Below, piece after piece: positions 1 to 64,000 of a stretch of DNA of 64,000 nucleotides; positions within the stretch are counted from its first letter, which is position 1; each line of letters begins with the position of its first letter. Location: positions 1 to 64,000 of the forward strand of contig JALONP010000007.1 of the NCBI GenBank assembly GCA_025454875.1. The letters are read 5' to 3'. The stretch is from Bacteroidia bacterium (GTDB lineage Bacteria; Bacteroidota; Bacteroidia; UKL13-3). A model generated the notes under the pieces. The model was not told the DNA's origin and ran no database searches. It saw only the letters and a program-made list of their open reading frames with translations. The position numbers were made by a program, and so were the translations under genes.

Positions 1-436
1 GTTTCTGTGAATTTTGAATGCTTCATAATTGTCATTTAAAGTTAATCATTATTTATTTAATCAACTTTTAAATGGCTAACTTTCGGGGAAGCTTACAATG
101 TTTGCAAACTTATTGGCTCAAAATTATAATAAGATAACCGTTAAAAGTGGCCACAAACATTTTAAATAAAAACTGATCTTATATAGAGCTTGCCCGTTTG
201 TAATTTGAGAAATTTAAGCAATATGAGGAAACCACATTTAGCATGAGTGGCTAAAAATAAACGAGTGTTAAAGATAGTAAATGATGCATTTTCGAAAAAA
301 TTATTGCATTTGATACTAAATTAATGATTCATTTTTGAGATTATCTCAATCAAGTCTTGGTAGTTGTTGTCTTGAACTAAATTCAATAACTTGTTTTATA
401 AAAACAATTCGAAAACCAAAGGGAATTCTGTTTGCA
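1..436. other. AT-rich intergenic stretch, no gene seen
   Basis: No open reading frame with coding character, tRNA-like fold or convincing terminator hairpin was found here. The sequence is very A+T rich and lies downstream of the leftward secreted-protein gene, so it may carry that gene's 3' end signals, but no clear stem followed by a T-run is visible. Confidence 0.5.
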
Positions 437-3400
437 TTAGTCTGTAATAATTACTTTTTCCAGTAAAATAGTCTTTCCATTTTCCTCTATTCTTAAAATA
501 TACACCCCGCTTGGTAAGTTGTTTCGCTGTATGGGAATATCTTGAGCGTTGATATTGGTTATCGTTGTAAGAGCTTTACCCATAAAATTTTCAATAATTA
601 GAGTAGCCTCGTTTAAACGTATTGGTAAAATCACAACTGCTTCTTTCGAGAATGGATTCGGATACACCATGATACCATTTTTGCTATGAACATTCTCTGT
701 TAATCCTGTCATAATAAAGTTAAAGCATATTGATGTATCAACACAATCATTTTGTCTTATTTCCACTGCATAGTTTCCTGAAACTACAGGCTCAAAACTT
801 TGATTTGTTGCACCTGTAATTGGCTCAAAGTTCTGGCTACAGTTGAGCCACTGGTACGTTCCGTTTGTTGCATTAGCCGTAATTTTGCTCATATCAATGG
901 TAACGGTAGTGTTAACATTTTTAATGGTTAAATTTAGTTTTACTAAACTATCACAGCCATTAGCAGCACCGCCTACAATATTATAACTAGCTTGGTTATT
1001 GCTAGATTGATATACTTTTCCATCTATCCATTTAAATTGTTTACAAGCAACCACATTGTGAAGTCCAACCGCACTTTTGTTAATAGTAAGATTTAACGTT
1101 ACAATACTATCACACCCACTTACTGCTGCTCCTTCCATTCTGTATGTTGCCGTATTATTTGAGGTTGAATAAATATTACCATCAATCCATTGTAAAGCGT
1201 CACAAGCTATTCGAGTATCAATGCCCATTGAAGGAAAACAAGTGAGTATTCTTGTTATATTATTTCTACCATTGTTTCGATAGCTCATAAATGAACCACC
1301 TATCACTATTTTACCATCGCGTTGAATTACAACTGACGCAATACCTCCACTAGCTGGTGCATTAAATGTACTATCAAGGGACCCATCTGAGTTTAACCGT
1401 TCAATACCAATCGAATTCTCTTCTATCATTGAAATAATATTGCGTTGTACAATGATTTTGCCATCAGGCTGTAGCGCTAAGGCTTGCACAAAGAAGGGCC
1501 TCGTATTGCTAAACAGGATAAAACTTGTGTCGATTGTTCCATTTGAGTTGAGCCTAATAATACCATAATTTCTTATACCTTGATAAAATCTGAATTGGCC
1601 TCCAACAACTACTTTCCCATCAGGTTGTAAAACTGCCGCTTGTATCGATACATCTTCATTATTTGAAGCAAATGAGGTGTCGAATGTTCCATTTGGATTA
1701 AGGCGGACCATTCCAAATCGTCTAATGCCATTAAAAAGTAAATTAGCAGAGCCCACTATTTTTCCATCAGGTTGTATGCAATAAGGAATAAACCAATCAT
1801 TTGATGTGGGAAGAATACTGTTAAACGTGAGGTCTACGCTTGCATCGCTATTAATACGTGCTACATTAATTCTACTTACCCCATTAAGAGTGGTAAATTG
1901 TCCGTTCACTATTATTTTTCCATCAGGTTGAAGCTCTATGTTATTAATTCCTTGAAAATTAGTCAATCCCAAATCAAAGGTTGTATCTAGCGTTCCATCT
2001 TCATGTAAGCGCGCAATAGATCTTATGTTTCTGTTTCCAATTGAGGTAAAATTTCCAACAATATACATCTTACCATCAGGTAGCAATTCTATTTCTCTTA
2101 AAAAGTTATTAGGCCAAGTTTGGGGGTTAAAGCTTGAATCAAGCGTACCATCTTCATTAAGTCGTGCGATATAATTTCTACCAATTCCATTATACGAACT
2201 AAAACGTCCAGCAATCATTATTTTGCCATCAGGTTTTATTCTTATTGCATCTACTGCACCGTTTGCTCCTGTACCCTTGTTAAAGAATAAGTCAACCTCG
2301 CCATTTTGATTAAGCCTTAAAAAAAAATCTCGCCCGGTTCTGTTAAAATTAGCTACTGAGCCTCCTATCATCATTTTTCCATCAGTTTGCAAAGCGATAG
2401 TAAAAACAGCACCACCTTTATTATAAGGAATATAATTTCCCCTTCCTGCATTAAAGGTTTCGTCAATGGAGCCATCGTTATTTAAGCGCGCCACGCAATT
2501 ACTTGGAACACCGTTATATGAATTAAAATCTCCTGCTATTAATACTTTTCCATCGGGTTGTGATATGATGTCATTTACCGAGCTATTTAACCCAGAACCA
2601 ATATTGAAGGATATGTCAAGCGTTCCATCGGAGTTTAACCTGGTTAACCTGTTTCTAGGTACTCGATTATAGGAGGTAAAATCCCCACCAATTATTATTT
2701 TTCCATCAGGTTGTAAATGAAAATCAAAAATAGAATTGTCTGCTCCTTCGCCAATATTAAAAGTAGTATCAAGTGAACCATTAGAATTTAGGCGAGCAAT
2801 TCTATTTTGGCTAACATTACCAATAAAAGTGAAACTACCCGATACCAAAATTTTACTATCGGGTAATAAAGCAATATTTGAAACAAATCCGTTTGTTTCA
2901 ACTACCAATTTGAATGTTGTATCAATTGTTCCATTAGGATTAAGTTGGCGTATTAAATTACGATTGAATATTGTTGGTGCAGCCCTTACTTCGCACACAA
3001 TAAGCTTGCCGTTTGGTAACAAAGCCATTCTGGATATAGGATTTTTGATGGCGGTATCAAGTTTAAAAGAATTATCAACAACCCCATTTGCGTTAAGCCT
3101 AACGAGATAATTTATGGTTGAGTTACCAAAAGTTGTAAAGCGTCCTGCCATTAATATTTTTTGATTTGGCAGAACAATCAAATCATTAATTCTTATATCA
3201 GCTCCTTGGTCTTCTGTAATAAAGGTTGTATCAAAGCTACCATCTCCATTAACGCGAGCTAATGATAATGTCTCTATTCTATTATAAGCACTAAAACCTC
3301 CTGCTATTAACGTTTTTCCATTTGGTAAGGTAATAAGTTTAGTTACACTCATATCAGCACCAAATCCATTGCCTAGCCCTTTATCAATAGGGTTAAACGA

Positions 3401-3520
3401 GCGATCAATTGATCCCGGCTGAGCTATAGCACTTTTTGAAAAAAGAAGGTTAATAAATATCATTAGGAATTTAATTCCTAGTAATAATTTGGACTTTCCA
3501 GACGTGTAAAAAACTTTCAT
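437..3520 (-). CDS. Delta-60 repeat secreted protein with T9SS type A sorting domain
   Basis: Predicted cell-surface or secreted protein of 1027 residues. An N-terminal signal peptide ends near SKSAIAQP. About 14 copies of a roughly 50-60-residue unit follow, each with a LQPDGKIIVGG-like strand and an N-x-DGTxDxxF turn; this is the delta-60 repeat pattern, thought to form a beta-propeller-like fold. Two tandem CD(A/Q)xxWIDGxxYxxSNNxA modules ending in GCDSxVxLNLTI come next, as is common in Bacteroidota surface proteins. The last 75 or so residues (VYPNPF ... LPSGVYILRIEENG) are a type A T9SS sorting domain, which is cleaved during export. The ATG at 3520 is preferred to an upstream in-frame TTG at 3550 because it directly precedes a normal signal peptide. 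Ligand or function is unknown. It follows the paa genes on the same strand but is probably a separate unit. Confidence 0.85.
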   Translation of the reverse strand: MKVFYTSGKSKLLLGIKFLMIFINLLFSKSAIAQPGSIDRSFNPIDKGLGNGFGADMSVTKLITLPNGKTLIAGGFSAYNRIETLSLARVNGDGSFDTTFITEDQGADIRINDLIVLPNQKILMAGRFTTFGNSTINYLVRLNANGVVDNSFKLDTAIKNPISRMALLPNGKLIVCEVRAAPTIFNRNLIRQLNPNGTIDTTFKLVVETNGFVSNIALLPDSKILVSGSFTFIGNVSQNRIARLNSNGSLDTTFNIGEGADNSIFDFHLQPDGKIIIGGDFTSYNRVPRNRLTRLNSDGTLDISFNIGSGLNSSVNDIISQPDGKVLIAGDFNSYNGVPSNCVARLNNDGSIDETFNAGRGNYIPYNKGGAVFTIALQTDGKMMIGGSVANFNRTGRDFFLRLNQNGEVDLFFNKGTGANGAVDAIRIKPDGKIMIAGRFSSYNGIGRNYIARLNEDGTLDSSFNPQTWPNNFLREIELLPDGKMYIVGNFTSIGNRNIRSIARLHEDGTLDTTFDLGLTNFQGINNIELQPDGKIIVNGQFTTLNGVSRINVARINSDASVDLTFNSILPTSNDWFIPYCIQPDGKIVGSANLLFNGIRRFGMVRLNPNGTFDTSFASNNEDVSIQAAVLQPDGKVVVGGQFRFYQGIRNYGIIRLNSNGTIDTSFILFSNTRPFFVQALALQPDGKIIVQRNIISMIEENSIGIERLNSDGSLDSTFNAPASGGIASVVIQRDGKIVIGGSFMSYRNNGRNNITRILTCFPSMGIDTRIACDALQWIDGNIYSTSNNTATYRMEGAAVSGCDSIVTLNLTINKSAVGLHNVVACKQFKWIDGKVYQSSNNQASYNIVGGAANGCDSLVKLNLTIKNVNTTVTIDMSKITANATNGTYQWLNCSQNFEPITGATNQSFEPVVSGNYAVEIRQNDCVDTSICFNFIMTGLTENVHSKNGIMVYPNPFSKEAVVILPIRLNEATLIIENFMGKALTTITNINAQDIPIQRNNLPSGVYILRIEENGKTILLEKVIITD

Positions 3521-3587
3521 ATTTTTGATGATTATGAATTCTGTTATCAAAAAACGTACCCATGGTAATCCCTCTTTCTAAATTAAT

Positions 3588-4073
3588 TCACACCACAGGT
3601 TTAAACCCTTCAAAGGCTTGTAAGCAATTATTGCAGTAGTGCATGCTGCGACAAAGCGTTGGCCCAAAAGGCGATTTCATTTCCGTGTTCTTACTTCCGC
3701 AAAAAGGGCATTCAGTGTGTTGTAATAATTCTTGAGTTACTTCACCTTCGTGTTTAATGGGTGGGGCAAGTCCATGCTTTTTTAAACACATTAAACCTCG
3801 CGCTGTAAGTTTATTGCTATCCCAGGGTTTATCAAAAGTGGTAACTACTTCAATTTGGTTAATTCCAATTTCTTTAAGTCGTTCGGCCACCATTCCTTCC
3901 ATCATTTTAATAGCAGGGCATCCTGTAAACGTAGGTGTCATTTCCACAAAAACGCTGCTCTCACCACGCACCTCCACTTTAGTTATTATCCCCATATCCA
4001 CCATGCTCAATGTTGGAATTTCAGGATCCTTTACCACTTCGAGGGCTTGCCAAATTGATTGTTCTGTAATCAT
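3588..4073 (-). CDS. paaD: 1,2-phenylacetyl-CoA epoxidase subunit PaaD
   Basis: PaaD, needed for maturation of the phenylacetyl-CoA epoxidase, which turns phenylacetyl-CoA into its 1,2-epoxide in aerobic phenylacetate breakdown. The N-terminal two thirds is a MIP18/DUF59 Fe-S assembly domain (VKDPEIPTLSMVDMGII, then TPTFTGCPA with its conserved Cys). The C-terminus holds a four-Cys zinc-ribbon-like element (CPFCGS ... C ... CNNC), as in the family. Length 161 residues is normal. The ATG at 4073 shares its first base with the paaC stop (TAATG), so translation is coupled; a GTG two codons upstream is less likely. Last gene of the paaABCD run. Confidence 0.93.
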   Translation of the reverse strand: MITEQSIWQALEVVKDPEIPTLSMVDMGIITKVEVRGESSVFVEMTPTFTGCPAIKMMEGMVAERLKEIGINQIEVVTTFDKPWDSNKLTARGLMCLKKHGLAPPIKHEGEVTQELLQHTECPFCGSKNTEMKSPFGPTLCRSMHYCNNCLQAFEGFKPVV

Positions 4074-4828
4074 TACCACTCAGCCGAAGGGTCAATCGTA
4101 AAAACTTCACTCATCTCGTCTAACAAAGGTTGCAAGTGTTCTGTGTGATACCCTTTGCGCCCACCTAGTTTAGGTTCCCAAGTTTTTACATCAGGAATGG
4201 TAAGCGTTGCTTTTGCAAATATTGGGGTTATGGTTTCGAGCCAGCGATTTTTTAGTGCAGATTCTCCCTCAAATATGTTTTCCGTCTTTAATTGTACTTC
4301 GAAGGATCCTTCTTCAAACATGCCCAAAGCGTAATTCCACGATGCGCTTAATGCTGCTTGCATACGGGCATGACTTTCGTCTGTTGCTGTTCCAAGTTTT
4401 GTAATCCAAGTATTAGCGTGAAACACATGGTACTTTAATTCACCTTTTACCTTACGAGCAACTTTTGCCAATGGTTCGTAGCTGGAGGTAGCCAACATTT
4501 CGAAACGCAGTTGATCTGCTATGTCGTATAAAAAATGTCGCATCAAGCTAAAGTCATAATCACCATTTGGTAATTCTAAAAACTGCGCATTGTGAAACTG
4601 ATTAGCATTACGGGTAAAGGCAACCGTATCCGGAGCTTGTTCACCTAGTTCATGGAGCAACTGAAACAATGCTTGAGATTGCCCAATTTTATCTTGAGCC
4701 ATAGAGGAGAAAGCTATGTCTTCTTCCAATATGGGTCCCAGACCTGTCCATTCGCTATTTCTGTGTCCGATGATTAATAAATCATCAGCCATTTTGTACA
4801 ACAATTCTTTTATTGCTTCAGTATTCAT
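4073..4828 (-). CDS. paaC: 1,2-phenylacetyl-CoA epoxidase subunit PaaC
   Basis: PaaC, the structural ferritin-like partner of the catalytic PaaA subunit in the PaaABCE epoxidase complex in the cytoplasm. The 251-residue all-helical protein has the family patterns LLIIGHRNSEWTG near residue 18, EEDIAFSSMAQDKIGQ near 35 and the late helix DESHARMQAALSASWNYALGMFEE. Length matches the family (about 250). It is separated from paaB by one base (TGATATG) and overlaps paaD by one base, so it sits in the middle of a tightly coupled operon. Confidence 0.95.
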   Translation of the reverse strand: MNTEAIKELLYKMADDLLIIGHRNSEWTGLGPILEEDIAFSSMAQDKIGQSQALFQLLHELGEQAPDTVAFTRNANQFHNAQFLELPNGDYDFSLMRHFLYDIADQLRFEMLATSSYEPLAKVARKVKGELKYHVFHANTWITKLGTATDESHARMQAALSASWNYALGMFEEGSFEVQLKTENIFEGESALKNRWLETITPIFAKATLTIPDVKTWEPKLGGRKGYHTEHLQPLLDEMSEVFTIDPSAEW

Positions 4829-4829
4829 A

Positions 4830-5225
4830 TCATGCCTTTTCTTTTCTTGGAATCATTGTTCCTGTTTCTTTTTTGTACTTGTTTATTTTATCCATCACTT
4901 TGTAACCGCTCGCCTCTTTGTAAATTTTTTCAGGCGTGGTTTCAAACATGTCTTGATCTTCGTATTCTGTGCAAAAAACATTACTGGTTTTTACTACCCA
5001 AATATTGGCCGTAATCCCTCTCCTTCCGTATTGGTCTTTACCAAAAATTAAAGCCATTTCTGGATTAGGCGCATGAACAATGCCAACATGCATGTGTTGG
5101 TCGCCACGCTTTTTTTGGTGAAACACCTCATAGGTTTCCCAATTGTCCATTGGTGTTAATGGGTCAATCGTATTGTTTTCTGATATTTGTTCGCGTGTAA
5201 TACGCGGGTCAAGTGATTTGATCAT
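4830..5225 (-). CDS. paaB: 1,2-phenylacetyl-CoA epoxidase subunit PaaB
   Basis: PaaB, the small subunit thought to bridge PaaAC dimers in the epoxidase complex. Family hallmarks are WETYEVFHQKKRGDQHMHVGIVHAPNPEMAL and the downstream R(R)GITANIWVV. At 131 residues it is longer than the enterobacterial protein (about 95). The extra length is an N-terminal stretch (about residues 1-27) and a basic C-terminal tail. The gene lies 69 bp downstream of paaA and one base before paaC, consistent with cotranscription. Confidence 0.93.
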   Translation of the reverse strand: MIKSLDPRITREQISENNTIDPLTPMDNWETYEVFHQKKRGDQHMHVGIVHAPNPEMALIFGKDQYGRRGITANIWVVKTSNVFCTEYEDQDMFETTPEKIYKEASGYKVMDKINKYKKETGTMIPRKEKA

Positions 5226-5294
5226 AAAGAAATTTTTAACCGTTAATGCCGCTAAGATTACCCTTGCATTCGCAACGTTTGTGTAGGTAATTAA

Positions 5295-6284
5295 TTACGC
5301 CAAGGGAGTAACATATTTTTCAGCCTTATTCAACAAAGCGTTTCGCACCCAGCGTCCTCTTTCTTCCGCCATTCTACGAACAGCTAAACGCTCAGCATTG
5401 CACGGTCCACCGCCATTAATTACACGTTTGAATTCCTCCCAATCTGGTTCTGTGTAGTCCCATTTACCCGTAGCTTCATTCTTTTTCAAATTGGCATCAG
5501 GAACTGTTAAACCCAGATCCCAGATTTTTGGAACGTACATATTTAAAAACTGCTGACGCATATCATCATTGGTTGCCATTTTCACTTTCCAACGCATCAA
5601 TATTTCGGTGTGATTTGAAATTTTATCACTTGGTCCAAAAAAATGCATGATTGGAGGCCACCAGCGATTTAGAGCTTCCTGTACCATTTTTCGTTGAACA
5701 GGAGTCCCTGTGGCTAATGTCACTACATTATCATGACCATATTTTAAGTGGAAACTTTCCTCGGTACAAATACGATCCAATGCACGGCAGTATGGTCCGT
5801 AACTTCCTTTTGCATTAGCGACCTGATTGATAATTGCTCCTGCATCAATTAACCATGCAATAATACAGGCATCTGCCCAGGTAAATGCTGGATAATTAAA
5901 CACATTTGAATACTTAGATTTCCCAGTTATCAAATCGTTGGTCATTTCTTCTCGGCTTTTGCCCAAGGTTTCAGCAGCACTGTATAATAGCTGTGCGTGT
6001 CCTACTTCATCTTGCACCTTAGCCATCAAAGCAAGCTTGCGCTTAAAGCCTGGGGCTCGCGTAATCCACGTTCCTTCTGGCAATGCTCCAATAATTTCGG
6101 AGTGTGCATGTTGTTCAATCATTCGGATGAGCTGCTTGCGGTACTCGCGCGGCATCCAATCTTTTGGTTCAATTTTTTCGCCACGTGCAATACGTGCTTC
6201 AAATTCAGCTAATTTAATTGGATCCTCGCCATCAATGATTGATTTAGGCTTTTCATTTGGATCGATGTAAGCATTTCCGTACAT
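5295..6284 (-). CDS. paaA: 1,2-phenylacetyl-CoA epoxidase catalytic subunit PaaA
   Basis: PaaA is the di-iron monooxygenase subunit that epoxidises the ring of phenylacetyl-CoA. Visible di-iron ligand motifs are [10 protein letters not shown], the helix [11 protein letters not shown] (ExxH) and [10 protein letters not shown] (ExxxH). At 329 residues it is slightly longer than the E. coli protein (309). It is the first structural gene after the TetR regulator (46 bp gap, same strand), followed by paaB, paaC and paaD. No paaE-type ferredoxin reductase is present in this cluster, so the electron donor must be encoded elsewhere. Confidence 0.95.
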
Positions 6285-6330
6285 ATCTTTCTGTTTATAT
6301 TAATATTGTTGGTTATTTATTGATAGCCAT

Positions 6331-6942
6331 TTATGGCTTGTAATCAATATCTGTTACAAGCTTTTTTCGAAGGCCACCCAAAATAAAATCGCTGAGCTCA
6401 TTCGCAATTTCGGTTGGACTCATCTTTCCTTTAGGGTTGTACCACTCATTTACCCAATTTAATGTAGATAATATCGTGAGTGCAGCAAATTTTTGATCTA
6501 CTGCTTCAAACAAATCTTCGTTTTCGCCATCATTTAAAATAACTTTTAACTCATTTTCATAGGCATCTCTCAGCCCTTTAAACTCACTCAATTTTGGCTC
6601 GCTTAAACTTCTCCATTCATGCAAAAAAACAGCACTGTAATCCACGTGTTGAGTCAATAGCGTTATATGATTTTTTATAGCCATTCGAAGCTTTTCTTCT
6701 GCGTTAAAATAAATATCGTTCACTTCTGCAATAGCCACAATCATTCGATCTGCTAACGAAAAACAAATCAACTCCAAAATTTCTTCTTTGGATTTTATAT
6801 GATGGTATAAACTTGCTGCTTCCATGCCAAGTTCTGAAGCAATATCACGCATGCTTGTGCTTGCAAAGCCTCGTTGTTTGAACATCTTGGCGGCAGTTGA
6901 CAATATTTGTTCTTTACGGCTGATATTGAGGGCTTCTGACAT
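6331..6942 (-). CDS. TetR/AcrR family transcriptional regulator, probable paa regulator
   Basis: Cytoplasmic one-component regulator of 203 residues. The N-terminal helix-turn-helix covers about residues 10-55 (ILSTAAKMFKQRGF, then TSMRDIASELGMEAASLYHHIKSKEEIL), typical of TetR. The rest is a variable helical ligand-binding domain. It is first in the leftward paa operon and divergent from phaB. By analogy with PaaR-type regulators it may repress these genes until an acyl-CoA such as phenylacetyl-CoA binds; that ligand is inferred from context only. The 118-bp divergent region contains an inverted repeat that could be its operator. Confidence 0.88.
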   Translation of the reverse strand: MSEALNISRKEQILSTAAKMFKQRGFASTSMRDIASELGMEAASLYHHIKSKEEILELICFSLADRMIVAIAEVNDIYFNAEEKLRMAIKNHITLLTQHVDYSAVFLHEWRSLSEPKLSEFKGLRDAYENELKVILNDGENEDLFEAVDQKFAALTILSTLNWVNEWYNPKGKMSPTEIANELSDFILGGLRKKLVTDIDYKP

Positions 6943-6997
6943 AAACCTAATGATTGTTAGACAAAGTTAGTGGGTCTGTTGCAATTTCCAAACATTT

Positions 6998-7037
6998 AAT
7001 TTAACAGCCTTGCAATCAATTAATAAAATGTTAAATT
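6998..7037. promoter_or_regulatory. Inverted repeat in tetR-phaB divergent promoter region
   Basis: The sequence AATTTAACA at 6998-7006 is perfectly inverted as TGTTAAATT at 7029-7037, with 22 bp between. It lies between the divergent TetR gene and phaB, where an operator is expected. The spacing is long for one TetR dimer, so the arms may instead be halves of two sites or chance in AT-rich DNA. Confidence 0.3.
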
Positions 7038-7060
7038 GAACCATTCAAATAAAACAGCTT

Positions 7061-7807
7061 ATGGATCAGCAAAACAAAAGAGTGGTTTTGGTAACTGGCG
7101 CAACAGGTGGCCTAGGAACTGCAATGTGTGAAGATTTACATAAAAACGGTTACCGTGTTGTTGCCAATTATCGCAACAAAGAAAAGGCAGACAAATGGAA
7201 AGCAGAAATGGATGCTAAAGGAATCAGTGTTAGTTTGTTCGCAGGAGATGTATCCAATTATGAAAGTGTTGGTAAAATGGTTACAGCGATTGAAGCGGAA
7301 ATTGGCCCTATAGATGTTTTGGTAAATAATGCAGGCATTACCCGAGATACTGCTTTTCGCAAAATGACTTACGATCAGTGGCGAGATGTGCTCTCTTCCA
7401 ATTTAGACTCGGTTTTTAATTGTACACGACATGTAATTAACGGAATGATTGATCGAAACTGGGGACGTATAATTAATATTTCGTCCGTTAATGGTCAACG
7501 CGGACAATTTGGTCAAGCAAACTACAGCGCAGCCAAAGCTGGAATGCATGGATTTACCAAAACACTAGCCATGGAGGTTGCGCGCAAAGGAGTAACAGTG
7601 AATACCATCTCGCCTGGATATATTGGAACAGACATGGTGATGGCTGTGAAAGAAGAAATCAGAAATCAAATTGTTGAGCAAATTCCTTTAGGTCGCTTGG
7701 GTGGAACAGAAGAAGTAGCACATTTAGTTTGTTTTTTAGCTAGCGATAAAGCAAGTTTCATTACAGGAGCTAATTATTCAATCAACGGTGGTCAGCATGT
7801 GTATTAA
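7061..7807 (+). CDS. phaB: Acetoacetyl-CoA reductase (SDR family)
   Basis: Short-chain dehydrogenase of 248 residues, most like NADPH-dependent acetoacetyl-CoA reductase PhaB, which makes (R)-3-hydroxybutyryl-CoA for polyhydroxyalkanoate or related acyl-CoA metabolism. The cofactor loop TGATGGLG is at residues 12-19, NNAG at 89-92, and the catalytic set is N114, S142 (NISSVNG), Y155 and K159 (YSAAK). The ISSVNGQRGQFGQANYSAAKAG stretch is typical of PhaB rather than FabG, although FabG-like activity cannot be excluded. It is divergent from the TetR/paa operon, suggesting shared control. No phaC or phaA is in the window. Confidence 0.85.
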   Translation: MDQQNKRVVLVTGATGGLGTAMCEDLHKNGYRVVANYRNKEKADKWKAEMDAKGISVSLFAGDVSNYESVGKMVTAIEAEIGPIDVLVNNAGITRDTAFRKMTYDQWRDVLSSNLDSVFNCTRHVINGMIDRNWGRIINISSVNGQRGQFGQANYSAAKAGMHGFTKTLAMEVARKGVTVNTISPGYIGTDMVMAVKEEIRNQIVEQIPLGRLGGTEEVAHLVCFLASDKASFITGANYSINGGQHVY

Positions 7808-7886
7808 ATAATAAAACATTTCCTTTACGAGTAACTTACACATGCACAATAAACATCCTGTTTAAACAACTGCTTAATGTGTTTAA

Positions 7887-8102
7887 TTATTGGCTTTGCT
7901 GAATCTGATTGCTTTTGAAAATCAGATGAACGCGTATGTATTTCAAAACAAATTGAAGTGCATTATTTAAAGAGCCATTCAATACAAATATATTTAGTAT
8001 CGTTTTTTCTTCTTTGTTTTCAATCCAACTGTTGTGTTGGTTACCTAAATTTTGGCTTTGCACCTCTGTGTTGACCAATAATAAATAGAGAAAAAACAAC
8101 AT
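7887..8102 (-). pseudogene. Small STN-like fragment with signal peptide, probable remnant
   Basis: A 71-codon open frame starts with a hydrophobic leader (MLFFLYLLLVNTEVQSQ). It then has a segment, TILNIFVLNGSLNNALQFVL followed by VHLIFKSN, that matches the STN/secretin N-domain pattern found at the N-terminus of Bacteroidota TonB-dependent receptors. It stops right after this domain. An ATG in another frame just upstream (MKSTAIE, about 8127) would give a better signal peptide if one frameshift is assumed. Together these suggest a truncated, frameshifted remnant, though a real small protein is possible. The remaining noncoding sequence from 7808 to 8228 shows nothing else clear. Confidence 0.35.
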
Positions 8103-8228
8103 TCGATTGCGGTAGACTTCATCTTCTTACTGTCTTTAATTAAATATAACACATTCTTGAATATTTCCTTTTTGTGGTGTGTACTAGAAACCTTTACATT
8201 CGCGCAACTTTTAAATTAACCGTATAAC

Positions 8229-9680
8229 ATGAGTAAAGTAAAAATCTCCGTAGCAAAAGGGGACGGAATTGGCCCTGAAATAATGGACGCAGTTTTGCAA
8301 ATCTTCAACGCTGCCAATGTTCCTTTAGAGTATGAGCTTATTGATATGGGCAAAAGCATTTATGACAAAGGCTTTAGCACAGGTATGACCGATGACGCAA
8401 AAAAAAGTGTAGAAACGAATGGTATCCTGTTTAAGGGCCCAATGGAAACCCCAAAAGGCAAAGGCGTTAAGAGCATCAATGTAACAGCACGTAAAACATG
8501 GAGTACCTATGCCAATAGAAGACACTTTCAATCGTTGCCAGGTGTTGATACTGTTTTTTCAAAAGCAGGAATACCAATTGATATTACCATTGTTCGTGAA
8601 AATATAGAAGGCACATATGGCGGAATTGAGCATATGAACACCCACGATGTGGCCATCTGTAGAAGAATTATTTCTCGCCCAGGTAGTGCACAGGTTATTC
8701 GCTTTGCATTTGAAATGGCAAGAAAAGAAGGCTTTAAGAAGGTTACTTGTGCGCATAAAGCAAATATCATGAAGCTTACTGATGGGTTGTTTTTGGAAAC
8801 GTTTCAACAAATAGCCCAAGAGTATCCCGAAATAGAAAGCAACGATATCATCGTAGATGATTTAGCTATGAAGCTTGTGGCTCGTCCGCACGAGTTTCAA
8901 GTAGTTGTACTTACCAATCTGCAAGGTGATATTATGAGCGATTTGTGCGCTGGCCTTGTTGGCGGTTTGGGTTTTGCTCCATCTGCAAATGTTGGTGATA
9001 ACATATCAATCTTTGAAGCGGTGCATGGAACCGCGCCAGATATTACCGGAAAGCTCCTTGCAAACCCTACTTCTCTGTTGCTAAGCGGCTTGATGATGTT
9101 GCGCTTTTTAGGACTAGTAAAACATGCTGCACTTATTGAAAACGCTCTACGATATACGCTTGAACAAGGTGTTCACACTGCTGATTTTGGCGATCGAACC
9201 ATTGCTCCCTCAAACACAAATGAGTTTGCAAGTGCAATCATTAAAAACCTTGGAAAAGAACCAGAATTTAGCAAGCCCCGAGTTGCCGTTGACGGAGTTG
9301 AGTTGTACCAGAAAAAAACAAGTGCCGATTTTCAAAAAATGATGGAAACGCCTAATCCGGAGCCTGCAACGATTGTTGGTGTTGATTTTTTTGTTGAGTC
9401 AAACCACCCGGCAGCTGATTTAGCAAGAACCATCGAATCAAAACTACAACCTAATCAAAAACTGGTAATGATTTCAAATAGAGGAACTATGGTTTGGCCT
9501 ACAGGCTCTTCCTTTACAGAGTGTGTTGACCATTATCGGGTGCGAGTTGAAGGAACACAATCTCAACCAGAAATTTTTTCATTGCTCAGCAGTCTTTCAG
9601 AAAAAATGTACATCCCATCTCACGAAGTACTTCGCATGTACGGCAATAAACCAGGGTACTCCTTGGCCCAAGGCCAATAA
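8229..9680 (+). CDS. icd: NADP-dependent isocitrate dehydrogenase
   Basis: TCA-cycle enzyme oxidatively decarboxylating isocitrate to 2-oxoglutarate. The 483-residue protein belongs to the isocitrate/isopropylmalate dehydrogenase family: GDGIGPEIMDAVL near residue 11, the substrate-binding VRENIEGTYGGIEH, the catalytic Lys in CAHKANIMKLTDGLF, the metal-binding DDLAMKLV ... NLQGDIMSDLCAGLVGGLG, and FEAVHGTAPDITGK for cofactor binding. The C-terminal extension of about 150 residues resembles the long Thermus-type NADP enzyme. It is monocistronic; a perfect bidirectional hairpin terminator lies 20 bp downstream. Confidence 0.93.
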   Translation: MSKVKISVAKGDGIGPEIMDAVLQIFNAANVPLEYELIDMGKSIYDKGFSTGMTDDAKKSVETNGILFKGPMETPKGKGVKSINVTARKTWSTYANRRHFQSLPGVDTVFSKAGIPIDITIVRENIEGTYGGIEHMNTHDVAICRRIISRPGSAQVIRFAFEMARKEGFKKVTCAHKANIMKLTDGLFLETFQQIAQEYPEIESNDIIVDDLAMKLVARPHEFQVVVLTNLQGDIMSDLCAGLVGGLGFAPSANVGDNISIFEAVHGTAPDITGKLLANPTSLLLSGLMMLRFLGLVKHAALIENALRYTLEQGVHTADFGDRTIAPSNTNEFASAIIKNLGKEPEFSKPRVAVDGVELYQKKTSADFQKMMETPNPEPATIVGVDFFVESNHPAADLARTIESKLQPNQKLVMISNRGTMVWPTGSSFTECVDHYRVRVEGTQSQPEIFSLLSSLSEKMYIPSHEVLRMYGNKPGYSLAQGQ

Positions 9681-9700
9681 CCCGATTATTGCATTATCAT

Positions 9701-9731
9701 AAAAACCTTGTTATGAACTAACAAGGTTTTT
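9701..9731 (+). terminator. Rho-independent terminator after icd
   Basis: A perfect 13-bp stem (AAAAACCTTGTTA at 9701-9713 pairing with 9719-9731) has a 5-nt loop and A/T runs on both flanks, so it could work in both directions. It follows the icd stop by 20 bp. The T-run on the right side overlaps the start of the radC promoter region. Confidence 0.85.
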
Positions 9732-9733
9732 CT

Positions 9734-9741
9734 TATTTTTG
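9734..9741 (+). promoter_or_regulatory. Candidate -7 box (TATTTTTG) for radC
   Basis: The octamer TATTTTTG matches the Bacteroidota TAnnTTTG -7 consensus and lies only 9 nt before the radC ATG, so the transcript would have almost no leader. No clear -33 TTG box is visible, and the region overlaps the icd terminator. Confidence 0.35.
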
Positions 9742-9750
9742 AGAAGCCCT

Positions 9751-10452
9751 ATGTGTTCCGATACATCTAACTTATTTTCAATTAAGCAATGGGCCGAAGA
9801 CGATCGGCCACGCGAAAAACTATTGCAAAAAGGTCCTAAAACCCTGAGTGATGCTGAGCTTTTAGCAATTCTAATTGCAACAGGTACTAAAAAAGAAACC
9901 GCGCTCGACCTTGCACGTGCTGTTTTAAACAATTGCTCAAACAGCTTGGAAAAATTAGGTAAGCTCAGTGTTCAAGAACTTATGCACACAAAAGGCATTG
10001 GTCCAGCAAAGGCAATTACCATAGCAGCTGCTCTGGAAATTAGTAGGAGACGTGCAACACAAGTCTTTGACAACACTACAAAAATTAACAATAGTCAAGC
10101 ATTGTTTGAATATACCAAATCTGTTTTCATGGATCTTAACCACGAAGAGTTTTGGGTAGTTTATTTGAATAAGGGAAACGTTCCCATTTCACGCCAATGC
10201 ATTGGCAAGGGGATGATAGATAGCACCCTTGCTGATATTCGAATTATTTTTAAACATGCCCTCACATTTTCTGCGCCACAAATTGCCCTTTCTCACAATC
10301 ATCCATCCGGCCGCCTTGTTCCAAGTGAACAAGACATTAAATTAACCAAACAGATAATTGAGGCTGGAAAACTATTAAACATTAGTGTTGTAGACCACCT
10401 TATCATCGCTCAAAACTGCTACTACAGCTTTGCCGATGATGGCCTTCTGTAG
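9751..10452 (+). CDS. radC: RadC family JAB1/MPN domain protein
   Basis: RadC-family protein of 233 residues, cytoplasmic. The N-terminal part has the UPF0758 signature IKQWAEDDRPREKLL and a helix-hairpin-helix (LMHTKGIGPAKAITIAAALEI). The C-terminal JAB/MPN+ domain shows the metal site: E (EEFWVVYL), then SHNHPSGRLVPSEQD (HxHPSG...D). The family has a predicted metal-dependent hydrolase fold; the old DNA-repair role is no longer accepted and the function is uncertain. The ATG at 9751 is chosen over an in-frame TTG at 9739, which lies inside the -7 box. Confidence 0.9.
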   Translation: MCSDTSNLFSIKQWAEDDRPREKLLQKGPKTLSDAELLAILIATGTKKETALDLARAVLNNCSNSLEKLGKLSVQELMHTKGIGPAKAITIAAALEISRRRATQVFDNTTKINNSQALFEYTKSVFMDLNHEEFWVVYLNKGNVPISRQCIGKGMIDSTLADIRIIFKHALTFSAPQIALSHNHPSGRLVPSEQDIKLTKQIIEAGKLLNISVVDHLIIAQNCYYSFADDGLL

Positions 10453-10539
10453 TTTTCTGAGTGGCGAGTTTACTAAACAAACCAACAATAATTGGGTATA
10501 AACAGATTCGGCACTTGTGTTTTAGGCACTAATTTTCGT

Positions 10540-10547
10540 TAATTTTG
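10540..10547 (+). promoter_or_regulatory. Candidate promoter -7 box (TAATTTTG)
   Basis: TAATTTTG matches the Bacteroidota -7 consensus TAnnTTTG, with a TTG at 10515-10517 about 22 bp upstream as a possible -33 element. It lies 18 bp before the preferred ATG at 10566. An upstream TTG start at 10545 would fall inside this box, which supports the ATG. Confidence 0.45.
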
Positions 10548-10565
10548 TTGTCTAAATCTTTTGCC

Positions 10566-13500
10566 ATGAGCCAACTCGTCAGAATTCGTTTACAACTACT
10601 TTCATTGCTCACGCTTAGTATTGGGTTTGCACACGGACAACTTCCGGTAAGTGGTACTAAAACAATTTGCCCAACAGGATGTGATTTTCCAACTCTCACT
10701 CGCGCATTTGATACCATAAGTACCAACGGATTGGGTGGTGCCGTTATTCTTGAGTTGCAGCCTAGTTATGTTTCTACGAGTGAGGTGTTTCCAATTTCAC
10801 CGTCTACGAATGCTACAGTAACAAATACGATAACAATTAGACCTTCGGCTTCAGTAGCTTCTGCGCTTACCATCACATCTACGAACAATATCGCCACGAT
10901 TCGACTTAATGGCGCTCAGTATGTAGCGTTTGATGGTAGGAATGGTGGAGTTGGAACGAACCGATTTTTAAACATTGTAAATGCAAATACTGGAGACTCT
11001 GCATCTACTATCCTTTTTATCAATGGTGCTCAGAATAATACTATTCGAAACTGTGCTTTATCAGCAAGGGCTGCGGCAGATTCAATATCGGCAATCATCT
11101 TATTTGGGGCAGGAACAGGAAACAATAGCAATAACACAATTCACAACAATACCATTTCAAACGGAGCTGTTCAAGTTTCAAATGGCATTGCCTCGATTGG
11201 TCTTGCAGGAAATCCTAACATTAATAATACGATATCGAATAACCTTATTTCCAATTTTAGAGATGCGAATAGTATTCGTGTAAGTGCCATTTTTACAAGC
11301 ACGGGCACAAGTGATTGGACAATTACTAATAACACTATTTTTACACCGTCTGCTATTGCTGCTAACACGGGCTCGCGCTATTACTTCATAAATCTTACGG
11401 CAGGCTCAGGGTACACAGTTTCTGGAAACACCATTGGTTATGCCACAGCAACATTAACAGGAACAATGACTTTTACTGGCGCTGGTCGCTTTCGCTTAAT
11501 TGCATTAACAGGTGGTGCTGGCACAACATCCTCAATACAAGGCAATACCTTTCGCAACATCAATATTGCTTCAAGTGTACTAGAAACAGTTGATACATTA
11601 TCTGCATTCATCGGTATTCATGTTGGAGCAAATGCCACCGCCAATATTGGAACAGTGACTCCAAATGTTTTTGGTAACCAAACCTCTACAGGAAATATTA
11701 TACTGAATTTGTCTGGTAATAATGCATCACAACAAGCTTCGTCTATGATTCTAATAGGAGGGCCCAATTGCTCGGTATCAAACAACACTTTTGGTAGCAT
11801 AAGCTCCATTAGTACTTCTCGCCAAGCTCGTTTAATTGCCATTAGGAACATTGCAAGCACGGGAACAACAACAATAAACAACAATACCATTGGTGGGCTT
11901 ATTGCAGGAAGTTTAAGAATTGCTTCAACCACCGCTCAAATTATTGGCGTTTGGAGTACTGCTGGTTCTGCAACAATTGAAAACAACACTATCCAAAATC
12001 TAATGCACACTGGTGCAAATGCCGGAGCAACCAATGCCACCTCTGCTATTGGCATTCACATCGAAAATACCACAACTGGAGGGCAAACAATTCGTGGAAA
12101 CTTAATTGAAAAACTGAGCAACACAAATATTGGCAATGGGGCTTACGGTGTAATAGGCGTTCGGTATAACGGCCCTACAACAGGAACAAATACCATTGAA
12201 AAAAATACCATCAGACGCTTAAGCGTAGACGCTGCTGGAACCACTGGGGTTATTCAGGGTTTGACGATAGTTGCTGGAAACACAACAATAGCCAGCAATG
12301 CCATAGCTGTAGGAGCAAACACAAGTGGCAATTCGATTACCAAGCCTGTAAATATTCGTGGAATCAATGACCTAGGAGGTAACAATAATTATTATTTCAA
12401 CTCAGTTTATGTTCATGGCAATAACGCGCTAAATAATGTGGCAACATTTGCCTTTATTACAAGTAATACTGTAGGAACCCTTGATATCCGCAACAACAGT
12501 TTTTCTAATAATCGAAACTTTACTGTAACCAATGATATTGCAGGAATTAAGAACTATTGCTTCTCTTCAAACGAAGCCCTTTCAGCTGGCGTTATACCTG
12601 GGGTTACGCTGAACTTCAACCATTACCATTCATCAAACGACTCTGCATTGTTCCGCTTAGTTTCAACTGATTATGGTTCTCTAACTTCATGGAGGGCTGC
12701 AGCAACAGGCCACGATGCAAATAGCCAATCCGGATATCCCTTGTATAATTCACGTGATATTCTTAAGCCTCTTGCTACAAGTCCTCTTGGACCAGGAACT
12801 GCCATTGCTGGAATAACAACAGATATTGAGAATGCTACACGCACAACCAATAAGATGGGCGCTTTTGAAGGGGTTGGTGATTTTGCTCCACCTGATATTG
12901 GACACAATGGAGCGCTCAAAACGAATGTAATAACGGATCGAACACTTACTGCTCGAATTAGGGATACAACTGGAACAAACACAACTGGACCTCTAGTGCC
13001 CAAATTATATTACCGCAAAAACAGCAACAGCTTTAATTCAGCAACTGGGTCCTTGTCTTCAGGAAACGGAAAAGACGGCGTTTGGAGTTTTGTTTTATCA
13101 ACTACAACCATGGGTGGACTTACTGTTGGTGATACTGTTTTGTATTATATAGTTGCTCAGGATACAAGTATTAACAACAATATTGCATCAAATCAAGAAG
13201 GAGTTAATGCAACGGATGTGAATACGATTATCAGTGCCCCAACATCCTTGTATAGCTACCGCATTGTAGACGCTGCAAATAACGCTTATACCGTTTGTGA
13301 TACTTGCGATTTTACTTCTTTAACTGAAAGTGGAGCAACTGGCGCTTTTGATGTGTTAAACAATACGATATTCACCTCTAATGTAGAATTGCTCATATAC
13401 GACTCACTAGACGAGAATGGTGTAGTTGCCTTTAATGGCGAGGCCTTAGGTGGCTTTAGACTAACGATTAAACCTGGTTACGACACTGTTTTTACAATCA

Positions 13501-16500
13501 CCAATAGTGCGAACTTGTCGCAAACAATGATCAGAATTAACAAGGCTAGTAATGTTACAATTAACGGTTCATATGATGGAAGCAAAAGGAACCTGCGGTT
13601 TATAAACACAAACACAACGGCAGGTAATTGCCAAGCTGTTCTAGCTTTTGATGATGGCTGCTCAATTGATACACTGAAAAACTGTATCATAGAAAGCAAT
13701 GCTACAAACGGGGCTAGATACCCTATAATTATTGGGCAAACTGGCAGCAATACACGAATCGTTATTTCAGGAAATTTAATTCGGGGATCTGTTGGAAGCC
13801 CCGGAACGATAAGCACTGCGGGTGTTGTTGGAGGAATTCTTTCAAACTCAGTTTCAAACTCAAAATTAGTTATTGGCGGGCCTAACAGTACAGATGGTAA
13901 TGAAATCACGAACTTCTCTACCAACGGTGTTTTTTTACAGTCTTCTGGCGATAGCTGCACAATTAGAAACAACTTCATTTATCGGAACCTTGACCGAAAT
14001 GGTGCTTCCACCTGCATAAGCGTTACGAATGGCAATGGCCATGTTATTTCAAATAATAATATTGGTGGCAATGCTACAAACAGAAGTGGTGTAGCATTCA
14101 CAATTAGAGGAGCAAATACACTAACAGCCGTCTCGGTTAACTTAGGTATTGTTGGCCAAACCACTATCCAGAACAACACGATTTCAAACTTTGGTGCAGC
14201 CAATCAAACGGATGCTACGCTAGTAAATGGCATTCTAGTTAACGGTGGAAATGTGCTTGTTTCCAATAATACAATTGGCGGTGGAACAAACCCATATGAC
14301 ACTATTGTTACGAGTGCTACTTTCACTGGGATAAGCTTAGCTGGAACTGCACAAATTATTGGTATTGTAGAAAACAATACAATTTCCAATATAAGCCATT
14401 ACCGTTCAGCTTCTGTAGCAGTGTATGGTATTAACTTCTCTAACTCCAATGTTTCCTCAACATTTACAATCAGGAGAAATATTATTCAAAACATAAGAGG
14501 AAATTCTTCTAGCATATCCGATGCAGCACACCCAATCGGAATATACCTAGCCGCTACCAATACAACAGGAAACACTGTTGATAGTAATATTATTTCAAAT
14601 ATTCAAAATGCTCAAACACTAGCCTCAACCCGTGTTGCCGGTATCAGGTCTGTGGCTACTGCAGGAGGTGCCACAATTTCACGAAACAGAATCTTTAATC
14701 TCTCCCAACCCAATCAAATAGGCAACTATGATATTTGGGGGATTTTGGCTTCAGGTTCTAATAACCTAGTATTCGCAAATAATTACGTGTCTCTCTCTGC
14801 AACAGCAGGAACACCTTTTTTATACGGGCTATCTGCAGTTGCCACAGGCGGAACAACCAACATGTTTTATAATAATTTATATGTTGGCGGGTCTGCGGCT
14901 TCAGGTAGCAGTAAATCATATGCCCTTTTTAAAAATTCTTCATCAACGATTGTGGCTCGCAACAATATATGTTACAATGAGAGAAGCGGTGGAACTGGTG
15001 GACATTTTTCAATTGGAATCAACTCAACTACCGGCTTCGCGTCTTCGAACAATGTAATGATTTCGGCTTCCGCATCAGCAGTTGGTGAGGTCGCAACCAC
15101 AGCATATAACTTTACCGATTATAACACCAACTCTGGACAAACAAACAGCAAAAATGGCTTGAGTGCGAATTATCCTGCCGCTTCCTTTTTTGCTTCTACT
15201 TCAACTGGAAATCTTGCTTCGTCTAGTTGTATTTCAAGTAACTCAGGGGTTGTTGTATCTGTAACAACTGATTATGCTGGAGCCACACGCTCCTCGTCTA
15301 CTCCAGATATTGGCGCCAATGAGTTTGCTACAGTTCAAAACACTTGGACAGGCGCTATCTCCACAAATTTTAGCGTTTCGAGTAATTGGTGCGCTGCATC
15401 GGTGCCTACTTCCACCGACACATTCACTATTGCCACTGCTTCAAATCAACCTGCATTATCTACAAACACAACCATACATACAGTTACTTTAAACACTGGA
15501 GCGAGGCTCGACTTAAATGGTTTTACCCTCACTTTAAATGGCGCCCTTTCTGGCCTAGGTACAATTAGAAGCAATGCCGCCTCTTCAATGATTATTAATG
15601 GAACTGGGTCAGCAGGAATAATTCGAATTGACCAAAGCAATCCTGGAACCACAAACACAATTGGTGCATTTACATTAAACCGTGGTACAACACCAGCTTC
15701 AGGATCAGCAACACTTTCGGGTACGCTAAGGATAGAAGACTCTTTGGTTGTAACAAATGGCACTTTGAATACGGGAGATAGCGTAGTTCTGCTTTCTTCT
15801 GTAAGTAAAACTGCACGAATAGGGCGAATAAATACTTCTAACGCTGCAATTGCAGGGCAAGTAGTTGCACAACGTTTTATAAGCAGCCAAGGCAGGCGTT
15901 GGCGCTTTTTTGCTTCTCCAGTCCAAGGAGCCACTGTAGCCGATTTAAAGAATGAGATTCATATTACAGGACCAGGAACTGGCACTACAATAGGCACCGA
16001 AAATTCAAACGGCTTTGACGCTACGCCAGGGAACGTATCTTCAATATTTTCATATAATGAGCCTGCAACTGGCGGGGTAAACAATGGCTGGGTTGCCCCT
16101 GCTGGCAAAACAGACTCATTGCGTGTTGGACGAGGATATCGCGTTTTTGTTCGCGGGCCAAGAACTGAAGGAAATGGATTATTGGATGGCAGTATACTAA
16201 CCCAAAATGCCGTAACTGTTGACTTGCGAGGAACACCAAACGTTGGCGATTACAGCCCCGTTGTAACATTTACCAACACGGGAACACCCGCTGCTGATGG
16301 TTGGAACTTACTTGGAAACCCTTACGTATCACCAATCAGCTGGAACGCTATACACGATGCAGGAAGAACCGGATCTTTTCCAAATTACAGTGGAACGGAT
16401 TATTTAAATCTAAGTCCTGTTGTATTCGTCTTAAATACTGTGGCAAACAAATATGATAGCTATAACGCAAACAGCGATACTGGCACCTTAACAGGAGGCC

Positions 16501-17312
16501 TCATTCCATCTATGTCTTCTTTTTTTGTGATTGCACAAGCAGGAACAGCAGCACTCAACCTAAGAGAAACGCATAAATCAGATGGAACACCGGTAAATAT
16601 ATTTAAGTCAAGCAGTGGCAAAGGTATAGGTATAAAGCTATACGAAAATGGCTCAGAGTTCGACCAATTTATTTTTAAACCCTTAACCGATGCTACTCCT
16701 ATTCTAGATGGTTACGATATCCCTAAACTAAACAACCCCAATTTAAACATTAGCAGTTGGGGTGTTGATGGTCGTTACTTATCATTAGATTGCAGGCCGC
16801 TAGAAAATGACACTGTGCGGATTCCGCTTTCCATAAGGTTATCGAAAACAGGGTTGTTTAATTTTGAGATGAATAGTGATGAACTTTCTGCATATGATGC
16901 TCGCTTAGAAGACCGTTTTACCAAGACAACAACACTAATTGGCGCCAATACTCCGTATACATTTACAGTTTCTTCAGACACAAACTCTACGGGAGATTCT
17001 CGATTTGTTCTTGTTTTTACAAAGTCTGCCACAAATGTAAAACCATCCATTTCCTCACCGCCATTTAAAATGGTTATGTTTCCCAACCCAATTAGTGACA
17101 AACTTAACCTTGCTTATTACAATAATACCGCTGCACAATTAAAGGTTGAGCTGTTTGATATGGCTGGTAAATGTTTTGAGAGCAAAACACATGAAACCCA
17201 AGCAGAAGGGCTTTTAAAATTAGACGTGCAAACGCTTGCCTCTGGAGTATACTTAGTTAGAATCACAAACCTTGATGGGCTTGTTTTGGCAACAGAAAAA
17301 ATAGTAAAGTAA
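10566..17312 (+). CDS. Giant duplicated beta-helix surface protein with T9SS sorting domain
   Basis: Predicted secreted or surface-anchored protein of 2248 residues. The signal peptide ends near IGFAHGQ. The mature part opens with CPTGCDFPTLTRAFDTI, then several hundred residues rich in NNTIxN/GNTI turns, as in right-handed parallel beta-helices. A second module starts around residue 915 with a recognisably similar opening (YTVCDTCDFTSLTE) and a second beta-helix array, so the protein looks internally duplicated. A more ordinary beta domain (NTWTGAISTNFSVSSNWC, about residue 1595) and the WNLLGNPYVSPISW region follow. The C-terminus (MVMFPNPISDKLNL ... LASGVYLVRI) is a type A T9SS sorting domain. 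Composition is Thr/Asn/Ser rich. Adhesin or polysaccharide-binding roles are possible but not shown. It stands alone between radC and a GtrA-like gene. Confidence 0.87.
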   Translation: MSQLVRIRLQLLSLLTLSIGFAHGQLPVSGTKTICPTGCDFPTLTRAFDTISTNGLGGAVILELQPSYVSTSEVFPISPSTNATVTNTITIRPSASVASALTITSTNNIATIRLNGAQYVAFDGRNGGVGTNRFLNIVNANTGDSASTILFINGAQNNTIRNCALSARAAADSISAIILFGAGTGNNSNNTIHNNTISNGAVQVSNGIASIGLAGNPNINNTISNNLISNFRDANSIRVSAIFTSTGTSDWTITNNTIFTPSAIAANTGSRYYFINLTAGSGYTVSGNTIGYATATLTGTMTFTGAGRFRLIALTGGAGTTSSIQGNTFRNINIASSVLETVDTLSAFIGIHVGANATANIGTVTPNVFGNQTSTGNIILNLSGNNASQQASSMILIGGPNCSVSNNTFGSISSISTSRQARLIAIRNIASTGTTTINNNTIGGLIAGSLRIASTTAQIIGVWSTAGSATIENNTIQNLMHTGANAGATNATSAIGIHIENTTTGGQTIRGNLIEKLSNTNIGNGAYGVIGVRYNGPTTGTNTIEKNTIRRLSVDAAGTTGVIQGLTIVAGNTTIASNAIAVGANTSGNSITKPVNIRGINDLGGNNNYYFNSVYVHGNNALNNVATFAFITSNTVGTLDIRNNSFSNNRNFTVTNDIAGIKNYCFSSNEALSAGVIPGVTLNFNHYHSSNDSALFRLVSTDYGSLTSWRAAATGHDANSQSGYPLYNSRDILKPLATSPLGPGTAIAGITTDIENATRTTNKMGAFEGVGDFAPPDIGHNGALKTNVITDRTLTARIRDTTGTNTTGPLVPKLYYRKNSNSFNSATGSLSSGNGKDGVWSFVLSTTTMGGLTVGDTVLYYIVAQDTSINNNIASNQEGVNATDVNTIISAPTSLYSYRIVDAANNAYTVCDTCDFTSLTESGATGAFDVLNNTIFTSNVELLIYDSLDENGVVAFNGEALGGFRLTIKPGYDTVFTITNSANLSQTMIRINKASNVTINGSYDGSKRNLRFINTNTTAGNCQAVLAFDDGCSIDTLKNCIIESNATNGARYPIIIGQTGSNTRIVISGNLIRGSVGSPGTISTAGVVGGILSNSVSNSKLVIGGPNSTDGNEITNFSTNGVFLQSSGDSCTIRNNFIYRNLDRNGASTCISVTNGNGHVISNNNIGGNATNRSGVAFTIRGANTLTAVSVNLGIVGQTTIQNNTISNFGAANQTDATLVNGILVNGGNVLVSNNTIGGGTNPYDTIVTSATFTGISLAGTAQIIGIVENNTISNISHYRSASVAVYGINFSNSNVSSTFTIRRNIIQNIRGNSSSISDAAHPIGIYLAATNTTGNTVDSNIISNIQNAQTLASTRVAGIRSVATAGGATISRNRIFNLSQPNQIGNYDIWGILASGSNNLVFANNYVSLSATAGTPFLYGLSAVATGGTTNMFYNNLYVGGSAASGSSKSYALFKNSSSTIVARNNICYNERSGGTGGHFSIGINSTTGFASSNNVMISASASAVGEVATTAYNFTDYNTNSGQTNSKNGLSANYPAASFFASTSTGNLASSSCISSNSGVVVSVTTDYAGATRSSSTPDIGANEFATVQNTWTGAISTNFSVSSNWCAASVPTSTDTFTIATASNQPALSTNTTIHTVTLNTGARLDLNGFTLTLNGALSGLGTIRSNAASSMIINGTGSAGIIRIDQSNPGTTNTIGAFTLNRGTTPASGSATLSGTLRIEDSLVVTNGTLNTGDSVVLLSSVSKTARIGRINTSNAAIAGQVVAQRFISSQGRRWRFFASPVQGATVADLKNEIHITGPGTGTTIGTENSNGFDATPGNVSSIFSYNEPATGGVNNGWVAPAGKTDSLRVGRGYRVFVRGPRTEGNGLLDGSILTQNAVTVDLRGTPNVGDYSPVVTFTNTGTPAADGWNLLGNPYVSPISWNAIHDAGRTGSFPNYSGTDYLNLSPVVFVLNTVANKYDSYNANSDTGTLTGGLIPSMSSFFVIAQAGTAALNLRETHKSDGTPVNIFKSSSGKGIGIKLYENGSEFDQFIFKPLTDATPILDGYDIPKLNNPNLNISSWGVDGRYLSLDCRPLENDTVRIPLSIRLSKTGLFNFEMNSDELSAYDARLEDRFTKTTTLIGANTPYTFTVSSDTNSTGDSRFVLVFTKSATNVKPSISSPPFKMVMFPNPISDKLNLAYYNNTAAQLKVELFDMAGKCFESKTHETQAEGLLKLDVQTLASGVYLVRITNLDGLVLATEKIVK

Positions 17313-17343
17313 GGAGAGCGCATTCAGTGCTGCGTGTTTTTGT

Positions 17344-17351
17344 TACTTTTG
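17344..17351 (+). promoter_or_regulatory. Candidate -7 box (TACTTTTG) directly before the GtrA-like gene
   Basis: TACTTTTG fits TAnnTTTG exactly and ends only 4 nt before the ATG at 17356. If used, the mRNA would be leaderless or nearly so. No good -33 element is seen at the usual distance. Confidence 0.35.
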
Positions 17352-17355
17352 TGCC

Positions 17356-17871
17356 ATGATAAAAATAATACATGCACTTCGTGTATGGATTCGGAACTAT
17401 CCTTTTTTGCACCGATTTACTAAATTTGGCATTGTAGGGGTAATTAGCACCCTTGCAAGCCTATTTGTGTTTTGGTTAATAACACTACAATATCCCCAAT
17501 ACAACTTGCCAGCAAAAGCTATTGGCTATATCATGGGGTTTTTTGTGGGCTTTTCACTTAACAAGTTATGGACTTATGTAGATCAAACAGAAGATGGTGA
17601 AAGGTACTTACTAAAGTACATTATAGTTTATGGAATTACCTTTTTTGTGTTTTTAGGATTCAATTTTGTTTGTGATCACTATGTCCATCCAGAAGTTTTT
17701 GTTGCGCAATTACTATCTCCTTTTTTATCAGATTATTGGACTACTTTTTTAATATCGAACGGCCCCCTGGTTTCAAATGTATTGGCCATTGGAGTGAATG
17801 TAGGAATGAATTTCTTGGGAACCAATTTTCTTGTTTTTAGGGTTCCGGATCCGAAAGATTTATTTGACTAG
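17356..17871 (+). CDS. GtrA-like small multi-pass membrane protein
   Basis: Inner-membrane protein of 171 residues with about four hydrophobic segments. The start of the domain (FTKFGIVGVISTLASLFVFWLI, about residues 24-45) and GFFVGFSLNKLWTYVDQ near 65 match the GtrA family, linked to moving undecaprenyl-phosphate-bound sugars or cell-surface polysaccharide synthesis. No glycosyltransferase gene is adjacent, so the substrate is unknown. It ends tail to tail with the next gene, sharing the palindromic CTAG as both stop regions. Confidence 0.75.
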   Translation: MIKIIHALRVWIRNYPFLHRFTKFGIVGVISTLASLFVFWLITLQYPQYNLPAKAIGYIMGFFVGFSLNKLWTYVDQTEDGERYLLKYIIVYGITFFVFLGFNFVCDHYVHPEVFVAQLLSPFLSDYWTTFLISNGPLVSNVLAIGVNVGMNFLGTNFLVFRVPDPKDLFD

Positions 17872-19109
17872 TCCTTTTGCCGTAGTTTTTTCTTTTGCGC
17901 TGGGCTCATGGTATTAATTCGTTTGTAATAACCAGTTTTGGTTTTGTCTACAAACAATTGCAACTTCTTCCCTTTAGGAAGTTTATTTCCATTTAATTTG
18001 TTCCACTTTTTAATATCAGCCTCCGTTACATCAAACCAATCAGCTATAGCGGTAAGGTTATCGCCTTTTTTAACCACATAATACACTTTTGCTTTTTTTA
18101 CTGTTGGTTTAGACGGTGTTTTTGCTGATTTAACCGTGGGGATGGAGTCTGTTTGAGGTAACGTATCATTGCCTGGCTTTTGAATTGCCACAGGCACAAA
18201 TTCAGTCGTTTTTGGTAATGGGCTGTATAGCGAATCTCTGAGCAAATCAAATTCAGCCCCCTTCGATTTAGGTAAATAAATCCAATATCCTTCGGGAGTG
18301 TAGGGTATAATGTCTTTCTTGAACGTTGGATTCAACTTTCGCAGTTGTTCAAGAGGAATATGTATGGTGGCAGATATCTGTTGAAATGAAAGCCATTTAT
18401 TTACGAGCGCACTATCAAGTTCTGGCGTAAAGGGGGCGTCCTGATTATTCGGCTTAATATTGTGTTCCTTATAATAGTTCAAGATGTATGCTGTTGCAAT
18501 CACTTTTGGAAAAAGCCCTCTAGAGTTCTCAGGGATGTAAGGATACACATCCCAAAAGTACAAACTATTGTTGGCCATTCGAATGCATTTATTCAACATT
18601 ACTGGAGAGCATCCGTAGGACGCGATTGCAAGTGGCCACTGCTTATAAATGCTATATAAGTCTTTGAAGTGCGATGCAGCAGCGATAGCAGATTTGTTGG
18701 GATCTTTACGTTCGTCTACGAATGAATTAACTTTTAGTTTGTACATTTTTGAAACCGTGTACATCATCATCCACTGACCAGAAGCACCGTACGAATTTTC
18801 TGCCAGAGGGTTGAGTTCTGAAACAGCCATTGCAATATACTTTAAATCCGTTGGAAGGTTTTTTGCCCTTAATGCGCGCTCAATTGTTGGAAAATAGACC
18901 TTGCTTAATGTGATTAGCTCTTTTGTTTTTTCTGGATTATCAAGGTATTGATCAATATAACGCTTCACTTCTGCATTATAAGTTAAGTCAAGAGGAGATC
19001 TAAGTGTAGCCAATCTTTGTGCATACACATCCTCCTGTTTAACCGTTTGAGAGAGAATGTTAAAACTTGTAAATACGCTTAATACTATCGCTACTATACT
19101 TTTTAGCAT
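17868..19109 (-). CDS. LysM-containing lytic transglycosylase-like protein, active site doubtful
   Basis: Exported 413-residue protein: signal peptide (residues 1-20), a Slt/MltD-like transglycosylase domain (about 65-215), a Pro/Lys-rich linker and a C-terminal LysM repeat (YYVVKKGDNLTAIADWFDV, about 345-390) that binds peptidoglycan. The fold is recognisable from PTDLKYIAMAVSELNPLAEN, GASGQWMM and FWDVYPYIPENSRGLFPKVIAT. In MltD-type enzymes the catalytic Glu sits in a (V)ES(A/G)(F/L)(D/N)P motif; here the aligned residue is Val96 (AVSELNP), with a Glu two residues later, and the usual AYNxGP is SYGCSP. It may be a non-catalytic peptidoglycan-binding paralogue. It lies just downstream of gatA and converges with the GtrA-like gene. 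Confidence 0.8.
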   Translation of the reverse strand: MLKSIVAIVLSVFTSFNILSQTVKQEDVYAQRLATLRSPLDLTYNAEVKRYIDQYLDNPEKTKELITLSKVYFPTIERALRAKNLPTDLKYIAMAVSELNPLAENSYGASGQWMMMYTVSKMYKLKVNSFVDERKDPNKSAIAAASHFKDLYSIYKQWPLAIASYGCSPVMLNKCIRMANNSLYFWDVYPYIPENSRGLFPKVIATAYILNYYKEHNIKPNNQDAPFTPELDSALVNKWLSFQQISATIHIPLEQLRKLNPTFKKDIIPYTPEGYWIYLPKSKGAEFDLLRDSLYSPLPKTTEFVPVAIQKPGNDTLPQTDSIPTVKSAKTPSKPTVKKAKVYYVVKKGDNLTAIADWFDVTEADIKKWNKLNGNKLPKGKKLQLFVDKTKTGYYKRINTMSPAQKKKLRQKD

Positions 19110-19120
19110 GTTTCGTATGA

Positions 19121-20530
19121 TTAAGCCATTATATGTGCAGCCATATTCAACAAGTCGTTCTCTGCAAAGTTTTTACCGAGCAATTGTAACCCGATTGGCA
19201 TTCCATTGTTATGGTGCCCGATTGGAAATGAGATTGCAGGGTGCCCAGAAATATTTGCGTGTACCGTGAACATGTCTGCTAAATACATTTCAATTGGGTT
19301 GTTGGACTTTTCGCCAAATTTAAATGCTGTAGAAGGAGTTACTGGCGACAGAATAAAATCATACTCGCTTAGTATTCGCTCGGTTTCTTCTTTTACTTTT
19401 CTTCTAACCTTTTGCGCTTTGCTGTAATATGCATCGTAAAAGCCAGATGACAAAACAAATGTTCCAAGCATGATTCTGCGTTTCACCTCTTTCCCAAAAC
19501 CCTCACTTCTTGATTTCTTAAATGTTCCATCAATACCATTAGACAAGTTACTTCGATGACCAAAAAGCAATCCAGAAAAACGGGAAAGATTTGAGGATGC
19601 TTCAGCTGTAGTCATTACATAGTAAGCAGGTACAAGCGCATCTAACATTTCAAACCCTACTTCTTCAACCATATGACCGTCTCGCTTTAATTTATCGATG
19701 ACTTCTTCTGTCTGCCTCTTTACTTCAACATCCAACGCTGGATGGTTAAGTGCTTCTTTGATATAAGCAACCCTTGATTTGCGAAAAGAATGGGTATAAG
19801 GAGTAATCGGTTCGCTTGACGTGGTTGCATCGTTATTATCTTTCCCACCAATTACCTCCAATATAACCGCAGCATCTTCTACACTTTGTGTAATGGGTCC
19901 TATTTGGTCAAAAGATGATGCATAAGCAATAAGCCCATAACGAGAAACCCTTCCATAGGTTGGCTTCAAACCAATAGCTCCACAAAAAGCGGCCGGCTGC
20001 CTAATGCTCCCTCCTGTGTCTGAGCCAATACTTGCCAAGCACATATTGGCTTGCACGGCAACGGCTGCCCCTCCCGAAGATCCACCAGAAACACGGGTGT
20101 TATCAGCATAATTGAGAACTGGCCCAAACGCAGAGTTTTCATTCGAAGCGCCCATTGCAAACTCATCACAATTGGTTCTGCCAATAATAATTGCGTCTTC
20201 TGAAATGAGCCTCTGAACTGCTGTAGAAGTATAAACAGCTCTGTAATTTTGCAAAATTTTTGATGCTGCAGACACAACATGTCCCTTGTAACAAAGATTA
20301 TCTTTAATAGCCAAAACCATCCCCGCCAAACGCCCTGCTTTGTTGTTATCGATCTTCTCCTGTATTTCTTTGGCTCTTTGTAAAGCTTCTTCTTCAAAAA
20401 CCTCCAAAAACACGTTCAGGTTTTTGTTGTCGTTTATGGTCTGAAGATAATTGGAAACAATAGCAACAACGGTGTTTTTTTTGCTTCGAATATCAGCCTG
20501 AATGCTGCTGAGTTTTGTATACCGTTCCAC
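19121..20530 (-). CDS. gatA: Asp-tRNA(Asn)/Glu-tRNA(Gln) amidotransferase subunit A
   Basis: Catalytic amidase subunit of the GatCAB complex, which converts Glu-tRNA(Gln) (and often Asp-tRNA(Asn)) to the correct amidated form. At 469 residues it has the amidase signature Ser-cisSer-Lys triad: Lys76 (LAIKDN), GGSSGG at 149-154 and the nucleophile Ser175 (SDTGGSIRQPA). The start is a GTG at 20530 that overlaps the tatA stop (TAGTG), implying translational coupling. gatB and gatC are not in the window, so the complex is encoded at several loci. Confidence 0.93.
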   Translation of the reverse strand: MERYTKLSSIQADIRSKKNTVVAIVSNYLQTINDNKNLNVFLEVFEEEALQRAKEIQEKIDNNKAGRLAGMVLAIKDNLCYKGHVVSAASKILQNYRAVYTSTAVQRLISEDAIIIGRTNCDEFAMGASNENSAFGPVLNYADNTRVSGGSSGGAAVAVQANMCLASIGSDTGGSIRQPAAFCGAIGLKPTYGRVSRYGLIAYASSFDQIGPITQSVEDAAVILEVIGGKDNNDATTSSEPITPYTHSFRKSRVAYIKEALNHPALDVEVKRQTEEVIDKLKRDGHMVEEVGFEMLDALVPAYYVMTTAEASSNLSRFSGLLFGHRSNLSNGIDGTFKKSRSEGFGKEVKRRIMLGTFVLSSGFYDAYYSKAQKVRRKVKEETERILSEYDFILSPVTPSTAFKFGEKSNNPIEMYLADMFTVHANISGHPAISFPIGHHNNGMPIGLQLLGKNFAENDLLNMAAHIMA

Positions 20531-20730
20531 TATGCTTTAGGTTCGTCTTTCTTAATATCTTTTTCCCTCATACCCTCTTCTATCTGAGATTTTACGCTCT
20601 TTTTCGCGTCATTAAACTCTCTTATTCCATTGCCAAGTCCTCTCATTAGTTCTGGAATCTTTTTGCCTCCAAAAAGCAAAAGAACAACGATTAAAATAAC
20701 AATTAATTCTGATCCGCCTAGTCCAAACAT
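20530..20730 (-). CDS. tatA: Sec-independent protein translocase TatA
   Basis: Small TatA/E component of the twin-arginine export pore in the inner membrane, 66 residues. It has a short N-terminal membrane helix ([20 protein letters not shown]), the conserved FGGKK(I/L)P hinge, an amphipathic helix ([17 protein letters not shown]) and a charged tail. It overlaps gatA by one base. tatC is not in the window. Confidence 0.93.
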
Positions 20731-21036
20731 ATCATTAAAATTTAGGAAGCAAATGTAGCGCTTTTTGGCTAAAAAGGAAGTGTGTTCGTTCTGCCTTTAT
20801 ACTTATGACGTTTATACCTTATGAAACATCATGAAGCTTGAAACATCATTTAAGATTGCCCTTTTAACCTATTGCTCTTCAAAGCTCTTGTTTAAAAATA
20901 CCGTAGAAAAGAACTGAACGTTTGGCTTGGGTTTAACAAAATAATGCAATAACTAATCTTCTTAAATTATAGATTGCTTCGGCTTGTGCGAAGCTTGCTT
21001 ATCGGTTCAATACTCAAAATTTTGTAATAGATTTTA
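20731..21036. other. Intergenic stretch without a recognised gene
   Basis: This gap lies upstream of tatA-gatA and downstream of the pseudouridine synthase, all on the minus strand. It probably holds the tatA promoter. The only structure noted is a short direct repeat, TGAAACATCAT at 20822-20832 and 20839-20849. No hairpin with a T-run and no credible ORF was seen. Confidence 0.4.
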
Positions 21037-22473
21037 TTAGCCCAATCTCACCAATCTTTTTAATGCGTTAACTTCTTTTTCGGTTAATTCTCTCCACTCC
21101 CCACGCTTCAACTTACCCTTAGTTAACCCTGCATATAAAGCCCTATCCAATTTGTCCACTTTGTAACCAAGGTGTTCAAACATGCGGTGAATTATTCGGT
21201 TTTTTCCGCTGTGTATTTCTATTCCTACTTCATTTTTGTTTTTAGGATCGGGTATTGCTACCGCATCTGGTTTAATAAACCCGTCTTCCAATTCTACACC
21301 ATTGGTTAACTGCCAAATATCCTCTCCTTTAAAATTTTTATTAAGGGTTGCCTTGTACACCTTCTTCATTTCATATTTGGGATGCATTAACCGTTGCGCC
21401 AAATCACCATCATTGGTGAAGATAAGTACCCCCGTTGTGTTTCGGTCGAGTCTTCCAACTGGATACACGCGCTCTCCCAACTCTTTTCCGAACAATTCCA
21501 TCACTGTTCTGCGGCCTTCTGGGTCATCAAACGTAGTAATTGCATCTTTGGGTTTGTTTAACAATAGATATACCTTCTTTTCTCTACTTAGCCGTTCCCC
21601 ATTGTACCGAACATCGTCTGCCGATTTTACTTGATAACCCATTTCGGTAATCACTTTGCCGTTAACCGTTACTAAGCCCGCACCAATAAGTTCGTCAGCC
21701 TCTCTCCTAGAGCAAACTCCTGCATTTGCTATGTACCTGTTTAATCGAATATTTCCCTCTTGGACTGATTCTTCTTTTCTTGCCTTTTTTCGATCAAAAA
21801 TCAAATCCGTTTTTGATGGTCCTCTCCCACTCCTCGACTTTACCTTAGGTTCATGATCTATGCGAGATGCGTTAGTAGTTGAAAGCGCTCTACCAGAACC
21901 ACTTGTTCGTTTTCTATCTATTAAACGCGAACTCTTTTCTGGTGAAGCTTTTCGTGCAAAAGGTTTGTCTAAATTGTTTGTGCGTTTTCTATCTGATGAA
22001 CGCGACTCTCTGTCGGATGAGGTTTTCCGCGTAAAGGGTTTGTCTAAATTGTTTGTGCGTTTTCTATCTGATGAACGCGACTCTCTGTCGGATGAGGTTT
22101 TCCGCGTAAAGGGCTTGTCTAAATTGTTTGTGCGTCTTCTATCTGATGAACGCGACTCTCTGTCGGATGAGGTTTTCCGAGCAAAGGGTTTATCTAAATT
22201 GATTGTGTGTCTTTTATCTGATGAGCGCGATTCTCTATTGGATGATGCTTCGCGCTTAAAGGGTTTGTCAGAGTAACTGTTTTGTTTTCTATTTGAACTC
22301 GTGCCTTCTCCGTTGCTTACACGAGAAGACAAACGCTGATTTCCTGAGTTTGATTTTGACCCCGTTCTTGTCGATTTGCCTCTATCGGCAGCTGACGATT
22401 TCCGTGCCGCTGTTGTTTTTACAAAAGTCCTCTTACCATCTTTGTCGTTGCGCTTGTTTCCTTTATTATACAT
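21037..22473 (-). CDS. RluB/RsuA-family rRNA pseudouridine synthase with repetitive basic N-terminus
   Basis: Cytoplasmic rRNA-modifying enzyme of 478 residues. Residues from about 240 carry an S4 RNA-binding domain (IRLNRYIANAGVCSRREADELI) and then the RsuA/RluB catalytic domain with its GRLDRNTTGVLIFTNDGDL motif (catalytic Asp in GRLD). The E. coli RluB type modifies 23S rRNA; the exact site here is not known. The first 230 or so residues are low-complexity and strongly basic, rich in Arg, Lys and Ser. They include five tandem 25-residue units (DKPFxRKxSSDRESRSSDR type). Basic extensions on this enzyme are common in Bacteroidota, but nearly identical tandem copies are unusual. Confidence 0.9.
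   Translation of the reverse strand: MYNKGNKRNDKDGKRTFVKTTAARKSSAADRGKSTRTGSKSNSGNQRLSSRVSNGEGTSSNRKQNSYSDKPFKREASSNRESRSSDKRHTINLDKPFARKTSSDRESRSSDRRRTNNLDKPFTRKTSSDRESRSSDRKRTNNLDKPFTRKTSSDRESRSSDRKRTNNLDKPFARKASPEKSSRLIDRKRTSGSGRALSTTNASRIDHEPKVKSRSGRGPSKTDLIFDRKKARKEESVQEGNIRLNRYIANAGVCSRREADELIGAGLVTVNGKVITEMGYQVKSADDVRYNGERLSREKKVYLLLNKPKDAITTFDDPEGRRTVMELFGKELGERVYPVGRLDRNTTGVLIFTNDGDLAQRLMHPKYEMKKVYKATLNKNFKGEDIWQLTNGVELEDGFIKPDAVAIPDPKNKNEVGIEIHSGKNRIIHRMFEHLGYKVDKLDRALYAGLTKGKLKRGEWRELTEKEVNALKRLVRLG
21892..22270 (-). repeat. 75-bp in-frame tandem repeat (five units)
   Basis: The motif GTCTAAATT and its surroundings recur at 21967, 22042, 22117 and 22192 (slightly diverged), and a degenerate copy begins near 22267, giving a fixed 75-bp period. 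The three central units are almost identical at DNA level; the outer ones are diverged. Each encodes 25 residues of the pseudouridine synthase N-terminal extension, so unit number can change without a frameshift. Confidence 0.9.
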
Positions 22474-22488
22474 AAAACAAAGGTAGCC

Positions 22489-22715
22489 TTATTTGAGAAT
22501 AATTTGTTGATCTGAAATATTCTCATTTTGAATAGCCAGATTTGTGGAGTATAAAACCCTTATTGCATAAGGGCCAGAAGAAAACGCTAATAGGTTCTTT
22601 GTGTTATCTACCCAACCATCTTACTGTTGAGTCGCCCGCCTTTATGATTCCACTTTTTTGTCCAAAGGAAAATAAATAAAAACAAGAATTGGTTAAGCCG
22701 TTTAGGCAATCTTTT
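22489..22715 (-). pseudogene. Remnant of a T9SS type A sorting domain, frameshifted
   Basis: Reading leftwards, one frame encodes ...YLFSFGQKSGIIKAGDSTVR and then runs into a stop. The next frame continues with WVDNTKNLLAFSSGPYAIRV and ends at a TAA at 22489-22491 after QQIILK. Joined, they follow the last half of a T9SS type A domain (xxFSxxGxxI...G.......L.xFSSGxYxIRV...xQxIxK). Only about 75 codons remain; no upstream body, start codon or YPNP motif is seen. A frameshift near 22610-22625 breaks it. It is most likely the 3' end of a lost secreted-protein gene. Confidence 0.5.
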
Positions 22716-22911
22716 CAACGCATGTTTATACCTAAAACACCCTGAATTGGCTTAAAATCCTGATAAACAGGCGAACAGACCTGGCTTGTTTTAACGCTGT
22801 CTAATAAAATAATTTTAAGTGGGCAATGTAATGGCCTCAAAAGGGGGGTATAATGCATTCAAGGGCTTAATAACCCTATTTTTGCTTTGCTGCCTTTTAA
22901 CTTATTGCTCA

Positions 22912-24153
22912 GTGATAGAATTCAAATCTTTCGTTTTAAAAAATGGATTAACTGTAATCCACCATTATGACCCCAATACCCCGTTGTGTGTATTAAACAT
23001 TTTATACAAAGTTGGTTCGAAAAACGAATTGCCAGATAAAACGGGTTTCGCACATTTATTCGAGCATTTGATGTTTGGAGGCTCCATTAATATTCCTAAT
23101 TATGACCAACCAATTCAGCTTGCTGGAGGAGAAAACAATGCTTTTACAAACCAAGACGTAACAAACTATTATGTGGTTTTGCCCGCTAGCAATATTGAGA
23201 CCGCCTTTTGGTTAGAAAGCGACAGAATGCTTGGCTTAGCATTAAACGAAGAGTCTTTAAGTATTCAAAAAAAAGTTGTTATTGAGGAGTTTAAAGAGCG
23301 GTATTTAAACCAACCTTATGGAGATGTTTGGAAAGAGTTATTGGCTTTAGCATATGTAGAACACCCCTATCAGTGGCAAACAATTGGTAAAGAAATTTCA
23401 CATATTGAGGGTGCCGAACTAGCTGAGGTAGAACAATTTTTCAATAACTACTATGCGCCTGAAAACGCAATTTTAGTCATTTGCGGAAATGTCTCTTATA
23501 ACACTGCGAATGAGTATGCGTTAAAATGGTTTGACAATATCCCAAAAAGAACATGCAATAAGCGTGAGGTTAAACCAGAACCTCCACAAAAAAAGCCAAG
23601 GACCAAAACAATGCACGTAAATGTGCCATCAAGTTTAGTTGTAAGAGCCTATCATTGTGCTGGTAGAAACGATAGAAACTATTATGCAACTGATTTGCTT
23701 TCCGATATTCTCGGATCTGGAAAATCTTCGAGACTACACCAAGAACTGGTTCTTGAACAGGGTCATTTTACAGAAATCTCTTCATACATAACTGGAGATT
23801 TTGATAGCGGATTGTTTGTGATTGAGGGAATGCTATCGCCTTATACGAACATTGAAACCGCAACAAAAGCAATAGATAATTTTATACAAAAATCTGTTAA
23901 TAAAGGAATTACACAAGACGAGCTTGTCTTCGCAAAACGTAAAACCGAGACGCAACTTAATTTCAACAACATTTCAATACTAAATAAGGCACAAAAGCTT
24001 GCTTTTGGAGAAATGTTAGGTAATGCAAACATAATAAATGAAGAATGGTCAAAATATGATAGTATCGATGTTGAAGAATTAAACATGCTAGCAAAAGCCC
24101 TATTCGCTCCAGAAAAAATAATTCAGTTAAACTATCTTTCTACTAAAGCATAA
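22912..24153 (+). CDS. M16 family zinc peptidase, catalytic subunit
   Basis: Pitrilysin-family (M16) metallopeptidase of 413 residues, counted from a GTG start. The inverted zinc motif HLFEH is at residues 48-52, within TGFAHLFEHLMFGGS; the downstream Glu lies in VVIEEFKERYLNQPYG. The second M16 domain half (RNDRNYYATDLLSDILGSGKSSRL) is present. Family members usually start at MIxFxxFxLxNGL, which matches this GTG (IEFKSFVLKNGL). An ATG at 22831 would add 27 residues with a hydrophobic stretch (LITLFLLCCLLTYCS), and a TAnnTTTG box (TATTTTTG, 22877-22884) lies between the two, supporting the GTG. The next gene, 4 nt away, is its partner lacking the zinc motif, a common two-gene arrangement. 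Confidence 0.83.
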   Translation: MIEFKSFVLKNGLTVIHHYDPNTPLCVLNILYKVGSKNELPDKTGFAHLFEHLMFGGSINIPNYDQPIQLAGGENNAFTNQDVTNYYVVLPASNIETAFWLESDRMLGLALNEESLSIQKKVVIEEFKERYLNQPYGDVWKELLALAYVEHPYQWQTIGKEISHIEGAELAEVEQFFNNYYAPENAILVICGNVSYNTANEYALKWFDNIPKRTCNKREVKPEPPQKKPRTKTMHVNVPSSLVVRAYHCAGRNDRNYYATDLLSDILGSGKSSRLHQELVLEQGHFTEISSYITGDFDSGLFVIEGMLSPYTNIETATKAIDNFIQKSVNKGITQDELVFAKRKTETQLNFNNISILNKAQKLAFGEMLGNANIINEEWSKYDSIDVEELNMLAKALFAPEKIIQLNYLSTKA

Positions 24154-24157
24154 GGCA

Positions 24158-25426
24158 ATGAATCGAAAGTTACAACCAGCATACGAACCAATAAAGAAAA
24201 TAGCACTATTACCAGTTCAACGATTTAGTCTTGAAAATAATATTCCAATAGAATACACAGAATCTGAAGGTATTGGTATCGTAAAAGTTGACTTTGTGTT
24301 GGGTGCAAGCACGCGAAATCAAAAGCAAAAATGTGTTGCCGCACTTGTTTGTAATATGCTCACGGAGGGAACAAAAAAATTTCCAGGGAATCAATTGTTA
24401 GAAGCTCTTGACTCATTTGGCGCATACATTCAACCACAACTGGGAGCAGATGACACCACCGTTTCTTTGTATTGCTTATCAAAATACAGCATGCAATGCT
24501 TTACAGTTGTACACTCAATATTAACAGAGGCATTATTAGAATATGATATTATCAACAAGCACATTATCAGAAGTAAACAACTTATTGCTGTCAACGAGAA
24601 GAAGACAAAATATATGTGCAGAAGAGCCTTTAAAGGGTTGGTCTTTGGAGAGAATAATGTATACGGAAGCCCTGTAAAACAAGAAGATTACGATAATATT
24701 TCACGTGAAACACTGGTGTCTTTTTATACAGATTATGTTAGCTCTGGGCTAAAAAAAATCTACCTATCTGGAGACATCAATCAAAAAGTGCTTGAAAACT
24801 TGCGAGTGTTTAACGATATTCAACCGTATAATCTTGCTGATAATACAATAGCATTATCCGAGTCACTCGAACAACAAATAGCAATTGTACCACTAAAAGA
24901 GAGCATTCAGTCAACAATAAGGATTGGCAAAATCTGCATCAACAAGTATAGCGAAGACTTTCAAGGGTTAGCTATAACCAATCTTGTATTGGGGGGATTC
25001 TTTGGATCTAGGCTGATGAAAAACATTAGAGAAAAGCTAGGGCTTACCTATGGAATCTACAGCGCAATTGAGTGCAACAGGGATGCAGCATGCTTTTTTA
25101 TAGAGGCCGATCTTAACAATGAAAAAACTGAAGTCGCGTTGTCAGAGGTAAAAAAGGAACTAGCATTATTATATGAAAGCAATATTTCGGAGGAGGACCT
25201 TGTGGTTGCAAAAAATTACTTGATAGGTTCATTGCTGAGAAGCTTAGACGGGCCCTTTGCGTCTATAGATAAATATAAAATGATCCATGATTATGGTTTG
25301 ACATATGATTATTACGATACTTACGTTAACTGTATATGGGCCTTTTCGCCTGAAAAGCTGAGATCCATTGCCCAAAAACACCTCAATAGAGACTCTATGT
25401 CAATTGTTTATGCTGGAAATCATTAA
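24158..25426 (+). CDS. M16 family peptidase-like protein, non-catalytic partner
   Basis: Second protein (422 residues) of an M16 pair. It has the M16 fold, for example VKVDFVLGASTRNQKQKCVAALVCNMLTEGT in domain 1 and LAITNLVLGGFFGSRLMKNIREKLGLTYGIYSAIE in domain 2 with the R/Y region near the C-terminal half. The HxxEH zinc motif is absent at the equivalent position (LVCNMLTEGT), so it likely forms the closing half of a heterodimer with the upstream protein. It starts 4 nt after that gene and ends 2 nt before the next, so the three are an operon. No signal peptide is seen. Confidence 0.83.
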   Translation: MNRKLQPAYEPIKKIALLPVQRFSLENNIPIEYTESEGIGIVKVDFVLGASTRNQKQKCVAALVCNMLTEGTKKFPGNQLLEALDSFGAYIQPQLGADDTTVSLYCLSKYSMQCFTVVHSILTEALLEYDIINKHIIRSKQLIAVNEKKTKYMCRRAFKGLVFGENNVYGSPVKQEDYDNISRETLVSFYTDYVSSGLKKIYLSGDINQKVLENLRVFNDIQPYNLADNTIALSESLEQQIAIVPLKESIQSTIRIGKICINKYSEDFQGLAITNLVLGGFFGSRLMKNIREKLGLTYGIYSAIECNRDAACFFIEADLNNEKTEVALSEVKKELALLYESNISEEDLVVAKNYLIGSLLRSLDGPFASIDKYKMIHDYGLTYDYYDTYVNCIWAFSPEKLRSIAQKHLNRDSMSIVYAGNH

Positions 25427-25428
25427 CT

Positions 25429-27147
25429 ATGAGAAGCACTATTTTAGTTATTCTGTGCATTTGTGCGAGTACTTGCCTTGGTCAAGTGAGCCTAAGGCGT
25501 GTGTGCAAAGCTGGCGCTAACAATGACTTGCTTTTCTTTCCAAGTACCGACACTTGTAGCAAATTTGTTGGATATTATATTTGGGCAAGAAACGGTGCCT
25601 TTTCTCCATTTCTTTTAATAGACTCCATCGTTCCGCAAAGCACAACCAATTATCAACATGTTGGTGCTCCAGGTAATGAATGGTATTACACCGTTGAAAC
25701 AAGAGATAGCTGTCCACCCGTGTACAACAATTTTAGTGATACAGTGCAGGTTGATGCCATACCACCATTAGAAACCTTGTTTGATTCCATAAGTGTTACA
25801 GAGCAAAATAAGGTGGTTCTAGGGTGGCGCGCCAACAAAACTTTCGACTTTGCCTATTACAATTTATATTATGATAGCTCTGCTTTAAACGTTCCGTTAA
25901 TCTTCTTTTATACAGACACTCAATACTTAGATAATAGAGTTAATTGCAGGCCAGACCTCAACGGTATTGCGTACCTAATTAGTCCTGTTGATAGTTGTGA
26001 AAACCAGAGGGTATTCACAAACAGCCATAGAACAATTTTTCTTGAATATATAGTGGACACTTGCTCATCGACTGTGCAGCTTGATTGGACAGACTATTTG
26101 GGATGGCCAAAGGTTAGGTCGTACTATATTTATTTGTCAGAGAATGGTTCCAGCTATCAGCTGGTTGATTCAACAGCTAACACAACCTTTACCTCAGGAA
26201 TAACCCTAGGTAATCAATATCGATTTTTTGTGAGAGGATACAAAGAAGCTGAAAATATAAGCTCTTCCTCTAATAGAATTGAGTTTAACAGCAGAAAGCG
26301 CATTGAACCAGATTCAATCTACATAACAGCAGTAGATGTACCGAAACCCGAGAATAATACCATTGCGTTACGGTGGTATACTAAAGAAAACGAAGCGGTC
26401 GGATATGAGGTATGGGGCGCTCGCGATTCTAATGGAGTATATGTATTCGTTGAACGAATTGATGGAGAGTTTTCAAAAACCAAATATGAGCTTGTCTTTT
26501 CAAACAACAACTATATGTTCTTCAAGGTCTTTGGTATTAATAATTGCGGAACCCGATTTGAAAGCATCAATACATCGAGGCCAATGTTCTGCCAGGCTAG
26601 CCAAAAAGCGGGGGGTATTGAGGTTGCTTGGAGCCCTTATTTCACGTGGAACACTGGGGTGCAAAACTATATGATTTACAGGATAAACAACAGTTTATCA
26701 AGTGTTTATGAAAACATTGCTGTTTTGGACGGCTTAGATACCTCATATTTAGACATTACGGTTAATGAATCGCTAGCGCCTTGTTATTATGTCACTGCCA
26801 CGCAACAAAGTGGTGACATAAACAATGAAAACGAAAGCGCAAAATCTTACCAGGTATGCTTAACGGGAGAGGCCAGTGTGCTTATTCCAAACGCCTTTAG
26901 GCCGACAGGATTAAACAATGTTTTTAAGCCAGAAGGAACGTTTATTAATTATCAGAATTCAACATTGGAAATATTCGACCGTTGGGGTGGCCCAGTTATT
27001 AAACTAGAAAATATTGCAAGTGGTTGGAATGGTTCATTCAAAGATGGAACACCAGCTTCTCAAGGGGTTTATTATTATGTACTCAAAATAGAAAGCACTA
27101 ATGGCAACAGCAAAACATACACAGGATTTGTCACTCTCCTTAACTAA
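25429..27147 (+). CDS. Secreted FN3-like protein with type B T9SS (CHU) sorting domain
   Basis: Exported protein of 572 residues. The signal peptide ends at TCLGQ. The body has several fibronectin-III-like segments (for example VVLGWRANKTFDFAYYNLYY and IALRWYTKENEAVGYEVW). The C-terminal 85 or so residues, VLIPNAFRPTGLNNVFKP ... LEIFDRWGGPV ... WNGSFKDGTPASQGVYYYVL, are the gliding-motility/CHU-type (type B) T9SS domain, usually processed with the help of a dedicated anchoring partner. It is cotranscribed with the M16 pair and its last 47 nt overlap ybeY. Function is unknown. Confidence 0.85.
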   Translation: MRSTILVILCICASTCLGQVSLRRVCKAGANNDLLFFPSTDTCSKFVGYYIWARNGAFSPFLLIDSIVPQSTTNYQHVGAPGNEWYYTVETRDSCPPVYNNFSDTVQVDAIPPLETLFDSISVTEQNKVVLGWRANKTFDFAYYNLYYDSSALNVPLIFFYTDTQYLDNRVNCRPDLNGIAYLISPVDSCENQRVFTNSHRTIFLEYIVDTCSSTVQLDWTDYLGWPKVRSYYIYLSENGSSYQLVDSTANTTFTSGITLGNQYRFFVRGYKEAENISSSSNRIEFNSRKRIEPDSIYITAVDVPKPENNTIALRWYTKENEAVGYEVWGARDSNGVYVFVERIDGEFSKTKYELVFSNNNYMFFKVFGINNCGTRFESINTSRPMFCQASQKAGGIEVAWSPYFTWNTGVQNYMIYRINNSLSSVYENIAVLDGLDTSYLDITVNESLAPCYYVTATQQSGDINNENESAKSYQVCLTGEASVLIPNAFRPTGLNNVFKPEGTFINYQNSTLEIFDRWGGPVIKLENIASGWNGSFKDGTPASQGVYYYVLKIESTNGNSKTYTGFVTLLN

Positions 27148-27565
27148 CCTTATAGCCTTTAATATAGTAGATAAGGATTACAAGCTAACTGCCAAAAAAA
27201 GAATAAGGCTTTGGCTTCAAGAGTCAATAGAAAAAGAGGGATACCGATTGGGCTTCTTGTCGTTTAATTTATGCTCAGACGAGTTCTTATTGAAAATGAA
27301 TAAAAAACACTTGAAGCACGATTACTTAACCGATATTATTACGTTTAATCTTGTAGAAGGAAAAGAATTATCTGGTGATGTTTACATAAGCATAGATAGA
27401 GTAAAAGAGAACGCCAAACTAAACAAAGTGAAACATATGAGAGAGGAGTTATTAAGGGTATTTATTCATGGTGTATTGCACCTTTGCGGGTACAATGATA
27501 AAACCACCAAACAGGTAAAGGCTATGCGTGCCAAAGAAGATTATTATTTATCTTTGTACGCTTAA
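27101..27565 (+). CDS. ybeY: rRNA maturation endoribonuclease YbeY
   Basis: Single-strand-specific endoribonuclease in 16S rRNA 3' maturation and ribosome quality control, 154 residues. The metal-binding motif is HGVLHLCGYND (His123, His127); the third ligand, His in E. coli, appears as Asp133, as is usual in Bacteroidota. The DYLTDIITFNL and LSGDVYISIDRV stretches are typical. The only reasonable ATG (27101) lies 47 nt inside the end of the preceding T9SS gene in another frame, so translation may be coupled. Confidence 0.88.
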   Translation: MATAKHTQDLSLSLTNLIAFNIVDKDYKLTAKKRIRLWLQESIEKEGYRLGFLSFNLCSDEFLLKMNKKHLKHDYLTDIITFNLVEGKELSGDVYISIDRVKENAKLNKVKHMREELLRVFIHGVLHLCGYNDKTTKQVKAMRAKEDYYLSLYA

Positions 27566-27567
27566 TT

Positions 27568-27585
27568 TTCGATAGCGTTATCGAA
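27568..27585. repeat. Short inverted repeat between ybeY and mnmG
   Basis: TTCGATA at 27568-27574 is perfectly inverted as TATCGAA at 27579-27585 with a GCGT loop. It directly follows the ybeY stop codon and lies 25 bp before mnmG. There is no T-run, so it is not a clear terminator; it could be a regulatory hairpin or protein site. Confidence 0.35.
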
Positions 27586-27610
27586 TCGTTGTTTAATCCG
27601 TTTTAAATTC

Positions 27611-29476
27611 ATGTTTAAAGAATACGATGTTATTGTTGTAGGGGCGGGGCATGCTGGTTGTGAGGCTGCTGCTGCTGCCGCTAATATGGGCTCATCAGTT
27701 TTGTTAATCACAATGGATATGAACAAAATTGCTCAAATGAGTTGCAATCCGGCAATGGGTGGAATCGCGAAAGGTCAAATAGTTCGTGAAATTGATGCAT
27801 TGGGAGGCTATTCCGGAATTGTTAGTGATAAATCAACAATCCAGTTTAGAATGCTGAACCTCTCTAAAGGACCAGCAATGTGGAGCCCGCGAACACAAAA
27901 TGATCGAATGGTTTTCTCAACTGAGTGGAGAGAAAAACTAGAGCAAACACCTAATGTTGATTTCTGGCAGGACATGGTTAAAGAGCTTATTGTTGAGCAC
28001 GACCAAGTAAAGGGGGTTATAACAGGAATGGGCATGAGAATTCCGGGAAAAACAGTAGTCCTTACAAATGGAACCTTTTTAAATGGGATCATTCACATTG
28101 GAACAAAACAATTTGGTGGCGGTAGAATTGGCGAGAAAGCAGCTTCGGGCTTAACCGAACAACTTATTGCACTCGGCTTTGAAAGTGGTCGAATGAAAAC
28201 AGGGACCCCTCCGAGGATAGATGGAAGAACATTAGACTATTCTAAAATGGAACAACAAGACGGTGACTCCAATCCAAGCAAATTCTCTTTTTCCTCTGAA
28301 ACGGCACCTGTTCAAAACCAAAGAAGCTGCTGGATAACATATACAAATGAATCTGTTCATGCCGCCTTAAGAACGGGTTTTGATGAATCGCCAATGTATG
28401 CAGGAAGAATTCAGGGTTTAGGTCCAAGGTATTGTCCTTCTATTGAGGACAAAATCAACCGATTTGCAGAACGCGAGCGGCATCAAATATTCGTTGAGCC
28501 CGAGGGTTGGAATACTGTGGAAATATATGTTAACGGCTTTTCAACATCCTTACCAGACCATATTCAATACAAAGCCCTGCAACTTATTCCAGGATTTGAA
28601 AATGCTAAAATGTTCCGGCCAGGCTATGCAATTGAGTATGATTATTTCCCTCCTACTCAATTAAAGCTGACTCTCGAAACCCATAAGGTTCGAAACTTGT
28701 TTTTTGCTGGTCAAATAAATGGTACTACAGGCTACGAGGAGGCCGCTTGTCAAGGTTTGATAGCGGGCATTAACGCCCACTTAAATGTTAAAAACCAGGA
28801 ACCTTTTGTATTAAGCAGATCTGAAGCGTATATAGGAGTGTTAATTGATGATTTGGTGAACAAAGGAACAGATGAGCCTTACCGTATGTTTACATCAAGG
28901 GCAGAATACCGTATTTTATTACGTCAAGATAATGCTGATATTCGGTTAACAGAAAAGGGCTATAAACTTGGGTTAGCTTCGCAATCAAGAATGGATGCAG
29001 TTGCCAAAAAAATTGAAGATACAAATACCCTTGTAAGTGCGTTCAAAAAGACCTCTATCACACCCAAAGAGGTTAATCCCCTTTTAGAAAAAATGGGCAC
29101 AGCATCTATCAGCCAAAACTATAAACTAGATGCTATTTTAGCAAGACCGCAACTTACCATGAATGATATGATTGCTCAATTAAACACCGTTCAACAATTG
29201 GTTTCGGGATACGATGAAGATTGTTTGTTGCAGTCAGAAATTGTTATGAAATATGAGGGCTACTTGGAGAAAGAAAAGCTGTTGGCAGACAAAATGAACC
29301 GCCTTGAAGATATTAAAATCAATCCTGAATTTGATTATATGCCAATTCAGAGCATGAGTAAAGAAGCTCGGGAAAAGTTAAGCAAGCAACGGCCACAGAC
29401 ACTTGGGCAAGCATCTCGCATAAGTGGTATTTCGCCTGCAGACATCAGTGTTTTATTGATTCACTTGGGAAGATAA
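27611..29476 (+). CDS. mnmG: tRNA uridine-5-carboxymethylaminomethyl modification enzyme MnmG
   Basis: FAD-dependent enzyme that works with the GTPase MnmE to modify U34 of certain tRNAs. At 621 residues it has the usual length. The FAD-binding DVIVVGAGHAGCEAAAAAANMG is at residues 5-26, the CNPAMGGIAKGQIVREIDALGG motif is near 46, and GIMKTGTPPR-type (GRMKTGTPPRIDGR), PGYAIEYDYFPPTQL and GTTGYEEAACQGLIAG motifs are all present. The C-terminal helical domain (ISGISPADISVLLIHL) is intact. mnmE is not in the window. Confidence 0.96.
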   Translation: MFKEYDVIVVGAGHAGCEAAAAAANMGSSVLLITMDMNKIAQMSCNPAMGGIAKGQIVREIDALGGYSGIVSDKSTIQFRMLNLSKGPAMWSPRTQNDRMVFSTEWREKLEQTPNVDFWQDMVKELIVEHDQVKGVITGMGMRIPGKTVVLTNGTFLNGIIHIGTKQFGGGRIGEKAASGLTEQLIALGFESGRMKTGTPPRIDGRTLDYSKMEQQDGDSNPSKFSFSSETAPVQNQRSCWITYTNESVHAALRTGFDESPMYAGRIQGLGPRYCPSIEDKINRFAERERHQIFVEPEGWNTVEIYVNGFSTSLPDHIQYKALQLIPGFENAKMFRPGYAIEYDYFPPTQLKLTLETHKVRNLFFAGQINGTTGYEEAACQGLIAGINAHLNVKNQEPFVLSRSEAYIGVLIDDLVNKGTDEPYRMFTSRAEYRILLRQDNADIRLTEKGYKLGLASQSRMDAVAKKIEDTNTLVSAFKKTSITPKEVNPLLEKMGTASISQNYKLDAILARPQLTMNDMIAQLNTVQQLVSGYDEDCLLQSEIVMKYEGYLEKEKLLADKMNRLEDIKINPEFDYMPIQSMSKEAREKLSKQRPQTLGQASRISGISPADISVLLIHLGR

Positions 29477-29504
29477 TTTGTAATAATTGCTTTTATTTGC
29501 TTCT

Positions 29505-30395
29505 ATGGAAACCTTGATTTATTGTCCCATTTGTAATAGCGAGCGTCTAACAAATGAGCTTTCTTGTAAAGATTTTGTTGCATCGGGAGAAACCTTTATG
29601 TTATCAAGGTGCAGTCAATGTTCTTTTTTATTTACCAACCCGAGACCTGCATTAAGCAATATTGGTAAATACTATCAAAGCGATCGCTATGTTTCGCATG
29701 CGGCCAACAAGTCTGGGCTTTCATTTATGTATCGTATATATGATTGGGTGCGAAACTACTCAATAGGGCAAAAAATTCGCCTTATCCGAAAATACAACCA
29801 ATCAGGGAAATTGATGGATTTAGGGTGTGGCTTAGGTCACTTTCTAAATGGTGTGGTTCAATCAAATTATTTTGACGCCATTGGTGTTGATATTAGTGAC
29901 GATGCGATACAGTACGTAAAAAAAACATTTGGCTATACGGTATTGCCGGAGTCTTCATTGAGCAACCAACCCTCTGCATCGCTTGATGTAATTACTCAGT
30001 GGCATGTATTAGAGCATGTTCATCTATTAAACGACCGTATGGCAACTCTCAAAAGAATATTAAACCCGGAGGGTACCATGTTTATTGCAGTACCCAATAG
30101 CAATAGTTGGGACGCTAAATATTATCAATCTTTTTGGGACGGATATGATGTACCTCGACATTTATACCATTTTAACCAACAAAGCTTTACTCAATTAATA
30201 GAAAAACACGGCTTTAAAGTTGTTCAAGTATTGCCTATGGTTTTTGATGCTCCATACATCAGTATGCGTAGTGAAGTACATCAACATAACTCTATTCCTT
30301 TTATTAAGGGGGCTTTCTTCGGCAGTGTTTCAACTATAAAGGCTCTTTTTTCAAAAGAATACTCCAGTTTATTATTTGTTGTTAAACATCAATAA
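29505..30395 (+). CDS. Class I SAM-dependent methyltransferase with N-terminal zinc-binding motif
   Basis: Cytoplasmic methyltransferase of 296 residues with unknown substrate. The N-terminus has a four-Cys element (CPIC ... CSQC followed by FLFTNPRP), typical of this group. The SAM site is LMDLGCGLGHFL near residue 105, followed by GVDIS and WHVLEHV (the usual HVLEH). The ATG at 29505 is preferred to an in-frame TTG at 29487. It ends one base before the lipoprotein gene, so they are probably cotranscribed; related proteins often act on surface sugars or lipids, but that is not shown here. Confidence 0.78.
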   Translation: METLIYCPICNSERLTNELSCKDFVASGETFMLSRCSQCSFLFTNPRPALSNIGKYYQSDRYVSHAANKSGLSFMYRIYDWVRNYSIGQKIRLIRKYNQSGKLMDLGCGLGHFLNGVVQSNYFDAIGVDISDDAIQYVKKTFGYTVLPESSLSNQPSASLDVITQWHVLEHVHLLNDRMATLKRILNPEGTMFIAVPNSNSWDAKYYQSFWDGYDVPRHLYHFNQQSFTQLIEKHGFKVVQVLPMVFDAPYISMRSEVHQHNSIPFIKGAFFGSVSTIKALFSKEYSSLLFVVKHQ

Positions 30396-30396
30396 A

Positions 30397-31998
30397 ATGG
30401 ATTGGCAAAAATGGTTGCTTTTATTTGTTATCCTCTCTTTACACGTGGGTTGTGCGCAAATGGTTGCTCCTACAGGGGGTATAAAAGATACAACACCTCC
30501 AGAAGTACTATCTTCTAAACCAGCTTCAAGAAGCCATTCGTTTGAAGCAACGGAGATAGCTATTCGTTTTGATGAATATATCCAAGTTTCTAATATCGAA
30601 GAACAACTGATTATATCTCCTCCTTTTAATGAAAAACCAGAAGTTATCGTTGATGGTAAACAGTTAAAAATTCGTAACATTCCTTCGTTGCAGCCCAATA
30701 CTACTTACACACTCAATTTTGGAAATAGTATTTCGGATGTTCATGAGAAAAATGTTTTATCTAATTTTTCGTATGTTTTTTCAACAGGATCGCAACTTGA
30801 TAGTTTATCTATCAATGGGAATATTGTAAATGGTTTTACACTAAAACCTGAATCTTCTTATACGATTGGGCTTTATCTTGATTCTAGTTTTAATGATTCG
30901 ACCGTATATTTGAAAAAACCCTTGTATTTAACCAAGACTGATGCATCGGGTTTGTTTCAGTTAAACAATTTGCCCCAAACACGATTTAAACTATTTGCTT
31001 TTAAAGATGAAAACAAAAACTTGCTTTACAATTCGAACGAGCCGTTTTGTATTTATGATGATTCTGTTCGCCTATCAGATTCATTAGCTTTCATTCGTTT
31101 GTCTTCAAGTGAAGGTAATAAGTACCCAATTAATCATATTCTTGATACATTTAGTTTTGAAAAGGGCAAGTATACCTTTGTAGTATATAAACCTCAAGAT
31201 TTAATTATTAAGCCCCAGTATTCTGATTCCTTTATTCAATGGACAAAGGCTGGATTATTAGGTGTAGATACCCTATTTTTTTTCCATAAGTTTGGTATAA
31301 GTGATACCTTTCAATTCTCCATTAAATCAACAAGTATAGATACTACAATACTAATTAAACCGAAACGCGCATACAAACCTGCAAAACCACAATTGGCTAT
31401 TCCGAAAATTGTACAACTGAACCAGCCACTTAAAATTGAATCAAATTATCCTATTGCTAAAATCAACATGGATACATCGTTTATACAACTCACGGAAGAT
31501 AGTCTATTAATTTATCCTGAAATAAAGATTGATTCGATTCAAAAATCTGTAATTATCGATTATACATGGAAAGAAGGTAAAACGTATAGGTTAAAAATTG
31601 CAGATTCATGCATACAAGACATTCATAAACAATACCACTCTAAGAACCAACTAACTTGGACTTCACCAAAAGTTCAAGACTATAGTATATTAACATTAAA
31701 TATCAATATTGGTGAATCCAACTATCCCTATTTAGTTGAGTTATGGGATGATGCAGAAAAAGAAATTTACCAGACTTATTATATCCAATATTCACAACAA
31801 GTTACTTCAGAGTATATGCTTCCTGGAAAGTATAAAATAAAGATAGTAGAAGATTTGAATAAAAATAAAAGATGGGATTCTGGCTCTATTTTAAAGCAAA
31901 CAATACCTGAAAAAGTTGCTTACTATTCTGATATTATTTCACTTAAGGCAAATTGGGATTTAGAACAAACTATTGATATCCGCCAACTTGTGAATTAG
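30397..31998 (+). CDS. Lipoprotein with N-terminal bacterial Ig-like (Big_5) domain
   Basis: Predicted lipoprotein of 533 residues. A lipobox-like LHVGC ends the leader at about residue 22, followed by AQMVAPTGGIKDTTPPEVLSSKP, the standard opening of the Bacteroidota Ig-like (SbsA/Big_5) group. The domain spans about 35-135 (IAIRFDEYIQVSN ... LQPNTTYTLNFGNSISD). The rest is beta-rich, with a carboxypeptidase-regulatory-like LPQTRFKLFAFKDENKN and a late VEDLNKNKRWDSG, both DxNxNxxxD-type turns. Function is unknown; cell-envelope location is likely. It begins one base after the methyltransferase stop. Confidence 0.8.
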   Translation: MDWQKWLLLFVILSLHVGCAQMVAPTGGIKDTTPPEVLSSKPASRSHSFEATEIAIRFDEYIQVSNIEEQLIISPPFNEKPEVIVDGKQLKIRNIPSLQPNTTYTLNFGNSISDVHEKNVLSNFSYVFSTGSQLDSLSINGNIVNGFTLKPESSYTIGLYLDSSFNDSTVYLKKPLYLTKTDASGLFQLNNLPQTRFKLFAFKDENKNLLYNSNEPFCIYDDSVRLSDSLAFIRLSSSEGNKYPINHILDTFSFEKGKYTFVVYKPQDLIIKPQYSDSFIQWTKAGLLGVDTLFFFHKFGISDTFQFSIKSTSIDTTILIKPKRAYKPAKPQLAIPKIVQLNQPLKIESNYPIAKINMDTSFIQLTEDSLLIYPEIKIDSIQKSVIIDYTWKEGKTYRLKIADSCIQDIHKQYHSKNQLTWTSPKVQDYSILTLNINIGESNYPYLVELWDDAEKEIYQTYYIQYSQQVTSEYMLPGKYKIKIVEDLNKNKRWDSGSILKQTIPEKVAYYSDIISLKANWDLEQTIDIRQLVN

Positions 31999-32395
31999 TG
32001 TGTACAAGGTGTACATATCTATCTTTTTAACCACATTTCAAAGCATCTTATCAATCACATGTGGATGAAGCAATACTTATCCATCAGTTAAGCGCTTATA
32101 ATACACTCTATCTATTCATAATTTTTATTCAGAATTATAAGTTAATATCAATACTAACAACGTGTATAATAGTACTTAATGTAATGAAAAACAATTAGTT
32201 AAAATGTTAATTTAATGTGTATCAAATCTGAATAATGAAAACATCACTAAGTTTAGTAATTGATTATCCTCAAATTCACAGCACCAATAACAATAACAAT
32301 TTATTTAAAAGGATTAAGAAGAATAGTATTCGTGGATTCCTCCTTTTATCAAATTAGTGTATGTTTGAACAGTAAACATTCCGATTTTTAAATCA
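31999..32395. other. AT-rich intergenic stretch with probable pheS promoter
   Basis: About 400 bp without a convincing gene. A 40-codon frame from 32235 (MKTSLSLVIDYPQ...) is open but shows no recognisable features. The right end carries a candidate -7 box for pheS. No T-box or attenuator with a clear terminator hairpin could be identified by eye. Confidence 0.45.
32360..32367 (+). promoter_or_regulatory. Candidate -7 box (TATGTTTG) for pheS
   Basis: TATGTTTG fits the TAnnTTTG consensus and lies 28 bp upstream of the pheS ATG, giving a leader of about 20 nt. A clear -33 TTG at the expected distance is not seen. Confidence 0.4.
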
Positions 32396-33409
32396 ATGAT
32401 TGAGCAATTACATCAATTACATTCAACAATAGAATCGACCGAATTACATTCAGCTGAAGATGCGGAACAATTTAGGTTAACCTATCTATCTAGAAAAGGC
32501 TTGTTAAATGATCTTTTTGAACAATTTAAGCTTGTTTCAAATACAGAAAAAAAAGAAATAGGAAAACTGCTAAATACGGTTAAAAAACTTGCAGAGCAAA
32601 AGTTGGATGATGCACAAATAAAATTTATCCAAAAGACACATCAATCAAATAAAGATATTGATTTAAGTTTACCAAGTGAACTATCAGATTTAGGAAGTAG
32701 GCATCCATTGATGATAGTACAAAATAAAATTGTTTCTATCTTCACGAAGCTTGGTTTTTCGGTAGCAGAAGGACCAGAAATAGAGGATGATTGGCATAAT
32801 TTTTCTGCGCTAAATTTTCCTGAAAATCACCCTGCAAGGGATATGCAGGATACTTTTTTTATAAACGATTCTTTATCACTCAGAACTCATTGTACAAGTG
32901 TACAGGTTCGTTTAATGGAAGAAAAGAGAATTCCATTAAGAGCAATTATGCCAGGTAGGGTATACCGAAATGAAGCAATATCTGCAAGAGCTCATTGTTT
33001 CTTTCACCAAATCGATGCAGTCTATATTGATCAAAATGTATCGTTTGCTGATTTAAAACAAACACTTTATTTATTCGTGCAAGAGATGTTTGGTTCCGAT
33101 TTTAAAGTTCGTTTTAGGCCAAGTTTTTTTCCATTTACAGAACCATCAGCCGAAATGGATATATCCTGTATGATTTGTAAAGGAAGTGGTTGTAATGTCT
33201 GTAAACATAGTGGATGGGTTGAAATATTAGGGTGTGGTATGGTGGATCCAAATGTGTTAACATTAAACGGAATTGATCCAGAAGTTTACAGCGGTTTTGC
33301 TTTTGGTATGGGAGTGGAGCGCATTACGATGTTGTTGTATGAAGTAAAAGATTTGCGCATGTTTAGCACAAATGATAGCAGGTTTTTAAAACAGTTTGAG
33401 AGCGCTTAA
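32396..33409 (+). CDS. pheS: Phenylalanine--tRNA ligase alpha subunit
   Basis: Catalytic alpha subunit of the (alpha beta)2 phenylalanyl-tRNA synthetase, 337 residues. The N-terminal coiled coil (about 1-85) binds tRNA. Class II motifs are visible: HPLMIVQNKIVSIFTKLGF (motif 1 region), RVYRNEAISARAHCFFHQIDAVYID (motif 2) and GFAFGMGVERITMLLYEVKDLRMF (motif 3). A CxxC...CxxC element (CMICKGSGCNVCKHSGW) is as in many bacterial PheS. pheT is not nearby, which is normal in many Bacteroidota. The stop shares the palindrome TTAA with the converging small lipoprotein gene. Confidence 0.95.
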   Translation: MIEQLHQLHSTIESTELHSAEDAEQFRLTYLSRKGLLNDLFEQFKLVSNTEKKEIGKLLNTVKKLAEQKLDDAQIKFIQKTHQSNKDIDLSLPSELSDLGSRHPLMIVQNKIVSIFTKLGFSVAEGPEIEDDWHNFSALNFPENHPARDMQDTFFINDSLSLRTHCTSVQVRLMEEKRIPLRAIMPGRVYRNEAISARAHCFFHQIDAVYIDQNVSFADLKQTLYLFVQEMFGSDFKVRFRPSFFPFTEPSAEMDISCMICKGSGCNVCKHSGWVEILGCGMVDPNVLTLNGIDPEVYSGFAFGMGVERITMLLYEVKDLRMFSTNDSRFLKQFESA

Positions 33410-33603
33410 TGCTCAATATTTGCTAGTGAATCATCAGAAACAGCTTCTATTTGTGCTTTAATTGCTTTTTCCATTGAGTCCATTGCCGCATTGTCTTTTA
33501 CAACTTGTTCATGAGCTTGCTTTTCGTCTTTTGAAAGTTGTTTTGGTTCATTAGAACAGGCAATAAGCGTGATTATTATAATAACATAAAACAGTGATTT
33601 CAT
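33406..33603 (-). CDS. Small lipoprotein, hypothetical
   Basis: Predicted lipoprotein of 65 residues: a hydrophobic leader with lipobox LIAC (Cys16) and then a short, highly charged helical mature part (LSKDEKQAHEQVVKDNAAMDSMEKAIKAQIE). Nothing further can be assigned. It lies 38 bp upstream of lptB on the same strand and overlaps the end of pheS by 4 bp, tail to tail. Confidence 0.65.
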   Translation of the reverse strand: MKSLFYVIIIITLIACSNEPKQLSKDEKQAHEQVVKDNAAMDSMEKAIKAQIEAVSDDSLANIEH

Positions 33604-33641
33604 AGATACTTGTTTTTATAAATTATGAATAATTGAATTGA

Positions 33642-34367
33642 TTAGCTCCGTAAAACAAAATTTTGTCCAAGGTATACTTTTCGAACCATTTCATCATCAG
33701 CTAATTCTTGGGCTGTTCCACCCTTTAGTAATTTACCTTCAAAAAGAAGGTAGGCCCTGTCTACAATTGAAAGGGTTTCATGTACATTGTGGTCGGTGAT
33801 TAAAATACCAATATTTCGGTGCTTTAATTGTGCTACAATTTGCTGAATATCCTCTACAGCAATCGGATCAACACCGGCAAAAGGCTCGTCTAATAAAACA
33901 AAACTGGGGTTAACAGCCAATGCACGTGCAATTTCAGTTCTGCGTCTTTCACCACCAGATAAAACGCCACCTAAGTTTTTGCGCACACGGTTTAAACTAA
34001 ACTCATCTAATAAACGCTCAAGTGTTTCGGCTTGGTCTTGCTTCGATAATTTAGTCATTTCGAGTACGGCTCTTATATTGTCTTCAACCGATAATGTTCT
34101 AAAAACAGAAGCCTCTTGAGGTAAATAACCAATACCCTTTTGGGCACGTTTATACATTGGTAGTTGGGTGATATCTTCATTATCCAGTAGCACCTTACCC
34201 TGATCTGGTTTAACAATACCGACCGTCATGTAAAAAGTGGTAGTTTTTCCAGCACCATTTGGACCCAACAATCCAACACATTCTCCTTGATTCACGTAAA
34301 TTGAAACGTTATTAACAACAGTTCGCTTTTTGTATTTTTTAACAAGGTTTTCTGTGCGTAGTATCAT
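33642..34367 (-). CDS. lptB: LPS export ABC transporter ATP-binding protein LptB
   Basis: Cytoplasmic ATPase that powers lipopolysaccharide transport with LptF and LptG, 241 residues. Walker [10 protein letters not shown] is at about 35-43, Q-loop at YLPQEASVF, signature [15 protein letters not shown], Walker [14 protein letters not shown] and H-loop [12 protein letters not shown]. The ERRR signature and [13 protein letters not shown] stretch are diagnostic for LptB. It follows purF by 11 bp on the same strand. Confidence 0.93.
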
Positions 34368-34378
34368 CTCAAGTAAAA

Positions 34379-36274
34379 TTAATAAGCTCTAGCAGAGCTT
34401 CCTTCCATGAAGTTAATAAACGCTTTATTAACCACCTTATTTCCTCCAGGGGTTGGATAATTTCCAGTAAAATACCAATCTCCTTTATGGTCTGGGCATG
34501 CCTCATGCAAATTATTTACGGATTGGTATAATACGCTTACCTCAGCATTTAAGTCTGAAGGTTTAATTATTTGCGCAATTTTCTCACTTATTTGGTCATC
34601 AGTGAAGGGCACGTACAGCTTTTTCACATGATTTGTTACTTCTTCTTTAGGAAGGTTTTCCTGTGCTTTACATAATGCATATACTTCATGCAGTAAGTTT
34701 TCTTGTTTGTTGTCTTTTAGCAGAGCGAGCATTGCTTGAAAAGCAACAAAGTCTTTTAATCGACTCATATCAATGCCATAACAATCAGGATAACGAATTT
34801 GTGGTGCGGAAGAAACAACAACAATGCGTTTTGGGTGAAGCCTGTCCAATATTCGCAAAATACTCGATCGAAGCGTGGTTCCTCTAACAATTGAATCATC
34901 AATTACTACAAGGGTATCTTGATCGTTACGCACCAACCCATATGTAACATCGTATACGTGTGCCACCATATCTTCACGGTGTTCATCATCGGTAATAAAG
35001 GTTCGAAGTTTGGCGTCTTTAACGGCCATTTTCTCCCTTCTGGGCTTTAATGAAATAAGTTTTTTAAGAGCGTCTTTATCTGGATTGGGCCCAAGCTTTA
35101 AAATTTCGTTGGCTTTGTATTCGCTTAAATAATCCAATACGCCATCAATCATTCCATAAAAGGCTGTAGCTGCAGTATTTGGTATGTATGAAAAAACGGT
35201 ATTTTCAATGTCATAATTAATAGTTTCAAGCACCTTAGGGCTTAATAAATAGCCTAGTTTTTTACGCTCTTTATAAATATCGCGGTCGTTTCCTCTTGAA
35301 AAGTAGATACGCTCAAAGGTGCATGCTTTTTTCTCGAGAGGTTGGATAATATTAACCTCCTTAACAGCTCCATCTTTTTTAACAATTAAAGCGTTTCCAG
35401 CTCCAAGCTCTTTAATTGACCCGATAGGAACATTAAATCCAGTTTGAATTGCTGGACGTTCGCTTGTTGCCACCACAATTTCATCATCTTGGTAATAAAA
35501 ACAAGGCCTGATACCAGCAGGGTCTCTTAATATGAAAGCGTCTCCATGACCAATCATTCCGGCCATTACATAACCACCATCTACTTCACGCATAGCTCTT
35601 TTAAGGATAGAGTCAACGCTCATATTTTTGGCAATTAGTGAAGTAATTTCTTTATTGGTATAGCCTTCTCGCTTGAAATGCGCAAATTGAATTTGGTTTT
35701 CTTCATCCAGAAAATGACCAATCTTTTCAAGCATCGTAACGGTATCGGCTCGCTCGACAGGGTGTTGTCCTAAATCAACCAAAATGTCAAAAAGTTCATC
35801 AACATTGGTCATGTTAAAATTGCCGGCCAACATTAAGTTTCGGGTCATCCAATTGTTTTCTCTGATAAATGGGTGGCATAAATCAGCAGCACTCCCTCCG
35901 TAGGTTCCATAACGTAAGTGACCAAGCATTACCTCTCCAACAAAAGGGGCCGCGGCTTTCATAAAATCAGGATTCTTCAGATTTTCTTTTGAGGCAACCT
36001 TGTTTATTTTAGCGCTTATTTTACCGAATATTTGCGAGATGGCGCCACTACCACTCTCCCGTTTTCTAAATATAAAAGGAGAACCAGGTTCTGGATCTAA
36101 CTTAATTACACCAACCCCGGCTCCATCTTGGCCACGATTGTGTTGTTTTTCCATTAATAGGTAGAGCTTTTTTAAGCCATACAAACTCGAACCATATTTT
36201 TCCTGGTAATATTCAAGAGGCTTCAGCAGTCGAATAAAGGCAATGCCACATTCGTGTTTTATAGGATCACTCAT
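34379..36274 (-). CDS. purF: Amidophosphoribosyltransferase
   Basis: First enzyme of de novo purine synthesis: PRPP plus glutamine to phosphoribosylamine. At 631 residues it is longer than E. coli PurF (505). The N-terminal glutamine amidotransferase domain has its nucleophile at Cys9 (KHECGIAFI), so an 8-residue propeptide must be removed. [12 protein letters not shown] and [10 protein letters not shown] are glutaminase motifs. The phosphoribosyltransferase domain carries the PRPP loop [16 protein letters not shown]. The extra length lies mostly in insertions between and after the domains, as in the longer Bacteroidota form. Gene order purF-lptB on the minus strand suggests cotranscription. 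Confidence 0.9.
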
Positions 36275-36464
36275 AAATGAGCTACAAAGTTACACAATAA
36301 TTTTAAGCTTTGGTATTTGTAGCAATACCATATAACCTGGATTGAGAGATAACTAAAGGGTTGGCCAACAAAACCTGATTGTTTAATTTAAATGCAATTA
36401 ATCCAACAAACCATAAAACAAGATTTGATAACACTTGTTTTTCAATGGATACGCTTAATATAAC

Positions 36465-36487
36465 CCATTTAAACGTTTTTTAAATGG
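36465..36487. repeat. Inverted repeat between purF and the ECF sigma gene
   Basis: CCATTTAAA at 36465-36473 is perfectly inverted as TTTAAATGG at 36479-36487 with a 5-nt loop (CGTTT). It lies in the divergent region between purF and the sigma-factor gene, about 70 bp before the latter. It could be an operator or a weak hairpin; no function is shown. Confidence 0.4.
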
Positions 36488-36558
36488 TGCCGAACAAAAA
36501 AATATTCAATATGAAGCAACCCTTTTAAGCTTTGTGGTCTAATTGAACAGAAACAGAA

Positions 36559-37122
36559 ATGAACGCGGCATTAGCAGAACAATATATTATTGATGGATGC
36601 ATCAAAGGCAATGCCGAGTGTCAGCGAATGTTGTTTGAAAAACTGTACTCAAAAATGTTGGCTTTGTGTAAAAGATATACCGGTAACACTGATGAGGCAA
36701 AAGACATGTTGCAAGACGGGTTCATTAAAGTTTTCGAAAATTTACATAAATACAGGGGAGAGAGTTCTTTGCAAACATGGGTAAGCCGCATTATGATTAA
36801 TAATGCGATTAATCAGCTAAAAAAAAACCAACGATTATCCTTGGTAAGTCTTGAAAACGAAGGCCACTTTGACCGAGCAGACGAGACGGATGCTGAAGCT
36901 GTTGATGTTATTGGCGACTTGAATCCAGAAAAGGTAATAGAGCTAATACAGCAACTGCCAACTGGTTATCGCACAATATTAAACTTGTATGCAATAGAAG
37001 GATTTACCCATAAACAAATTGCCATTGCGCTTGGAATTGCAGAAGGAACATCCAAATCTCAATTATCGAAGGCGCGCCAATTGTTAAAGCAAGAACTGTT
37101 AAACCACAAAAAAAATGCATAA
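36559..37122 (+). CDS. ECF-type RNA polymerase sigma factor
   Basis: Sigma-70 family, extracytoplasmic-function type, 187 residues. Region 2 spans about 22-95 (MLFEKLYSKMLALCKRYTGNTDEAKDMLQDGFIKVFENL ... WVSRIMINNAINQLKK); region 4 about 125-180 (LPTGYRTILNLYAIEGFTHKQIAIALGIAEGTSKSQLSKARQLL), the DNA-binding helix-turn-helix. It overlaps the next gene by 8 bp. That gene encodes a single-span membrane protein, so the pair resembles a sigma/anti-sigma unit; control of the downstream PKD surface protein is plausible but inferred. Confidence 0.9.
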   Translation: MNAALAEQYIIDGCIKGNAECQRMLFEKLYSKMLALCKRYTGNTDEAKDMLQDGFIKVFENLHKYRGESSLQTWVSRIMINNAINQLKKNQRLSLVSLENEGHFDRADETDAEAVDVIGDLNPEKVIELIQQLPTGYRTILNLYAIEGFTHKQIAIALGIAEGTSKSQLSKARQLLKQELLNHKKNA

Positions 37123-38461
37123 CGAGCAAAAAGACATATTACTGGATAGGTTATCTGCAAAACTTGCGGATTATGAATCGACAAGCCCGACCGATGCTGA
37201 TTGGAATTCGTTTGCTCACTCATACAACAAACGCAAGCGTAACGCGATCTGGTTCAAAATGGCCTTGTTTCTATTGGGGTTGGTTGCTGTTTTTGCGGTT
37301 ACAGCTATCATATTCAACAACCAGCAAGCCAATAATGGACAAGAGCTACAGAAGCAAGAAGCACCTGTAGGAAATGACTCAAAAGAAGTAGACCCTAAAG
37401 CACCAGTTAAAGCGGATCAAGATATTCAGAACCCAATATTAATTCAGACAAAGTTAACTAAGGAGCTATCTAGTGATGATTTAAAAGGAAATCTGTTGTC
37501 TGATAAACAAGAAACCAAGAGCACTGAAAACTTGAAACAGGAGAAAATGACAACCAACAAGTCAGTATACAACTCTCAATCAACCAACAATCAGCAGCAA
37601 GTGGGGGATGAGGAATATACAGCATTTAATGAAGAATTGGCTGCAGAACAACAACAAATTGTTACGCATACACAACAACCAACAATATTGGCTCCACACA
37701 AAATGGCTGTTATTGGTTATAGAAAAAAAGATTGGCAACCACTTTTGCAAACAATACCGATCCCGCGGGATTCAACCAAATATGACATCAAAACACAACC
37801 GAAGTCTAAGTTTTTTATTGAGTCTGGCGCATTGTTTACGAGCACACCACATTTAAAGGGTATCTATCCTTCAAACATGGGGTACAATGGATTGTTGGTT
37901 CAGGCAGGTTATCGCATTGCTCCAAAATGGCATATTGTATCAGGAATCCAGTGGGGCAAACTTATCAGTTATGATCGCTATGAGGAGTCTCAAACGGAGT
38001 CGAGAACTACGATAGCGCGGGTTGACACAACACTCAAGTACCATTCGGGTTATAACCGAATAATGATGAATATTGATACCGTAACACATACTACCACAAA
38101 CAATGTGCAAAACAGTTATTCGTTAAATACCGAGCGCGTGTGGCTTGCAATACCAATATTGGCACAATTTGAACTAGGCAACAATAAGCGTTTTATAGGA
38201 TTGAGCGCAGGAGTCGTTTCGACACAAATTTCGTCTACAACTAATACATTGGTTGTGAACGAAACAGGCGGACAACAACGGGTTTCTAACAACACTAAAG
38301 AGTGGTTGTTCGCCCCTACGGTAGGCGTGTTTGGATACCATCGAATTTATAAACAAGTAGGAGCAGTAGCAGGCGCTTCATATTTAACCTACTTGCCAAA
38401 TCAACTATTAAATCATAACCACTCATTTCAACTAAGCGCGGGTTTACGCGTTCAATTTTAA
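37115..38461 (+). CDS. Single-span membrane protein with C-terminal beta-barrel-like domain, sigma partner
   Basis: Protein of 448 residues made with the ECF sigma factor (8-bp overlap). Residues 1-40 are charged and would be cytoplasmic (LSAKLADYESTSPTDADWNSFAHSYNKRKR), and a membrane helix (MALFLLGLVAVFAVTAIIF) lies at about 46-64. A Gln/Lys/Asn-rich linker runs to about 215. The C-terminal 220 residues (FFIESGALFTSTPHLKGIYPSNMGYNGLLVQAGYRIAPKWHIVSGIQWG ... LSAGLRVQF) look like an outer-membrane beta-barrel domain ending in aromatic Phe. This arrangement recurs next to ECF sigma genes in Bacteroidota; an anti-sigma role is an inference, with no ZAS zinc motif visible. Confidence 0.72.
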   Translation: MHNEQKDILLDRLSAKLADYESTSPTDADWNSFAHSYNKRKRNAIWFKMALFLLGLVAVFAVTAIIFNNQQANNGQELQKQEAPVGNDSKEVDPKAPVKADQDIQNPILIQTKLTKELSSDDLKGNLLSDKQETKSTENLKQEKMTTNKSVYNSQSTNNQQQVGDEEYTAFNEELAAEQQQIVTHTQQPTILAPHKMAVIGYRKKDWQPLLQTIPIPRDSTKYDIKTQPKSKFFIESGALFTSTPHLKGIYPSNMGYNGLLVQAGYRIAPKWHIVSGIQWGKLISYDRYEESQTESRTTIARVDTTLKYHSGYNRIMMNIDTVTHTTTNNVQNSYSLNTERVWLAIPILAQFELGNNKRFIGLSAGVVSTQISSTTNTLVVNETGGQQRVSNNTKEWLFAPTVGVFGYHRIYKQVGAVAGASYLTYLPNQLLNHNHSFQLSAGLRVQF

Positions 38462-38485
38462 TCACAACTATCAATTAATTATTAT

Positions 38486-40729
38486 ATGAAATCAACAATG
38501 AACAACCGACTAAAACGACCAATTGGGGTGTTGATTGCGCTTGTTTTGGGGCTTATTTCCCAATTAGCCAACGCCCAAAATCCGTGCGACTTGGACTTTA
38601 TATATGCCAAACAAGGAACACAATTGTATGTTCAAAACACAACAGACAATCCGCTTTTTATCTCCTATTATTTATGGGATTTTGGAGATGGATCTCCAGC
38701 GCGATACCAAAACCCTCATGAATCACTTGAGCATGTATATGCTGCACCGGGCACATACAATGTTTGTTTAACGGATAGCTTTTGCCCAGGAAGCATGGTT
38801 TGTAAACTTGTGACTATTGACACAACAGCGGCTATTGTTCCTGGAATAAAAGACACATTAATCGGAGATGGTTTGTATACATTTAATCCAGAAGGAATTG
38901 ACTCTGCGGCTATCCAATTTATTTATTGGGATTTCGGAGATGGTTTCTATGCATATGAATATTCACCAACACATGGTTATGAATATTCAGGGTTATTCAC
39001 CGTGTGTTTAGCGGTGATTGACACACAAAACAACTTGAGCCAAAATTGCAAAGAGCTTGATGTGGTTGTTTTAAACAATTGTAGAGCACAGTTTTCGACC
39101 CGCACCATCAATGGGGCCGTTCAATTTGACAATTTTAGCTATGGGCTTGATAGTGCCACCGTTTTTGAATGGGATTTTGGAGATGGAAACTCGAGTACAG
39201 AGAAAAGCCCTCTTCATGCTTATGCAACACCAGGTTTGTATGAGGTAAAGTTAATAGTAAGGGGTGTTTGTGTTGACAGTATTACGCAGCACGTAATTGC
39301 ACCAGATACTACAAACTGTTACTTCACATTTACATCTACAATTAATAACCAACGCGTACGATTTGATATAGTAAATAACGACACAACATTGTTACCGGGT
39401 AATCAATACCACTTTGATTTTGGAGATGGAAATTTTGCCGGATCTTACGGGAATCCTGTTGAAAACATTTACCATGATACAGGAGCATATGTTGTGTGCG
39501 TGAGCATGTTTGCTCCAAGCTGCGGGTCCTTTATTTACCGTTGTGATACAATTCGAATTACTTCTCTTGTTCCGATATGCAAAGCAGATTTCGATGTTTA
39601 CCCTTGGGACTATTATGCCAATGTGGTGAACAAATCGCAAGTATTTGGAACTCAAAACCAATATGAAGTGAGCATTAACTGGGGAGATGGTTATACAATG
39701 CCATTTACCCAAGATAGTATTGGATACACCCATGAATATGATAGCGCTGGTTTTTATCCAATTACTCTAACCGTAATGAGTATAGCAGGTTGCAGCGATT
39801 CGATTACAAAAATCGTAGGTGTTGGACCTAAGTATACGCTTTCAGGAAATGTATCTGCTGGAGGGTCAGCAGCTCCGTATGTATCCGTTTATATTTATGC
39901 TTTTGAACCGATTTCTGGACAGCTAAGCTTGTATGGGGCAACCTCAACAAATGACTCAGGGTTTTATGAAATTAACCTTCCAATAGGTTATTATTTGGTG
40001 CAAGCCGACTTTTTGTTTGACCCAACACAAACAGGTTTTTACCTGCCAACCTATTACCAAAACAAACTCAATTGGGATTTAGCGGATCTTATCACCTTAA
40101 CAAGCGACCGTTCAAGTATTAATATTGATTTGATACCTTACTCATATTATGGTTCAGGCTACGGAACAGTATCAGGAATGGTTATGTTTGGAGAAGGCAA
40201 CAAAAGCCAAAATGGGCCAATTACACCAGGAACACCAGCGGATAAAATGTTGATTTATTTGTTAGATGGACTAGGAAACCCAGTAGCTTATACACATACT
40301 CACAATGATGGATCGTTCAATTTTGGATACTTACCTGAAGGAAATTACCAATTGTGGGCAGAGATGGCTGGCAAAGTAACAGAGCCAGCTTTGGTATCGA
40401 TATCTGAAACCAACAATACCGTAAATGATGTTAGAATTGTGATTGGGCAAAACAGAATAACTACAAGTGTTGCTCAGCGGATGGCATCGAATACCTTATC
40501 GTATTCCTTGTATCCGAATCCTGGAACCGACAAGGTATTTTTGGAGGCTGAAGGATTGGATAGGGCTATGGTTTATGATATTATGGGAAAAGAAATTACC
40601 AATTTACAGCAAACGGTTAGCGCAAACGCGATTATGCTTGATATCGCATCGTTGAAGGCAGGGGTATACTTAGTACAGGTTGTTGGTAAACAAGGACAAA
40701 CAAGCACCACACGGTTAATGAAACAATAA
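38486..40729 (+). CDS. PKD-domain secreted protein with T9SS sorting domain
   Basis: Exported protein of 747 residues. The signal peptide ends near LANAQ. About five PKD-type beta domains follow, marked by WDFGDGSPARYQNP, WDFGDGFYAYEYSP, WDFGDGNSSTEKSP, FDFGDGNFAGSYGNP and INWGDGYTMP. Residues about 455-650 hold two carboxypeptidase-regulatory/SdrD-B-like folds (YTLSGNVSAGGSAAPYVSVYIY and GYGTVSGMVMFGEG ... FGYLPEGNYQLWAEMAG). The C-terminus (YSLYPNPGTDKVFLEAEG ... LKAGVYLVQVVG) is a type A T9SS domain. It lies 24 bp after the sigma partner gene, so all three may form one unit, ended by a very strong terminator. Confidence 0.87.
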   Translation: MKSTMNNRLKRPIGVLIALVLGLISQLANAQNPCDLDFIYAKQGTQLYVQNTTDNPLFISYYLWDFGDGSPARYQNPHESLEHVYAAPGTYNVCLTDSFCPGSMVCKLVTIDTTAAIVPGIKDTLIGDGLYTFNPEGIDSAAIQFIYWDFGDGFYAYEYSPTHGYEYSGLFTVCLAVIDTQNNLSQNCKELDVVVLNNCRAQFSTRTINGAVQFDNFSYGLDSATVFEWDFGDGNSSTEKSPLHAYATPGLYEVKLIVRGVCVDSITQHVIAPDTTNCYFTFTSTINNQRVRFDIVNNDTTLLPGNQYHFDFGDGNFAGSYGNPVENIYHDTGAYVVCVSMFAPSCGSFIYRCDTIRITSLVPICKADFDVYPWDYYANVVNKSQVFGTQNQYEVSINWGDGYTMPFTQDSIGYTHEYDSAGFYPITLTVMSIAGCSDSITKIVGVGPKYTLSGNVSAGGSAAPYVSVYIYAFEPISGQLSLYGATSTNDSGFYEINLPIGYYLVQADFLFDPTQTGFYLPTYYQNKLNWDLADLITLTSDRSSINIDLIPYSYYGSGYGTVSGMVMFGEGNKSQNGPITPGTPADKMLIYLLDGLGNPVAYTHTHNDGSFNFGYLPEGNYQLWAEMAGKVTEPALVSISETNNTVNDVRIVIGQNRITTSVAQRMASNTLSYSLYPNPGTDKVFLEAEGLDRAMVYDIMGKEITNLQQTVSANAIMLDIASLKAGVYLVQVVGKQGQTSTTRLMKQ

Positions 40730-40757
40730 TTATTAGGCCAATAGTTAGGTTTCGCAT

Positions 40758-40788
40758 GCGGCCGCGGGTTTACCCGCGGCCGCTTTTT
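40758..40788 (+). terminator. Very strong G+C hairpin terminator
   Basis: A perfect 11-bp all-G/C stem (GCGGCCGCGGG at 40758-40768 with CCCGCGGCCGC at 40773-40783), a TTTA loop and then TTTTT. It lies 28 bp after the PKD protein stop codon. The stem is 100% G+C in an otherwise AT-rich region, and each arm contains GCGGCCGC. Confidence 0.95.
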
Positions 40789-40839
40789 GTTTAATAATTA
40801 ACCAAATACAAAACAGATGATTTAGTATATTCGAACCTT

Positions 40840-43800
40840 GTGAATTTAGGTGTTCAAGAATACAGTAAGCTTATAAATAGGCTTGACGACTTTATTCGGA
40901 AATATTACGTTAACCGAATGATTAAGGGCGGAATTTACCTTATCATCACATGTTTGTTTTTGTTTTTGGCTTTAAGTATAGCTGAGTATTTTGGAAGATA
41001 CAGCCCTACTATTAGAGCGGGCCTCTTTTTTACATTCATTGGAACTACGCTTTTTTTATTGGTATATTGGGTAGTACTGCCGTTGGCACAATTATCAAAA
41101 ATTGGAAAGCAAATCACGCATGAACAAGCATCGGCCATTATTGGAGAACACTTTACAGAGGTAGCAGATAAGCTTTTGAATGTACTTCAACTAAAACAAC
41201 TAGGCACAAACCAAAATGAGCTTTTGGATGCAGCTATTGCACAAAAAGCAAAACAGCTTGAACCCATCCCTTTTGTAGCAGCATTAAAGCGTCATCATAC
41301 GATTCGTTTTATGAGGTGGTTGCTTTTTCCAGTTGGCGTTTATGTGTTTATATATTTGGTAGCACCAGGAATGATTACTGACGCAGGCGAGCGGGTTATT
41401 AATTACCAAGAAAACTATAAGCCAAAGGCCCCCTTTACATTTATTATCAAGAACAAAACACTAACAGTAGAACAATTTGCTGACTACGAATTGCTTTTGG
41501 AAACAAAAGGAGAGACGCTTCCAAATGAGGTGTATGTAGAGTCAAGCGAAGGAAGGTTTAAAATGGTTAAAAAGGACAAGCAAACATTTGCTTTTTTATT
41601 TACCAATGTTTCAAAAAGCACCTCATTCATTCTAAGTGCATCAGGGTTTGAGTCGGACAAATATTTGCTTAAAACCATTGCGAAACCGCTATTGGTTTCT
41701 TTTACGGCCCAGCTTAACTATCCCCCTTATACTCAAAAGGTGCCTGAAAAAATTCAAAACCCTGGTGATTTAACGATTCCGCAAGGAACAATAGTTAAGT
41801 GGGAGTTTGATACCAAACAGGCAAACCAACTGATGGTTATTTCTGGAAAGCAAAAAATTGAGGGATTGTTATTGCGTGAAGGTGTTTTTTCTGCAACAAA
41901 GAGGGCCATGGCAACCGGACCTTATTGGATTAGGCTTGCAAATTTGGAGCAAGACCTTAATGATTCGGTCCAGTTTCAAATGTGGGTTGTACCTGACGCG
42001 TATCCACAGATTACAGTTGATGAAAAGAGGGATTCAGCGCAGCAACAGGTTGCGTTTATGGTTGGCGATGTTGCTGACGACTATGGCGTAACGCGATTGG
42101 CTTTTTATTACCAAGTAAGAGGAGAAGGAGCAAAGCAGCCCCAACCAAGGGTTATTCAATGGATAGATATTCCAACTAAAAGTAAAGCACACCGTTTTTA
42201 CCACCAGCTAAATGTATCGCAACTTCAACTCAAGCCAGGAGATGTTTTAACATACTATTTTGAGGTATGGGATAACGATGGGGTTAACGGAACCAAATCG
42301 ACCAAAACGCAAATACGCGAATGGAAAATGGAGTCGTTGGCAGAACTTGAAACTAAGCAAAACCAAGGAAGTACAAGGCTTAAAGAGAAAATGCAAGAGG
42401 CGCTTAACCAAGCAACAAATTTGCAAAAAGAATTAAGGTTGCTTGAAAGAGATATGGTGGATAAAAAAGAATTGAGTTGGGAGGAAAAAAAGAAACTTGA
42501 AAAGCTTTTGGAAAAGCAAAAACAACTTGCCAAACAACTTGCTGAAATTAAACAAGAAAACGAACAATTAAACAAGCAGGAAGAATCGATACGCAAACAA
42601 GAGCAACAGTTGCTTGAGAAACAACAACAGCTAGAAAAGATGTTCAATGAGTTGATGGACGAAGAAATGAAAAAACTAATTCGAGAGATGGAGAAATTAT
42701 TGCAACAGCAACAAAAAGATCAGCTCAAGCAAGAGTTGGATAAACTTCAGCTAAATAATAAAGACGTGGAGAAGGAGTTGGATCGAATGTTGGAACAATA
42801 CAAAAAGCTTGAAGTTGAAAAGAAGCTTGATCAGGTTACCCAAAAGTTAGAAGAGTTAGCAAACAAGCAAGAGGAGTTAAGCAACAAAACCAGAGAAACC
42901 CCAAAGGAAAATAATATTAGCAAAGAGGAACAAAAAAAGGAGTTGCTAAGTGAACAACAAAAACTTACAAATGAGTTTAAAGAAATTAATGAACAACTCG
43001 ACAAATTAGAGCAAGAGAACAAAAACCTTGAAGATCCATCATCAATAGAAGAAACAGACGAGCTCGAAAAAGAAATTGAGCAACAGCAACAGGAGAGCGA
43101 ACAAGAACTGAACAAAGGCCAGCAAAAAAAAGCTGGAGAAAAGCAGCAGAAAGCAGCAGACCAAATGAAAAAAATGAGTCAGCAACTGAAGCAAAAACAA
43201 GCCGAGCAAGAACAGGAAGAGTTTGAGCTTGATGCGCAAGCCTTGCGTGAAATTTTGGAGAATACCATACAACTCTCAAAAGACCAAGAATTGTTAATGG
43301 ACCGAATGAAATCCATCAATGGATACAACCCACAGTTTGTTGAAGCAGCTCAAGAACAACAAAAAATAAAGGACAACGCAAGAATTATTGAAGACAGTCT
43401 TCAAGCACTAAGTAAAAGGGTGGTAGAGATTAGCGCCTTTGTAAACCGAGAGGTTTCCAAGATGAACGACAATCTCGAAAAAAGTGTAAGTGGGTATGGA
43501 AGCCGCAATTTTTGGGAAATCAGAACACGGCAGCAATCTACCATGATGCACGCAAATAATTTAGCAGTGATGTTGAGTGATTTGTTAAAACAAATGCAAG
43601 ATAAAATGAATGGAGAAGGGGAGTCGAGCGGAAAGTCAGGAAAACCACAAAAAGGAGGAAAAGGGAAAGGAGGCAAAGGCTCATCAAAAGGAAAATCGAT
43701 GAGTGAGCTTAAAAAGGCACAAGAAGAACTTAACAAGCAATTAAGAGAAGGCCTAAACAAACAACAACAGCCAAATGGAAAAGAGCCGGGTGGAGAAGGC

Positions 43801-44274
43801 AAACCCCAACCTGGAAAAGGAGGACAAATGGGCTCGGAGGAGTTTGCTAAATTGGCAGCTCAACAACAAGCTATTCGTCAACAGATGCAAATGCTGATGC
43901 AGCAGCTTGGAAGCAAAGAAAAGGAAGGGTTAGGTGGCCAAAAGCAATTACAAGAAATGCAGCGTTTAATGGAGCAAACCGAAAAGGAGCTTTATAACAA
44001 AAAGCTTAGTTCAGAACTGTTAATGCGCCAACAAGATATTTTAACCAGAATGCTAGAGTCAGAAAAGGCCGAACGAAAACAAGAGCAAGACCAGAAACGG
44101 GAGGCTGAACAGGCAAAGCAGATTCCACCCCCAAACCCGCCCTCTTTTGATTATTATTTGAAACAAAAGCAAAAAGAGCAAGAGCTTTTGGAAACCATTC
44201 CAATCGAATTGCAACCCTATTATAAAGATAAGGCCAAGGAGTATTTTAATAAGATTGGAACAAAAGCCGATTAA
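40840..44274 (+). CDS. DUF4175-family membrane protein with long coiled coil
   Basis: Large membrane protein of 1144 residues. Hydrophobic helices lie near residues 30-48, 58-80 and 165-180; a periplasmic-type beta region spans about 190-480 (FTFIIKNKTLTVEQFADYELLLETKGE is typical of the family). From about 500 to 860 the protein is almost entirely Glu/Lys/Gln-rich coiled coil, then Gly/Lys-rich (GKPQKGGKGKGGKGSSKGKS) and again helical to the end. The family is widespread in Bacteroidota but has no assigned function. The start is the GTG at 40840; the next Met (residue 27) would cut into the first helix. It stands alone downstream of the strong terminator. Confidence 0.75.
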   Translation: MNLGVQEYSKLINRLDDFIRKYYVNRMIKGGIYLIITCLFLFLALSIAEYFGRYSPTIRAGLFFTFIGTTLFLLVYWVVLPLAQLSKIGKQITHEQASAIIGEHFTEVADKLLNVLQLKQLGTNQNELLDAAIAQKAKQLEPIPFVAALKRHHTIRFMRWLLFPVGVYVFIYLVAPGMITDAGERVINYQENYKPKAPFTFIIKNKTLTVEQFADYELLLETKGETLPNEVYVESSEGRFKMVKKDKQTFAFLFTNVSKSTSFILSASGFESDKYLLKTIAKPLLVSFTAQLNYPPYTQKVPEKIQNPGDLTIPQGTIVKWEFDTKQANQLMVISGKQKIEGLLLREGVFSATKRAMATGPYWIRLANLEQDLNDSVQFQMWVVPDAYPQITVDEKRDSAQQQVAFMVGDVADDYGVTRLAFYYQVRGEGAKQPQPRVIQWIDIPTKSKAHRFYHQLNVSQLQLKPGDVLTYYFEVWDNDGVNGTKSTKTQIREWKMESLAELETKQNQGSTRLKEKMQEALNQATNLQKELRLLERDMVDKKELSWEEKKKLEKLLEKQKQLAKQLAEIKQENEQLNKQEESIRKQEQQLLEKQQQLEKMFNELMDEEMKKLIREMEKLLQQQQKDQLKQELDKLQLNNKDVEKELDRMLEQYKKLEVEKKLDQVTQKLEELANKQEELSNKTRETPKENNISKEEQKKELLSEQQKLTNEFKEINEQLDKLEQENKNLEDPSSIEETDELEKEIEQQQQESEQELNKGQQKKAGEKQQKAADQMKKMSQQLKQKQAEQEQEEFELDAQALREILENTIQLSKDQELLMDRMKSINGYNPQFVEAAQEQQKIKDNARIIEDSLQALSKRVVEISAFVNREVSKMNDNLEKSVSGYGSRNFWEIRTRQQSTMMHANNLAVMLSDLLKQMQDKMNGEGESSGKSGKPQKGGKGKGGKGSSKGKSMSELKKAQEELNKQLREGLNKQQQPNGKEPGGEGKPQPGKGGQMGSEEFAKLAAQQQAIRQQMQMLMQQLGSKEKEGLGGQKQLQEMQRLMEQTEKELYNKKLSSELLMRQQDILTRMLESEKAERKQEQDQKREAEQAKQIPPPNPPSFDYYLKQKQKEQELLETIPIELQPYYKDKAKEYFNKIGTKAD

Positions 44275-44504
44275 TAACAATTTAATGAATAGTTGCCTTT
44301 CACAGGGATAACTCTTATTGGTTAAAAATACTTAATGATTCGTTATTGTAAAAACAAGGCTGTTTAACTAACGACTATTATCCTTAAAAGGCTAAAGTCA
44401 TCATAGATAATGAATTAAAAAACCACTTCGTAGAAATGGTATTTGAGGGTGTATTGTAGCTCAAAGGATTTGGGGAGGCTCCCCGATGCAAAATAGCTAA
44501 AACA

Positions 44505-44529
44505 AAAAAGCAGCTAATTGCTGCTTTTT
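44505..44529 (-). terminator. Terminator downstream of tRNA-Phe
   Basis: A perfect 10-bp stem (AAAAAGCAGC at 44505-44514 with GCTGCTTTTT at 44520-44529) and a 5-nt loop. On the minus strand it lies 10 nt after the tRNA 3' end and ends in a T-run, so it terminates the tRNA transcript; it is nearly symmetric and could work both ways. Confidence 0.85.
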
Positions 44530-44538
44530 GTAAAGAAG

Positions 44539-44611
44539 TGGTATGGGAGGGAATCGAACCCCCGACACAAGGATTTTCAGTCCTTTGCTCTACCAACTGA
44601 GCTACCGTACC
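44539..44611 (-). tRNA. tRNA-Phe (GAA)
   Basis: A 73-nt cloverleaf on the minus strand. The D arm is GCTC-AGTTGGTA-GAGC, the anticodon arm AAGGA-CTGAAAA-TCCTT (anticodon GAA, Phe) and the T arm GGGGG-TTCGATT-CCCTC. The acceptor stem pairs GGTACGG with CCATACC, leaving one C5-A68 mismatch; discriminator base A73. No CCA is encoded, so it is added after transcription. A terminator follows directly. Confidence 0.95.
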
Positions 44612-44745
44612 ATTTGTTTGTTGGGGATGCAAAAGTATGATTTTTCACAAACGATGCAAATCATTTTAAAAAATTCTAATTTCTGTTATCCAAATTGGTG
44701 AGCCATTAAAAAGTATTAATATTGTGAATACACTTGATAAATAAG

Positions 44746-46053
44746 ATGATTTCACAATTGTTGTTCCTATTGGTTGCGGCTGTGGCCGTATACTTATTTG
44801 CCAAAAATTTGGGCAAAATTCGCAGAAACATACTTTTAGGTAAGGATGTTAACCTATCAGATAACAAGCCAGAACGATGGAAAACTATGCTCAAAGTTGC
44901 ATTTGGGCAAACAAAAATGGCAGCGCGGCCAGTGCCATTTGTTTTGCACTTTTTTGTTTATGTAGGTTTTGTGTTAATCAATATTGAGGTTCTTGAAATT
45001 TTGATTGATGGCGTTTTTGGAACGCACCGTGTACTCTCTTTTCTTGGCCCCGTTTACAATGCTGCAATCGGCTTTTTTGAAGTACTCGCTTTTGCGGTAT
45101 TGGTTGCTTGTGTGGTGTTTTTATGCCGCAGGTATGTGGTTAAAGTCGCGCGTTTCCAAAGTGCCGAGTTGCAAGGATTTCCGAACAAAGACGCAGCTAC
45201 AATTTTGTTTGTAGAAATCGTATTAATGGCCGCATTGCTCAAAATGAATGCAGCAGATCAGTTGTTGCAAGCCCGCGGGGCAGAACATTATATCAATGCT
45301 GGAAGCTTTCCGATTAGCAGCTGGTTGGTTGTTCCTTTTATTAGTTCTTTGAGTGACGGGGCGTTAATCATGCTAGAAAGAGCGGCTTGGTGGTTTCATA
45401 TATTGGGCATCTTTGCTTTTATGAACTACTTGCCTTTCAGCAAGCATTTTCACATCATCATGGCATTTCCAAATACTTTTTACAGCAACCTTAAACCTAA
45501 GGGAGACTTGAACAATATGACGAGCGTAACACAAGAGGCTAAGTTAATGCTTGATCCAGGTGCCGTAACTCCCGAAGGATATACGCCACCTACGAGTTTT
45601 GGGGTAAAAGACATACAAGATCTTACTTGGAAAAACTTAATGGACGCATATACTTGCACCGAATGTGGAAGATGCACCAGCAGCTGCCCACAAAATATTA
45701 CGGGAAAGCTCTTATCACCGCGAAAAATTGTAATGGATGTACGTGACAGGTTGGAAGAGGTTGGAAAAAATATTGATGCAAACAATGGAATTTTTGTTGA
45801 AGACGGGAAGAACCTACACAGCTATATCAGTGAAGCAGAATTATGGGCTTGTAATACCTGTAACGCTTGCGTTGAAGCATGCCCTGTGAATATTAATCCG
45901 ATGGAAGTAATTGTAGAAATGCGCAGGTATAAGGTGATGGAACAATCATCAGCACCAAGTTCGTTGAATAATATGTTTAACAACCTTGAGAACAACCAAG
46001 CGCCTTGGCAGTTTAGCCCAATGGATAGGGCTAATTGGACACAGGAGGTGTAA
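44746..46053 (+). CDS. Membrane-bound Fe-S oxidoreductase (heterodisulfide reductase-like, 4Fe-4S dicluster)
   Basis: Inner-membrane protein of 435 residues. The N-terminal half has about five membrane helices (for example LLFLLVAAVAVYLFAKNLG, PFVLHFFVYVGFVLINIEVLEI and ALIMLERAAWWFHILGIFAFMNYLPFSKHFHII), of the NarI/HdrE type with conserved His that may bind haem. The C-terminal half has two 4Fe-4S motifs: CTECGRCTSSCPQNI and CNTCNACVEACPVNI. Related proteins pass electrons between the membrane and a cysteine-rich CCG-domain protein. In other Bacteroidota that partner is usually the next gene; here it starts at 56641. The ATG at 44746 is preferred to a TTG at 44734. Confidence 0.83.
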   Translation: MISQLLFLLVAAVAVYLFAKNLGKIRRNILLGKDVNLSDNKPERWKTMLKVAFGQTKMAARPVPFVLHFFVYVGFVLINIEVLEILIDGVFGTHRVLSFLGPVYNAAIGFFEVLAFAVLVACVVFLCRRYVVKVARFQSAELQGFPNKDAATILFVEIVLMAALLKMNAADQLLQARGAEHYINAGSFPISSWLVVPFISSLSDGALIMLERAAWWFHILGIFAFMNYLPFSKHFHIIMAFPNTFYSNLKPKGDLNNMTSVTQEAKLMLDPGAVTPEGYTPPTSFGVKDIQDLTWKNLMDAYTCTECGRCTSSCPQNITGKLLSPRKIVMDVRDRLEEVGKNIDANNGIFVEDGKNLHSYISEAELWACNTCNACVEACPVNINPMEVIVEMRRYKVMEQSSAPSSLNNMFNNLENNQAPWQFSPMDRANWTQEV

Positions 46054-46569
46054 ATGAAGTTGGTTAACCGCCTATACATCATTACTATTTTAGCAACAAT
46101 AACTGGATGCGGTTGTTATTCCACCTGTGATTGTTTTGACGAGAACGATGCAAGTATTTCGATAAAATTAAACACAGATACTACAACCACTAATTATTGG
46201 AGGCAATCAGATCTTATAGGAGTAACATTAATCGAAGTAGACTCTGCGAAGAATACACAAAAAGCAATAGATTTTATTGACGATACAGGTAAAGCAAGCC
46301 ATTTTAAAGGAATGGCCTTAACAATACCTAACAGTAAGGGCTTGGATTCAGAAAACGAGTATGTAAACCCATTGGTATACAAAATTGAAAAGGATTCTAT
46401 AAAGCTGAGCGTTAAAATCAGCAATATCAAAACGAAAGGTGCTTTATCAAAGAGCATGTGTTGCAAATGTTATTCGAACGAATACATTGAGTTCAGTATT
46501 AATGGTTCTTTAAAAAGACTTTCCGGAGTTGATGGTTTTGGTGTTTCTTACACGATTGTGAGACCGTAA
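46054..46569 (+). CDS. Lipoprotein, hypothetical
   Basis: Predicted lipoprotein of 171 residues with leader MKLVNRLYIITILATITGC (lipobox ITGC at 16-19). The mature part begins Cys-rich (CGCYSTCDCFDEND) and is otherwise beta-like (IEFSINGSLKRLSG). A second Cys cluster, CCKCYS, lies near 142. No family recognised. The ATG follows the preceding stop directly (TAA-ATG), so it is translationally coupled to the Fe-S membrane protein, though its content suggests it is part of the inserted block. Confidence 0.6.
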   Translation: MKLVNRLYIITILATITGCGCYSTCDCFDENDASISIKLNTDTTTTNYWRQSDLIGVTLIEVDSAKNTQKAIDFIDDTGKASHFKGMALTIPNSKGLDSENEYVNPLVYKIEKDSIKLSVKISNIKTKGALSKSMCCKCYSNEYIEFSINGSLKRLSGVDGFGVSYTIVRP

Positions 46570-46574
46570 AAGGT

Positions 46575-46624
46575 TTGCACCATAACCAATTATTAAAATA
46601 GCAGACTTGTTATGGTGCAATTTT
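46575..46624. terminator. Bidirectional hairpin between convergent genes
   Basis: TTGCACCATAAC at 46575-46586 pairs perfectly with GTTATGGTGCAA at 46609-46620 around a 22-nt loop, followed by TTTT; on the other strand an A/T-rich flank also follows. It lies between the ends of two convergent genes and so probably terminates both. Confidence 0.7.
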
Positions 46625-46636
46625 AAAATGGGCTGG

Positions 46637-47653
46637 CTAAGGTTGTATAACCAATTTGTATATAGAAGATTCAATTACTATATAATATACTCCATTTCCA
46701 AATTCAGATAATGCAATTTCTTCTTCATTGCTTTCTGCAATGGAAGATTGAACCAATACTCCTAATGTATTGTAGAGTTCATACTTTTTGCTTTTAGCAT
46801 TTTTTATAACACAAAAGGAAGATGCAGGATTGGGAAAAACGGTTATTGCCCGTTGTTGTATGGTTTCGTCAATGGCAGTTTTGATACCACATACTTTTGT
46901 TAGGGTATCAATCTGCTTCGCAATAAAATCTGTGGCTCTATCTCGGTCGCCATCTCTATACACCCGAATACAACTTGGGGCTCCGTTGTGGCAACCACTC
47001 CAAAACGAAGGGAGATTATTTTTTGAGTAAAGAGAGTCTGGTATCGGAAAACTGTAACTTGAAAAACCATCTCCGGGCAAACCAATAAGATACCAGCGCC
47101 CATCATCACATTTGTGTAGTTGAAAATAATGTGCAATTAAACTTTCGAACCACATTGTCCATGTTTCACCACCATCAAACGACCGAATTAAAGAAGAAGT
47201 GTAGTATCCATCAAACAATACAAATAAGCTGTCGTTTAACAACTGCATTTGGTTGATGCTTTTTCTTTCGGAAGCGTTAAAGTAAGAAGAATCAATTGTC
47301 CAGGTAGTTCCTGCATCGAGGGTTTTATATAAATACGTTTGCCCACCTATGTACATCCGACCAACTAAAACGTAACCCTTTTGTTCATTAACAAAATCTA
47401 CATCACGTATATAATAGGTTGTATCTCCAATAATTGTAAAGTCTTTGATAGGGATGATTGAGCTTGTGTTTTGCTTATACAACACCCTTTTACCCGCAAT
47501 ATAAGTGGCGTTTGCGCTTATGGGATAAAAGGTCGAGTCTCTAAAGAAATAATCTCGTTGTGCAGAAGTGTTTTTACAAAAGCAAAAGGTTAGCAACAGA
47601 ATGAGTAAACCCCATCGTTTTTGAAAGTAATGGAAACAAGCAGTGTTATTCAT
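46637..47653 (-). CDS. BNR/sialidase-like repeat secreted protein with T9SS sorting domain
   Basis: Exported 338-residue protein. Signal peptide ends near KNTSAQ. The body shows BNR/photosynthesis-stability-like repeats of a beta-propeller: LYKTLDAGTTWTIDSS and LIRSFDGGETWTMWF (the S/T-x-DGGxTW signature). The C-terminus (VFPNPASSFCVIKN ... FGNGVYYIVIESS) is a type A T9SS domain. It overlaps the upstream lipoprotein gene by 4 bp (ATGA), so they are coupled. Ligand unknown; true catalytic sialidase residues are not apparent. Confidence 0.8.
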   Translation of the reverse strand: MNNTACFHYFQKRWGLLILLLTFCFCKNTSAQRDYFFRDSTFYPISANATYIAGKRVLYKQNTSSIIPIKDFTIIGDTTYYIRDVDFVNEQKGYVLVGRMYIGGQTYLYKTLDAGTTWTIDSSYFNASERKSINQMQLLNDSLFVLFDGYYTSSLIRSFDGGETWTMWFESLIAHYFQLHKCDDGRWYLIGLPGDGFSSYSFPIPDSLYSKNNLPSFWSGCHNGAPSCIRVYRDGDRDRATDFIAKQIDTLTKVCGIKTAIDETIQQRAITVFPNPASSFCVIKNAKSKKYELYNTLGVLVQSSIAESNEEEIALSEFGNGVYYIVIESSIYKLVIQP

Positions 47654-48255
47654 TCTAAAAACAGATTATCGGCATTTATATAAATAATGTTCACTTGGTT
47701 TTGTCCACGGCTTTGTGCATTTCTGTTTACTTCTTTTAAAAACCGTTTGGTTTGTCTTTTCATGAACTTGGTCCAAAAGACCAACACCATTGGTTTTGAA
47801 GCATTTGCATATGTTTTTTCGTTCGCTGGCTGGATACAATTTTTGATATCATATAAGGAGATAGCACTATCTATTGGTGCTTGTTCACGTGGTGGAAACA
47901 CATCCATATTGCCATTGCGGTTCCATTTTAAATTGGGAAAACCACCGGCATAACAATTGATTTGAAAAGAAACCGGATAACTGCTGTTCGTAAAATAAAG
48001 GGCTTGGAGCGGTTGGGCATGGTTATTTTTTTGTGCATCTGATTGAATTCCTCGCAACGTATTTTTGTAACATCCTGTATCAAGGATAAAAGACGACCCG
48101 TTCGGAATTCCCCATTTTTGGGCAAGGGCATTTATTTCTTGTGGGGTGATGGGTTTTGGGTTTCGTATGCCAACAACTCCATAATAGATTGATGAGCATG
48201 ATTGCAGCAACGCAATCGGTATAACCAAAAAAGCAAAACGAAAGGTTATATTCAT
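47650..48255 (-). CDS. Lipoprotein, hypothetical
   Basis: Predicted lipoprotein of 201 residues. The leader is MNITFRFAFLVIPIALLQSC, with Cys20 as lipobox. The mature part has SSFILDTGCYKN, a few more Cys, and near the C-terminus KPMVLVFWTKFMKRQTKRFLKEVNRNAQ followed by VNIIYINADNLFLE. That last region has the alternating strand-helix-strand pattern of a thioredoxin-like fold but no CxxC motif. The ATG at 48255 is chosen over a TTG at 48258. It is the first gene of a two-gene unit with the BNR-repeat protein. Confidence 0.6.
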   Translation of the reverse strand: MNITFRFAFLVIPIALLQSCSSIYYGVVGIRNPKPITPQEINALAQKWGIPNGSSFILDTGCYKNTLRGIQSDAQKNNHAQPLQALYFTNSSYPVSFQINCYAGGFPNLKWNRNGNMDVFPPREQAPIDSAISLYDIKNCIQPANEKTYANASKPMVLVFWTKFMKRQTKRFLKEVNRNAQSRGQNQVNIIYINADNLFLE

Positions 48256-48340
48256 CAAACTAAGGTAGCCAAATTTATCTATAAATAAGAAGTTGCACCC
48301 AAGTTTGAAACTAATGCTAGGGTTGATTGAGTGTTTGTTA

Positions 48341-48994
48341 TTACATCATCATAAACCACTTGTTTTTTACAGCAAGCATCACAGCTTGGGTTTTACTGCT
48401 TACATGAAGTTTTTGGTATATTTTGGTAATATGTGTACGAACGGTGTGTGGGCTGATGAATAGCTTGTCGGCAACACCTTTGTAATCTAATCCTTCTACT
48501 AGTCCTTTAAGGATATCCATTTCCCTGGCAGAAAGAACGGTTTCTTCTTTTTGCTTTGCTTCTACTTTGGCGTTCATTAATAATTGCAAAGCTTTGCGCG
48601 CAATACGTGGACTCATGGGCGAACCACCAAATTCAACAATTTGCCAAAGTGCGTCTACAATTTTATCTACATTTTCATCTTTAAGTAAATACCCTATTGC
48701 ACCAGCCTTAATGGCTTCAAAAATTTTATCATCATCATCAAAAACGGTAAGCATTAAAAACTTGGTTTCAGGATAGAGGCTTGCGGCAATATTTACAGCC
48801 TCTATTCCATTCATAATAGGCATGTCAATATCCATCAGCACAACATCAACCAATTGTTTTTCTGCTTTTATTTTATTTAAAAAGTCTTCACCATTTGCAG
48901 CTAAAAAGGCCACATCGATATCTTTTAAAAAACTCAATTTTTCTTGTAACGAAACCCTGTTGGGTTGTTTATCGTCAACAATTGCAATGCGCAT
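48341..48994 (-). CDS. LuxR/NarL-family response regulator
   Basis: Two-component response regulator of 217 residues. The receiver domain (MRIAIVDDKQPNRVSL ... VDVVLMDIDMPIMNG, phosphoacceptor Asp in MDID) is followed by a LuxR-type helix-turn-helix (LSAREMDILKGLVEGLDYKGVADKLFISPHTVRTHITKIYQKL). The start at 48994 (MRIAIVDD) is chosen because a candidate promoter, shared in layout with three target units, puts the transcript start near 49009, after an upstream in-frame ATG at 49015. Its cognate kinase gene ends 66 bp upstream on the same strand. It is the likely regulator of the four palindrome-containing promoters in 49-54 kb, including its own; this is an inference. Confidence 0.88.
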   Translation of the reverse strand: MRIAIVDDKQPNRVSLQEKLSFLKDIDVAFLAANGEDFLNKIKAEKQLVDVVLMDIDMPIMNGIEAVNIAASLYPETKFLMLTVFDDDDKIFEAIKAGAIGYLLKDENVDKIVDALWQIVEFGGSPMSPRIARKALQLLMNAKVEAKQKEETVLSAREMDILKGLVEGLDYKGVADKLFISPHTVRTHITKIYQKLHVSSKTQAVMLAVKNKWFMMM

Positions 48995-49015
48995 AATCTG
49001 TTTAATTGTTTCCAT

Positions 49016-49064
49016 CAAAAGTGCTGTTATGTTGGATGGCTATCAATACTGCAAATGCGCTATT
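49016..49064 (-). promoter_or_regulatory. Regulon box A: palindrome plus -7 box before the response regulator
   Basis: On the minus strand AATAGCGCATTTGCAGTATT covers 49064-49045. Its core GCATTTG and outer AATA...GTATT match the other three boxes. CACTTTTG (CAnnTTTG) then ends at 49016, putting TTTG at 26-29 nt after the palindrome, as in the others. The palindrome overlaps the kinase gene stop codon, so the regulator can be transcribed separately. Confidence 0.65.
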
Positions 49065-52047
49065 TTAGTACAATAGTTAATACTGTCCCTTTTCCAGGTT
49101 CAGAAGCTACAATAAGCTCTGCATTTGTTTCTTTTGCTCGAGCTTCCATGTTTATTAAGCCATAATGGCCTTTTTGTTTGGCTTGTTCCCAATCAAATCC
49201 AATCCCATCATCTTTAATAGAAAAAGCAAGGAGTGCTTTTTCATCGGATTGAAAGTGGATATGAACATTTTTACTTTGGGCGTGTTTCAAACAATTGTTA
49301 AACGCTTCTTGGCATACACGAAACACATTAAGCGCAACTGCTGGAGACAATACCTTATTGGGTAATATCTGTTCCGTAAAATGTACGTGAATTGTTCGAT
49401 CAAACTCCAACATTTTAAGTGCAAATTGCTTAAAGCGATCAGCAAAATCATCAACCTTTAAGCTGGTATTACTAATGGCCCAAATGGTTTGTCGTAGTGT
49501 TAAAATTGCATTTCGTCCGGCTTCGCTCATGGCTTGTAGGCGTTGTTGTTCATCTTGTTCCGTTAATCTATCGGGGTGTTGCAACATCCACTCTACATTG
49601 GTAATCAAATAGCTTAATTGGGCACCCACATTATCATGCAAATCGCGCGAAATGCGTAAACGCTCCTGCTCCAGCTTTTGTTGCAATTCTAATTCGCGCT
49701 GTAACTTGCGCTGTTGGCGCAAATTGTATGCATAAAACGCGCCACCTACTGCTACAAAACCAAGCAAGCCCATTAGCCAATAAAACCAAGTACGTTTCCA
49801 AAATGGGGGGATAATTGAAATGAAAATATTGCGAGGTTGTTTATTCCAAAAGCCATCGGCATTGGCAGCCATCACTTCAAATACATAATTACCCGGAGGC
49901 AAATTGGCGTAACGAGCAAAATGCTTTGTTCCGCTTTGAATCCAGTTATTATCATAACCAGCTAGTCGGTATTGATAGATATTGTTTTCGGGTTGGCTGA
50001 ATTCCAATGCCGAAAAATCGAACGACAGCGTGTTTTCTAAATAAGACAATGTGAGCGATGTGATTTCATTGTAAGCAGTATCGCTTTTGTAGGGCATGTC
50101 GCCCAATAGTATTTCGTTGATGGAAATTTGTGGGGCATTTTTATTTTCAATTACATGGCTTGGGTCAATTACATTAATTCCGTTTACACCCCCAAAGTAC
50201 AATAAGCCCTTTTCATCTTTATAATACGCTCCTGTGTTAAATTCGTTGCTTTGTAACCCATCTTTAACGCCATAGTGTTTAAAGGTTTGGGTTAATGGAT
50301 TATAAACAGATAAGCCTTTGTTATGGCTCATCCAAATCTTTCCGTTGTTATCTTCTAAAATGCCATAAATAAAATCATCGGGTAAATCTTGTGGTGCTTC
50401 ATAGCGTTTTATTACGGAACCATTGGGTTTCAAATGATACAAACCACTGTTACCACCAAGCCATAATGATTGCTTATTGTGTGTAAGACAAATGGATTTT
50501 ACTGTTAGCGAATAAGGAAGTTGTTTAATGCGCTTTGTAATGGGATTGAACTGAAGAAGATGCTGCGTTGTTCCTACCCACCAAACACTATCATTTGCAA
50601 TTTGAAAGGTAGTAAGGTAGTGTTTGCTCAACTCAAATTGATGAATGGTTTTTAATTTAAATTCTTGTTGAATTTCAAATAAATAAGCATCAGCCGACAA
50701 ATACACTTTTCCTTTATTGATTCTCAATACAGGGTATCCAATACCGCGTTGCTTTTGGGCCTTATAAATTTTTTCGGTGTAAACAACTTTTTGGGTGCGC
50801 AAGTTCATCACCATTAAATTCTCGTTTTGCACGAAATATAAATGGTTATTAAAAGTAATAAGCCCAAGGATATTGGTGGATATTTTATTTGGTAATTTAA
50901 AATGAGGTGTTTGTCCATTGTTGAGATACCAAACCATTCCCCCTTCATATAAGCCTGAAAAAACAGTGCCAACAGTATCGGTGCTAATGGCTTTAACCAA
51001 GCTGCTTCCTCCTGCTATTACGGGCAAATGTTTAAACTTATTATTTTGTGGTGACAAACATTTTGCTCCATCACCATTGGTGCATATCCACAGGTTGTTC
51101 GAATGGTCTATGTATAAATTTTGAACATAATAAAATCCAACTTTTTGCTTTTTATCGAATGATACAATATGCTCTTCGAACCGATTGGTGACGGTATCAA
51201 ATACAAAAAGGCCGGTATTATTTCCCATCCAAATTTTTCCTTGCCACCAAACCATTGAGGTAAAGTTACTTTTTTCAGTAGGGAATAAAGAGCCTTGTAA
51301 AGGCTTATATTTTATAGTATTCGAATTCACATCGTAATAGGTCATTTGCTTATCTGCATAAATACAAATAGTACTATCATTGTAAAGCATGATGCTATTA
51401 GTGTGTTTACTTCGGCCATAAACCAAATTCACTTCTTTGGTGTCAATATTTAACCTAAACCAACTGCTGGTGCTATCATTAAAATACCCAACAATGTATT
51501 TGCCTACAATAAAACCCTTGCGGAAAGAAGATACTTGAAACGTGCTTTTAGAAATATTGATGGTATGAAGCAATTGCAAGGTATTGTTAGAAAAGCATTG
51601 CAATTGTTGGGTATTGGTAATGCACCACATATTGCCATCATGGTCCTGGCCTATGAGTGTGGCATAGCTATCGCCATTATTAAAGCTGTCGGGAAAAATG
51701 TGTACGTTGTAAAAATTATTTTTTGCACGGTTGTAAACACTTATCCCTTTATTGTGCGAAATCCATAACTGATGATTTTTAGTTTCGAGGAAGTGAAATG
51801 CAGAGTTGCCTAAAATAGATGCCGTATCAAATTGGCTAAATTTATAATGGTGCATTTTATATCCATCAAATCGGTCAATACCATCGGCTGTGCCAAACCA
51901 CATAAAGCCTTTATAATCTTGAAAAACATCCCAAACGGTATTTTGGGCAAGGCCATTATCAACTGTGTATGAGGTGTAATTACGCTGCAATTGCGCAAAG
52001 CAAGCAACAGAAAAGGCAAGCAGCAGATAAGTAAATACAAACTTCAT
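49060..52047 (-). CDS. Hybrid-type sensor histidine kinase with two-component propeller sensor
   Basis: Membrane sensor kinase of 995 residues. The signal peptide ends near VACFAQ. The large periplasmic part has Reg_prop beta-propeller repeats (VWDVFQDYKGFMWFGTADGIDRFDGYKMHHY, LWISHNKGISVYNR, ILEDNNGKIWMSHNKGLSVYNP) and then a Y_Y_Y domain (LEFSQPENNIYQYRLAGYDNNWIQSG ... YANLPPGNYVFEVMAANADG). A membrane helix (FYWLMGLLGFVAVGGAFYAY) is followed by a coiled coil, the HisKA_3 phosphoacceptor (RISRDLHDNVGAQLSYLI) and a HATPase domain (DDGIGFDWEQAKQKGHYGLINMEARAKE). No receiver is fused; the response regulator gene follows on the same strand. The ATG at 52047 is preferred to an upstream start at 52086. 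Confidence 0.9.
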   Translation of the reverse strand: MKFVFTYLLLAFSVACFAQLQRNYTSYTVDNGLAQNTVWDVFQDYKGFMWFGTADGIDRFDGYKMHHYKFSQFDTASILGNSAFHFLETKNHQLWISHNKGISVYNRAKNNFYNVHIFPDSFNNGDSYATLIGQDHDGNMWCITNTQQLQCFSNNTLQLLHTINISKSTFQVSSFRKGFIVGKYIVGYFNDSTSSWFRLNIDTKEVNLVYGRSKHTNSIMLYNDSTICIYADKQMTYYDVNSNTIKYKPLQGSLFPTEKSNFTSMVWWQGKIWMGNNTGLFVFDTVTNRFEEHIVSFDKKQKVGFYYVQNLYIDHSNNLWICTNGDGAKCLSPQNNKFKHLPVIAGGSSLVKAISTDTVGTVFSGLYEGGMVWYLNNGQTPHFKLPNKISTNILGLITFNNHLYFVQNENLMVMNLRTQKVVYTEKIYKAQKQRGIGYPVLRINKGKVYLSADAYLFEIQQEFKLKTIHQFELSKHYLTTFQIANDSVWWVGTTQHLLQFNPITKRIKQLPYSLTVKSICLTHNKQSLWLGGNSGLYHLKPNGSVIKRYEAPQDLPDDFIYGILEDNNGKIWMSHNKGLSVYNPLTQTFKHYGVKDGLQSNEFNTGAYYKDEKGLLYFGGVNGINVIDPSHVIENKNAPQISINEILLGDMPYKSDTAYNEITSLTLSYLENTLSFDFSALEFSQPENNIYQYRLAGYDNNWIQSGTKHFARYANLPPGNYVFEVMAANADGFWNKQPRNIFISIIPPFWKRTWFYWLMGLLGFVAVGGAFYAYNLRQQRKLQRELELQQKLEQERLRISRDLHDNVGAQLSYLITNVEWMLQHPDRLTEQDEQQRLQAMSEAGRNAILTLRQTIWAISNTSLKVDDFADRFKQFALKMLEFDRTIHVHFTEQILPNKVLSPAVALNVFRVCQEAFNNCLKHAQSKNVHIHFQSDEKALLAFSIKDDGIGFDWEQAKQKGHYGLINMEARAKETNAELIVASEPGKGTVLTIVLK

Positions 52048-52060
52048 TGGCAGGGTTAAA

Positions 52061-52109
52061 AATACAGCATATGACGTATTTCCCAAATTTTGATTTTAAA
52101 AGTTCTTTG
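52061..52109 (+). promoter_or_regulatory. Regulon box B: palindrome plus -7 element before a T9SS gene
   Basis: AATACAGCATATGACGTATT at 52061-52080 is followed by GTTCTTTG ending at 52109, so TTTG is again 26-29 nt after the palindrome. The T9SS gene ATG comes 57 nt after the palindrome. The site lies in the divergent region with the kinase gene, but the spacing fits only rightward transcription. Confidence 0.65.
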
Positions 52110-52137
52110 CCGTATCACAATCTATAAAACAAACATT

Positions 52138-53163
52138 ATGAAAAAACAACTACTTACAATTACGAGTATGCTATTATTTACAGTAGGAGCATTTGCTCAA
52201 TTTAACGCAGCACAAATTTGGAACTTAAATCGCTATGTAGATCCAATGCCGCACAACGCCATTAACATAGCGGGAATCACAATGGGCGGTATCATCTATA
52301 ATCAAGCAGGAGTTCCAACCGCAGGATTAACAACCAACCCTGCACCTTTTCCAAAATTTCGTATTACTAGCACTGTAACAGGTAATAAATTAGTATGCAT
52401 TTCGGCTGAACAAGAAGATAACGACCCATGGGAAGAAAAAGAACGTGCCACTTTTGAAAGTGATGGAACCAATGATACTACCGTTACAGTTGAAGAAAGC
52501 AATAATGGATCGGCATTTACAAATACAGCAAAAGTAGTTATTGAGCGCGGCTCAAATCCCAATCAATATACCATACTGCAATATAGATTTAGAAACAACG
52601 ATACTTGGGTTTTAGATAGTAAATTGTTTCATTATTTAACCAACGGACGAATTGATTCCCTTGTAAGCTATAGATACACTGGGACAGACTCAACTAAGAA
52701 TGCTGTTAGAACGTTTTACTACTCGAATGGATTAGACTCTGTATTAGATAATTCATTAAATGTGATTTCAGGTCAATTTGTAGTAAATGGGAGATTTTTG
52801 GTATTGCAAAAAGAAAACGGAAAGACGAAACAATGGGCGCTTGAAAGTCGCCAAACTGAAACTGAACCATTTCAACGCGGTGGCACTATTTTATATAGCA
52901 ACGGCCCTGCATCTTCTTTAAGTGAGGTTACAAAAGGAAATCAGTTTTCAATTTACCCCAACCCTTCCACATCAACTATCAAATTGAATTTTACCGAAAA
53001 CGCATCGGTTCAAAACATCGTTATTTTAAACAGTAATGGTCAAAAATTAATTGAACAAAAAGAAGCAACCGGTATTGATGTAAGCGAACTTTCTGCAGGT
53101 TTATATTTTGTACAAGTAACAACAAACAAAGGAGTCTCTACTCAAAAATTCATCAAAAACTAA
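52138..53163 (+). CDS. Secreted protein with T9SS sorting domain, hypothetical
   Basis: Exported 341-residue protein. Signal peptide MKKQLLTITSMLLFTVGAFAQ. The mature part is beta-rich and of unknown family (FRITSTVTGNKLVCISAEQEDNDPWEEKERATF), with a repeated SLVSYRYTGTDSTKNAVRTFYYSNGLDSVLDNS stretch. The C-terminus (FSIYPNPSTSTIKLNF ... ELSAGLYFVQVTTNKG) is a type A T9SS domain. The ATG at 52138 replaces an upstream extension that has no signal peptide and lies over the promoter. It is the first putative target of the adjacent two-component system and has its own terminator. Confidence 0.83.
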   Translation: MKKQLLTITSMLLFTVGAFAQFNAAQIWNLNRYVDPMPHNAINIAGITMGGIIYNQAGVPTAGLTTNPAPFPKFRITSTVTGNKLVCISAEQEDNDPWEEKERATFESDGTNDTTVTVEESNNGSAFTNTAKVVIERGSNPNQYTILQYRFRNNDTWVLDSKLFHYLTNGRIDSLVSYRYTGTDSTKNAVRTFYYSNGLDSVLDNSLNVISGQFVVNGRFLVLQKENGKTKQWALESRQTETEPFQRGGTILYSNGPASSLSEVTKGNQFSIYPNPSTSTIKLNFTENASVQNIVILNSNGQKLIEQKEATGIDVSELSAGLYFVQVTTNKGVSTQKFIKN

Positions 53164-53225
53164 TCGAGCCTGTATTACTGCTTGTATGAAAATGCAGTAG
53201 TAACGTAGCGTTAGATTTGTGTAAG

Positions 53226-53255
53226 GCCGTATCATTAAAATGATGCGGCTTTTTT
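53226..53255 (+). terminator. Terminator after T9SS gene
   Basis: GCCGTATCAT at 53226-53235 pairs with ATGATGCGGC at 53240-53249 (one G-U pair) around a TAAA loop, then T6. It shares the stretch AAGGCCGTATCA with the terminator at 56564. Confidence 0.85.
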
Positions 53256-53377
53256 ATGTAATACTTTTATGGTGCCACTTGCACAGATATTCAATCCATT
53301 CTGTTCGTCAGCGGCATTATGCCATCTAAGATTTACACCCAACACAGACGCCTACTTTGTAAATCAAGATGGTATAA

Positions 53378-53426
53378 AATACAGCATTTGTCGTATTGAT
53401 AGGCAGAGTAAATACAAACATTTTTG
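53378..53426 (+). promoter_or_regulatory. Regulon box C: palindrome plus -7 element before a lipoprotein gene
   Basis: AATACAGCATTTGTCGTATT at 53378-53397 is followed by CATTTTTG ending at 53426 (TTTG at 26-29 nt). The lipoprotein ATG comes 57 nt after the palindrome. Confidence 0.7.
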
Positions 53427-53454
53427 TACCGTACAAACTAACAAACACAATCAA

Positions 53455-53907
53455 ATGAAAAAACTAATCATCCCAATACTTTTGCTCGCAATGGTTGCTT
53501 GCAAAAAAGAAGAAGATAAAAAGGAAGAGGTAAAACCAGATCCGAATGCACCAGTTGCGTTTACTAAAGAGGCAGCGGTTGGAACATGGCAAATCAACAA
53601 ATTTGAGGAGTATGCTATTCCAAGCGACACAATTAAGTTTACCTTTAATGTTCCAGCAGGGCAAGGTACTTTTACATTAGGTAGTGATAATTCTTATTCT
53701 ACTGTTTTGCCTCTTGGATCAGATAATGGAACATACATTATTGGAAAACTCAATGGAAAGGATTTATTAATTTTATTAGAAACTGGAAAACAGCCAGACA
53801 CTAATGAAGTTGTGTTATTCACTAAGTCTTCATTTGTAATCAGTAATAAAGATGCTGAAACAAGAAAAGGAAGTAATGATTACTCAAAAGGATATTTAAG
53901 CAGATAG
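53455..53907 (+). CDS. Lipoprotein, hypothetical
   Basis: Predicted lipoprotein of 150 residues: MKKLIIPILLLAMVACKKEEDKKEE (Cys17 lipobox), a charged linker, then a lipocalin-like beta domain (AAVGTWQINKFEEYAIPSDTIKFTFNV ... YSTVLPLGSDNGTYIIGKLNGKDLLILL). The GTWQ(I/L)xK opening resembles lipocalin-like DUFs, but no family is claimed. The frame is open for a further 62 codons upstream, but that part covers the promoter and lacks a signal peptide. It is followed at once by a terminator and is the second putative regulon target. Confidence 0.75.
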   Translation: MKKLIIPILLLAMVACKKEEDKKEEVKPDPNAPVAFTKEAAVGTWQINKFEEYAIPSDTIKFTFNVPAGQGTFTLGSDNSYSTVLPLGSDNGTYIIGKLNGKDLLILLETGKQPDTNEVVLFTKSSFVISNKDAETRKGSNDYSKGYLSR

Positions 53908-53926
53908 AGTTTTGCCAATTCAAACG

Positions 53927-53952
53927 AAAAGCCACCATTGTGTGGCTTTTTT
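53927..53952 (+). terminator. Terminator after lipoprotein gene
   Basis: AAAAGCCAC at 53927-53935 pairs with GTGGCTTTT at 53942-53950 with a 6-nt loop, followed by TT. It lies 20 nt after the lipoprotein stop and just before regulon box D. Confidence 0.8.
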
Positions 53953-53963
53953 ATGCTTACCAA

Positions 53964-54012
53964 AATACAGCATTTGCTGTATTGCCAGCCAAGCATTGCA
54001 AATCCAATTTTG
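53964..54012 (+). promoter_or_regulatory. Regulon box D: perfect palindrome plus -7 element
   Basis: AATACAGCATTTGCTGTATT at 53964-53983 is a perfect 9-bp inverted repeat about a TT centre. CAATTTTG ends at 54012 (TTTG at 26-29 nt after it). The ATG at 54040 comes 56 nt after the palindrome. Confidence 0.72.
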
Positions 54013-54039
54013 TCTCACACAAATTAAACAACACTACAT

Positions 54040-55692
54040 ATGAAAAAAATTATCTTAGCATCCTTACTGGTCTCACTAAATATTGGATTGCAAGCTCAGG
54101 TAGAACTCACGTCTAAGAGTTTTGACCTCGAATCACAGAACAAGCACAAAAACTGGTTTATAAAAGGCGCTGGTATGGACTCAATAACCGGAAAGGCCTA
54201 TATCAACTTTGTTCAAGCACAATGTGTTTCGAGCAGTACCTCAGACGCATCCTATGTGTACACCACATATTATGGCTTTAGATATAAGGTAGATAAACTC
54301 GTTTTTGATGATAAATTTAACTATATCGAAACAATAAATAAAAGCTATGAGTCAACGAAAGAAGCGTTACTCAACAACGAATTAATTTTTGGAGCAAAGT
54401 ACAATACGTATTATGATCCATTCTTCCCTTACCAAATAGATAATTCCTACATGTTCACCACTACTGTTAGTTATGGATTTACGGCTGGTAAAGATGTTGT
54501 GGCTTCATACCTTGGATTAAAGGTGCAAGGTTGCACTGAATATCCAAAACGTTACGAAGAGAATGGAGCAGCAAACAGACAATCAAAGGGAGAAAAGTGG
54601 TATCCTATTTACAGTAACCCTATCCCCAATGGTGGAAACATACTTTACAGTACTGTTGGTGTGCTAAAAGAAGAAAAACAACATTACATATTCAGAAAAT
54701 TTGATAAGGATTTGAACTTGGTTAAAGAGCAAACATTTACGTTTGATCATCAGTGCTTAATAACCGCCAAATCCATAGAAAAGGCACCTGGCAAATTTGA
54801 CTATGTTTTTATCGCTATCCCAATTGATTACAAGAAATCGAAAATAAAAACCACCGAAGCAAACAAGTATGAGTATTTTTATATTGATGGTGATAGCTAT
54901 GAAATAAAGGAGCATGTAAAATTTAATGCATCAAATACGCGTTGGGTTATTGATCAAGTAATACACAAGGACAATGCAACTTATTTAATAGGGGGTTGTG
55001 GTAATAACAACAAAGAATACTCTGATGTTAAAGGAGCAGTGGAAGAGGATTTCAATAATCTGCAGGTAGCCAAGTTCGAGAATAATAAATTGGTATACAT
55101 AAATGGCATCTTAAACAAAGATTTTCAAGGTTTCCTAAAAACCAATGAGGGTTTTGAGAGTAACTCGAAAGTAAGTTTAAAAATGGTAAGTACAAGCCTA
55201 ACCTTGGTCAATAACAAACTTGTTTATCAGGGAAGACAATTTAAAGGAGGACCTTCAGGATACGCAGTGATGGGACAATCTTTGGGTGGTGTAACTTATG
55301 TGGGTTTACAGGCATTCGTTATAAACGAGAAAGGTGCTCTAGATGCGATGCTATCAAAGAAGGGTGAAGATTTAGGATCGTCTGTTTCATTCTCAAAAGA
55401 CGGAAAAAAAATGTTCTGGTTTGCATATGATATTGGTAAATATAATAAGTTCAAAGACGGTACGATATACGCAAACAAATCAAAGTTTTTAATTACCAGT
55501 CTATCTGTTATCACCTATAATTTTGACTCAAAAGAAATCTCTACTTATCAGAATTTAGAAAACGATGATTGGGCTATAAGTTATACCAACCCTTTCTTAT
55601 ATGAAGATGAAAATAAACTCATAATGCTTGGCCACAAAATTACTAAAAAGGCAAAAGAGAGCGAGGTTGTTTTTATTACCATTAAGAAGTAG
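54040..55692 (+). CDS. Exported protein of unknown function
   Basis: Protein of 550 residues with a signal peptide (MKKIILASLLVSLNIGLQAQ). The rest is beta-rich and repetitive in hydrophobicity, with many Lys/Tyr/Asn-rich strands (FIKGAGMDSITGKAYINF, YIFRKFDKDLNLVKEQTF, FNLQVAKFENNKLVYINGIL-like), as in propeller-type envelope proteins. No catalytic motif, lipobox or T9SS domain is visible, so it is probably periplasmic. It is the third putative regulon target and lies 8 bp before a predicted outer-membrane protein, with which it likely forms an operon. Confidence 0.7.
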   Translation: MKKIILASLLVSLNIGLQAQVELTSKSFDLESQNKHKNWFIKGAGMDSITGKAYINFVQAQCVSSSTSDASYVYTTYYGFRYKVDKLVFDDKFNYIETINKSYESTKEALLNNELIFGAKYNTYYDPFFPYQIDNSYMFTTTVSYGFTAGKDVVASYLGLKVQGCTEYPKRYEENGAANRQSKGEKWYPIYSNPIPNGGNILYSTVGVLKEEKQHYIFRKFDKDLNLVKEQTFTFDHQCLITAKSIEKAPGKFDYVFIAIPIDYKKSKIKTTEANKYEYFYIDGDSYEIKEHVKFNASNTRWVIDQVIHKDNATYLIGGCGNNNKEYSDVKGAVEEDFNNLQVAKFENNKLVYINGILNKDFQGFLKTNEGFESNSKVSLKMVSTSLTLVNNKLVYQGRQFKGGPSGYAVMGQSLGGVTYVGLQAFVINEKGALDAMLSKKGEDLGSSVSFSKDGKKMFWFAYDIGKYNKFKDGTIYANKSKFLITSLSVITYNFDSKEISTYQNLENDDWAISYTNPFLYEDENKLIMLGHKITKKAKESEVVFITIKK

Positions 55693-55700
55693 GATACCTG

Positions 55701-56390
55701 ATGAAATTCGCCAAACACTTAGCTCTTGTTGCCTGTTTCTGCTGTACTTACATAGTTTCAATTGCCCAAGATGATCAGTTTCATTTGGCATTCTATCAAT
55801 TTTCAAAAGGGAATGCTGATTTGGCAACTAACAGTAACTATACATTTACCGTAAAAAACCCAATGCTTAAGTTTGATTGGGTAACATCAGATTTTGGATG
55901 GGTAACAGGTGACTTTTCCTTAGTGCCGAACATTGATTGGGGAGGTACGGTAAATCCACCAGATGACATTCATGGTGCGCTTGCGGATATTGACTTCGGA
56001 TTTTACGTGAATCCAGGCAAACCTATTAAAATACTTGGATCGGAAACACGAATAGGATTGGGTCTGATTGGAGGTTTTGAAACGGCAGGTTTCAGAAGTG
56101 CGGGTATTACTTTTCCGGGAGCAAGCTTTTCGATATTGACTCATCTGAACGACAGGTTCATTGTGAATACACGTTATCACTACAGTTTTTTCTATAACAA
56201 TAATGATTCGGGTAATTATGGAAAGAATACTAAACTACAGTTTAATATAACCTGCAAGTTGCTGAGGTGGTTGGGAATAACACTAACACCTAATATTGAA
56301 ACATATAAGCTAGCCGAGAGACCACCAGGTGCAGCTGCAAACGGAGCCAAATATCACTCGTTAGATTTAGGTATCTCGTTTTTTTGGTAA
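55701..56390 (+). CDS. Predicted outer-membrane beta-barrel protein
   Basis: Protein of 229 residues: signal peptide ending near SIAQ, then amphipathic beta strands (DIDFGFYVNPGKPIKILGSETRIGLGLIGGFETAGFR, VNTRYHYSFFYNNND, LDLGISFFW) ending in an aromatic Trp, the usual signature for insertion by the Bam machinery. Family not recognised. It starts 8 bp after the exported protein gene and is followed by a terminator at 56564, so the two likely share box D. Confidence 0.65.
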   Translation: MKFAKHLALVACFCCTYIVSIAQDDQFHLAFYQFSKGNADLATNSNYTFTVKNPMLKFDWVTSDFGWVTGDFSLVPNIDWGGTVNPPDDIHGALADIDFGFYVNPGKPIKILGSETRIGLGLIGGFETAGFRSAGITFPGASFSILTHLNDRFIVNTRYHYSFFYNNNDSGNYGKNTKLQFNITCKLLRWLGITLTPNIETYKLAERPPGAAANGAKYHSLDLGISFFW

Positions 56391-56563
56391 AACAATTCCA
56401 GTTACAAAGCATTACTAAAGTATGGCTATTAAATAAAACAACAAACCATTTTCACGGTAACAAAGGATTTAAGTTAACTATTATTTTGAAATATTCAGAC
56501 ACAAATCCAATAAGGTAAAGGCTAAAACTCTATTCTAAAAAAGGAAAGTCCTCCATTAAATAA

Positions 56564-56594
56564 GGCCGTATCAATATTTGGTACGGCCCTTTTT
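56564..56594 (+). terminator. Terminator after outer-membrane protein gene
   Basis: GGCCGTATCAA at 56564-56574 pairs with TTGGTACGGCC at 56578-56588 (one G-U pair) with a TAT loop, then C and T5. It resembles the terminator at 53226. Confidence 0.85.
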
Positions 56595-56640
56595 GTTTAG
56601 GTAGTTTTTGCTAAATTGCCTAGGAAAACAACATTTTGAT

Positions 56641-57429
56641 ATGAGCGAATTCAAAGTACGCACCATGGCCGAAGTGGCCGCATCAGGGGAAGAAGCGGAG
56701 ATTTTATTTTGGGTAGGATGTGCAGGTAGTTTTGATGAACGGGCACAAAAAATAACCAAAGCAGTAGCTAAAATATTGCATGCCGCAGGAATTAACTTTG
56801 CCATTTTAGGAACGGAAGAAGCGTGTACTGGTGATCCAGCTAAACGGGCAGGGAACGAATTTTTGTTTCAAATGATGGCTATGCAAAACATCACTACGCT
56901 AAACATGTATGGCGTTAAAAAGATTGTAACTGGTTGTCCGCACTGTTTTAACACCCTCAAAAATGAATATCCCGAACTGGGAGGAAATTATGAGGTATTG
57001 CATCATACGACACTCATTAACCAACTACTCAATGAAGGCAAGATTGCCATTAAAGGAGGTGCGTTTGCTGGCAAACGCATTACCTACCATGATAGTTGTT
57101 ATTTAGGCAGGGCCAATAATATTTACGAAGCACCGCGTGAAGTAATTGAAAAGTTAGATGCAGCATTAATTGAAATGAAACGCAGCAAAGCCAATGGATT
57201 GTGCTGTGGTGCAGGTGGTGCACAAATGTTTAAAGATGCCGAAGAAGGGAAAAAAGAGGTGAACTTGGAACGAGCCGATGATATGCTTGAAACGCAGCCA
57301 AATGTAGTTGCGGCAGCTTGCCCGTTTTGCATGACCATGTTGCGTGATGGTGTAAAACACCACAACAAAGAGCAAGAAATAGAAGTGAAAGATATTGCTG
57401 AACTAGTAGCGAGTGCAATGGAGCTATAA
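56641..57429 (+). CDS. Cysteine-rich (CCG) Fe-S oxidoreductase subunit
   Basis: Cytoplasmic protein of 262 residues with two CCG (DUF3400/Cysteine_rich, GlpC/HdrB-like) domains. Motifs are VGCAGSFDERA near residue 27, TGCPHCFNTLKNEYPEL, YHDSCYLGRANNIYEAPREVI, and NGLCCGAGGAQMFKD with AACPFCMTML. Such proteins bind an unusual cluster and take electrons from a 4Fe-4S dicluster membrane partner. The natural partner is encoded at 44746-46053; in this genome 10.6 kb of unrelated genes separate them. The ATG at 56641 replaces an upstream start at 56608. Confidence 0.85.
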   Translation: MSEFKVRTMAEVAASGEEAEILFWVGCAGSFDERAQKITKAVAKILHAAGINFAILGTEEACTGDPAKRAGNEFLFQMMAMQNITTLNMYGVKKIVTGCPHCFNTLKNEYPELGGNYEVLHHTTLINQLLNEGKIAIKGGAFAGKRITYHDSCYLGRANNIYEAPREVIEKLDAALIEMKRSKANGLCCGAGGAQMFKDAEEGKKEVNLERADDMLETQPNVVAAACPFCMTMLRDGVKHHNKEQEIEVKDIAELVASAMEL

Positions 57430-57556
57430 TGTGCGAAAGAGTACCAGGATGCATAATTGCCAAATTATTTGTAAAGCAAGGAGACACCAATAGTTAAGCT
57501 GTATCCTCGGGTAACGGCAGTTAACTTTTAAGGAAAGCCCAATATTAGTTGTTGAA

Positions 57557-58153
57557 ATGAAGATGTTTTCCAGTACCAATATTTTGTTTCCAACTTTGTT
57601 TTTTGGACTATTATTTTACTCGATACTATGTGGCTGCTCGCCTCAGAAATTTAAAAAATTTTCATACACAACAGTCAAGTATGATACGATTTCAAATTCA
57701 GATTTAATCGGTAAAACAACATTACTTGTAATGGGACATATCTCTTGTCCTGCTACAATCAAAATGCTAAAGGATATACAGAAGGCAGACATTGATACGG
57801 TACAATACTTACTATTTTTAGAAAACACAAACACACAAATTCAAGCATACAATTCAGCAGATACATTAAATAATATATGGTCACAGATAAGGCTTGCTTT
57901 TAAAGCAGATACCCTATACATACCTTCGGTGGCATTTTGTACTAAAGAGCGAGTTGTTAAAAAACCAAATGGAACAGTTTTGATTAAAAATCAATGCAAC
58001 GCATTAAAGTTTCGGTATAGAGCCTTTAACAGTCCTACTTGGTTTGTAACCAATCACTCTGGGAAAATTATTGCTAAAAGTACAGGTTGGTATGTGAACG
58101 TAAACAACCCGAAAGAAAAGCTACTATGCGTTTTAAAGGGAGAAATCAATTGA
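57557..58153 (+). CDS. Lipoprotein with thioredoxin-like features, hypothetical
   Basis: Predicted lipoprotein of 198 residues. The leader is hydrophobic with lipobox ILCGC near residue 27. The region TTLLVMGHISCPATIKMLKDIQ has the strand then Cys-Pro then helix layout of a thioredoxin-like fold but only one Cys in the usual CxxC place. A late SPTWFVTNHSGKIIAKSTGW resembles the cis-Pro strand and following turn (PT/S-W-F-V-x-N-x-x-G-K-I). No firm family. It starts its own unit after the Fe-S protein. Confidence 0.6.
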   Translation: MKMFSSTNILFPTLFFGLLFYSILCGCSPQKFKKFSYTTVKYDTISNSDLIGKTTLLVMGHISCPATIKMLKDIQKADIDTVQYLLFLENTNTQIQAYNSADTLNNIWSQIRLAFKADTLYIPSVAFCTKERVVKKPNGTVLIKNQCNALKFRYRAFNSPTWFVTNHSGKIIAKSTGWYVNVNNPKEKLLCVLKGEIN

Positions 58154-58196
58154 AAGAGCTTACTTAAGGTAATCTATTTGTGTTATTTAATCAATT

Positions 58197-58204
58197 TATT
58201 TTTG
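58197..58204 (+). promoter_or_regulatory. Candidate -7 box (TATTTTTG)
   Basis: TATTTTTG fits TAnnTTTG and would give a leader of about 16 nt for the gene at 58227, with TTTG at 58177-58180 as a somewhat close -33 element. A second match, TAGATTTG at 58213-58220, lies only 6 nt before the ATG. Which is used cannot be told from sequence. Confidence 0.4.
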
Positions 58205-58226
58205 AAACAGTGTAGATTTGGAATCA

Positions 58227-59354
58227 ATGAAAAAGGCTGTATGCGTATTTTTGCTATCCATTGGTTGTTCCGTTGTTTCCAACGCCCAACTCAACAATAC
58301 TTTTTTGAGTGATAAAATTGTTGTAACATCAAAAGATAGTAATACATGGGGTTTTTCGGTTTCTAACTTCAATTACTTGCGCAATACTGAATACTTTAAT
58401 GTGATTGAGTCGGGCCGCACGTTGTTTGGCTACCAATTGCATCCGCAATTATTCGTGCAACCTTTTGAGCGGGTGAGACTGCAAGCTGGAGTTTTTGTTC
58501 AAAGCGATTTTGGCGCTACGCCCGTTATCAATAAAGTATTACCAACGTTCACCATTAAATTTTTAAGCAAAAACCAAACAGAATCATTCACCTTTGGAAC
58601 ATTGGAAGGAGCATTGGCTCATCGGCTTATTGAGCCATTGTGGGATATTAATTCTGCAATAGAACGCAGAATAGAAAATGGGGCTCAGTTTAAAAGTGAA
58701 CGCAATAAATTGTTTGTAGATGCTTGGATAAATTGGGAACAATTTATTGAACGAGGCTCGCCTTACAAGGAACAATTTACTTCAGGATTGAATTTTACGC
58801 CAACACTTTTCAAAAGCGCAAAAGGACTTTTTATCAATACACCATTGCAAGCAACAGCTTTTCACCGTGGCGGACAAATTGATTCCGATACCTCAAACAT
58901 GATAATGCAAGTAAACGCAGCTTTGGGTTTGCAAATAGGAAACCAAGAAGTTAACAATGCATGGAAATGGCAAACAGAATTGTATTACACGCATTACCAA
59001 GAAAATTCAAACTCAGGATATTTTCCCTATCGAAATGGAAATGGTTTGTTTGCCAATGCGGCCATTACCCGAAACCATTTCACCCTTATGGGAAGTTATT
59101 GGCAAGGCAGCCAATGGATGGCACCACGTGGAACAGTTTTGTACCAATCTGTTTCAATAGATAAACCAGGAGTTGTTGAGGCCAATAGGCAATTGTTTTT
59201 TTTGCGGTTACTGTATGCCAAAGAGTTGCGCAAAAGCCTTACTTTATCGGCACGTGTTGAGCCAGTGTATGATGTAAAAGCTTCGTTGCTCGACTTTAGT
59301 TATTCGCTTTATATTTCGTATAGGCTGGATAAGGTTATTGGTAGAATCAATTAA
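58227..59354 (+). CDS. Exported protein, probable outer-membrane beta-barrel
   Basis: Protein of 375 residues. Signal peptide MKKAVCVFLLSIGCSVVSNAQ. The mature part has regular amphipathic strands (RTLFGYQLHPQLFVQPFERVRLQAGVFVQSDFG, WKWQTELYYTHYQENSNSGYFPYRNGNGLFANAAITRNHFTLMGSYWQ) and ends with a strand (LYISYRLDKVIGRIN), all consistent with a porin-like barrel. No named family is recognised. The ATG at 58227 is chosen over a TTG at 58218 that lies inside a TAGATTTG box. Confidence 0.65.
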   Translation: MKKAVCVFLLSIGCSVVSNAQLNNTFLSDKIVVTSKDSNTWGFSVSNFNYLRNTEYFNVIESGRTLFGYQLHPQLFVQPFERVRLQAGVFVQSDFGATPVINKVLPTFTIKFLSKNQTESFTFGTLEGALAHRLIEPLWDINSAIERRIENGAQFKSERNKLFVDAWINWEQFIERGSPYKEQFTSGLNFTPTLFKSAKGLFINTPLQATAFHRGGQIDSDTSNMIMQVNAALGLQIGNQEVNNAWKWQTELYYTHYQENSNSGYFPYRNGNGLFANAAITRNHFTLMGSYWQGSQWMAPRGTVLYQSVSIDKPGVVEANRQLFFLRLLYAKELRKSLTLSARVEPVYDVKASLLDFSYSLYISYRLDKVIGRIN

Positions 59355-59488
59355 AAACTTTCCACACGCTAAGGTACTTTCATCTATTCGCTTAAATTTG
59401 CCCAATTTTTAGGTGTTGCAATGCCTACTGCCTGATGGCAATGCTTTGGATCATCTCATTATCAAATTAGCTCATTATCACATCAGAT

Positions 59489-62308
59489 ATGCCAAAAGAC
59501 AGCAGCATTAAATCAGTACTCATTATCGGTAGCGGTCCTATTATTATTGGTCAGGCCTGCGAGTTCGACTATTCAGGGAGTCAGGCAGCACGCTCATTGC
59601 GTGAGGAGGGAATACAGGTTTCGTTAATTAACTCCAACCCAGCCACCATTATGACCGACCCCGTTACTGCTGAGCATGTTTATTTGTGGCCATTGGAACC
59701 GGCTAGCATTGAAAGAATCTTGCAAGAGCGCAAAATAGATGCAGTATTGCCAACCATGGGTGGTCAAACGGCATTGAACCTTGCAATTGAATGCGAAGAG
59801 CTGGGCATTTGGGAAAAATATGGAGTGCGTATGATTGGGGTAGACACCAAGGCCATTGAAACGACTGAAAACCGTGAAGCGTTTCGTCAAAAAATGATTG
59901 AAATTGGGGTGGGCGTAGCGCCAAGTCGTACAGCCAATTCTTTTTTAGAAGGAAAAGAAATTGCCCAGGAAATAGGCTTTCCCTTGGTTATTCGTCCTTC
60001 CTATACATTGGGCGGAACCGGAGGTGGTTTTGTTTGGAAAAAGGAGGAATTAGACGCGGCTCTTCAACGTGGGCTTTCGGCATCACCTACTCATGAAGTG
60101 TTGGTTGAAAAAGCGGTGTTCGGCTGGAAAGAATATGAGTTGGAATTGTTGCGCGATGCCAATAACAATGTTACGGTTATTTGTGTAATTGAAAACTTTG
60201 ACCCAATGGGTATTCATACAGGCGACTCTATTACGGTGGCTCCAGCTATGACGTTGAGTGATACTTGCTACCAAAAAATGAGGGATATGGCCATTCACAT
60301 GATGCGCAGTATTGGTAATTTTAATGGAGGGTGCAATGTGCAGTTTTCGGTAAATCCAGAAAACGAAGACATCATCGCCATTGAAATTAACCCACGCGTT
60401 TCTCGTTCATCCGCATTGGCATCAAAAGCTACAGGATATCCGATTGCTAAAATTGCTTCAAAATTAGCGATTGGTTATACTCTGGATGAATTAAAAAATC
60501 CAGTAACACAAACTACTTCTGCATTTTTTGAGCCGGCATTGGATTATGTGATTGTGAAAATTCCACGCTTTAATTTTGATAAATTTAAAGGTGCCGACAA
60601 AACGTTGGGCTTGCAAATGAAATCGGTTGGAGAAGTAATGGGCATTGGCCGCACGTTTATTGAAGCGTTGCAAAAAGCTTGTCAGAGCTTGGAAATTAAA
60701 CGCAATGGTTTGGGTGCAGATGGCTACCAAAATCGAAATCTCGAAGAGATTGTAGAAAAACTAAAATACCCAAGTTGGGACAGGCTGTTTGCAGTAAAAG
60801 ACGCATTGAGTTTGGGCGTTCCAATTTCATCTGTAGAAAAAATCACTAAAATTGATCGTTGGTTTCTAACACAAATCAATGATATGGTTCGAGTAGAAAC
60901 CGACACCAGAAGATTTAATTTGAAAAATATGCCGCGTGAGCTGATGCTTGAGTTAAAGCAAAAAGGCTACAGCGATGTGCAAATTGCTTGGTTGCTTGGA
61001 GCCGATACTACTGAAGAAGAAGTACGTGCATTGCGCAAAGAAATGGGAATTGTGCGCACGTACAAAACAGTTGATACGTGTGCAGCTGAGTTCTCATCGC
61101 CTACCAATTATTTTTACTCAACCTATGATGGCGCAAATGAAAGTAAGGTAAGTGACAAGAAAAAAATTGTGGTATTGGGTTCAGGTCCAAACCGCATTGG
61201 GCAGGGGATTGAGTTTGATTACAGTTGTGTTCATGGATTGTTAGCAGCTAAAGAATGTGGCTATGAAACCATCATGATTAATTGCAACCCAGAAACGGTA
61301 AGTACGGATTTTACCACAGCCGATAAATTGTATTTTGAACCGGTATTTTGGGAACACTTATTGGATATCGTAGAGCATGAAAAGCCGGAAGGGGTTATCG
61401 TGCAACTGGGAGGTCAAACGGCATTAAAGCTTGCTAAAAAACTCAAAGAACATGGCATTAAGATCATAGGAACTGATTATGAAAGCATGGACCTATCAGA
61501 AGACCGTGGTTCGTTTTCTGATTTGTTGAAGGAGTTAAACATTCCATACCCTATGTATGGTGTTGCCGAAGATGCTGAAGAAGCAATTAAAGTTGCCAAT
61601 CAAGTGGGTTACCCGGTGCTTGTGAGGCCAAGTTACGTTCTGGGTGGACAAGGAATGAAAATCGTAATCAATGATGAAGAGCTGGAAAAAGCAGTAATTG
61701 AGTTGTTGGGCGATTTACCTGGTAATCGTGTATTGATTGACCACTTTTTAGATAGAGCAGAAGAAGCAGAAATTGATTTGATATGCGATGGAACGGATGT
61801 ACAAGTTGTAGGCATGATGGAACATATTGAACCAGCCGGAATTCACTCAGGCGATTCGAGCGCTGTGTTACCACCATTTAGCTTAAGCTCGACTGTGAAA
61901 GAACAAATGCAAGATTACGCGCTTAAGCTTGCAACCAGCATGAATATTTTAGGCTTACTCAATATTCAATTCGCTATTAAAAACGAAAAAGTGTATGTGA
62001 TTGAAGCCAATCCACGCGCTTCGCGTACAGTTCCTTTTATTGCCAAGGCGCACCAAATTCCTTACATTAATATTGCTACTAAAGTAATGTTGGGAGCTAA
62101 TAAATTAAAGGACTTCACCTTTGAACCAAAGCTTGTGGGCTATGCGATTAAAGAACCCGTTTTTTCGTTCAACAAGTTTGAAGGAGTAAACAAAGAATTA
62201 GGACCAGAAATGAAATCAACAGGTGAAGCTATTCGTTTTATCAAAGACCTGCAAGATCCAATTTTTAGAACTTGGATTAAGGAAAAGAGTATGTACTTAA
62301 GTAGGTAA
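59489..62308 (+). CDS. carB: Carbamoyl-phosphate synthase large subunit
   Basis: Makes carbamoyl phosphate for pyrimidine and arginine synthesis, with CarA supplying ammonia from glutamine. The 939-residue protein has two homologous ATP-grasp halves: LIIGSGPIIIGQACEFDYSG ... INSNPATIMTDP in the first and VVLGSGPNRIGQGIEFDYSCVHG ... INCNPETVSTDF in the second. ATP-grasp motifs include RPSYTLGGTGGG and RPSYVLGGQGM, and EINPRVSRSSALASKATGYPIAK and EANPRASRTVPFIAKAHQ. The E. coli protein (1073) has a C-terminal MGS allosteric domain; here the protein ends at about residue 939 without it, as in other Bacteroidota. carA is not adjacent. Confidence 0.95.
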   Translation: MPKDSSIKSVLIIGSGPIIIGQACEFDYSGSQAARSLREEGIQVSLINSNPATIMTDPVTAEHVYLWPLEPASIERILQERKIDAVLPTMGGQTALNLAIECEELGIWEKYGVRMIGVDTKAIETTENREAFRQKMIEIGVGVAPSRTANSFLEGKEIAQEIGFPLVIRPSYTLGGTGGGFVWKKEELDAALQRGLSASPTHEVLVEKAVFGWKEYELELLRDANNNVTVICVIENFDPMGIHTGDSITVAPAMTLSDTCYQKMRDMAIHMMRSIGNFNGGCNVQFSVNPENEDIIAIEINPRVSRSSALASKATGYPIAKIASKLAIGYTLDELKNPVTQTTSAFFEPALDYVIVKIPRFNFDKFKGADKTLGLQMKSVGEVMGIGRTFIEALQKACQSLEIKRNGLGADGYQNRNLEEIVEKLKYPSWDRLFAVKDALSLGVPISSVEKITKIDRWFLTQINDMVRVETDTRRFNLKNMPRELMLELKQKGYSDVQIAWLLGADTTEEEVRALRKEMGIVRTYKTVDTCAAEFSSPTNYFYSTYDGANESKVSDKKKIVVLGSGPNRIGQGIEFDYSCVHGLLAAKECGYETIMINCNPETVSTDFTTADKLYFEPVFWEHLLDIVEHEKPEGVIVQLGGQTALKLAKKLKEHGIKIIGTDYESMDLSEDRGSFSDLLKELNIPYPMYGVAEDAEEAIKVANQVGYPVLVRPSYVLGGQGMKIVINDEELEKAVIELLGDLPGNRVLIDHFLDRAEEAEIDLICDGTDVQVVGMMEHIEPAGIHSGDSSAVLPPFSLSSTVKEQMQDYALKLATSMNILGLLNIQFAIKNEKVYVIEANPRASRTVPFIAKAHQIPYINIATKVMLGANKLKDFTFEPKLVGYAIKEPVFSFNKFEGVNKELGPEMKSTGEAIRFIKDLQDPIFRTWIKEKSMYLSR

Positions 62309-62362
62309 TAATTCCAAATTTTCTTACCTTGCATTAAATTCAACTATTTTAGCATCAACAAC

Positions 62363-62533
62363 ATGAAAACACATACAATTAGCGAAACCGTTGTAAAGCT
62401 TTCAAAAATTGGAAGAACAAGAGACATACTAGAAGCAATTACCAAAGAAAGAGAAAGTGGAGGGAGAGGAACGGGCAAAAGTTCAGACGGCAAAGTTGTT
62501 GTTGTGAGGGTTGGGGCTTCAAGTAGAAAATAG
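62363..62533 (+). CDS. Small hypothetical protein
   Basis: An ATG-to-TAG frame of 56 residues begins MKTHTISETVVKLSKIGRTR and is rich in Lys, Arg, Gly and Ser, with a compact hydrophobic strand VVVVRVG near the end. Start, stop and 18-bp spacing to the next ATG are consistent with a small gene in the same unit as the membrane protein that follows. There is no known domain, so this is a modest-confidence call. Confidence 0.45.
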   Translation: MKTHTISETVVKLSKIGRTRDILEAITKERESGGRGTGKSSDGKVVVVRVGASSRK

Positions 62534-62551
62534 CGTTCATCAATAAACCCC

Positions 62552-63328
62552 ATGAATATTGCCCTAACTACTATTACCCTATTTTCAATACTATCTCCAG
62601 GGATAATTTTCAGAAGGTTTTATTATACAGAAGAGTTTTCAAAAGAATATTTCAAACAATCTTATGTAGATTTATTTTTTGCTAGTTTTCTTCCTTCTTT
62701 TTCAATGCATTTTATAGGGGTCACTTTCATTCATTTTTTAGGAAATGAGATTCAAATTGAAACAATTTCAATTTTATTAAGCGGAAACGACAATCCTGAT
62801 TTTGTTACAAAGGCATTTTCAAATATACACTCTAGCGGTTCGCGGATTATGCTATACTTTTTTGTGTTAGCAATTTTTTCTGCGATGTTCGGATATGCAT
62901 GCAAATTAGCTGTCAGACACTTTAGGTTAGATAGAAAATACAAGCTGTTTAGGTTTCAAAATGAATGGCATTATTTATTTACTGGCGAAATACTAGATTT
63001 TCCTCGGGTTCTAGGCAAATCAGAAAATATTTCTTTTCGCTTTGTAGATGTCTTAGTAAATACCTCTGAAGGGAGTATACTTTATATGGGAATACTAGCG
63101 GACTATCTCCTATCCAACGAAGGAGGACTGGATAGAATTATTTTACGAGATGTGAAAAGAAGATTCTTAAAAGAAGACAATCATAATAATGCCAATGTGT
63201 ATTACAATTTACCTGGAGAGTTTTTAACGATTGAATCAAGCAAAATTGAAAATATCCATATTACTTATTACTCTCTTCAAATTGAAGAAGAGCTCGAAAG
63301 GCAAATACGGGATATTGAAATTGATTAA
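62552..63328 (+). CDS. Hypothetical membrane protein
   Basis: Protein of 258 residues with about three hydrophobic segments near residues 5-20, 43-63 (SFLPSFSMHFIGVTFIHFLG) and 98-118 (MLYFFVLAIFSAMFGYACKL). The C-terminal half is soluble and charged (VLVNTSEGSILYMGILADYLLSNEGGLDRIILRDVKRRFL ... YNLPGEFLTIESSKIENIHITYYSL), resembling a small beta domain after the membrane anchor. I do not recognise the family. It lies between carB and further small genes in a strain-variable-looking stretch. Confidence 0.6.
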   Translation: MNIALTTITLFSILSPGIIFRRFYYTEEFSKEYFKQSYVDLFFASFLPSFSMHFIGVTFIHFLGNEIQIETISILLSGNDNPDFVTKAFSNIHSSGSRIMLYFFVLAIFSAMFGYACKLAVRHFRLDRKYKLFRFQNEWHYLFTGEILDFPRVLGKSENISFRFVDVLVNTSEGSILYMGILADYLLSNEGGLDRIILRDVKRRFLKEDNHNNANVYYNLPGEFLTIESSKIENIHITYYSLQIEEELERQIRDIEID

Positions 63329-63463
63329 AAACGCTCTCGACCTAAGCCACTGGGATTAACACCGATACTGTCCAAAAAAGGGTGTAAAGTTTAAATACGG
63401 GGGTCTAAACAATTTTAGACAGGGAAACGTAAGATTTGTTGTTAAAAAAACGAGTACCAAAAA

Positions 63464-63748
63464 ATGAAAAGAGAAAGCCTAATAGGAACATGGATTCACC
63501 CTGAATCTAATTCAATAATGGAAATTTCTTCAATGAAGTATGCTATCGTTAGTTTAAAAATAAATGGGGAAGAGACCCTTAACTCCCCCAAAGAAGAGGT
63601 AATAGTCTTTGAAAAAATATTTGGCTATTATTCTAATCGGATTGGGATCATTTTTAATACTAAAGATTCTATATCCATATATAGATTTGATAATCCTTGG
63701 GAGTTGGATAAAGCCAAATCATTAGGAATATTTATCAAAAACGATTAA
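63464..63748 (+). CDS. Small hypothetical protein
   Basis: A frame of 94 residues begins MKRESLIGTWIHPESNSIMEISSMK. The LIGTWxHP opening and following strands resemble the start of lipocalin-like or small beta-barrel domains, but no family can be named and there is no signal peptide. It lies 14 bp before a lipoprotein gene that is also GDW-type, so the two may be related and cotranscribed. Confidence 0.5.
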   Translation: MKRESLIGTWIHPESNSIMEISSMKYAIVSLKINGEETLNSPKEEVIVFEKIFGYYSNRIGIIFNTKDSISIYRFDNPWELDKAKSLGIFIKND

Positions 63749-63762
63749 CCAATTTTTATTAT

Positions 63763-64000
63763 ATGAAGAATATATTAGTTACGCTTGTCTTAATTATTGG
63801 ATTAGTAGCCTGTAAAAAGGCACCACCAAAAGATGACCCCAAAACTACAACAAGTACAACAGCCTCAACAACTGGCTATTTAAAAGATTCAGACATAAAA
63901 GGTGATTGGATAAGGGCTTATACTTCTCAATGGGTCGAGTTAAGAGGAATAAATCCTGCTACTAAAATAGGGTTAGCTTTAACTGATTTTAGCAGTGTGG
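63763..64000 (+). CDS. Lipoprotein, partial (runs off the window)
   Basis: The first 79 codons of a lipoprotein: MKNILVTLVLIIGLVAC (lipobox LVAC, Cys17), a Lys/Pro/Thr-rich linker, then DIKGDWIRAYTSQWVELRG. The linker and GDW(I)x start are like the lipoprotein at 53455. The gene is cut by the window end, so length and class are unknown. Confidence 0.65.
   Translation, partial: MKNILVTLVLIIGLVACKKAPPKDDPKTTTSTTASTTGYLKDSDIKGDWIRAYTSQWVELRGINPATKIGLALTDFSSV

Follow-up and report, generated by a model that had tools for sequence, protein, structure and literature searches.

A gene at positions 17868-19109 of the window, by which we mean the whole 64,000-nt stretch of Bacteroidia DNA analysed here, encodes a relative of the lytic transglycosylase MltD in which the catalytic Glu is replaced by Val, and this Glu-less state is fixed in the family of bacteria to which the window genome belongs. 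In our reading, to which we assign a probability of roughly 0.7, the product is a conserved pseudo-lytic transglycosylase that binds peptidoglycan and acts as an adaptor or regulator. The relevant features are as follows.

17868..19109, minus strand: Glu-less MltD paralogue (putative pseudo-lytic transglycosylase), 413 aa, from the ORF, Pfam SLT and LysM matches and relatives.
19050..19109, minus strand: signal-like N-terminus, about residues 1-20, without a lipobox Cys, from the sequence by eye.
18570..18884, minus strand: SLT domain, residues 76-180, from Pfam, an AlphaFold block of pLDDT 96-98 and a PDB match to MltD (Z 23.6) over residues 36-295.
18822..18824, minus strand: codon of Val96, at the catalytic Glu position (E. 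coli MltD E125), from alignments.
18816..18818, minus strand: codon of Glu98, put forward as a shifted Glu but variable, with an acidic residue in 27 of 56 Glu-less relatives.
18603..18620, minus strand: SYGCSP (164-169), altered motif III, AYNxGP in ordinary MltD, from alignments.
18513..18515, minus strand: Leu199, which stands where TRGYVP has its conserved Tyr (E. coli Y230), from alignments.
18270..18419, minus strand: what may be a first, degenerate beta-alpha-alpha-beta unit of LysM type, residues 231-280, suggested by the element order of the model.
17955..18080, minus strand: LysM domain, residues 344-385, from Pfam.
17871..17954, minus strand: post-LysM segment ending YYKRINTMSPAQKKKLRQKD, from comparison with Bacteroidota MltDs.
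19121..20530, minus strand: gatA-like gene, directly upstream of the window gene on the same strand, with an 11-bp gap.

The preliminary description of this gene had stated that the transglycosylase fold and the LysM domain were kept, and the domain searches and structure model bear this out. Pfam matched SLT to residues 76-180 at 52.3 bits (cut-off 21.3) and LysM to residues 344-385 at 45.1 bits (cut-off 20.9). An AlphaFold2 prediction made from 46 aligned rows had a mean pLDDT of 90.3, falling below 50 solely at residues 314-333. The top PDB match by Foldseek was P. aeruginosa MltD (8rhf_B, E 1.1e-15), and VIA-align placed 252 residues on 8rhe_B with a Z of 23.6 and an rmsd of 3.4, MltF being next at 17.4. 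Pfam had no match at residues 231-280, and at E values up to 1 the protein matched only SLT and two LysM models, a LytM (M23) domain being absent. Against the NCBIfam MltD equivalog NF008050 it scored 93.9 bits, below the cut-off of 508. Read by eye, the N-terminal region has no Cys for lipoprotein status as in E. coli MltD, an outer-membrane lipoprotein according to PMC10931528. From this N-terminus, the window protein is probably periplasmic and soluble.

The catalytic Glu was said to be replaced by Val96 within AVSELNP (95-101), and the alignments agreed: Val96 falls on Glu125 of E. coli MltD (MG1655 sequence, b0211) and on the Glu of IESAYNP in 8rhe, the MltD of P. aeruginosa. In the AlphaFold2 model it lies at the C-terminal end of helix 87-97. 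Since the E125A and E125K mutants of E. coli MltD are reported as catalytically inactive (PMC10931528) and lytic transglycosylases are proposed to rely on a single catalytic acid/base residue (PMC5372988), the loss falls on the very residue that counts. PDB titles call MltE E64Q and Slt E503Q an 'inactive mutant'. The reading of AYNxGP as SYGCSP (164-169) was recovered letter for letter; at the AYNxGxG of motif III the protein has SYGCSPV and at the TxxYVP motif SRGLFP, so that it carries neither motif. Among 56 non-identical Glu-less relatives, which were chosen for a residue other than E at position 96, that position is A (19), L (15), S (11), V (9) or I (2) and never Asp; L070, from another family, was removed from this set by hand, and the named relatives that added Glu-less rows were 80 loci out of 480. 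The catalytic column holds E in 56 Glu-bearing MltD rows and in 28 rows of a shorter SLT gene, but because the 56 Glu-bearing rows were sorted by having E, they show the contrast and do not test it.

The comparison took in 40 genomes: the window's own, 1 other from its genus, 22 from its family and 16 from its class. Most of the matches were read. The window genome has three Pfam SLT matches: the window gene; L002, a Glu-bearing MltD with VIESALNP and AYNCGPGNV that is 35% identical to the window protein; and L003, a shorter SLT gene with AESGLQ. Read residue by residue, a Glu-less copy was found in all 24 genomes of the window's family (f1), and because of this the loss of Glu in the window gene is, on the sequences compared, beyond chance. 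A Glu-bearing MltD also occurs in 23 of the 24, the copy in G014 (L069) running off its contig; in the 24th genome, G020, MltD is split into pieces at the ends of two contigs, with the Glu position outside what was read. A profile built from the 24 Glu-less proteins was then run on 64 family genomes, 58 of which scored at least 449 bits, with the next score down at 364; beyond the 24 that were read, 34 of these 58 were judged mostly by score. The six genomes lacking a full match are all less than 90% complete, and one of them holds a tail fragment. At completeness of at least 90% and contamination of at most 5%, 45 of 45 family genomes carry the copy. NG86 estimates of dN/dS were 0.03-0.13 for Glu-less pairs (6 of 10 computable), 0.04-0.11 for Glu-bearing MltD pairs (8 of 8) and 0.03-0.17 for pairs of the third SLT gene (6 of 8). 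These values are rough, since dS was above 0.8 in all pairs and above 1 in all Glu-less pairs that could be computed, and since start-codon choice had shortened the frames of some pairs (to 312 and 339 codons). Judged from these codon comparisons, the Glu-less gene is under purifying selection.

We next compared positions conserved in at least 90% of the 56 Glu-bearing MltD rows with the 24 family rows. Kept by at most 20% of the family rows were positions 96, 98, 105 (S), 114 (Q), 115 (F) and 119 (T), as well as 166 (N), 168 (G) and 170 (G); around the TRGYVPA motif, positions 198-200 and 202 behave alike. In E. coli MltD numbering, the cleft loses the equivalents of Ser134, Gln143, Asn196, Gly198, Gly200 and Tyr230. 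At the other end, at least 80% of the family rows keep P86, K90, Y91, S97, G111, W113, L125, D132, R134, D136, W158, Y165, A205, Y208 and others. A relaxed cleft on a fixed core is, as a conservation pattern, the usual mark of a pseudoenzyme. The losses go less far in eight Glu-less rows from other families, of which 4 keep Q114, 3 keep S105 and 3 keep G168. Seven positions (I245, D357, F359, D360, N399, Q405 and D413) are at least 95% conserved in the family and below 30% in ordinary MltD, and six of the seven fall in the LysM domain and tail. Between the 24 family rows and the 56 ordinary MltD rows we found no new conserved SLT-domain surface that replaces the lost cleft residues, so a docking face on the SLT domain is conjecture. 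The C-terminal tail ends in Asp in 53 of 56 Glu-less rows. We considered the tail as a module special to the pseudoenzyme and dropped the idea, since a pattern scan found a like segment (YxxINxMSFxQK-like) after LysM in many Glu-bearing Bacteroidota MltDs.

Outside the window's family, Glu-less copies are patchy and occur in four or more further families of the same class. A DNA pattern written for Glu-less motifs, which undercounts, was run on 395 class genomes and matched 26 of them, 11 of the 16 window-family genomes and 15 others. Seven of these 15 hold a protein relative (E 1e-3) and eight do not; the latter are taken as chance matches, and a reversed-pattern control gave 8 matches. Pattern and locus reading together gave Glu-less MltD-like genes in f28 (4 genomes), f9 (2) and, weakly, f51 (1), and f12 has one Glu-less copy (L070). 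When 20 profile matches from the class were read, 4 were Glu-less (2 genomes of f53 and 2 more of f9) and 16 had E. Profile score was rejected as a separator of Glu-less from ordinary copies, as the scores overlap across 295 class genomes. In trees made with the motif columns removed, and with L190 (f51, branch 4.9) and near-copies omitted from both, one tree put 25 Glu-less rows on a single branch beside Glu-bearing MltDs (support 99/93) and the other did so for 20 Glu-less rows (support 90/98). An earlier quick tree needed two changes for the Glu-less rows. Several Glu-less rows sit on long branches, the joining of L070 with L184 carries a warning that it may be false, and the tree draws L067, a row of the window's family, among other families. 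A single ancient origin of the Glu-less clade is likely, but the long branches and the unexpected position of L067 leave it unproven.

The gene directly upstream (19121..20530), which we take to be gatA-like from its translation as read by eye, is perhaps co-transcribed with the window gene. A gatA relative holds the same place in 47 of 49 Glu-less loci of the window clade, the two without it being L118 and L130. In these two (3657-7251 and 3248-7140, respectively) no gatA match lies between an RluB-like gene and the Glu-less MltD gene, and a short TatA-like ORF, named by eye, is found there. Linkage to gatA was rejected as something special to the Glu-less gene, since in other families a Glu-bearing MltD adjoins gatA (L032, L033, L034, L035, L037, L039, L232, L234 and L238). 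In f53 the gatA-linked gene is the Glu-less one (L227, L229), and at L212 and L214 of that family the Glu-less MltD beside gatA has a Lys-rich tail at its end. No gatA match was found at 31 named Glu-bearing loci, some of which have short flanks, or at any of the 8 checked Glu-less loci of f28, f9, f12 and f51. The site next to gatA, then, can be occupied in other families by an active-looking MltD, whereas in the window's family the dead copy is found there and the Glu-bearing one adjoins tsaD (L246; tsaD named by eye). Since gatA is a housekeeping neighbour, the function of the window gene cannot be read from it. Elsewhere in this part of the window, a pseudouridine-synthase-like gene (RluB type, by eye) at 21037-22473 on the minus strand has a long basic N-terminal extension with near-identical repeats. 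At 17356-17871 on the plus strand, a small GtrA-like membrane protein (by eye) is encoded convergently with the pseudo-transglycosylase gene, the stops of the two ORFs overlapping by 4 bases; a GtrA-related ORF is present in 15 of 49 Glu-less loci, once (L142) about 2.3 kb away. A very long ORF of 2255 aa occupies 10545-17312 on the plus strand, and its C-terminus (PNPISDKLNLAYYN...GVYLVRI) resembles a sorting domain (type A) of the type IX secretion system.

A broken catalytic motif could also mark a decaying pseudogene, an assembly error or a mutation of a single strain. We regard the chance of this as negligible: the frame is free of stops in all 24 family genomes read, a full-scoring copy is present in every one of the 45 good genomes and dN/dS is low, so that conservation across the family refutes it. 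Retained transglycosylase activity, with Glu98 or another acid such as Glu133 of DER as the catalyst, is another alternative, and the preliminary description had itself raised the possibility of a shifted Glu. Residue 98 is indeed Glu in the window protein and in 25 of 56 Glu-less relatives, and D132, E133 and R134 are invariant across the 24 family rows. However, the remaining relatives have D (2), G (10), M (7), A (6), S (2), N (2), R (1) or L (1) at position 98; being non-acidic in 29 of 56, it offers no general replacement, and we rejected the shifted Glu98 on grounds of conservation. The DER residues are likely structural, since ordinary MltD rows also hold D132 and R134 (56 of 56) and E133 (47 of 56). 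The 56 Glu-less rows contain no conserved acidic residue that is absent from ordinary MltD, the nearest to a clade-specific acid being D150 (24 of 24 family rows, 24 of 56 ordinary MltD). As cleft residues 105, 114, 166, 168, 170 and 199 are lost as well, retained activity appears very improbable, and the window protein is, from its alignments, very probably without transglycosylase activity.

Given that Glu is lost in the window protein and in its relatives across the family, the protein probably grips or steers the wall machinery and does not cut. The preliminary suggestion of a non-catalytic peptidoglycan-binding paralogue is well supported by the fixed Glu-less state, the lost cleft residues and the coexisting Glu-bearing MltD, and we hold a binding-type function to be highly probable. 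The protein would be exported to the periplasm, where LysM would dock it on peptidoglycan, and the dead SLT domain would offer a binding platform by which a genuine wall enzyme is recruited, positioned or held back; the likeliest candidates for that enzyme are the active MltD paralogue and an amidase. Whether it regulates another hydrolase or has a purely structural role we judge to be about evenly balanced. In its strict form, the structural alternative makes the protein a peptidoglycan binder with no regulatory partner, its SLT domain being an inert spacer or an extra wall-binding surface; the concentration of clade-specific, near-invariant residues in LysM and the post-LysM segment fits this, and no partner was found, but the SLT core residues are kept under purifying selection to a degree that a spacer does not seem to need, and we consider it unlikely. 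Less likely still is that the paralogue is dominant-negative or shields the substrate, keeping glycan strands out of reach of the active MltD. The Glu-less copy does coexist with a Glu-bearing MltD in 23 of the 24 family genomes that were read, and LysM is retained, yet residues of the glycan cleft are widely lost in the family, which makes shielding through the cleft doubtful, although LysM could still shield the strands. The adaptor or regulator is the reading we prefer.

By both sequence and fold, the best PDB match of the window protein is MltD (P. aeruginosa 8rhe/8rhf, E. coli b0211), with which it shares the SLT fold, N-terminal helices and a C-terminal LysM, and from which it differs in lacking the catalytic Glu, motif III, the cleft Tyr and, by eye, an N-terminal Cys. 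Glu-bearing Bacteroidota MltDs, unlike the window protein, have the catalytic Glu and an AYNCGPGNV-type motif III, and in many of them the shared post-LysM segment is followed by a second LysM. The window protein derives from MltD but lacks the catalytic features that define such enzymes, and so does not belong among the lytic transglycosylases; if the Glu-less family is regulatory, this is a warning that the annotation misnames a recognisable clade. Our search of the literature on inactive or pseudoenzyme lytic transglycosylases and on MltD in these bacteria found no conserved Glu-less SLT/MltD family, which does not by itself establish absence from print. Bacteria must hold their wall-cutting enzymes in check, and dead LytM peptidases are known regulators; if regulatory, the Glu-less family would be a Bacteroidota control element of a different fold. 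The degenerate LytM regulators EnvC, NlpD and DipM are alike in idea, each having a dead peptidoglycan-hydrolase domain with a binding role, and DipM, a catalytically inactive LytM protein, stimulates the transglycosylase SdpA and the amidase AmiC. PrgK of pCF10 is described as having degenerate hydrolase domains that modulate an SLT domain, although there, unlike in the window protein, the SLT domain is the active one. The fold of EnvC, NlpD and DipM is that of a LytM peptidase and not SLT, and enzyme activation is proposed for the window protein by analogy. We tentatively propose, as a possibility short of even odds, that an ancient Bacteroidota subfamily of pseudo-lytic transglycosylases arose from MltD when the catalytic Glu was lost, and now does with an SLT fold what the degenerate LytM factors do with theirs, its members being wall-bound regulators that switch active hydrolases or place them. 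By this analogy, the window protein may work like the degenerate LytM factors without being one.

Follow-up and report, generated by a model that had tools for sequence, protein, structure and literature searches.

In Escherichia coli, the response regulators NarL and NarP combine a REC and a GerE domain and act through 7-2-7 inverted repeats lying close upstream of the -35 region; a NarL site is centred at -44.5 at ogt, and a single 7-2-7 repeat is present at yeaR (PMC7419079). The E. coli NarL heptamer is TACYYMT. VraR/LiaR and DevR/DosR belong to the same NarL/FixJ family, and their operators are palindromic. For the Bacteroidota, few operators of two-component regulators are known, and for most Reg_prop kinases neither the signal nor the targets have been identified. 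In Porphyromonas gingivalis, PorX/PorY-SigP ties two-component control to type IX secretion, acting on the secretion machinery via an ECF sigma factor (PMC4800418), and FimS/FimR is a two-component system for surface proteins, the report on which names no binding-site motif (PMC1974823, searched for palindrome, consensus, footprint and inverted repeat). The hybrid two-component systems of Bacteroides polysaccharide loci place Reg_prop/Y_Y_Y sensors beside a local regulon.

The locus described here lies in a window of 64,000 nt (the whole stretch of DNA that was analysed) from a Bacteroidia bacterium. It carries four copies of a 20-bp box, which we consider likely to be the operators of the response regulator encoded at 48341-48994, activating that regulator's own gene and a local regulon. 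Its features are the following.

48341..48994, minus strand: response regulator, REC and GerE (NarL/FixJ type), start MRIAIVDD (Pfam, alignment)
49016..49023, minus strand: predicted -7 element (nAnnTTTG) of the regulator promoter, TTTG at +26 to +29, A at +23
49045..49064, minus strand: Box 1, AATAGCGCATTTGCAGTATT, 5' of the response regulator gene
49060..52047, minus strand: sensor kinase (Pfam: Reg_prop and Y_Y_Y sensor, HisKA_3, HATPase_c)
52061..52080, plus strand: Box 2, AATACAGCATATGACGTATT, 5' of the type IX secretion (T9SS) cargo gene, 13 nt from the opposite-strand kinase start codon
52102..52109, plus strand: predicted -7 element of the T9SS cargo promoter
52138..53163, plus strand: exported protein, 341 aa, type IX secretion sorting domain (Por_Secre_tail match)
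53378..53397, plus strand: Box 3, AATACAGCATTTGTCGTATT, with the orthologue AATACAGCATCTGCTGTATT 5' of the orthologous gene in locus L061
53419..53426, plus strand: predicted -7 element, CATTTTTG, of the lipoprotein promoter
53455..53907, plus strand: small lipoprotein, 150 aa, lipobox (VAC) read from the sequence
53964..53983, plus strand: Box 4, AATACAGCATTTGCTGTATT, perfect palindrome
54005..54012, plus strand: predicted -7 element, CAATTTTG, of the exported-protein operon
54040..55692, plus strand: exported all-beta protein, 550 aa (AF2 model)
55701..56390, plus strand: exported protein, 229 aa, beginning 8 nt past the 550-aa gene and probably the second gene of the operon

The regulator meets the NarL/FixJ layout, with REC (PF00072, 7.5e-21) followed by GerE (PF00196, 1.2e-18), and its phospho-acceptor and switch residues are in place, D7, D8, D55 (in LMDIDMP), T83 and K105 being invariant in an alignment of 13 relatives. 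Its closest solved relatives are VraR/LiaR, NarL and DevR; as a NarL orthologue it scores 105 bits, below the NCBIfam equivalog cut-off of 250. The locus shares with NarL/NarP the domain layout, the 7-2-7 repeat and its placement, with a predicted box centre close to the -44.5 of E. coli NarL, but it differs in the heptamer (TAnnnCA), a variable triplet, the Bacteroidota -7 element and a local regulon of exported proteins. Indeed, TACAGCA and the other heptamers found here do not fit the E. coli one. VraR/LiaR and DevR/DosR differ in phylum, sensors and operator sequences. Unlike PorX/PorY-SigP, cargo-type proteins here stand behind a putative direct operator, and unlike the Bacteroides hybrids, with which the locus shares a sensor beside its local regulon, the kinase and regulator are separate proteins with a GerE and not an AraC output (Pfam). 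No published description of the box was found in the open-access literature searched.

The initial annotation had reported four 20-bp boxes at the positions and on the strands listed above, and inspection of the window confirmed them all, together with their reported spacing. The TTTG starts exactly 26 nt past the end of each box, occupying +26 to +29, the ATG of the three target genes lies 57, 57 and 56 nt after the box, and the MRIAIVDD start of the regulator 50 nt after. The description of the box as palindromic had to be refined: only Box 4 is a perfect 9-2-9 palindrome, the other three pairing at 7/9 positions. It had also been missed that Box 2 abuts the kinase start as well; the left arm of Box 1 overlaps the kinase stop codon. 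Four sites within three mismatches of the perfect copy were seen in the window, against 0.01 expected from dinucleotide-shuffled versions of it. The genome-wide check proposed in the initial annotation, run as an exact pattern of the skeleton, N25 and TTTG (AATANNNCANNTGNNNTATT-N25-TTTG), matched at four places in the 2.98-Mb genome, every one of them at this locus, and its reversed-pattern control returned none; by this search, no wider regulon was found in the genome. Looser near matches were also inspected. One at C13:181104 (L007:1501-1520 in G000; three mismatches) is a terminator-like repeat after alanine dehydrogenase and was rejected as a false positive, one at C21:2005 lies inside an ORF, and those on C6 and C22 have no TTTG.

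Comparison with related genomes shows that the boxes are conserved as footprints. At the orthologous locus, G049, G046, G006, G018 and G028 each carry AATACAGCANNTGCTGTATT or near variants of it in one to five copies, and boxes in five related genomes precede the regulator, lipoprotein, exported protein and T9SS cargo genes; AATAAGGCATATGCTGTATT and AATAGTGCATTTGCTGTATT occupy the position equivalent to Box 1. In orthologous promoters, identity is 0.85-0.93 in the box and 1.0 in the TTTG, versus 0.32-0.67 in the 40 nt upstream. A scan of 64 family genomes found multi-box clusters only in those with a close regulator orthologue. In G042 and G050, whose regulators are 57% and 53% identical to that of the window, the box is changed to TAGTACATCTGCACTATT 5' of the orthologous T9SS gene and to TAGTATAGATGCACTATT 5' of the regulator, and the TTTG position is unchanged. 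For diverged loci, a de novo search for palindrome pairs gave mostly noise, except in L065, L067 and L123, and TGCACTA-type boxes were found by direct reading of upstream regions. Kinase orthologues reach 82% identity within the family. At L059:461-6534 the sensor kinase is duplicated in tandem; the two copies are 82% and 62% identical to that of the window, and a box stands at the start of each.

A common skeleton extends across the phylum. Distant NarL-type regulators of the same family in the Bacteroidota keep AATA-nnn-CA-NN-TG-nnn-TATT and the 25-nt gap to TTTG. Its core, TAnnnCA-NN-TGnnnTA, has the 7-2-7 operator layout, two inverted 7-mers 2 bp apart, and is supported by decoy controls: among 80 named loci of related regulators, 33 strict sites fall in 23 loci versus 0.6 for decoys. 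A box scoring at least 12/15 lies within 170 nt upstream of 28 of the 67 related regulators examined (permuted decoys: mean 0.7, maximum 2); at this threshold and distance, a clear upstream box is absent for more than half of them. The skeleton and score thresholds were picked while viewing the data, a bias that the decoys reduce without abolishing it. When 392 genomes of the phylum were searched for the exact pattern, 21 of them contained matches, versus one match for the control, and a family regulator lay within 10 kb in 7 of 20 regions around such matches. Two further arrangements were observed. In Runella aurantiaca (L162:8876-8939), two near-identical boxes 44 nt apart precede the regulator, and their +26 TTTGs point in opposite directions; in G477 boxes AATACGTCATATGACGTATT and AATACGTCATTTGACGTATT (L247 and L249) lie far from that genome's regulator locus and are possibly distal regulon members.

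The triplet nnn varies among regulators and is common to the boxes of one locus, likeness within loci being 2.02 versus at most 1.68 in 20,000 permutations. This pairing of triplet and regulator extends to the recognition helix, whose classes go with particular triplets (R-T-H with CTG, for instance, R-N with (C/T)AC and R-K..I-E-N with NCG). With overall regulator distance controlled, the triplet still tracks the recognition-helix residues (partial Mantel r 0.20, p 0.0004), an association that is modest, partly follows descent and does not amount to a full phylogenetic test. The R-N helix is again paired with a CAC triplet in G176, where the protein, found independently, is probably a hybrid kinase-regulator. 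At L252:6104-9013, in a distant genome, a long ORF with a family-type output domain (probably another hybrid kinase-regulator) lies beside two boxes AATAGTGCATTTGCACTATT.

The comparative data thus support the claim of the initial annotation that the NarL-type regulator acts on these boxes. The pairing of regulator and box is very likely, although it is inferred from sequence without binding data.

The fixed spacing to TTTG holds well beyond the window. Across related loci of the phylum, with sites taken without selecting on TTTG, it stands at +26 in 41 of 120 strand-sites versus 0.8 per other offset, and an A at +23 is present in 87% of 78 promoters, again unselected, matching nAnnTTTG, with the A placed as in TAnnTTTG. 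When tested against the Bacteroidota sigma-A -7 element TAnnTTTG, the A and the TTTG are kept and the first T is not conserved (starts are unmapped). TATT closes the box and is followed in half of the 78 promoters by G, at the expected position of the -33 TTG. The Bacteroidota -7 element lies at -12 to -5 (PMC9723704), which puts the predicted start at +34 and the box centre at about -43.5. A box so centred overlaps the -33 element, so that activation is inferred to be its likeliest role, and the proposal in the initial annotation that the right half of the palindrome sits there, in the place for an activator, is supported by the geometry. The upstream ATG adjoins the -7 element and precedes the predicted transcription start, which favours MRIAIVDD (48994) as the start of the regulator.

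In the mechanism that we propose, the phosphorylated regulator would bind as a dimer to the 7-2-7 repeat TAnnnCA-NN-TGnnnTA, ending on the -33 element, and would recruit the housekeeping RNA polymerase to the -7 element with its TTTG after the 25-nt gap. It would thereby activate its own gene and those of the T9SS-exported protein, the lipoprotein and the two-gene exported-protein operon. Binding, its dependence on phosphorylation, autoregulation and the transcription start are all inferred here; activation is likely, in the absence of expression or 5'-end data.

The putative targets are largely exported. The genome encodes the T9SS protein SprA, and relatives of the 341-aa T9SS cargo, 44-54% identical, stand behind boxes in four other genomes. 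The 150-aa lipoprotein has orthologues at 60-85% identity, no Pfam or NCBIfam match and a structure model without a usable fold (pLDDT 34). Neither of the exported proteins encoded at 54040 and 55701 could be assigned to a Pfam or NCBIfam family. The AF2 model of the 550-aa protein (mean pLDDT 70) shows strands almost throughout; it resembles beta-propellers only weakly (TM about 0.3), and hence no function is claimed. Homologues of this protein stand behind boxes in L060, L061 and L186, and its gene is followed by that of the 229-aa protein in L060 and L061 also. Leaving the regulator aside, exported products also predominate among the targets scanned across the phylum: T9SS cargo accounts for 12 of 42, and lipoproteins and beta-propeller proteins are represented too, together with some kinases. 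The regulator gene is followed directly by two genes that lack a box, for a second protein with a T9SS sorting domain, carrying BNR repeats (46637-47653, minus strand), and for a putative lipoprotein (47650-48258, minus strand).

The alternative that survives best, though we find it unlikely, is that the regulator binds the boxes and mainly represses, or activates the targets and represses the kinase. In its favour, 13 nt separate Box 2 from the kinase start codon, a divergent arrangement kept in five related genomes, and TTTG or TTG occurs just upstream of this box, in the kinase orientation, in several orthologues; binding there should therefore block kinase transcription. Read in that orientation, moreover, the space downstream of Box 2 is too short for a -7 element, so that the regulator cannot activate the kinase from this box. 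Repression of the kinase from Box 2 thus remains a possibility, by inference. Against repression as the main role, the other boxes keep a fixed distance upstream of the -7 element and overlap the -33 element, a spacing that repression does not need, and in L134 and L150, where the arrangement is roomier, the kinase and the divergent gene both have TTTG at +26. The geometry fits an activator overlapping the -33 element, even if sequence alone does not give the sign of regulation.

Could a different DNA-binding protein bind the boxes, the regulator being merely one of its targets? Direct binding data are absent, and around some of the boxes found across the phylum no regulator of the family is encoded within 10 kb. 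In contrast, the triplet varies with the neighbouring regulator and its helix, clusters in the family scan are missing where a close regulator orthologue is missing, and NarL operators have the same 7-2-7 layout (PMC7419079), all of which makes this very unlikely. The idea that the palindromes act as RNA hairpins, attenuating or terminating transcription, is no more credible: the perfect copy at 53964 does fold well as RNA (z -3.7), but the other three do no better than shuffles (z 0.4, -0.9 and -0.4), no T run follows the boxes, and they lie upstream of the predicted starts. This candidate was rejected on the folding of those three. A chance origin, or a repeat that is dispersed or has been duplicated locally, to which four copies within 5 kb might point, is all but excluded by the shuffles (0.01 expected per window), the decoys and the footprints in orthologous promoters, where box and TTTG persist from species to species amid unrelated flanks.

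We therefore retain the boxes as likely operators of the regulator. A bolder reading, towards which we lean only slightly, is that NarL-type regulators of the Bacteroidota read a common frame, AATA-nnn-CA-NN-TG-nnn-TATT, 25 nt before TTTG, with the triplet set by a few recognition-helix residues. With one frame common to these regulators and a triplet that varies among them, regulators could be matched to their targets from genome sequence, and Reg_prop systems would be tied to surface proteins, both lipoproteins and those exported by type IX secretion. If this is true, the regulons of uncharacterised two-component systems would become readable from sequence.
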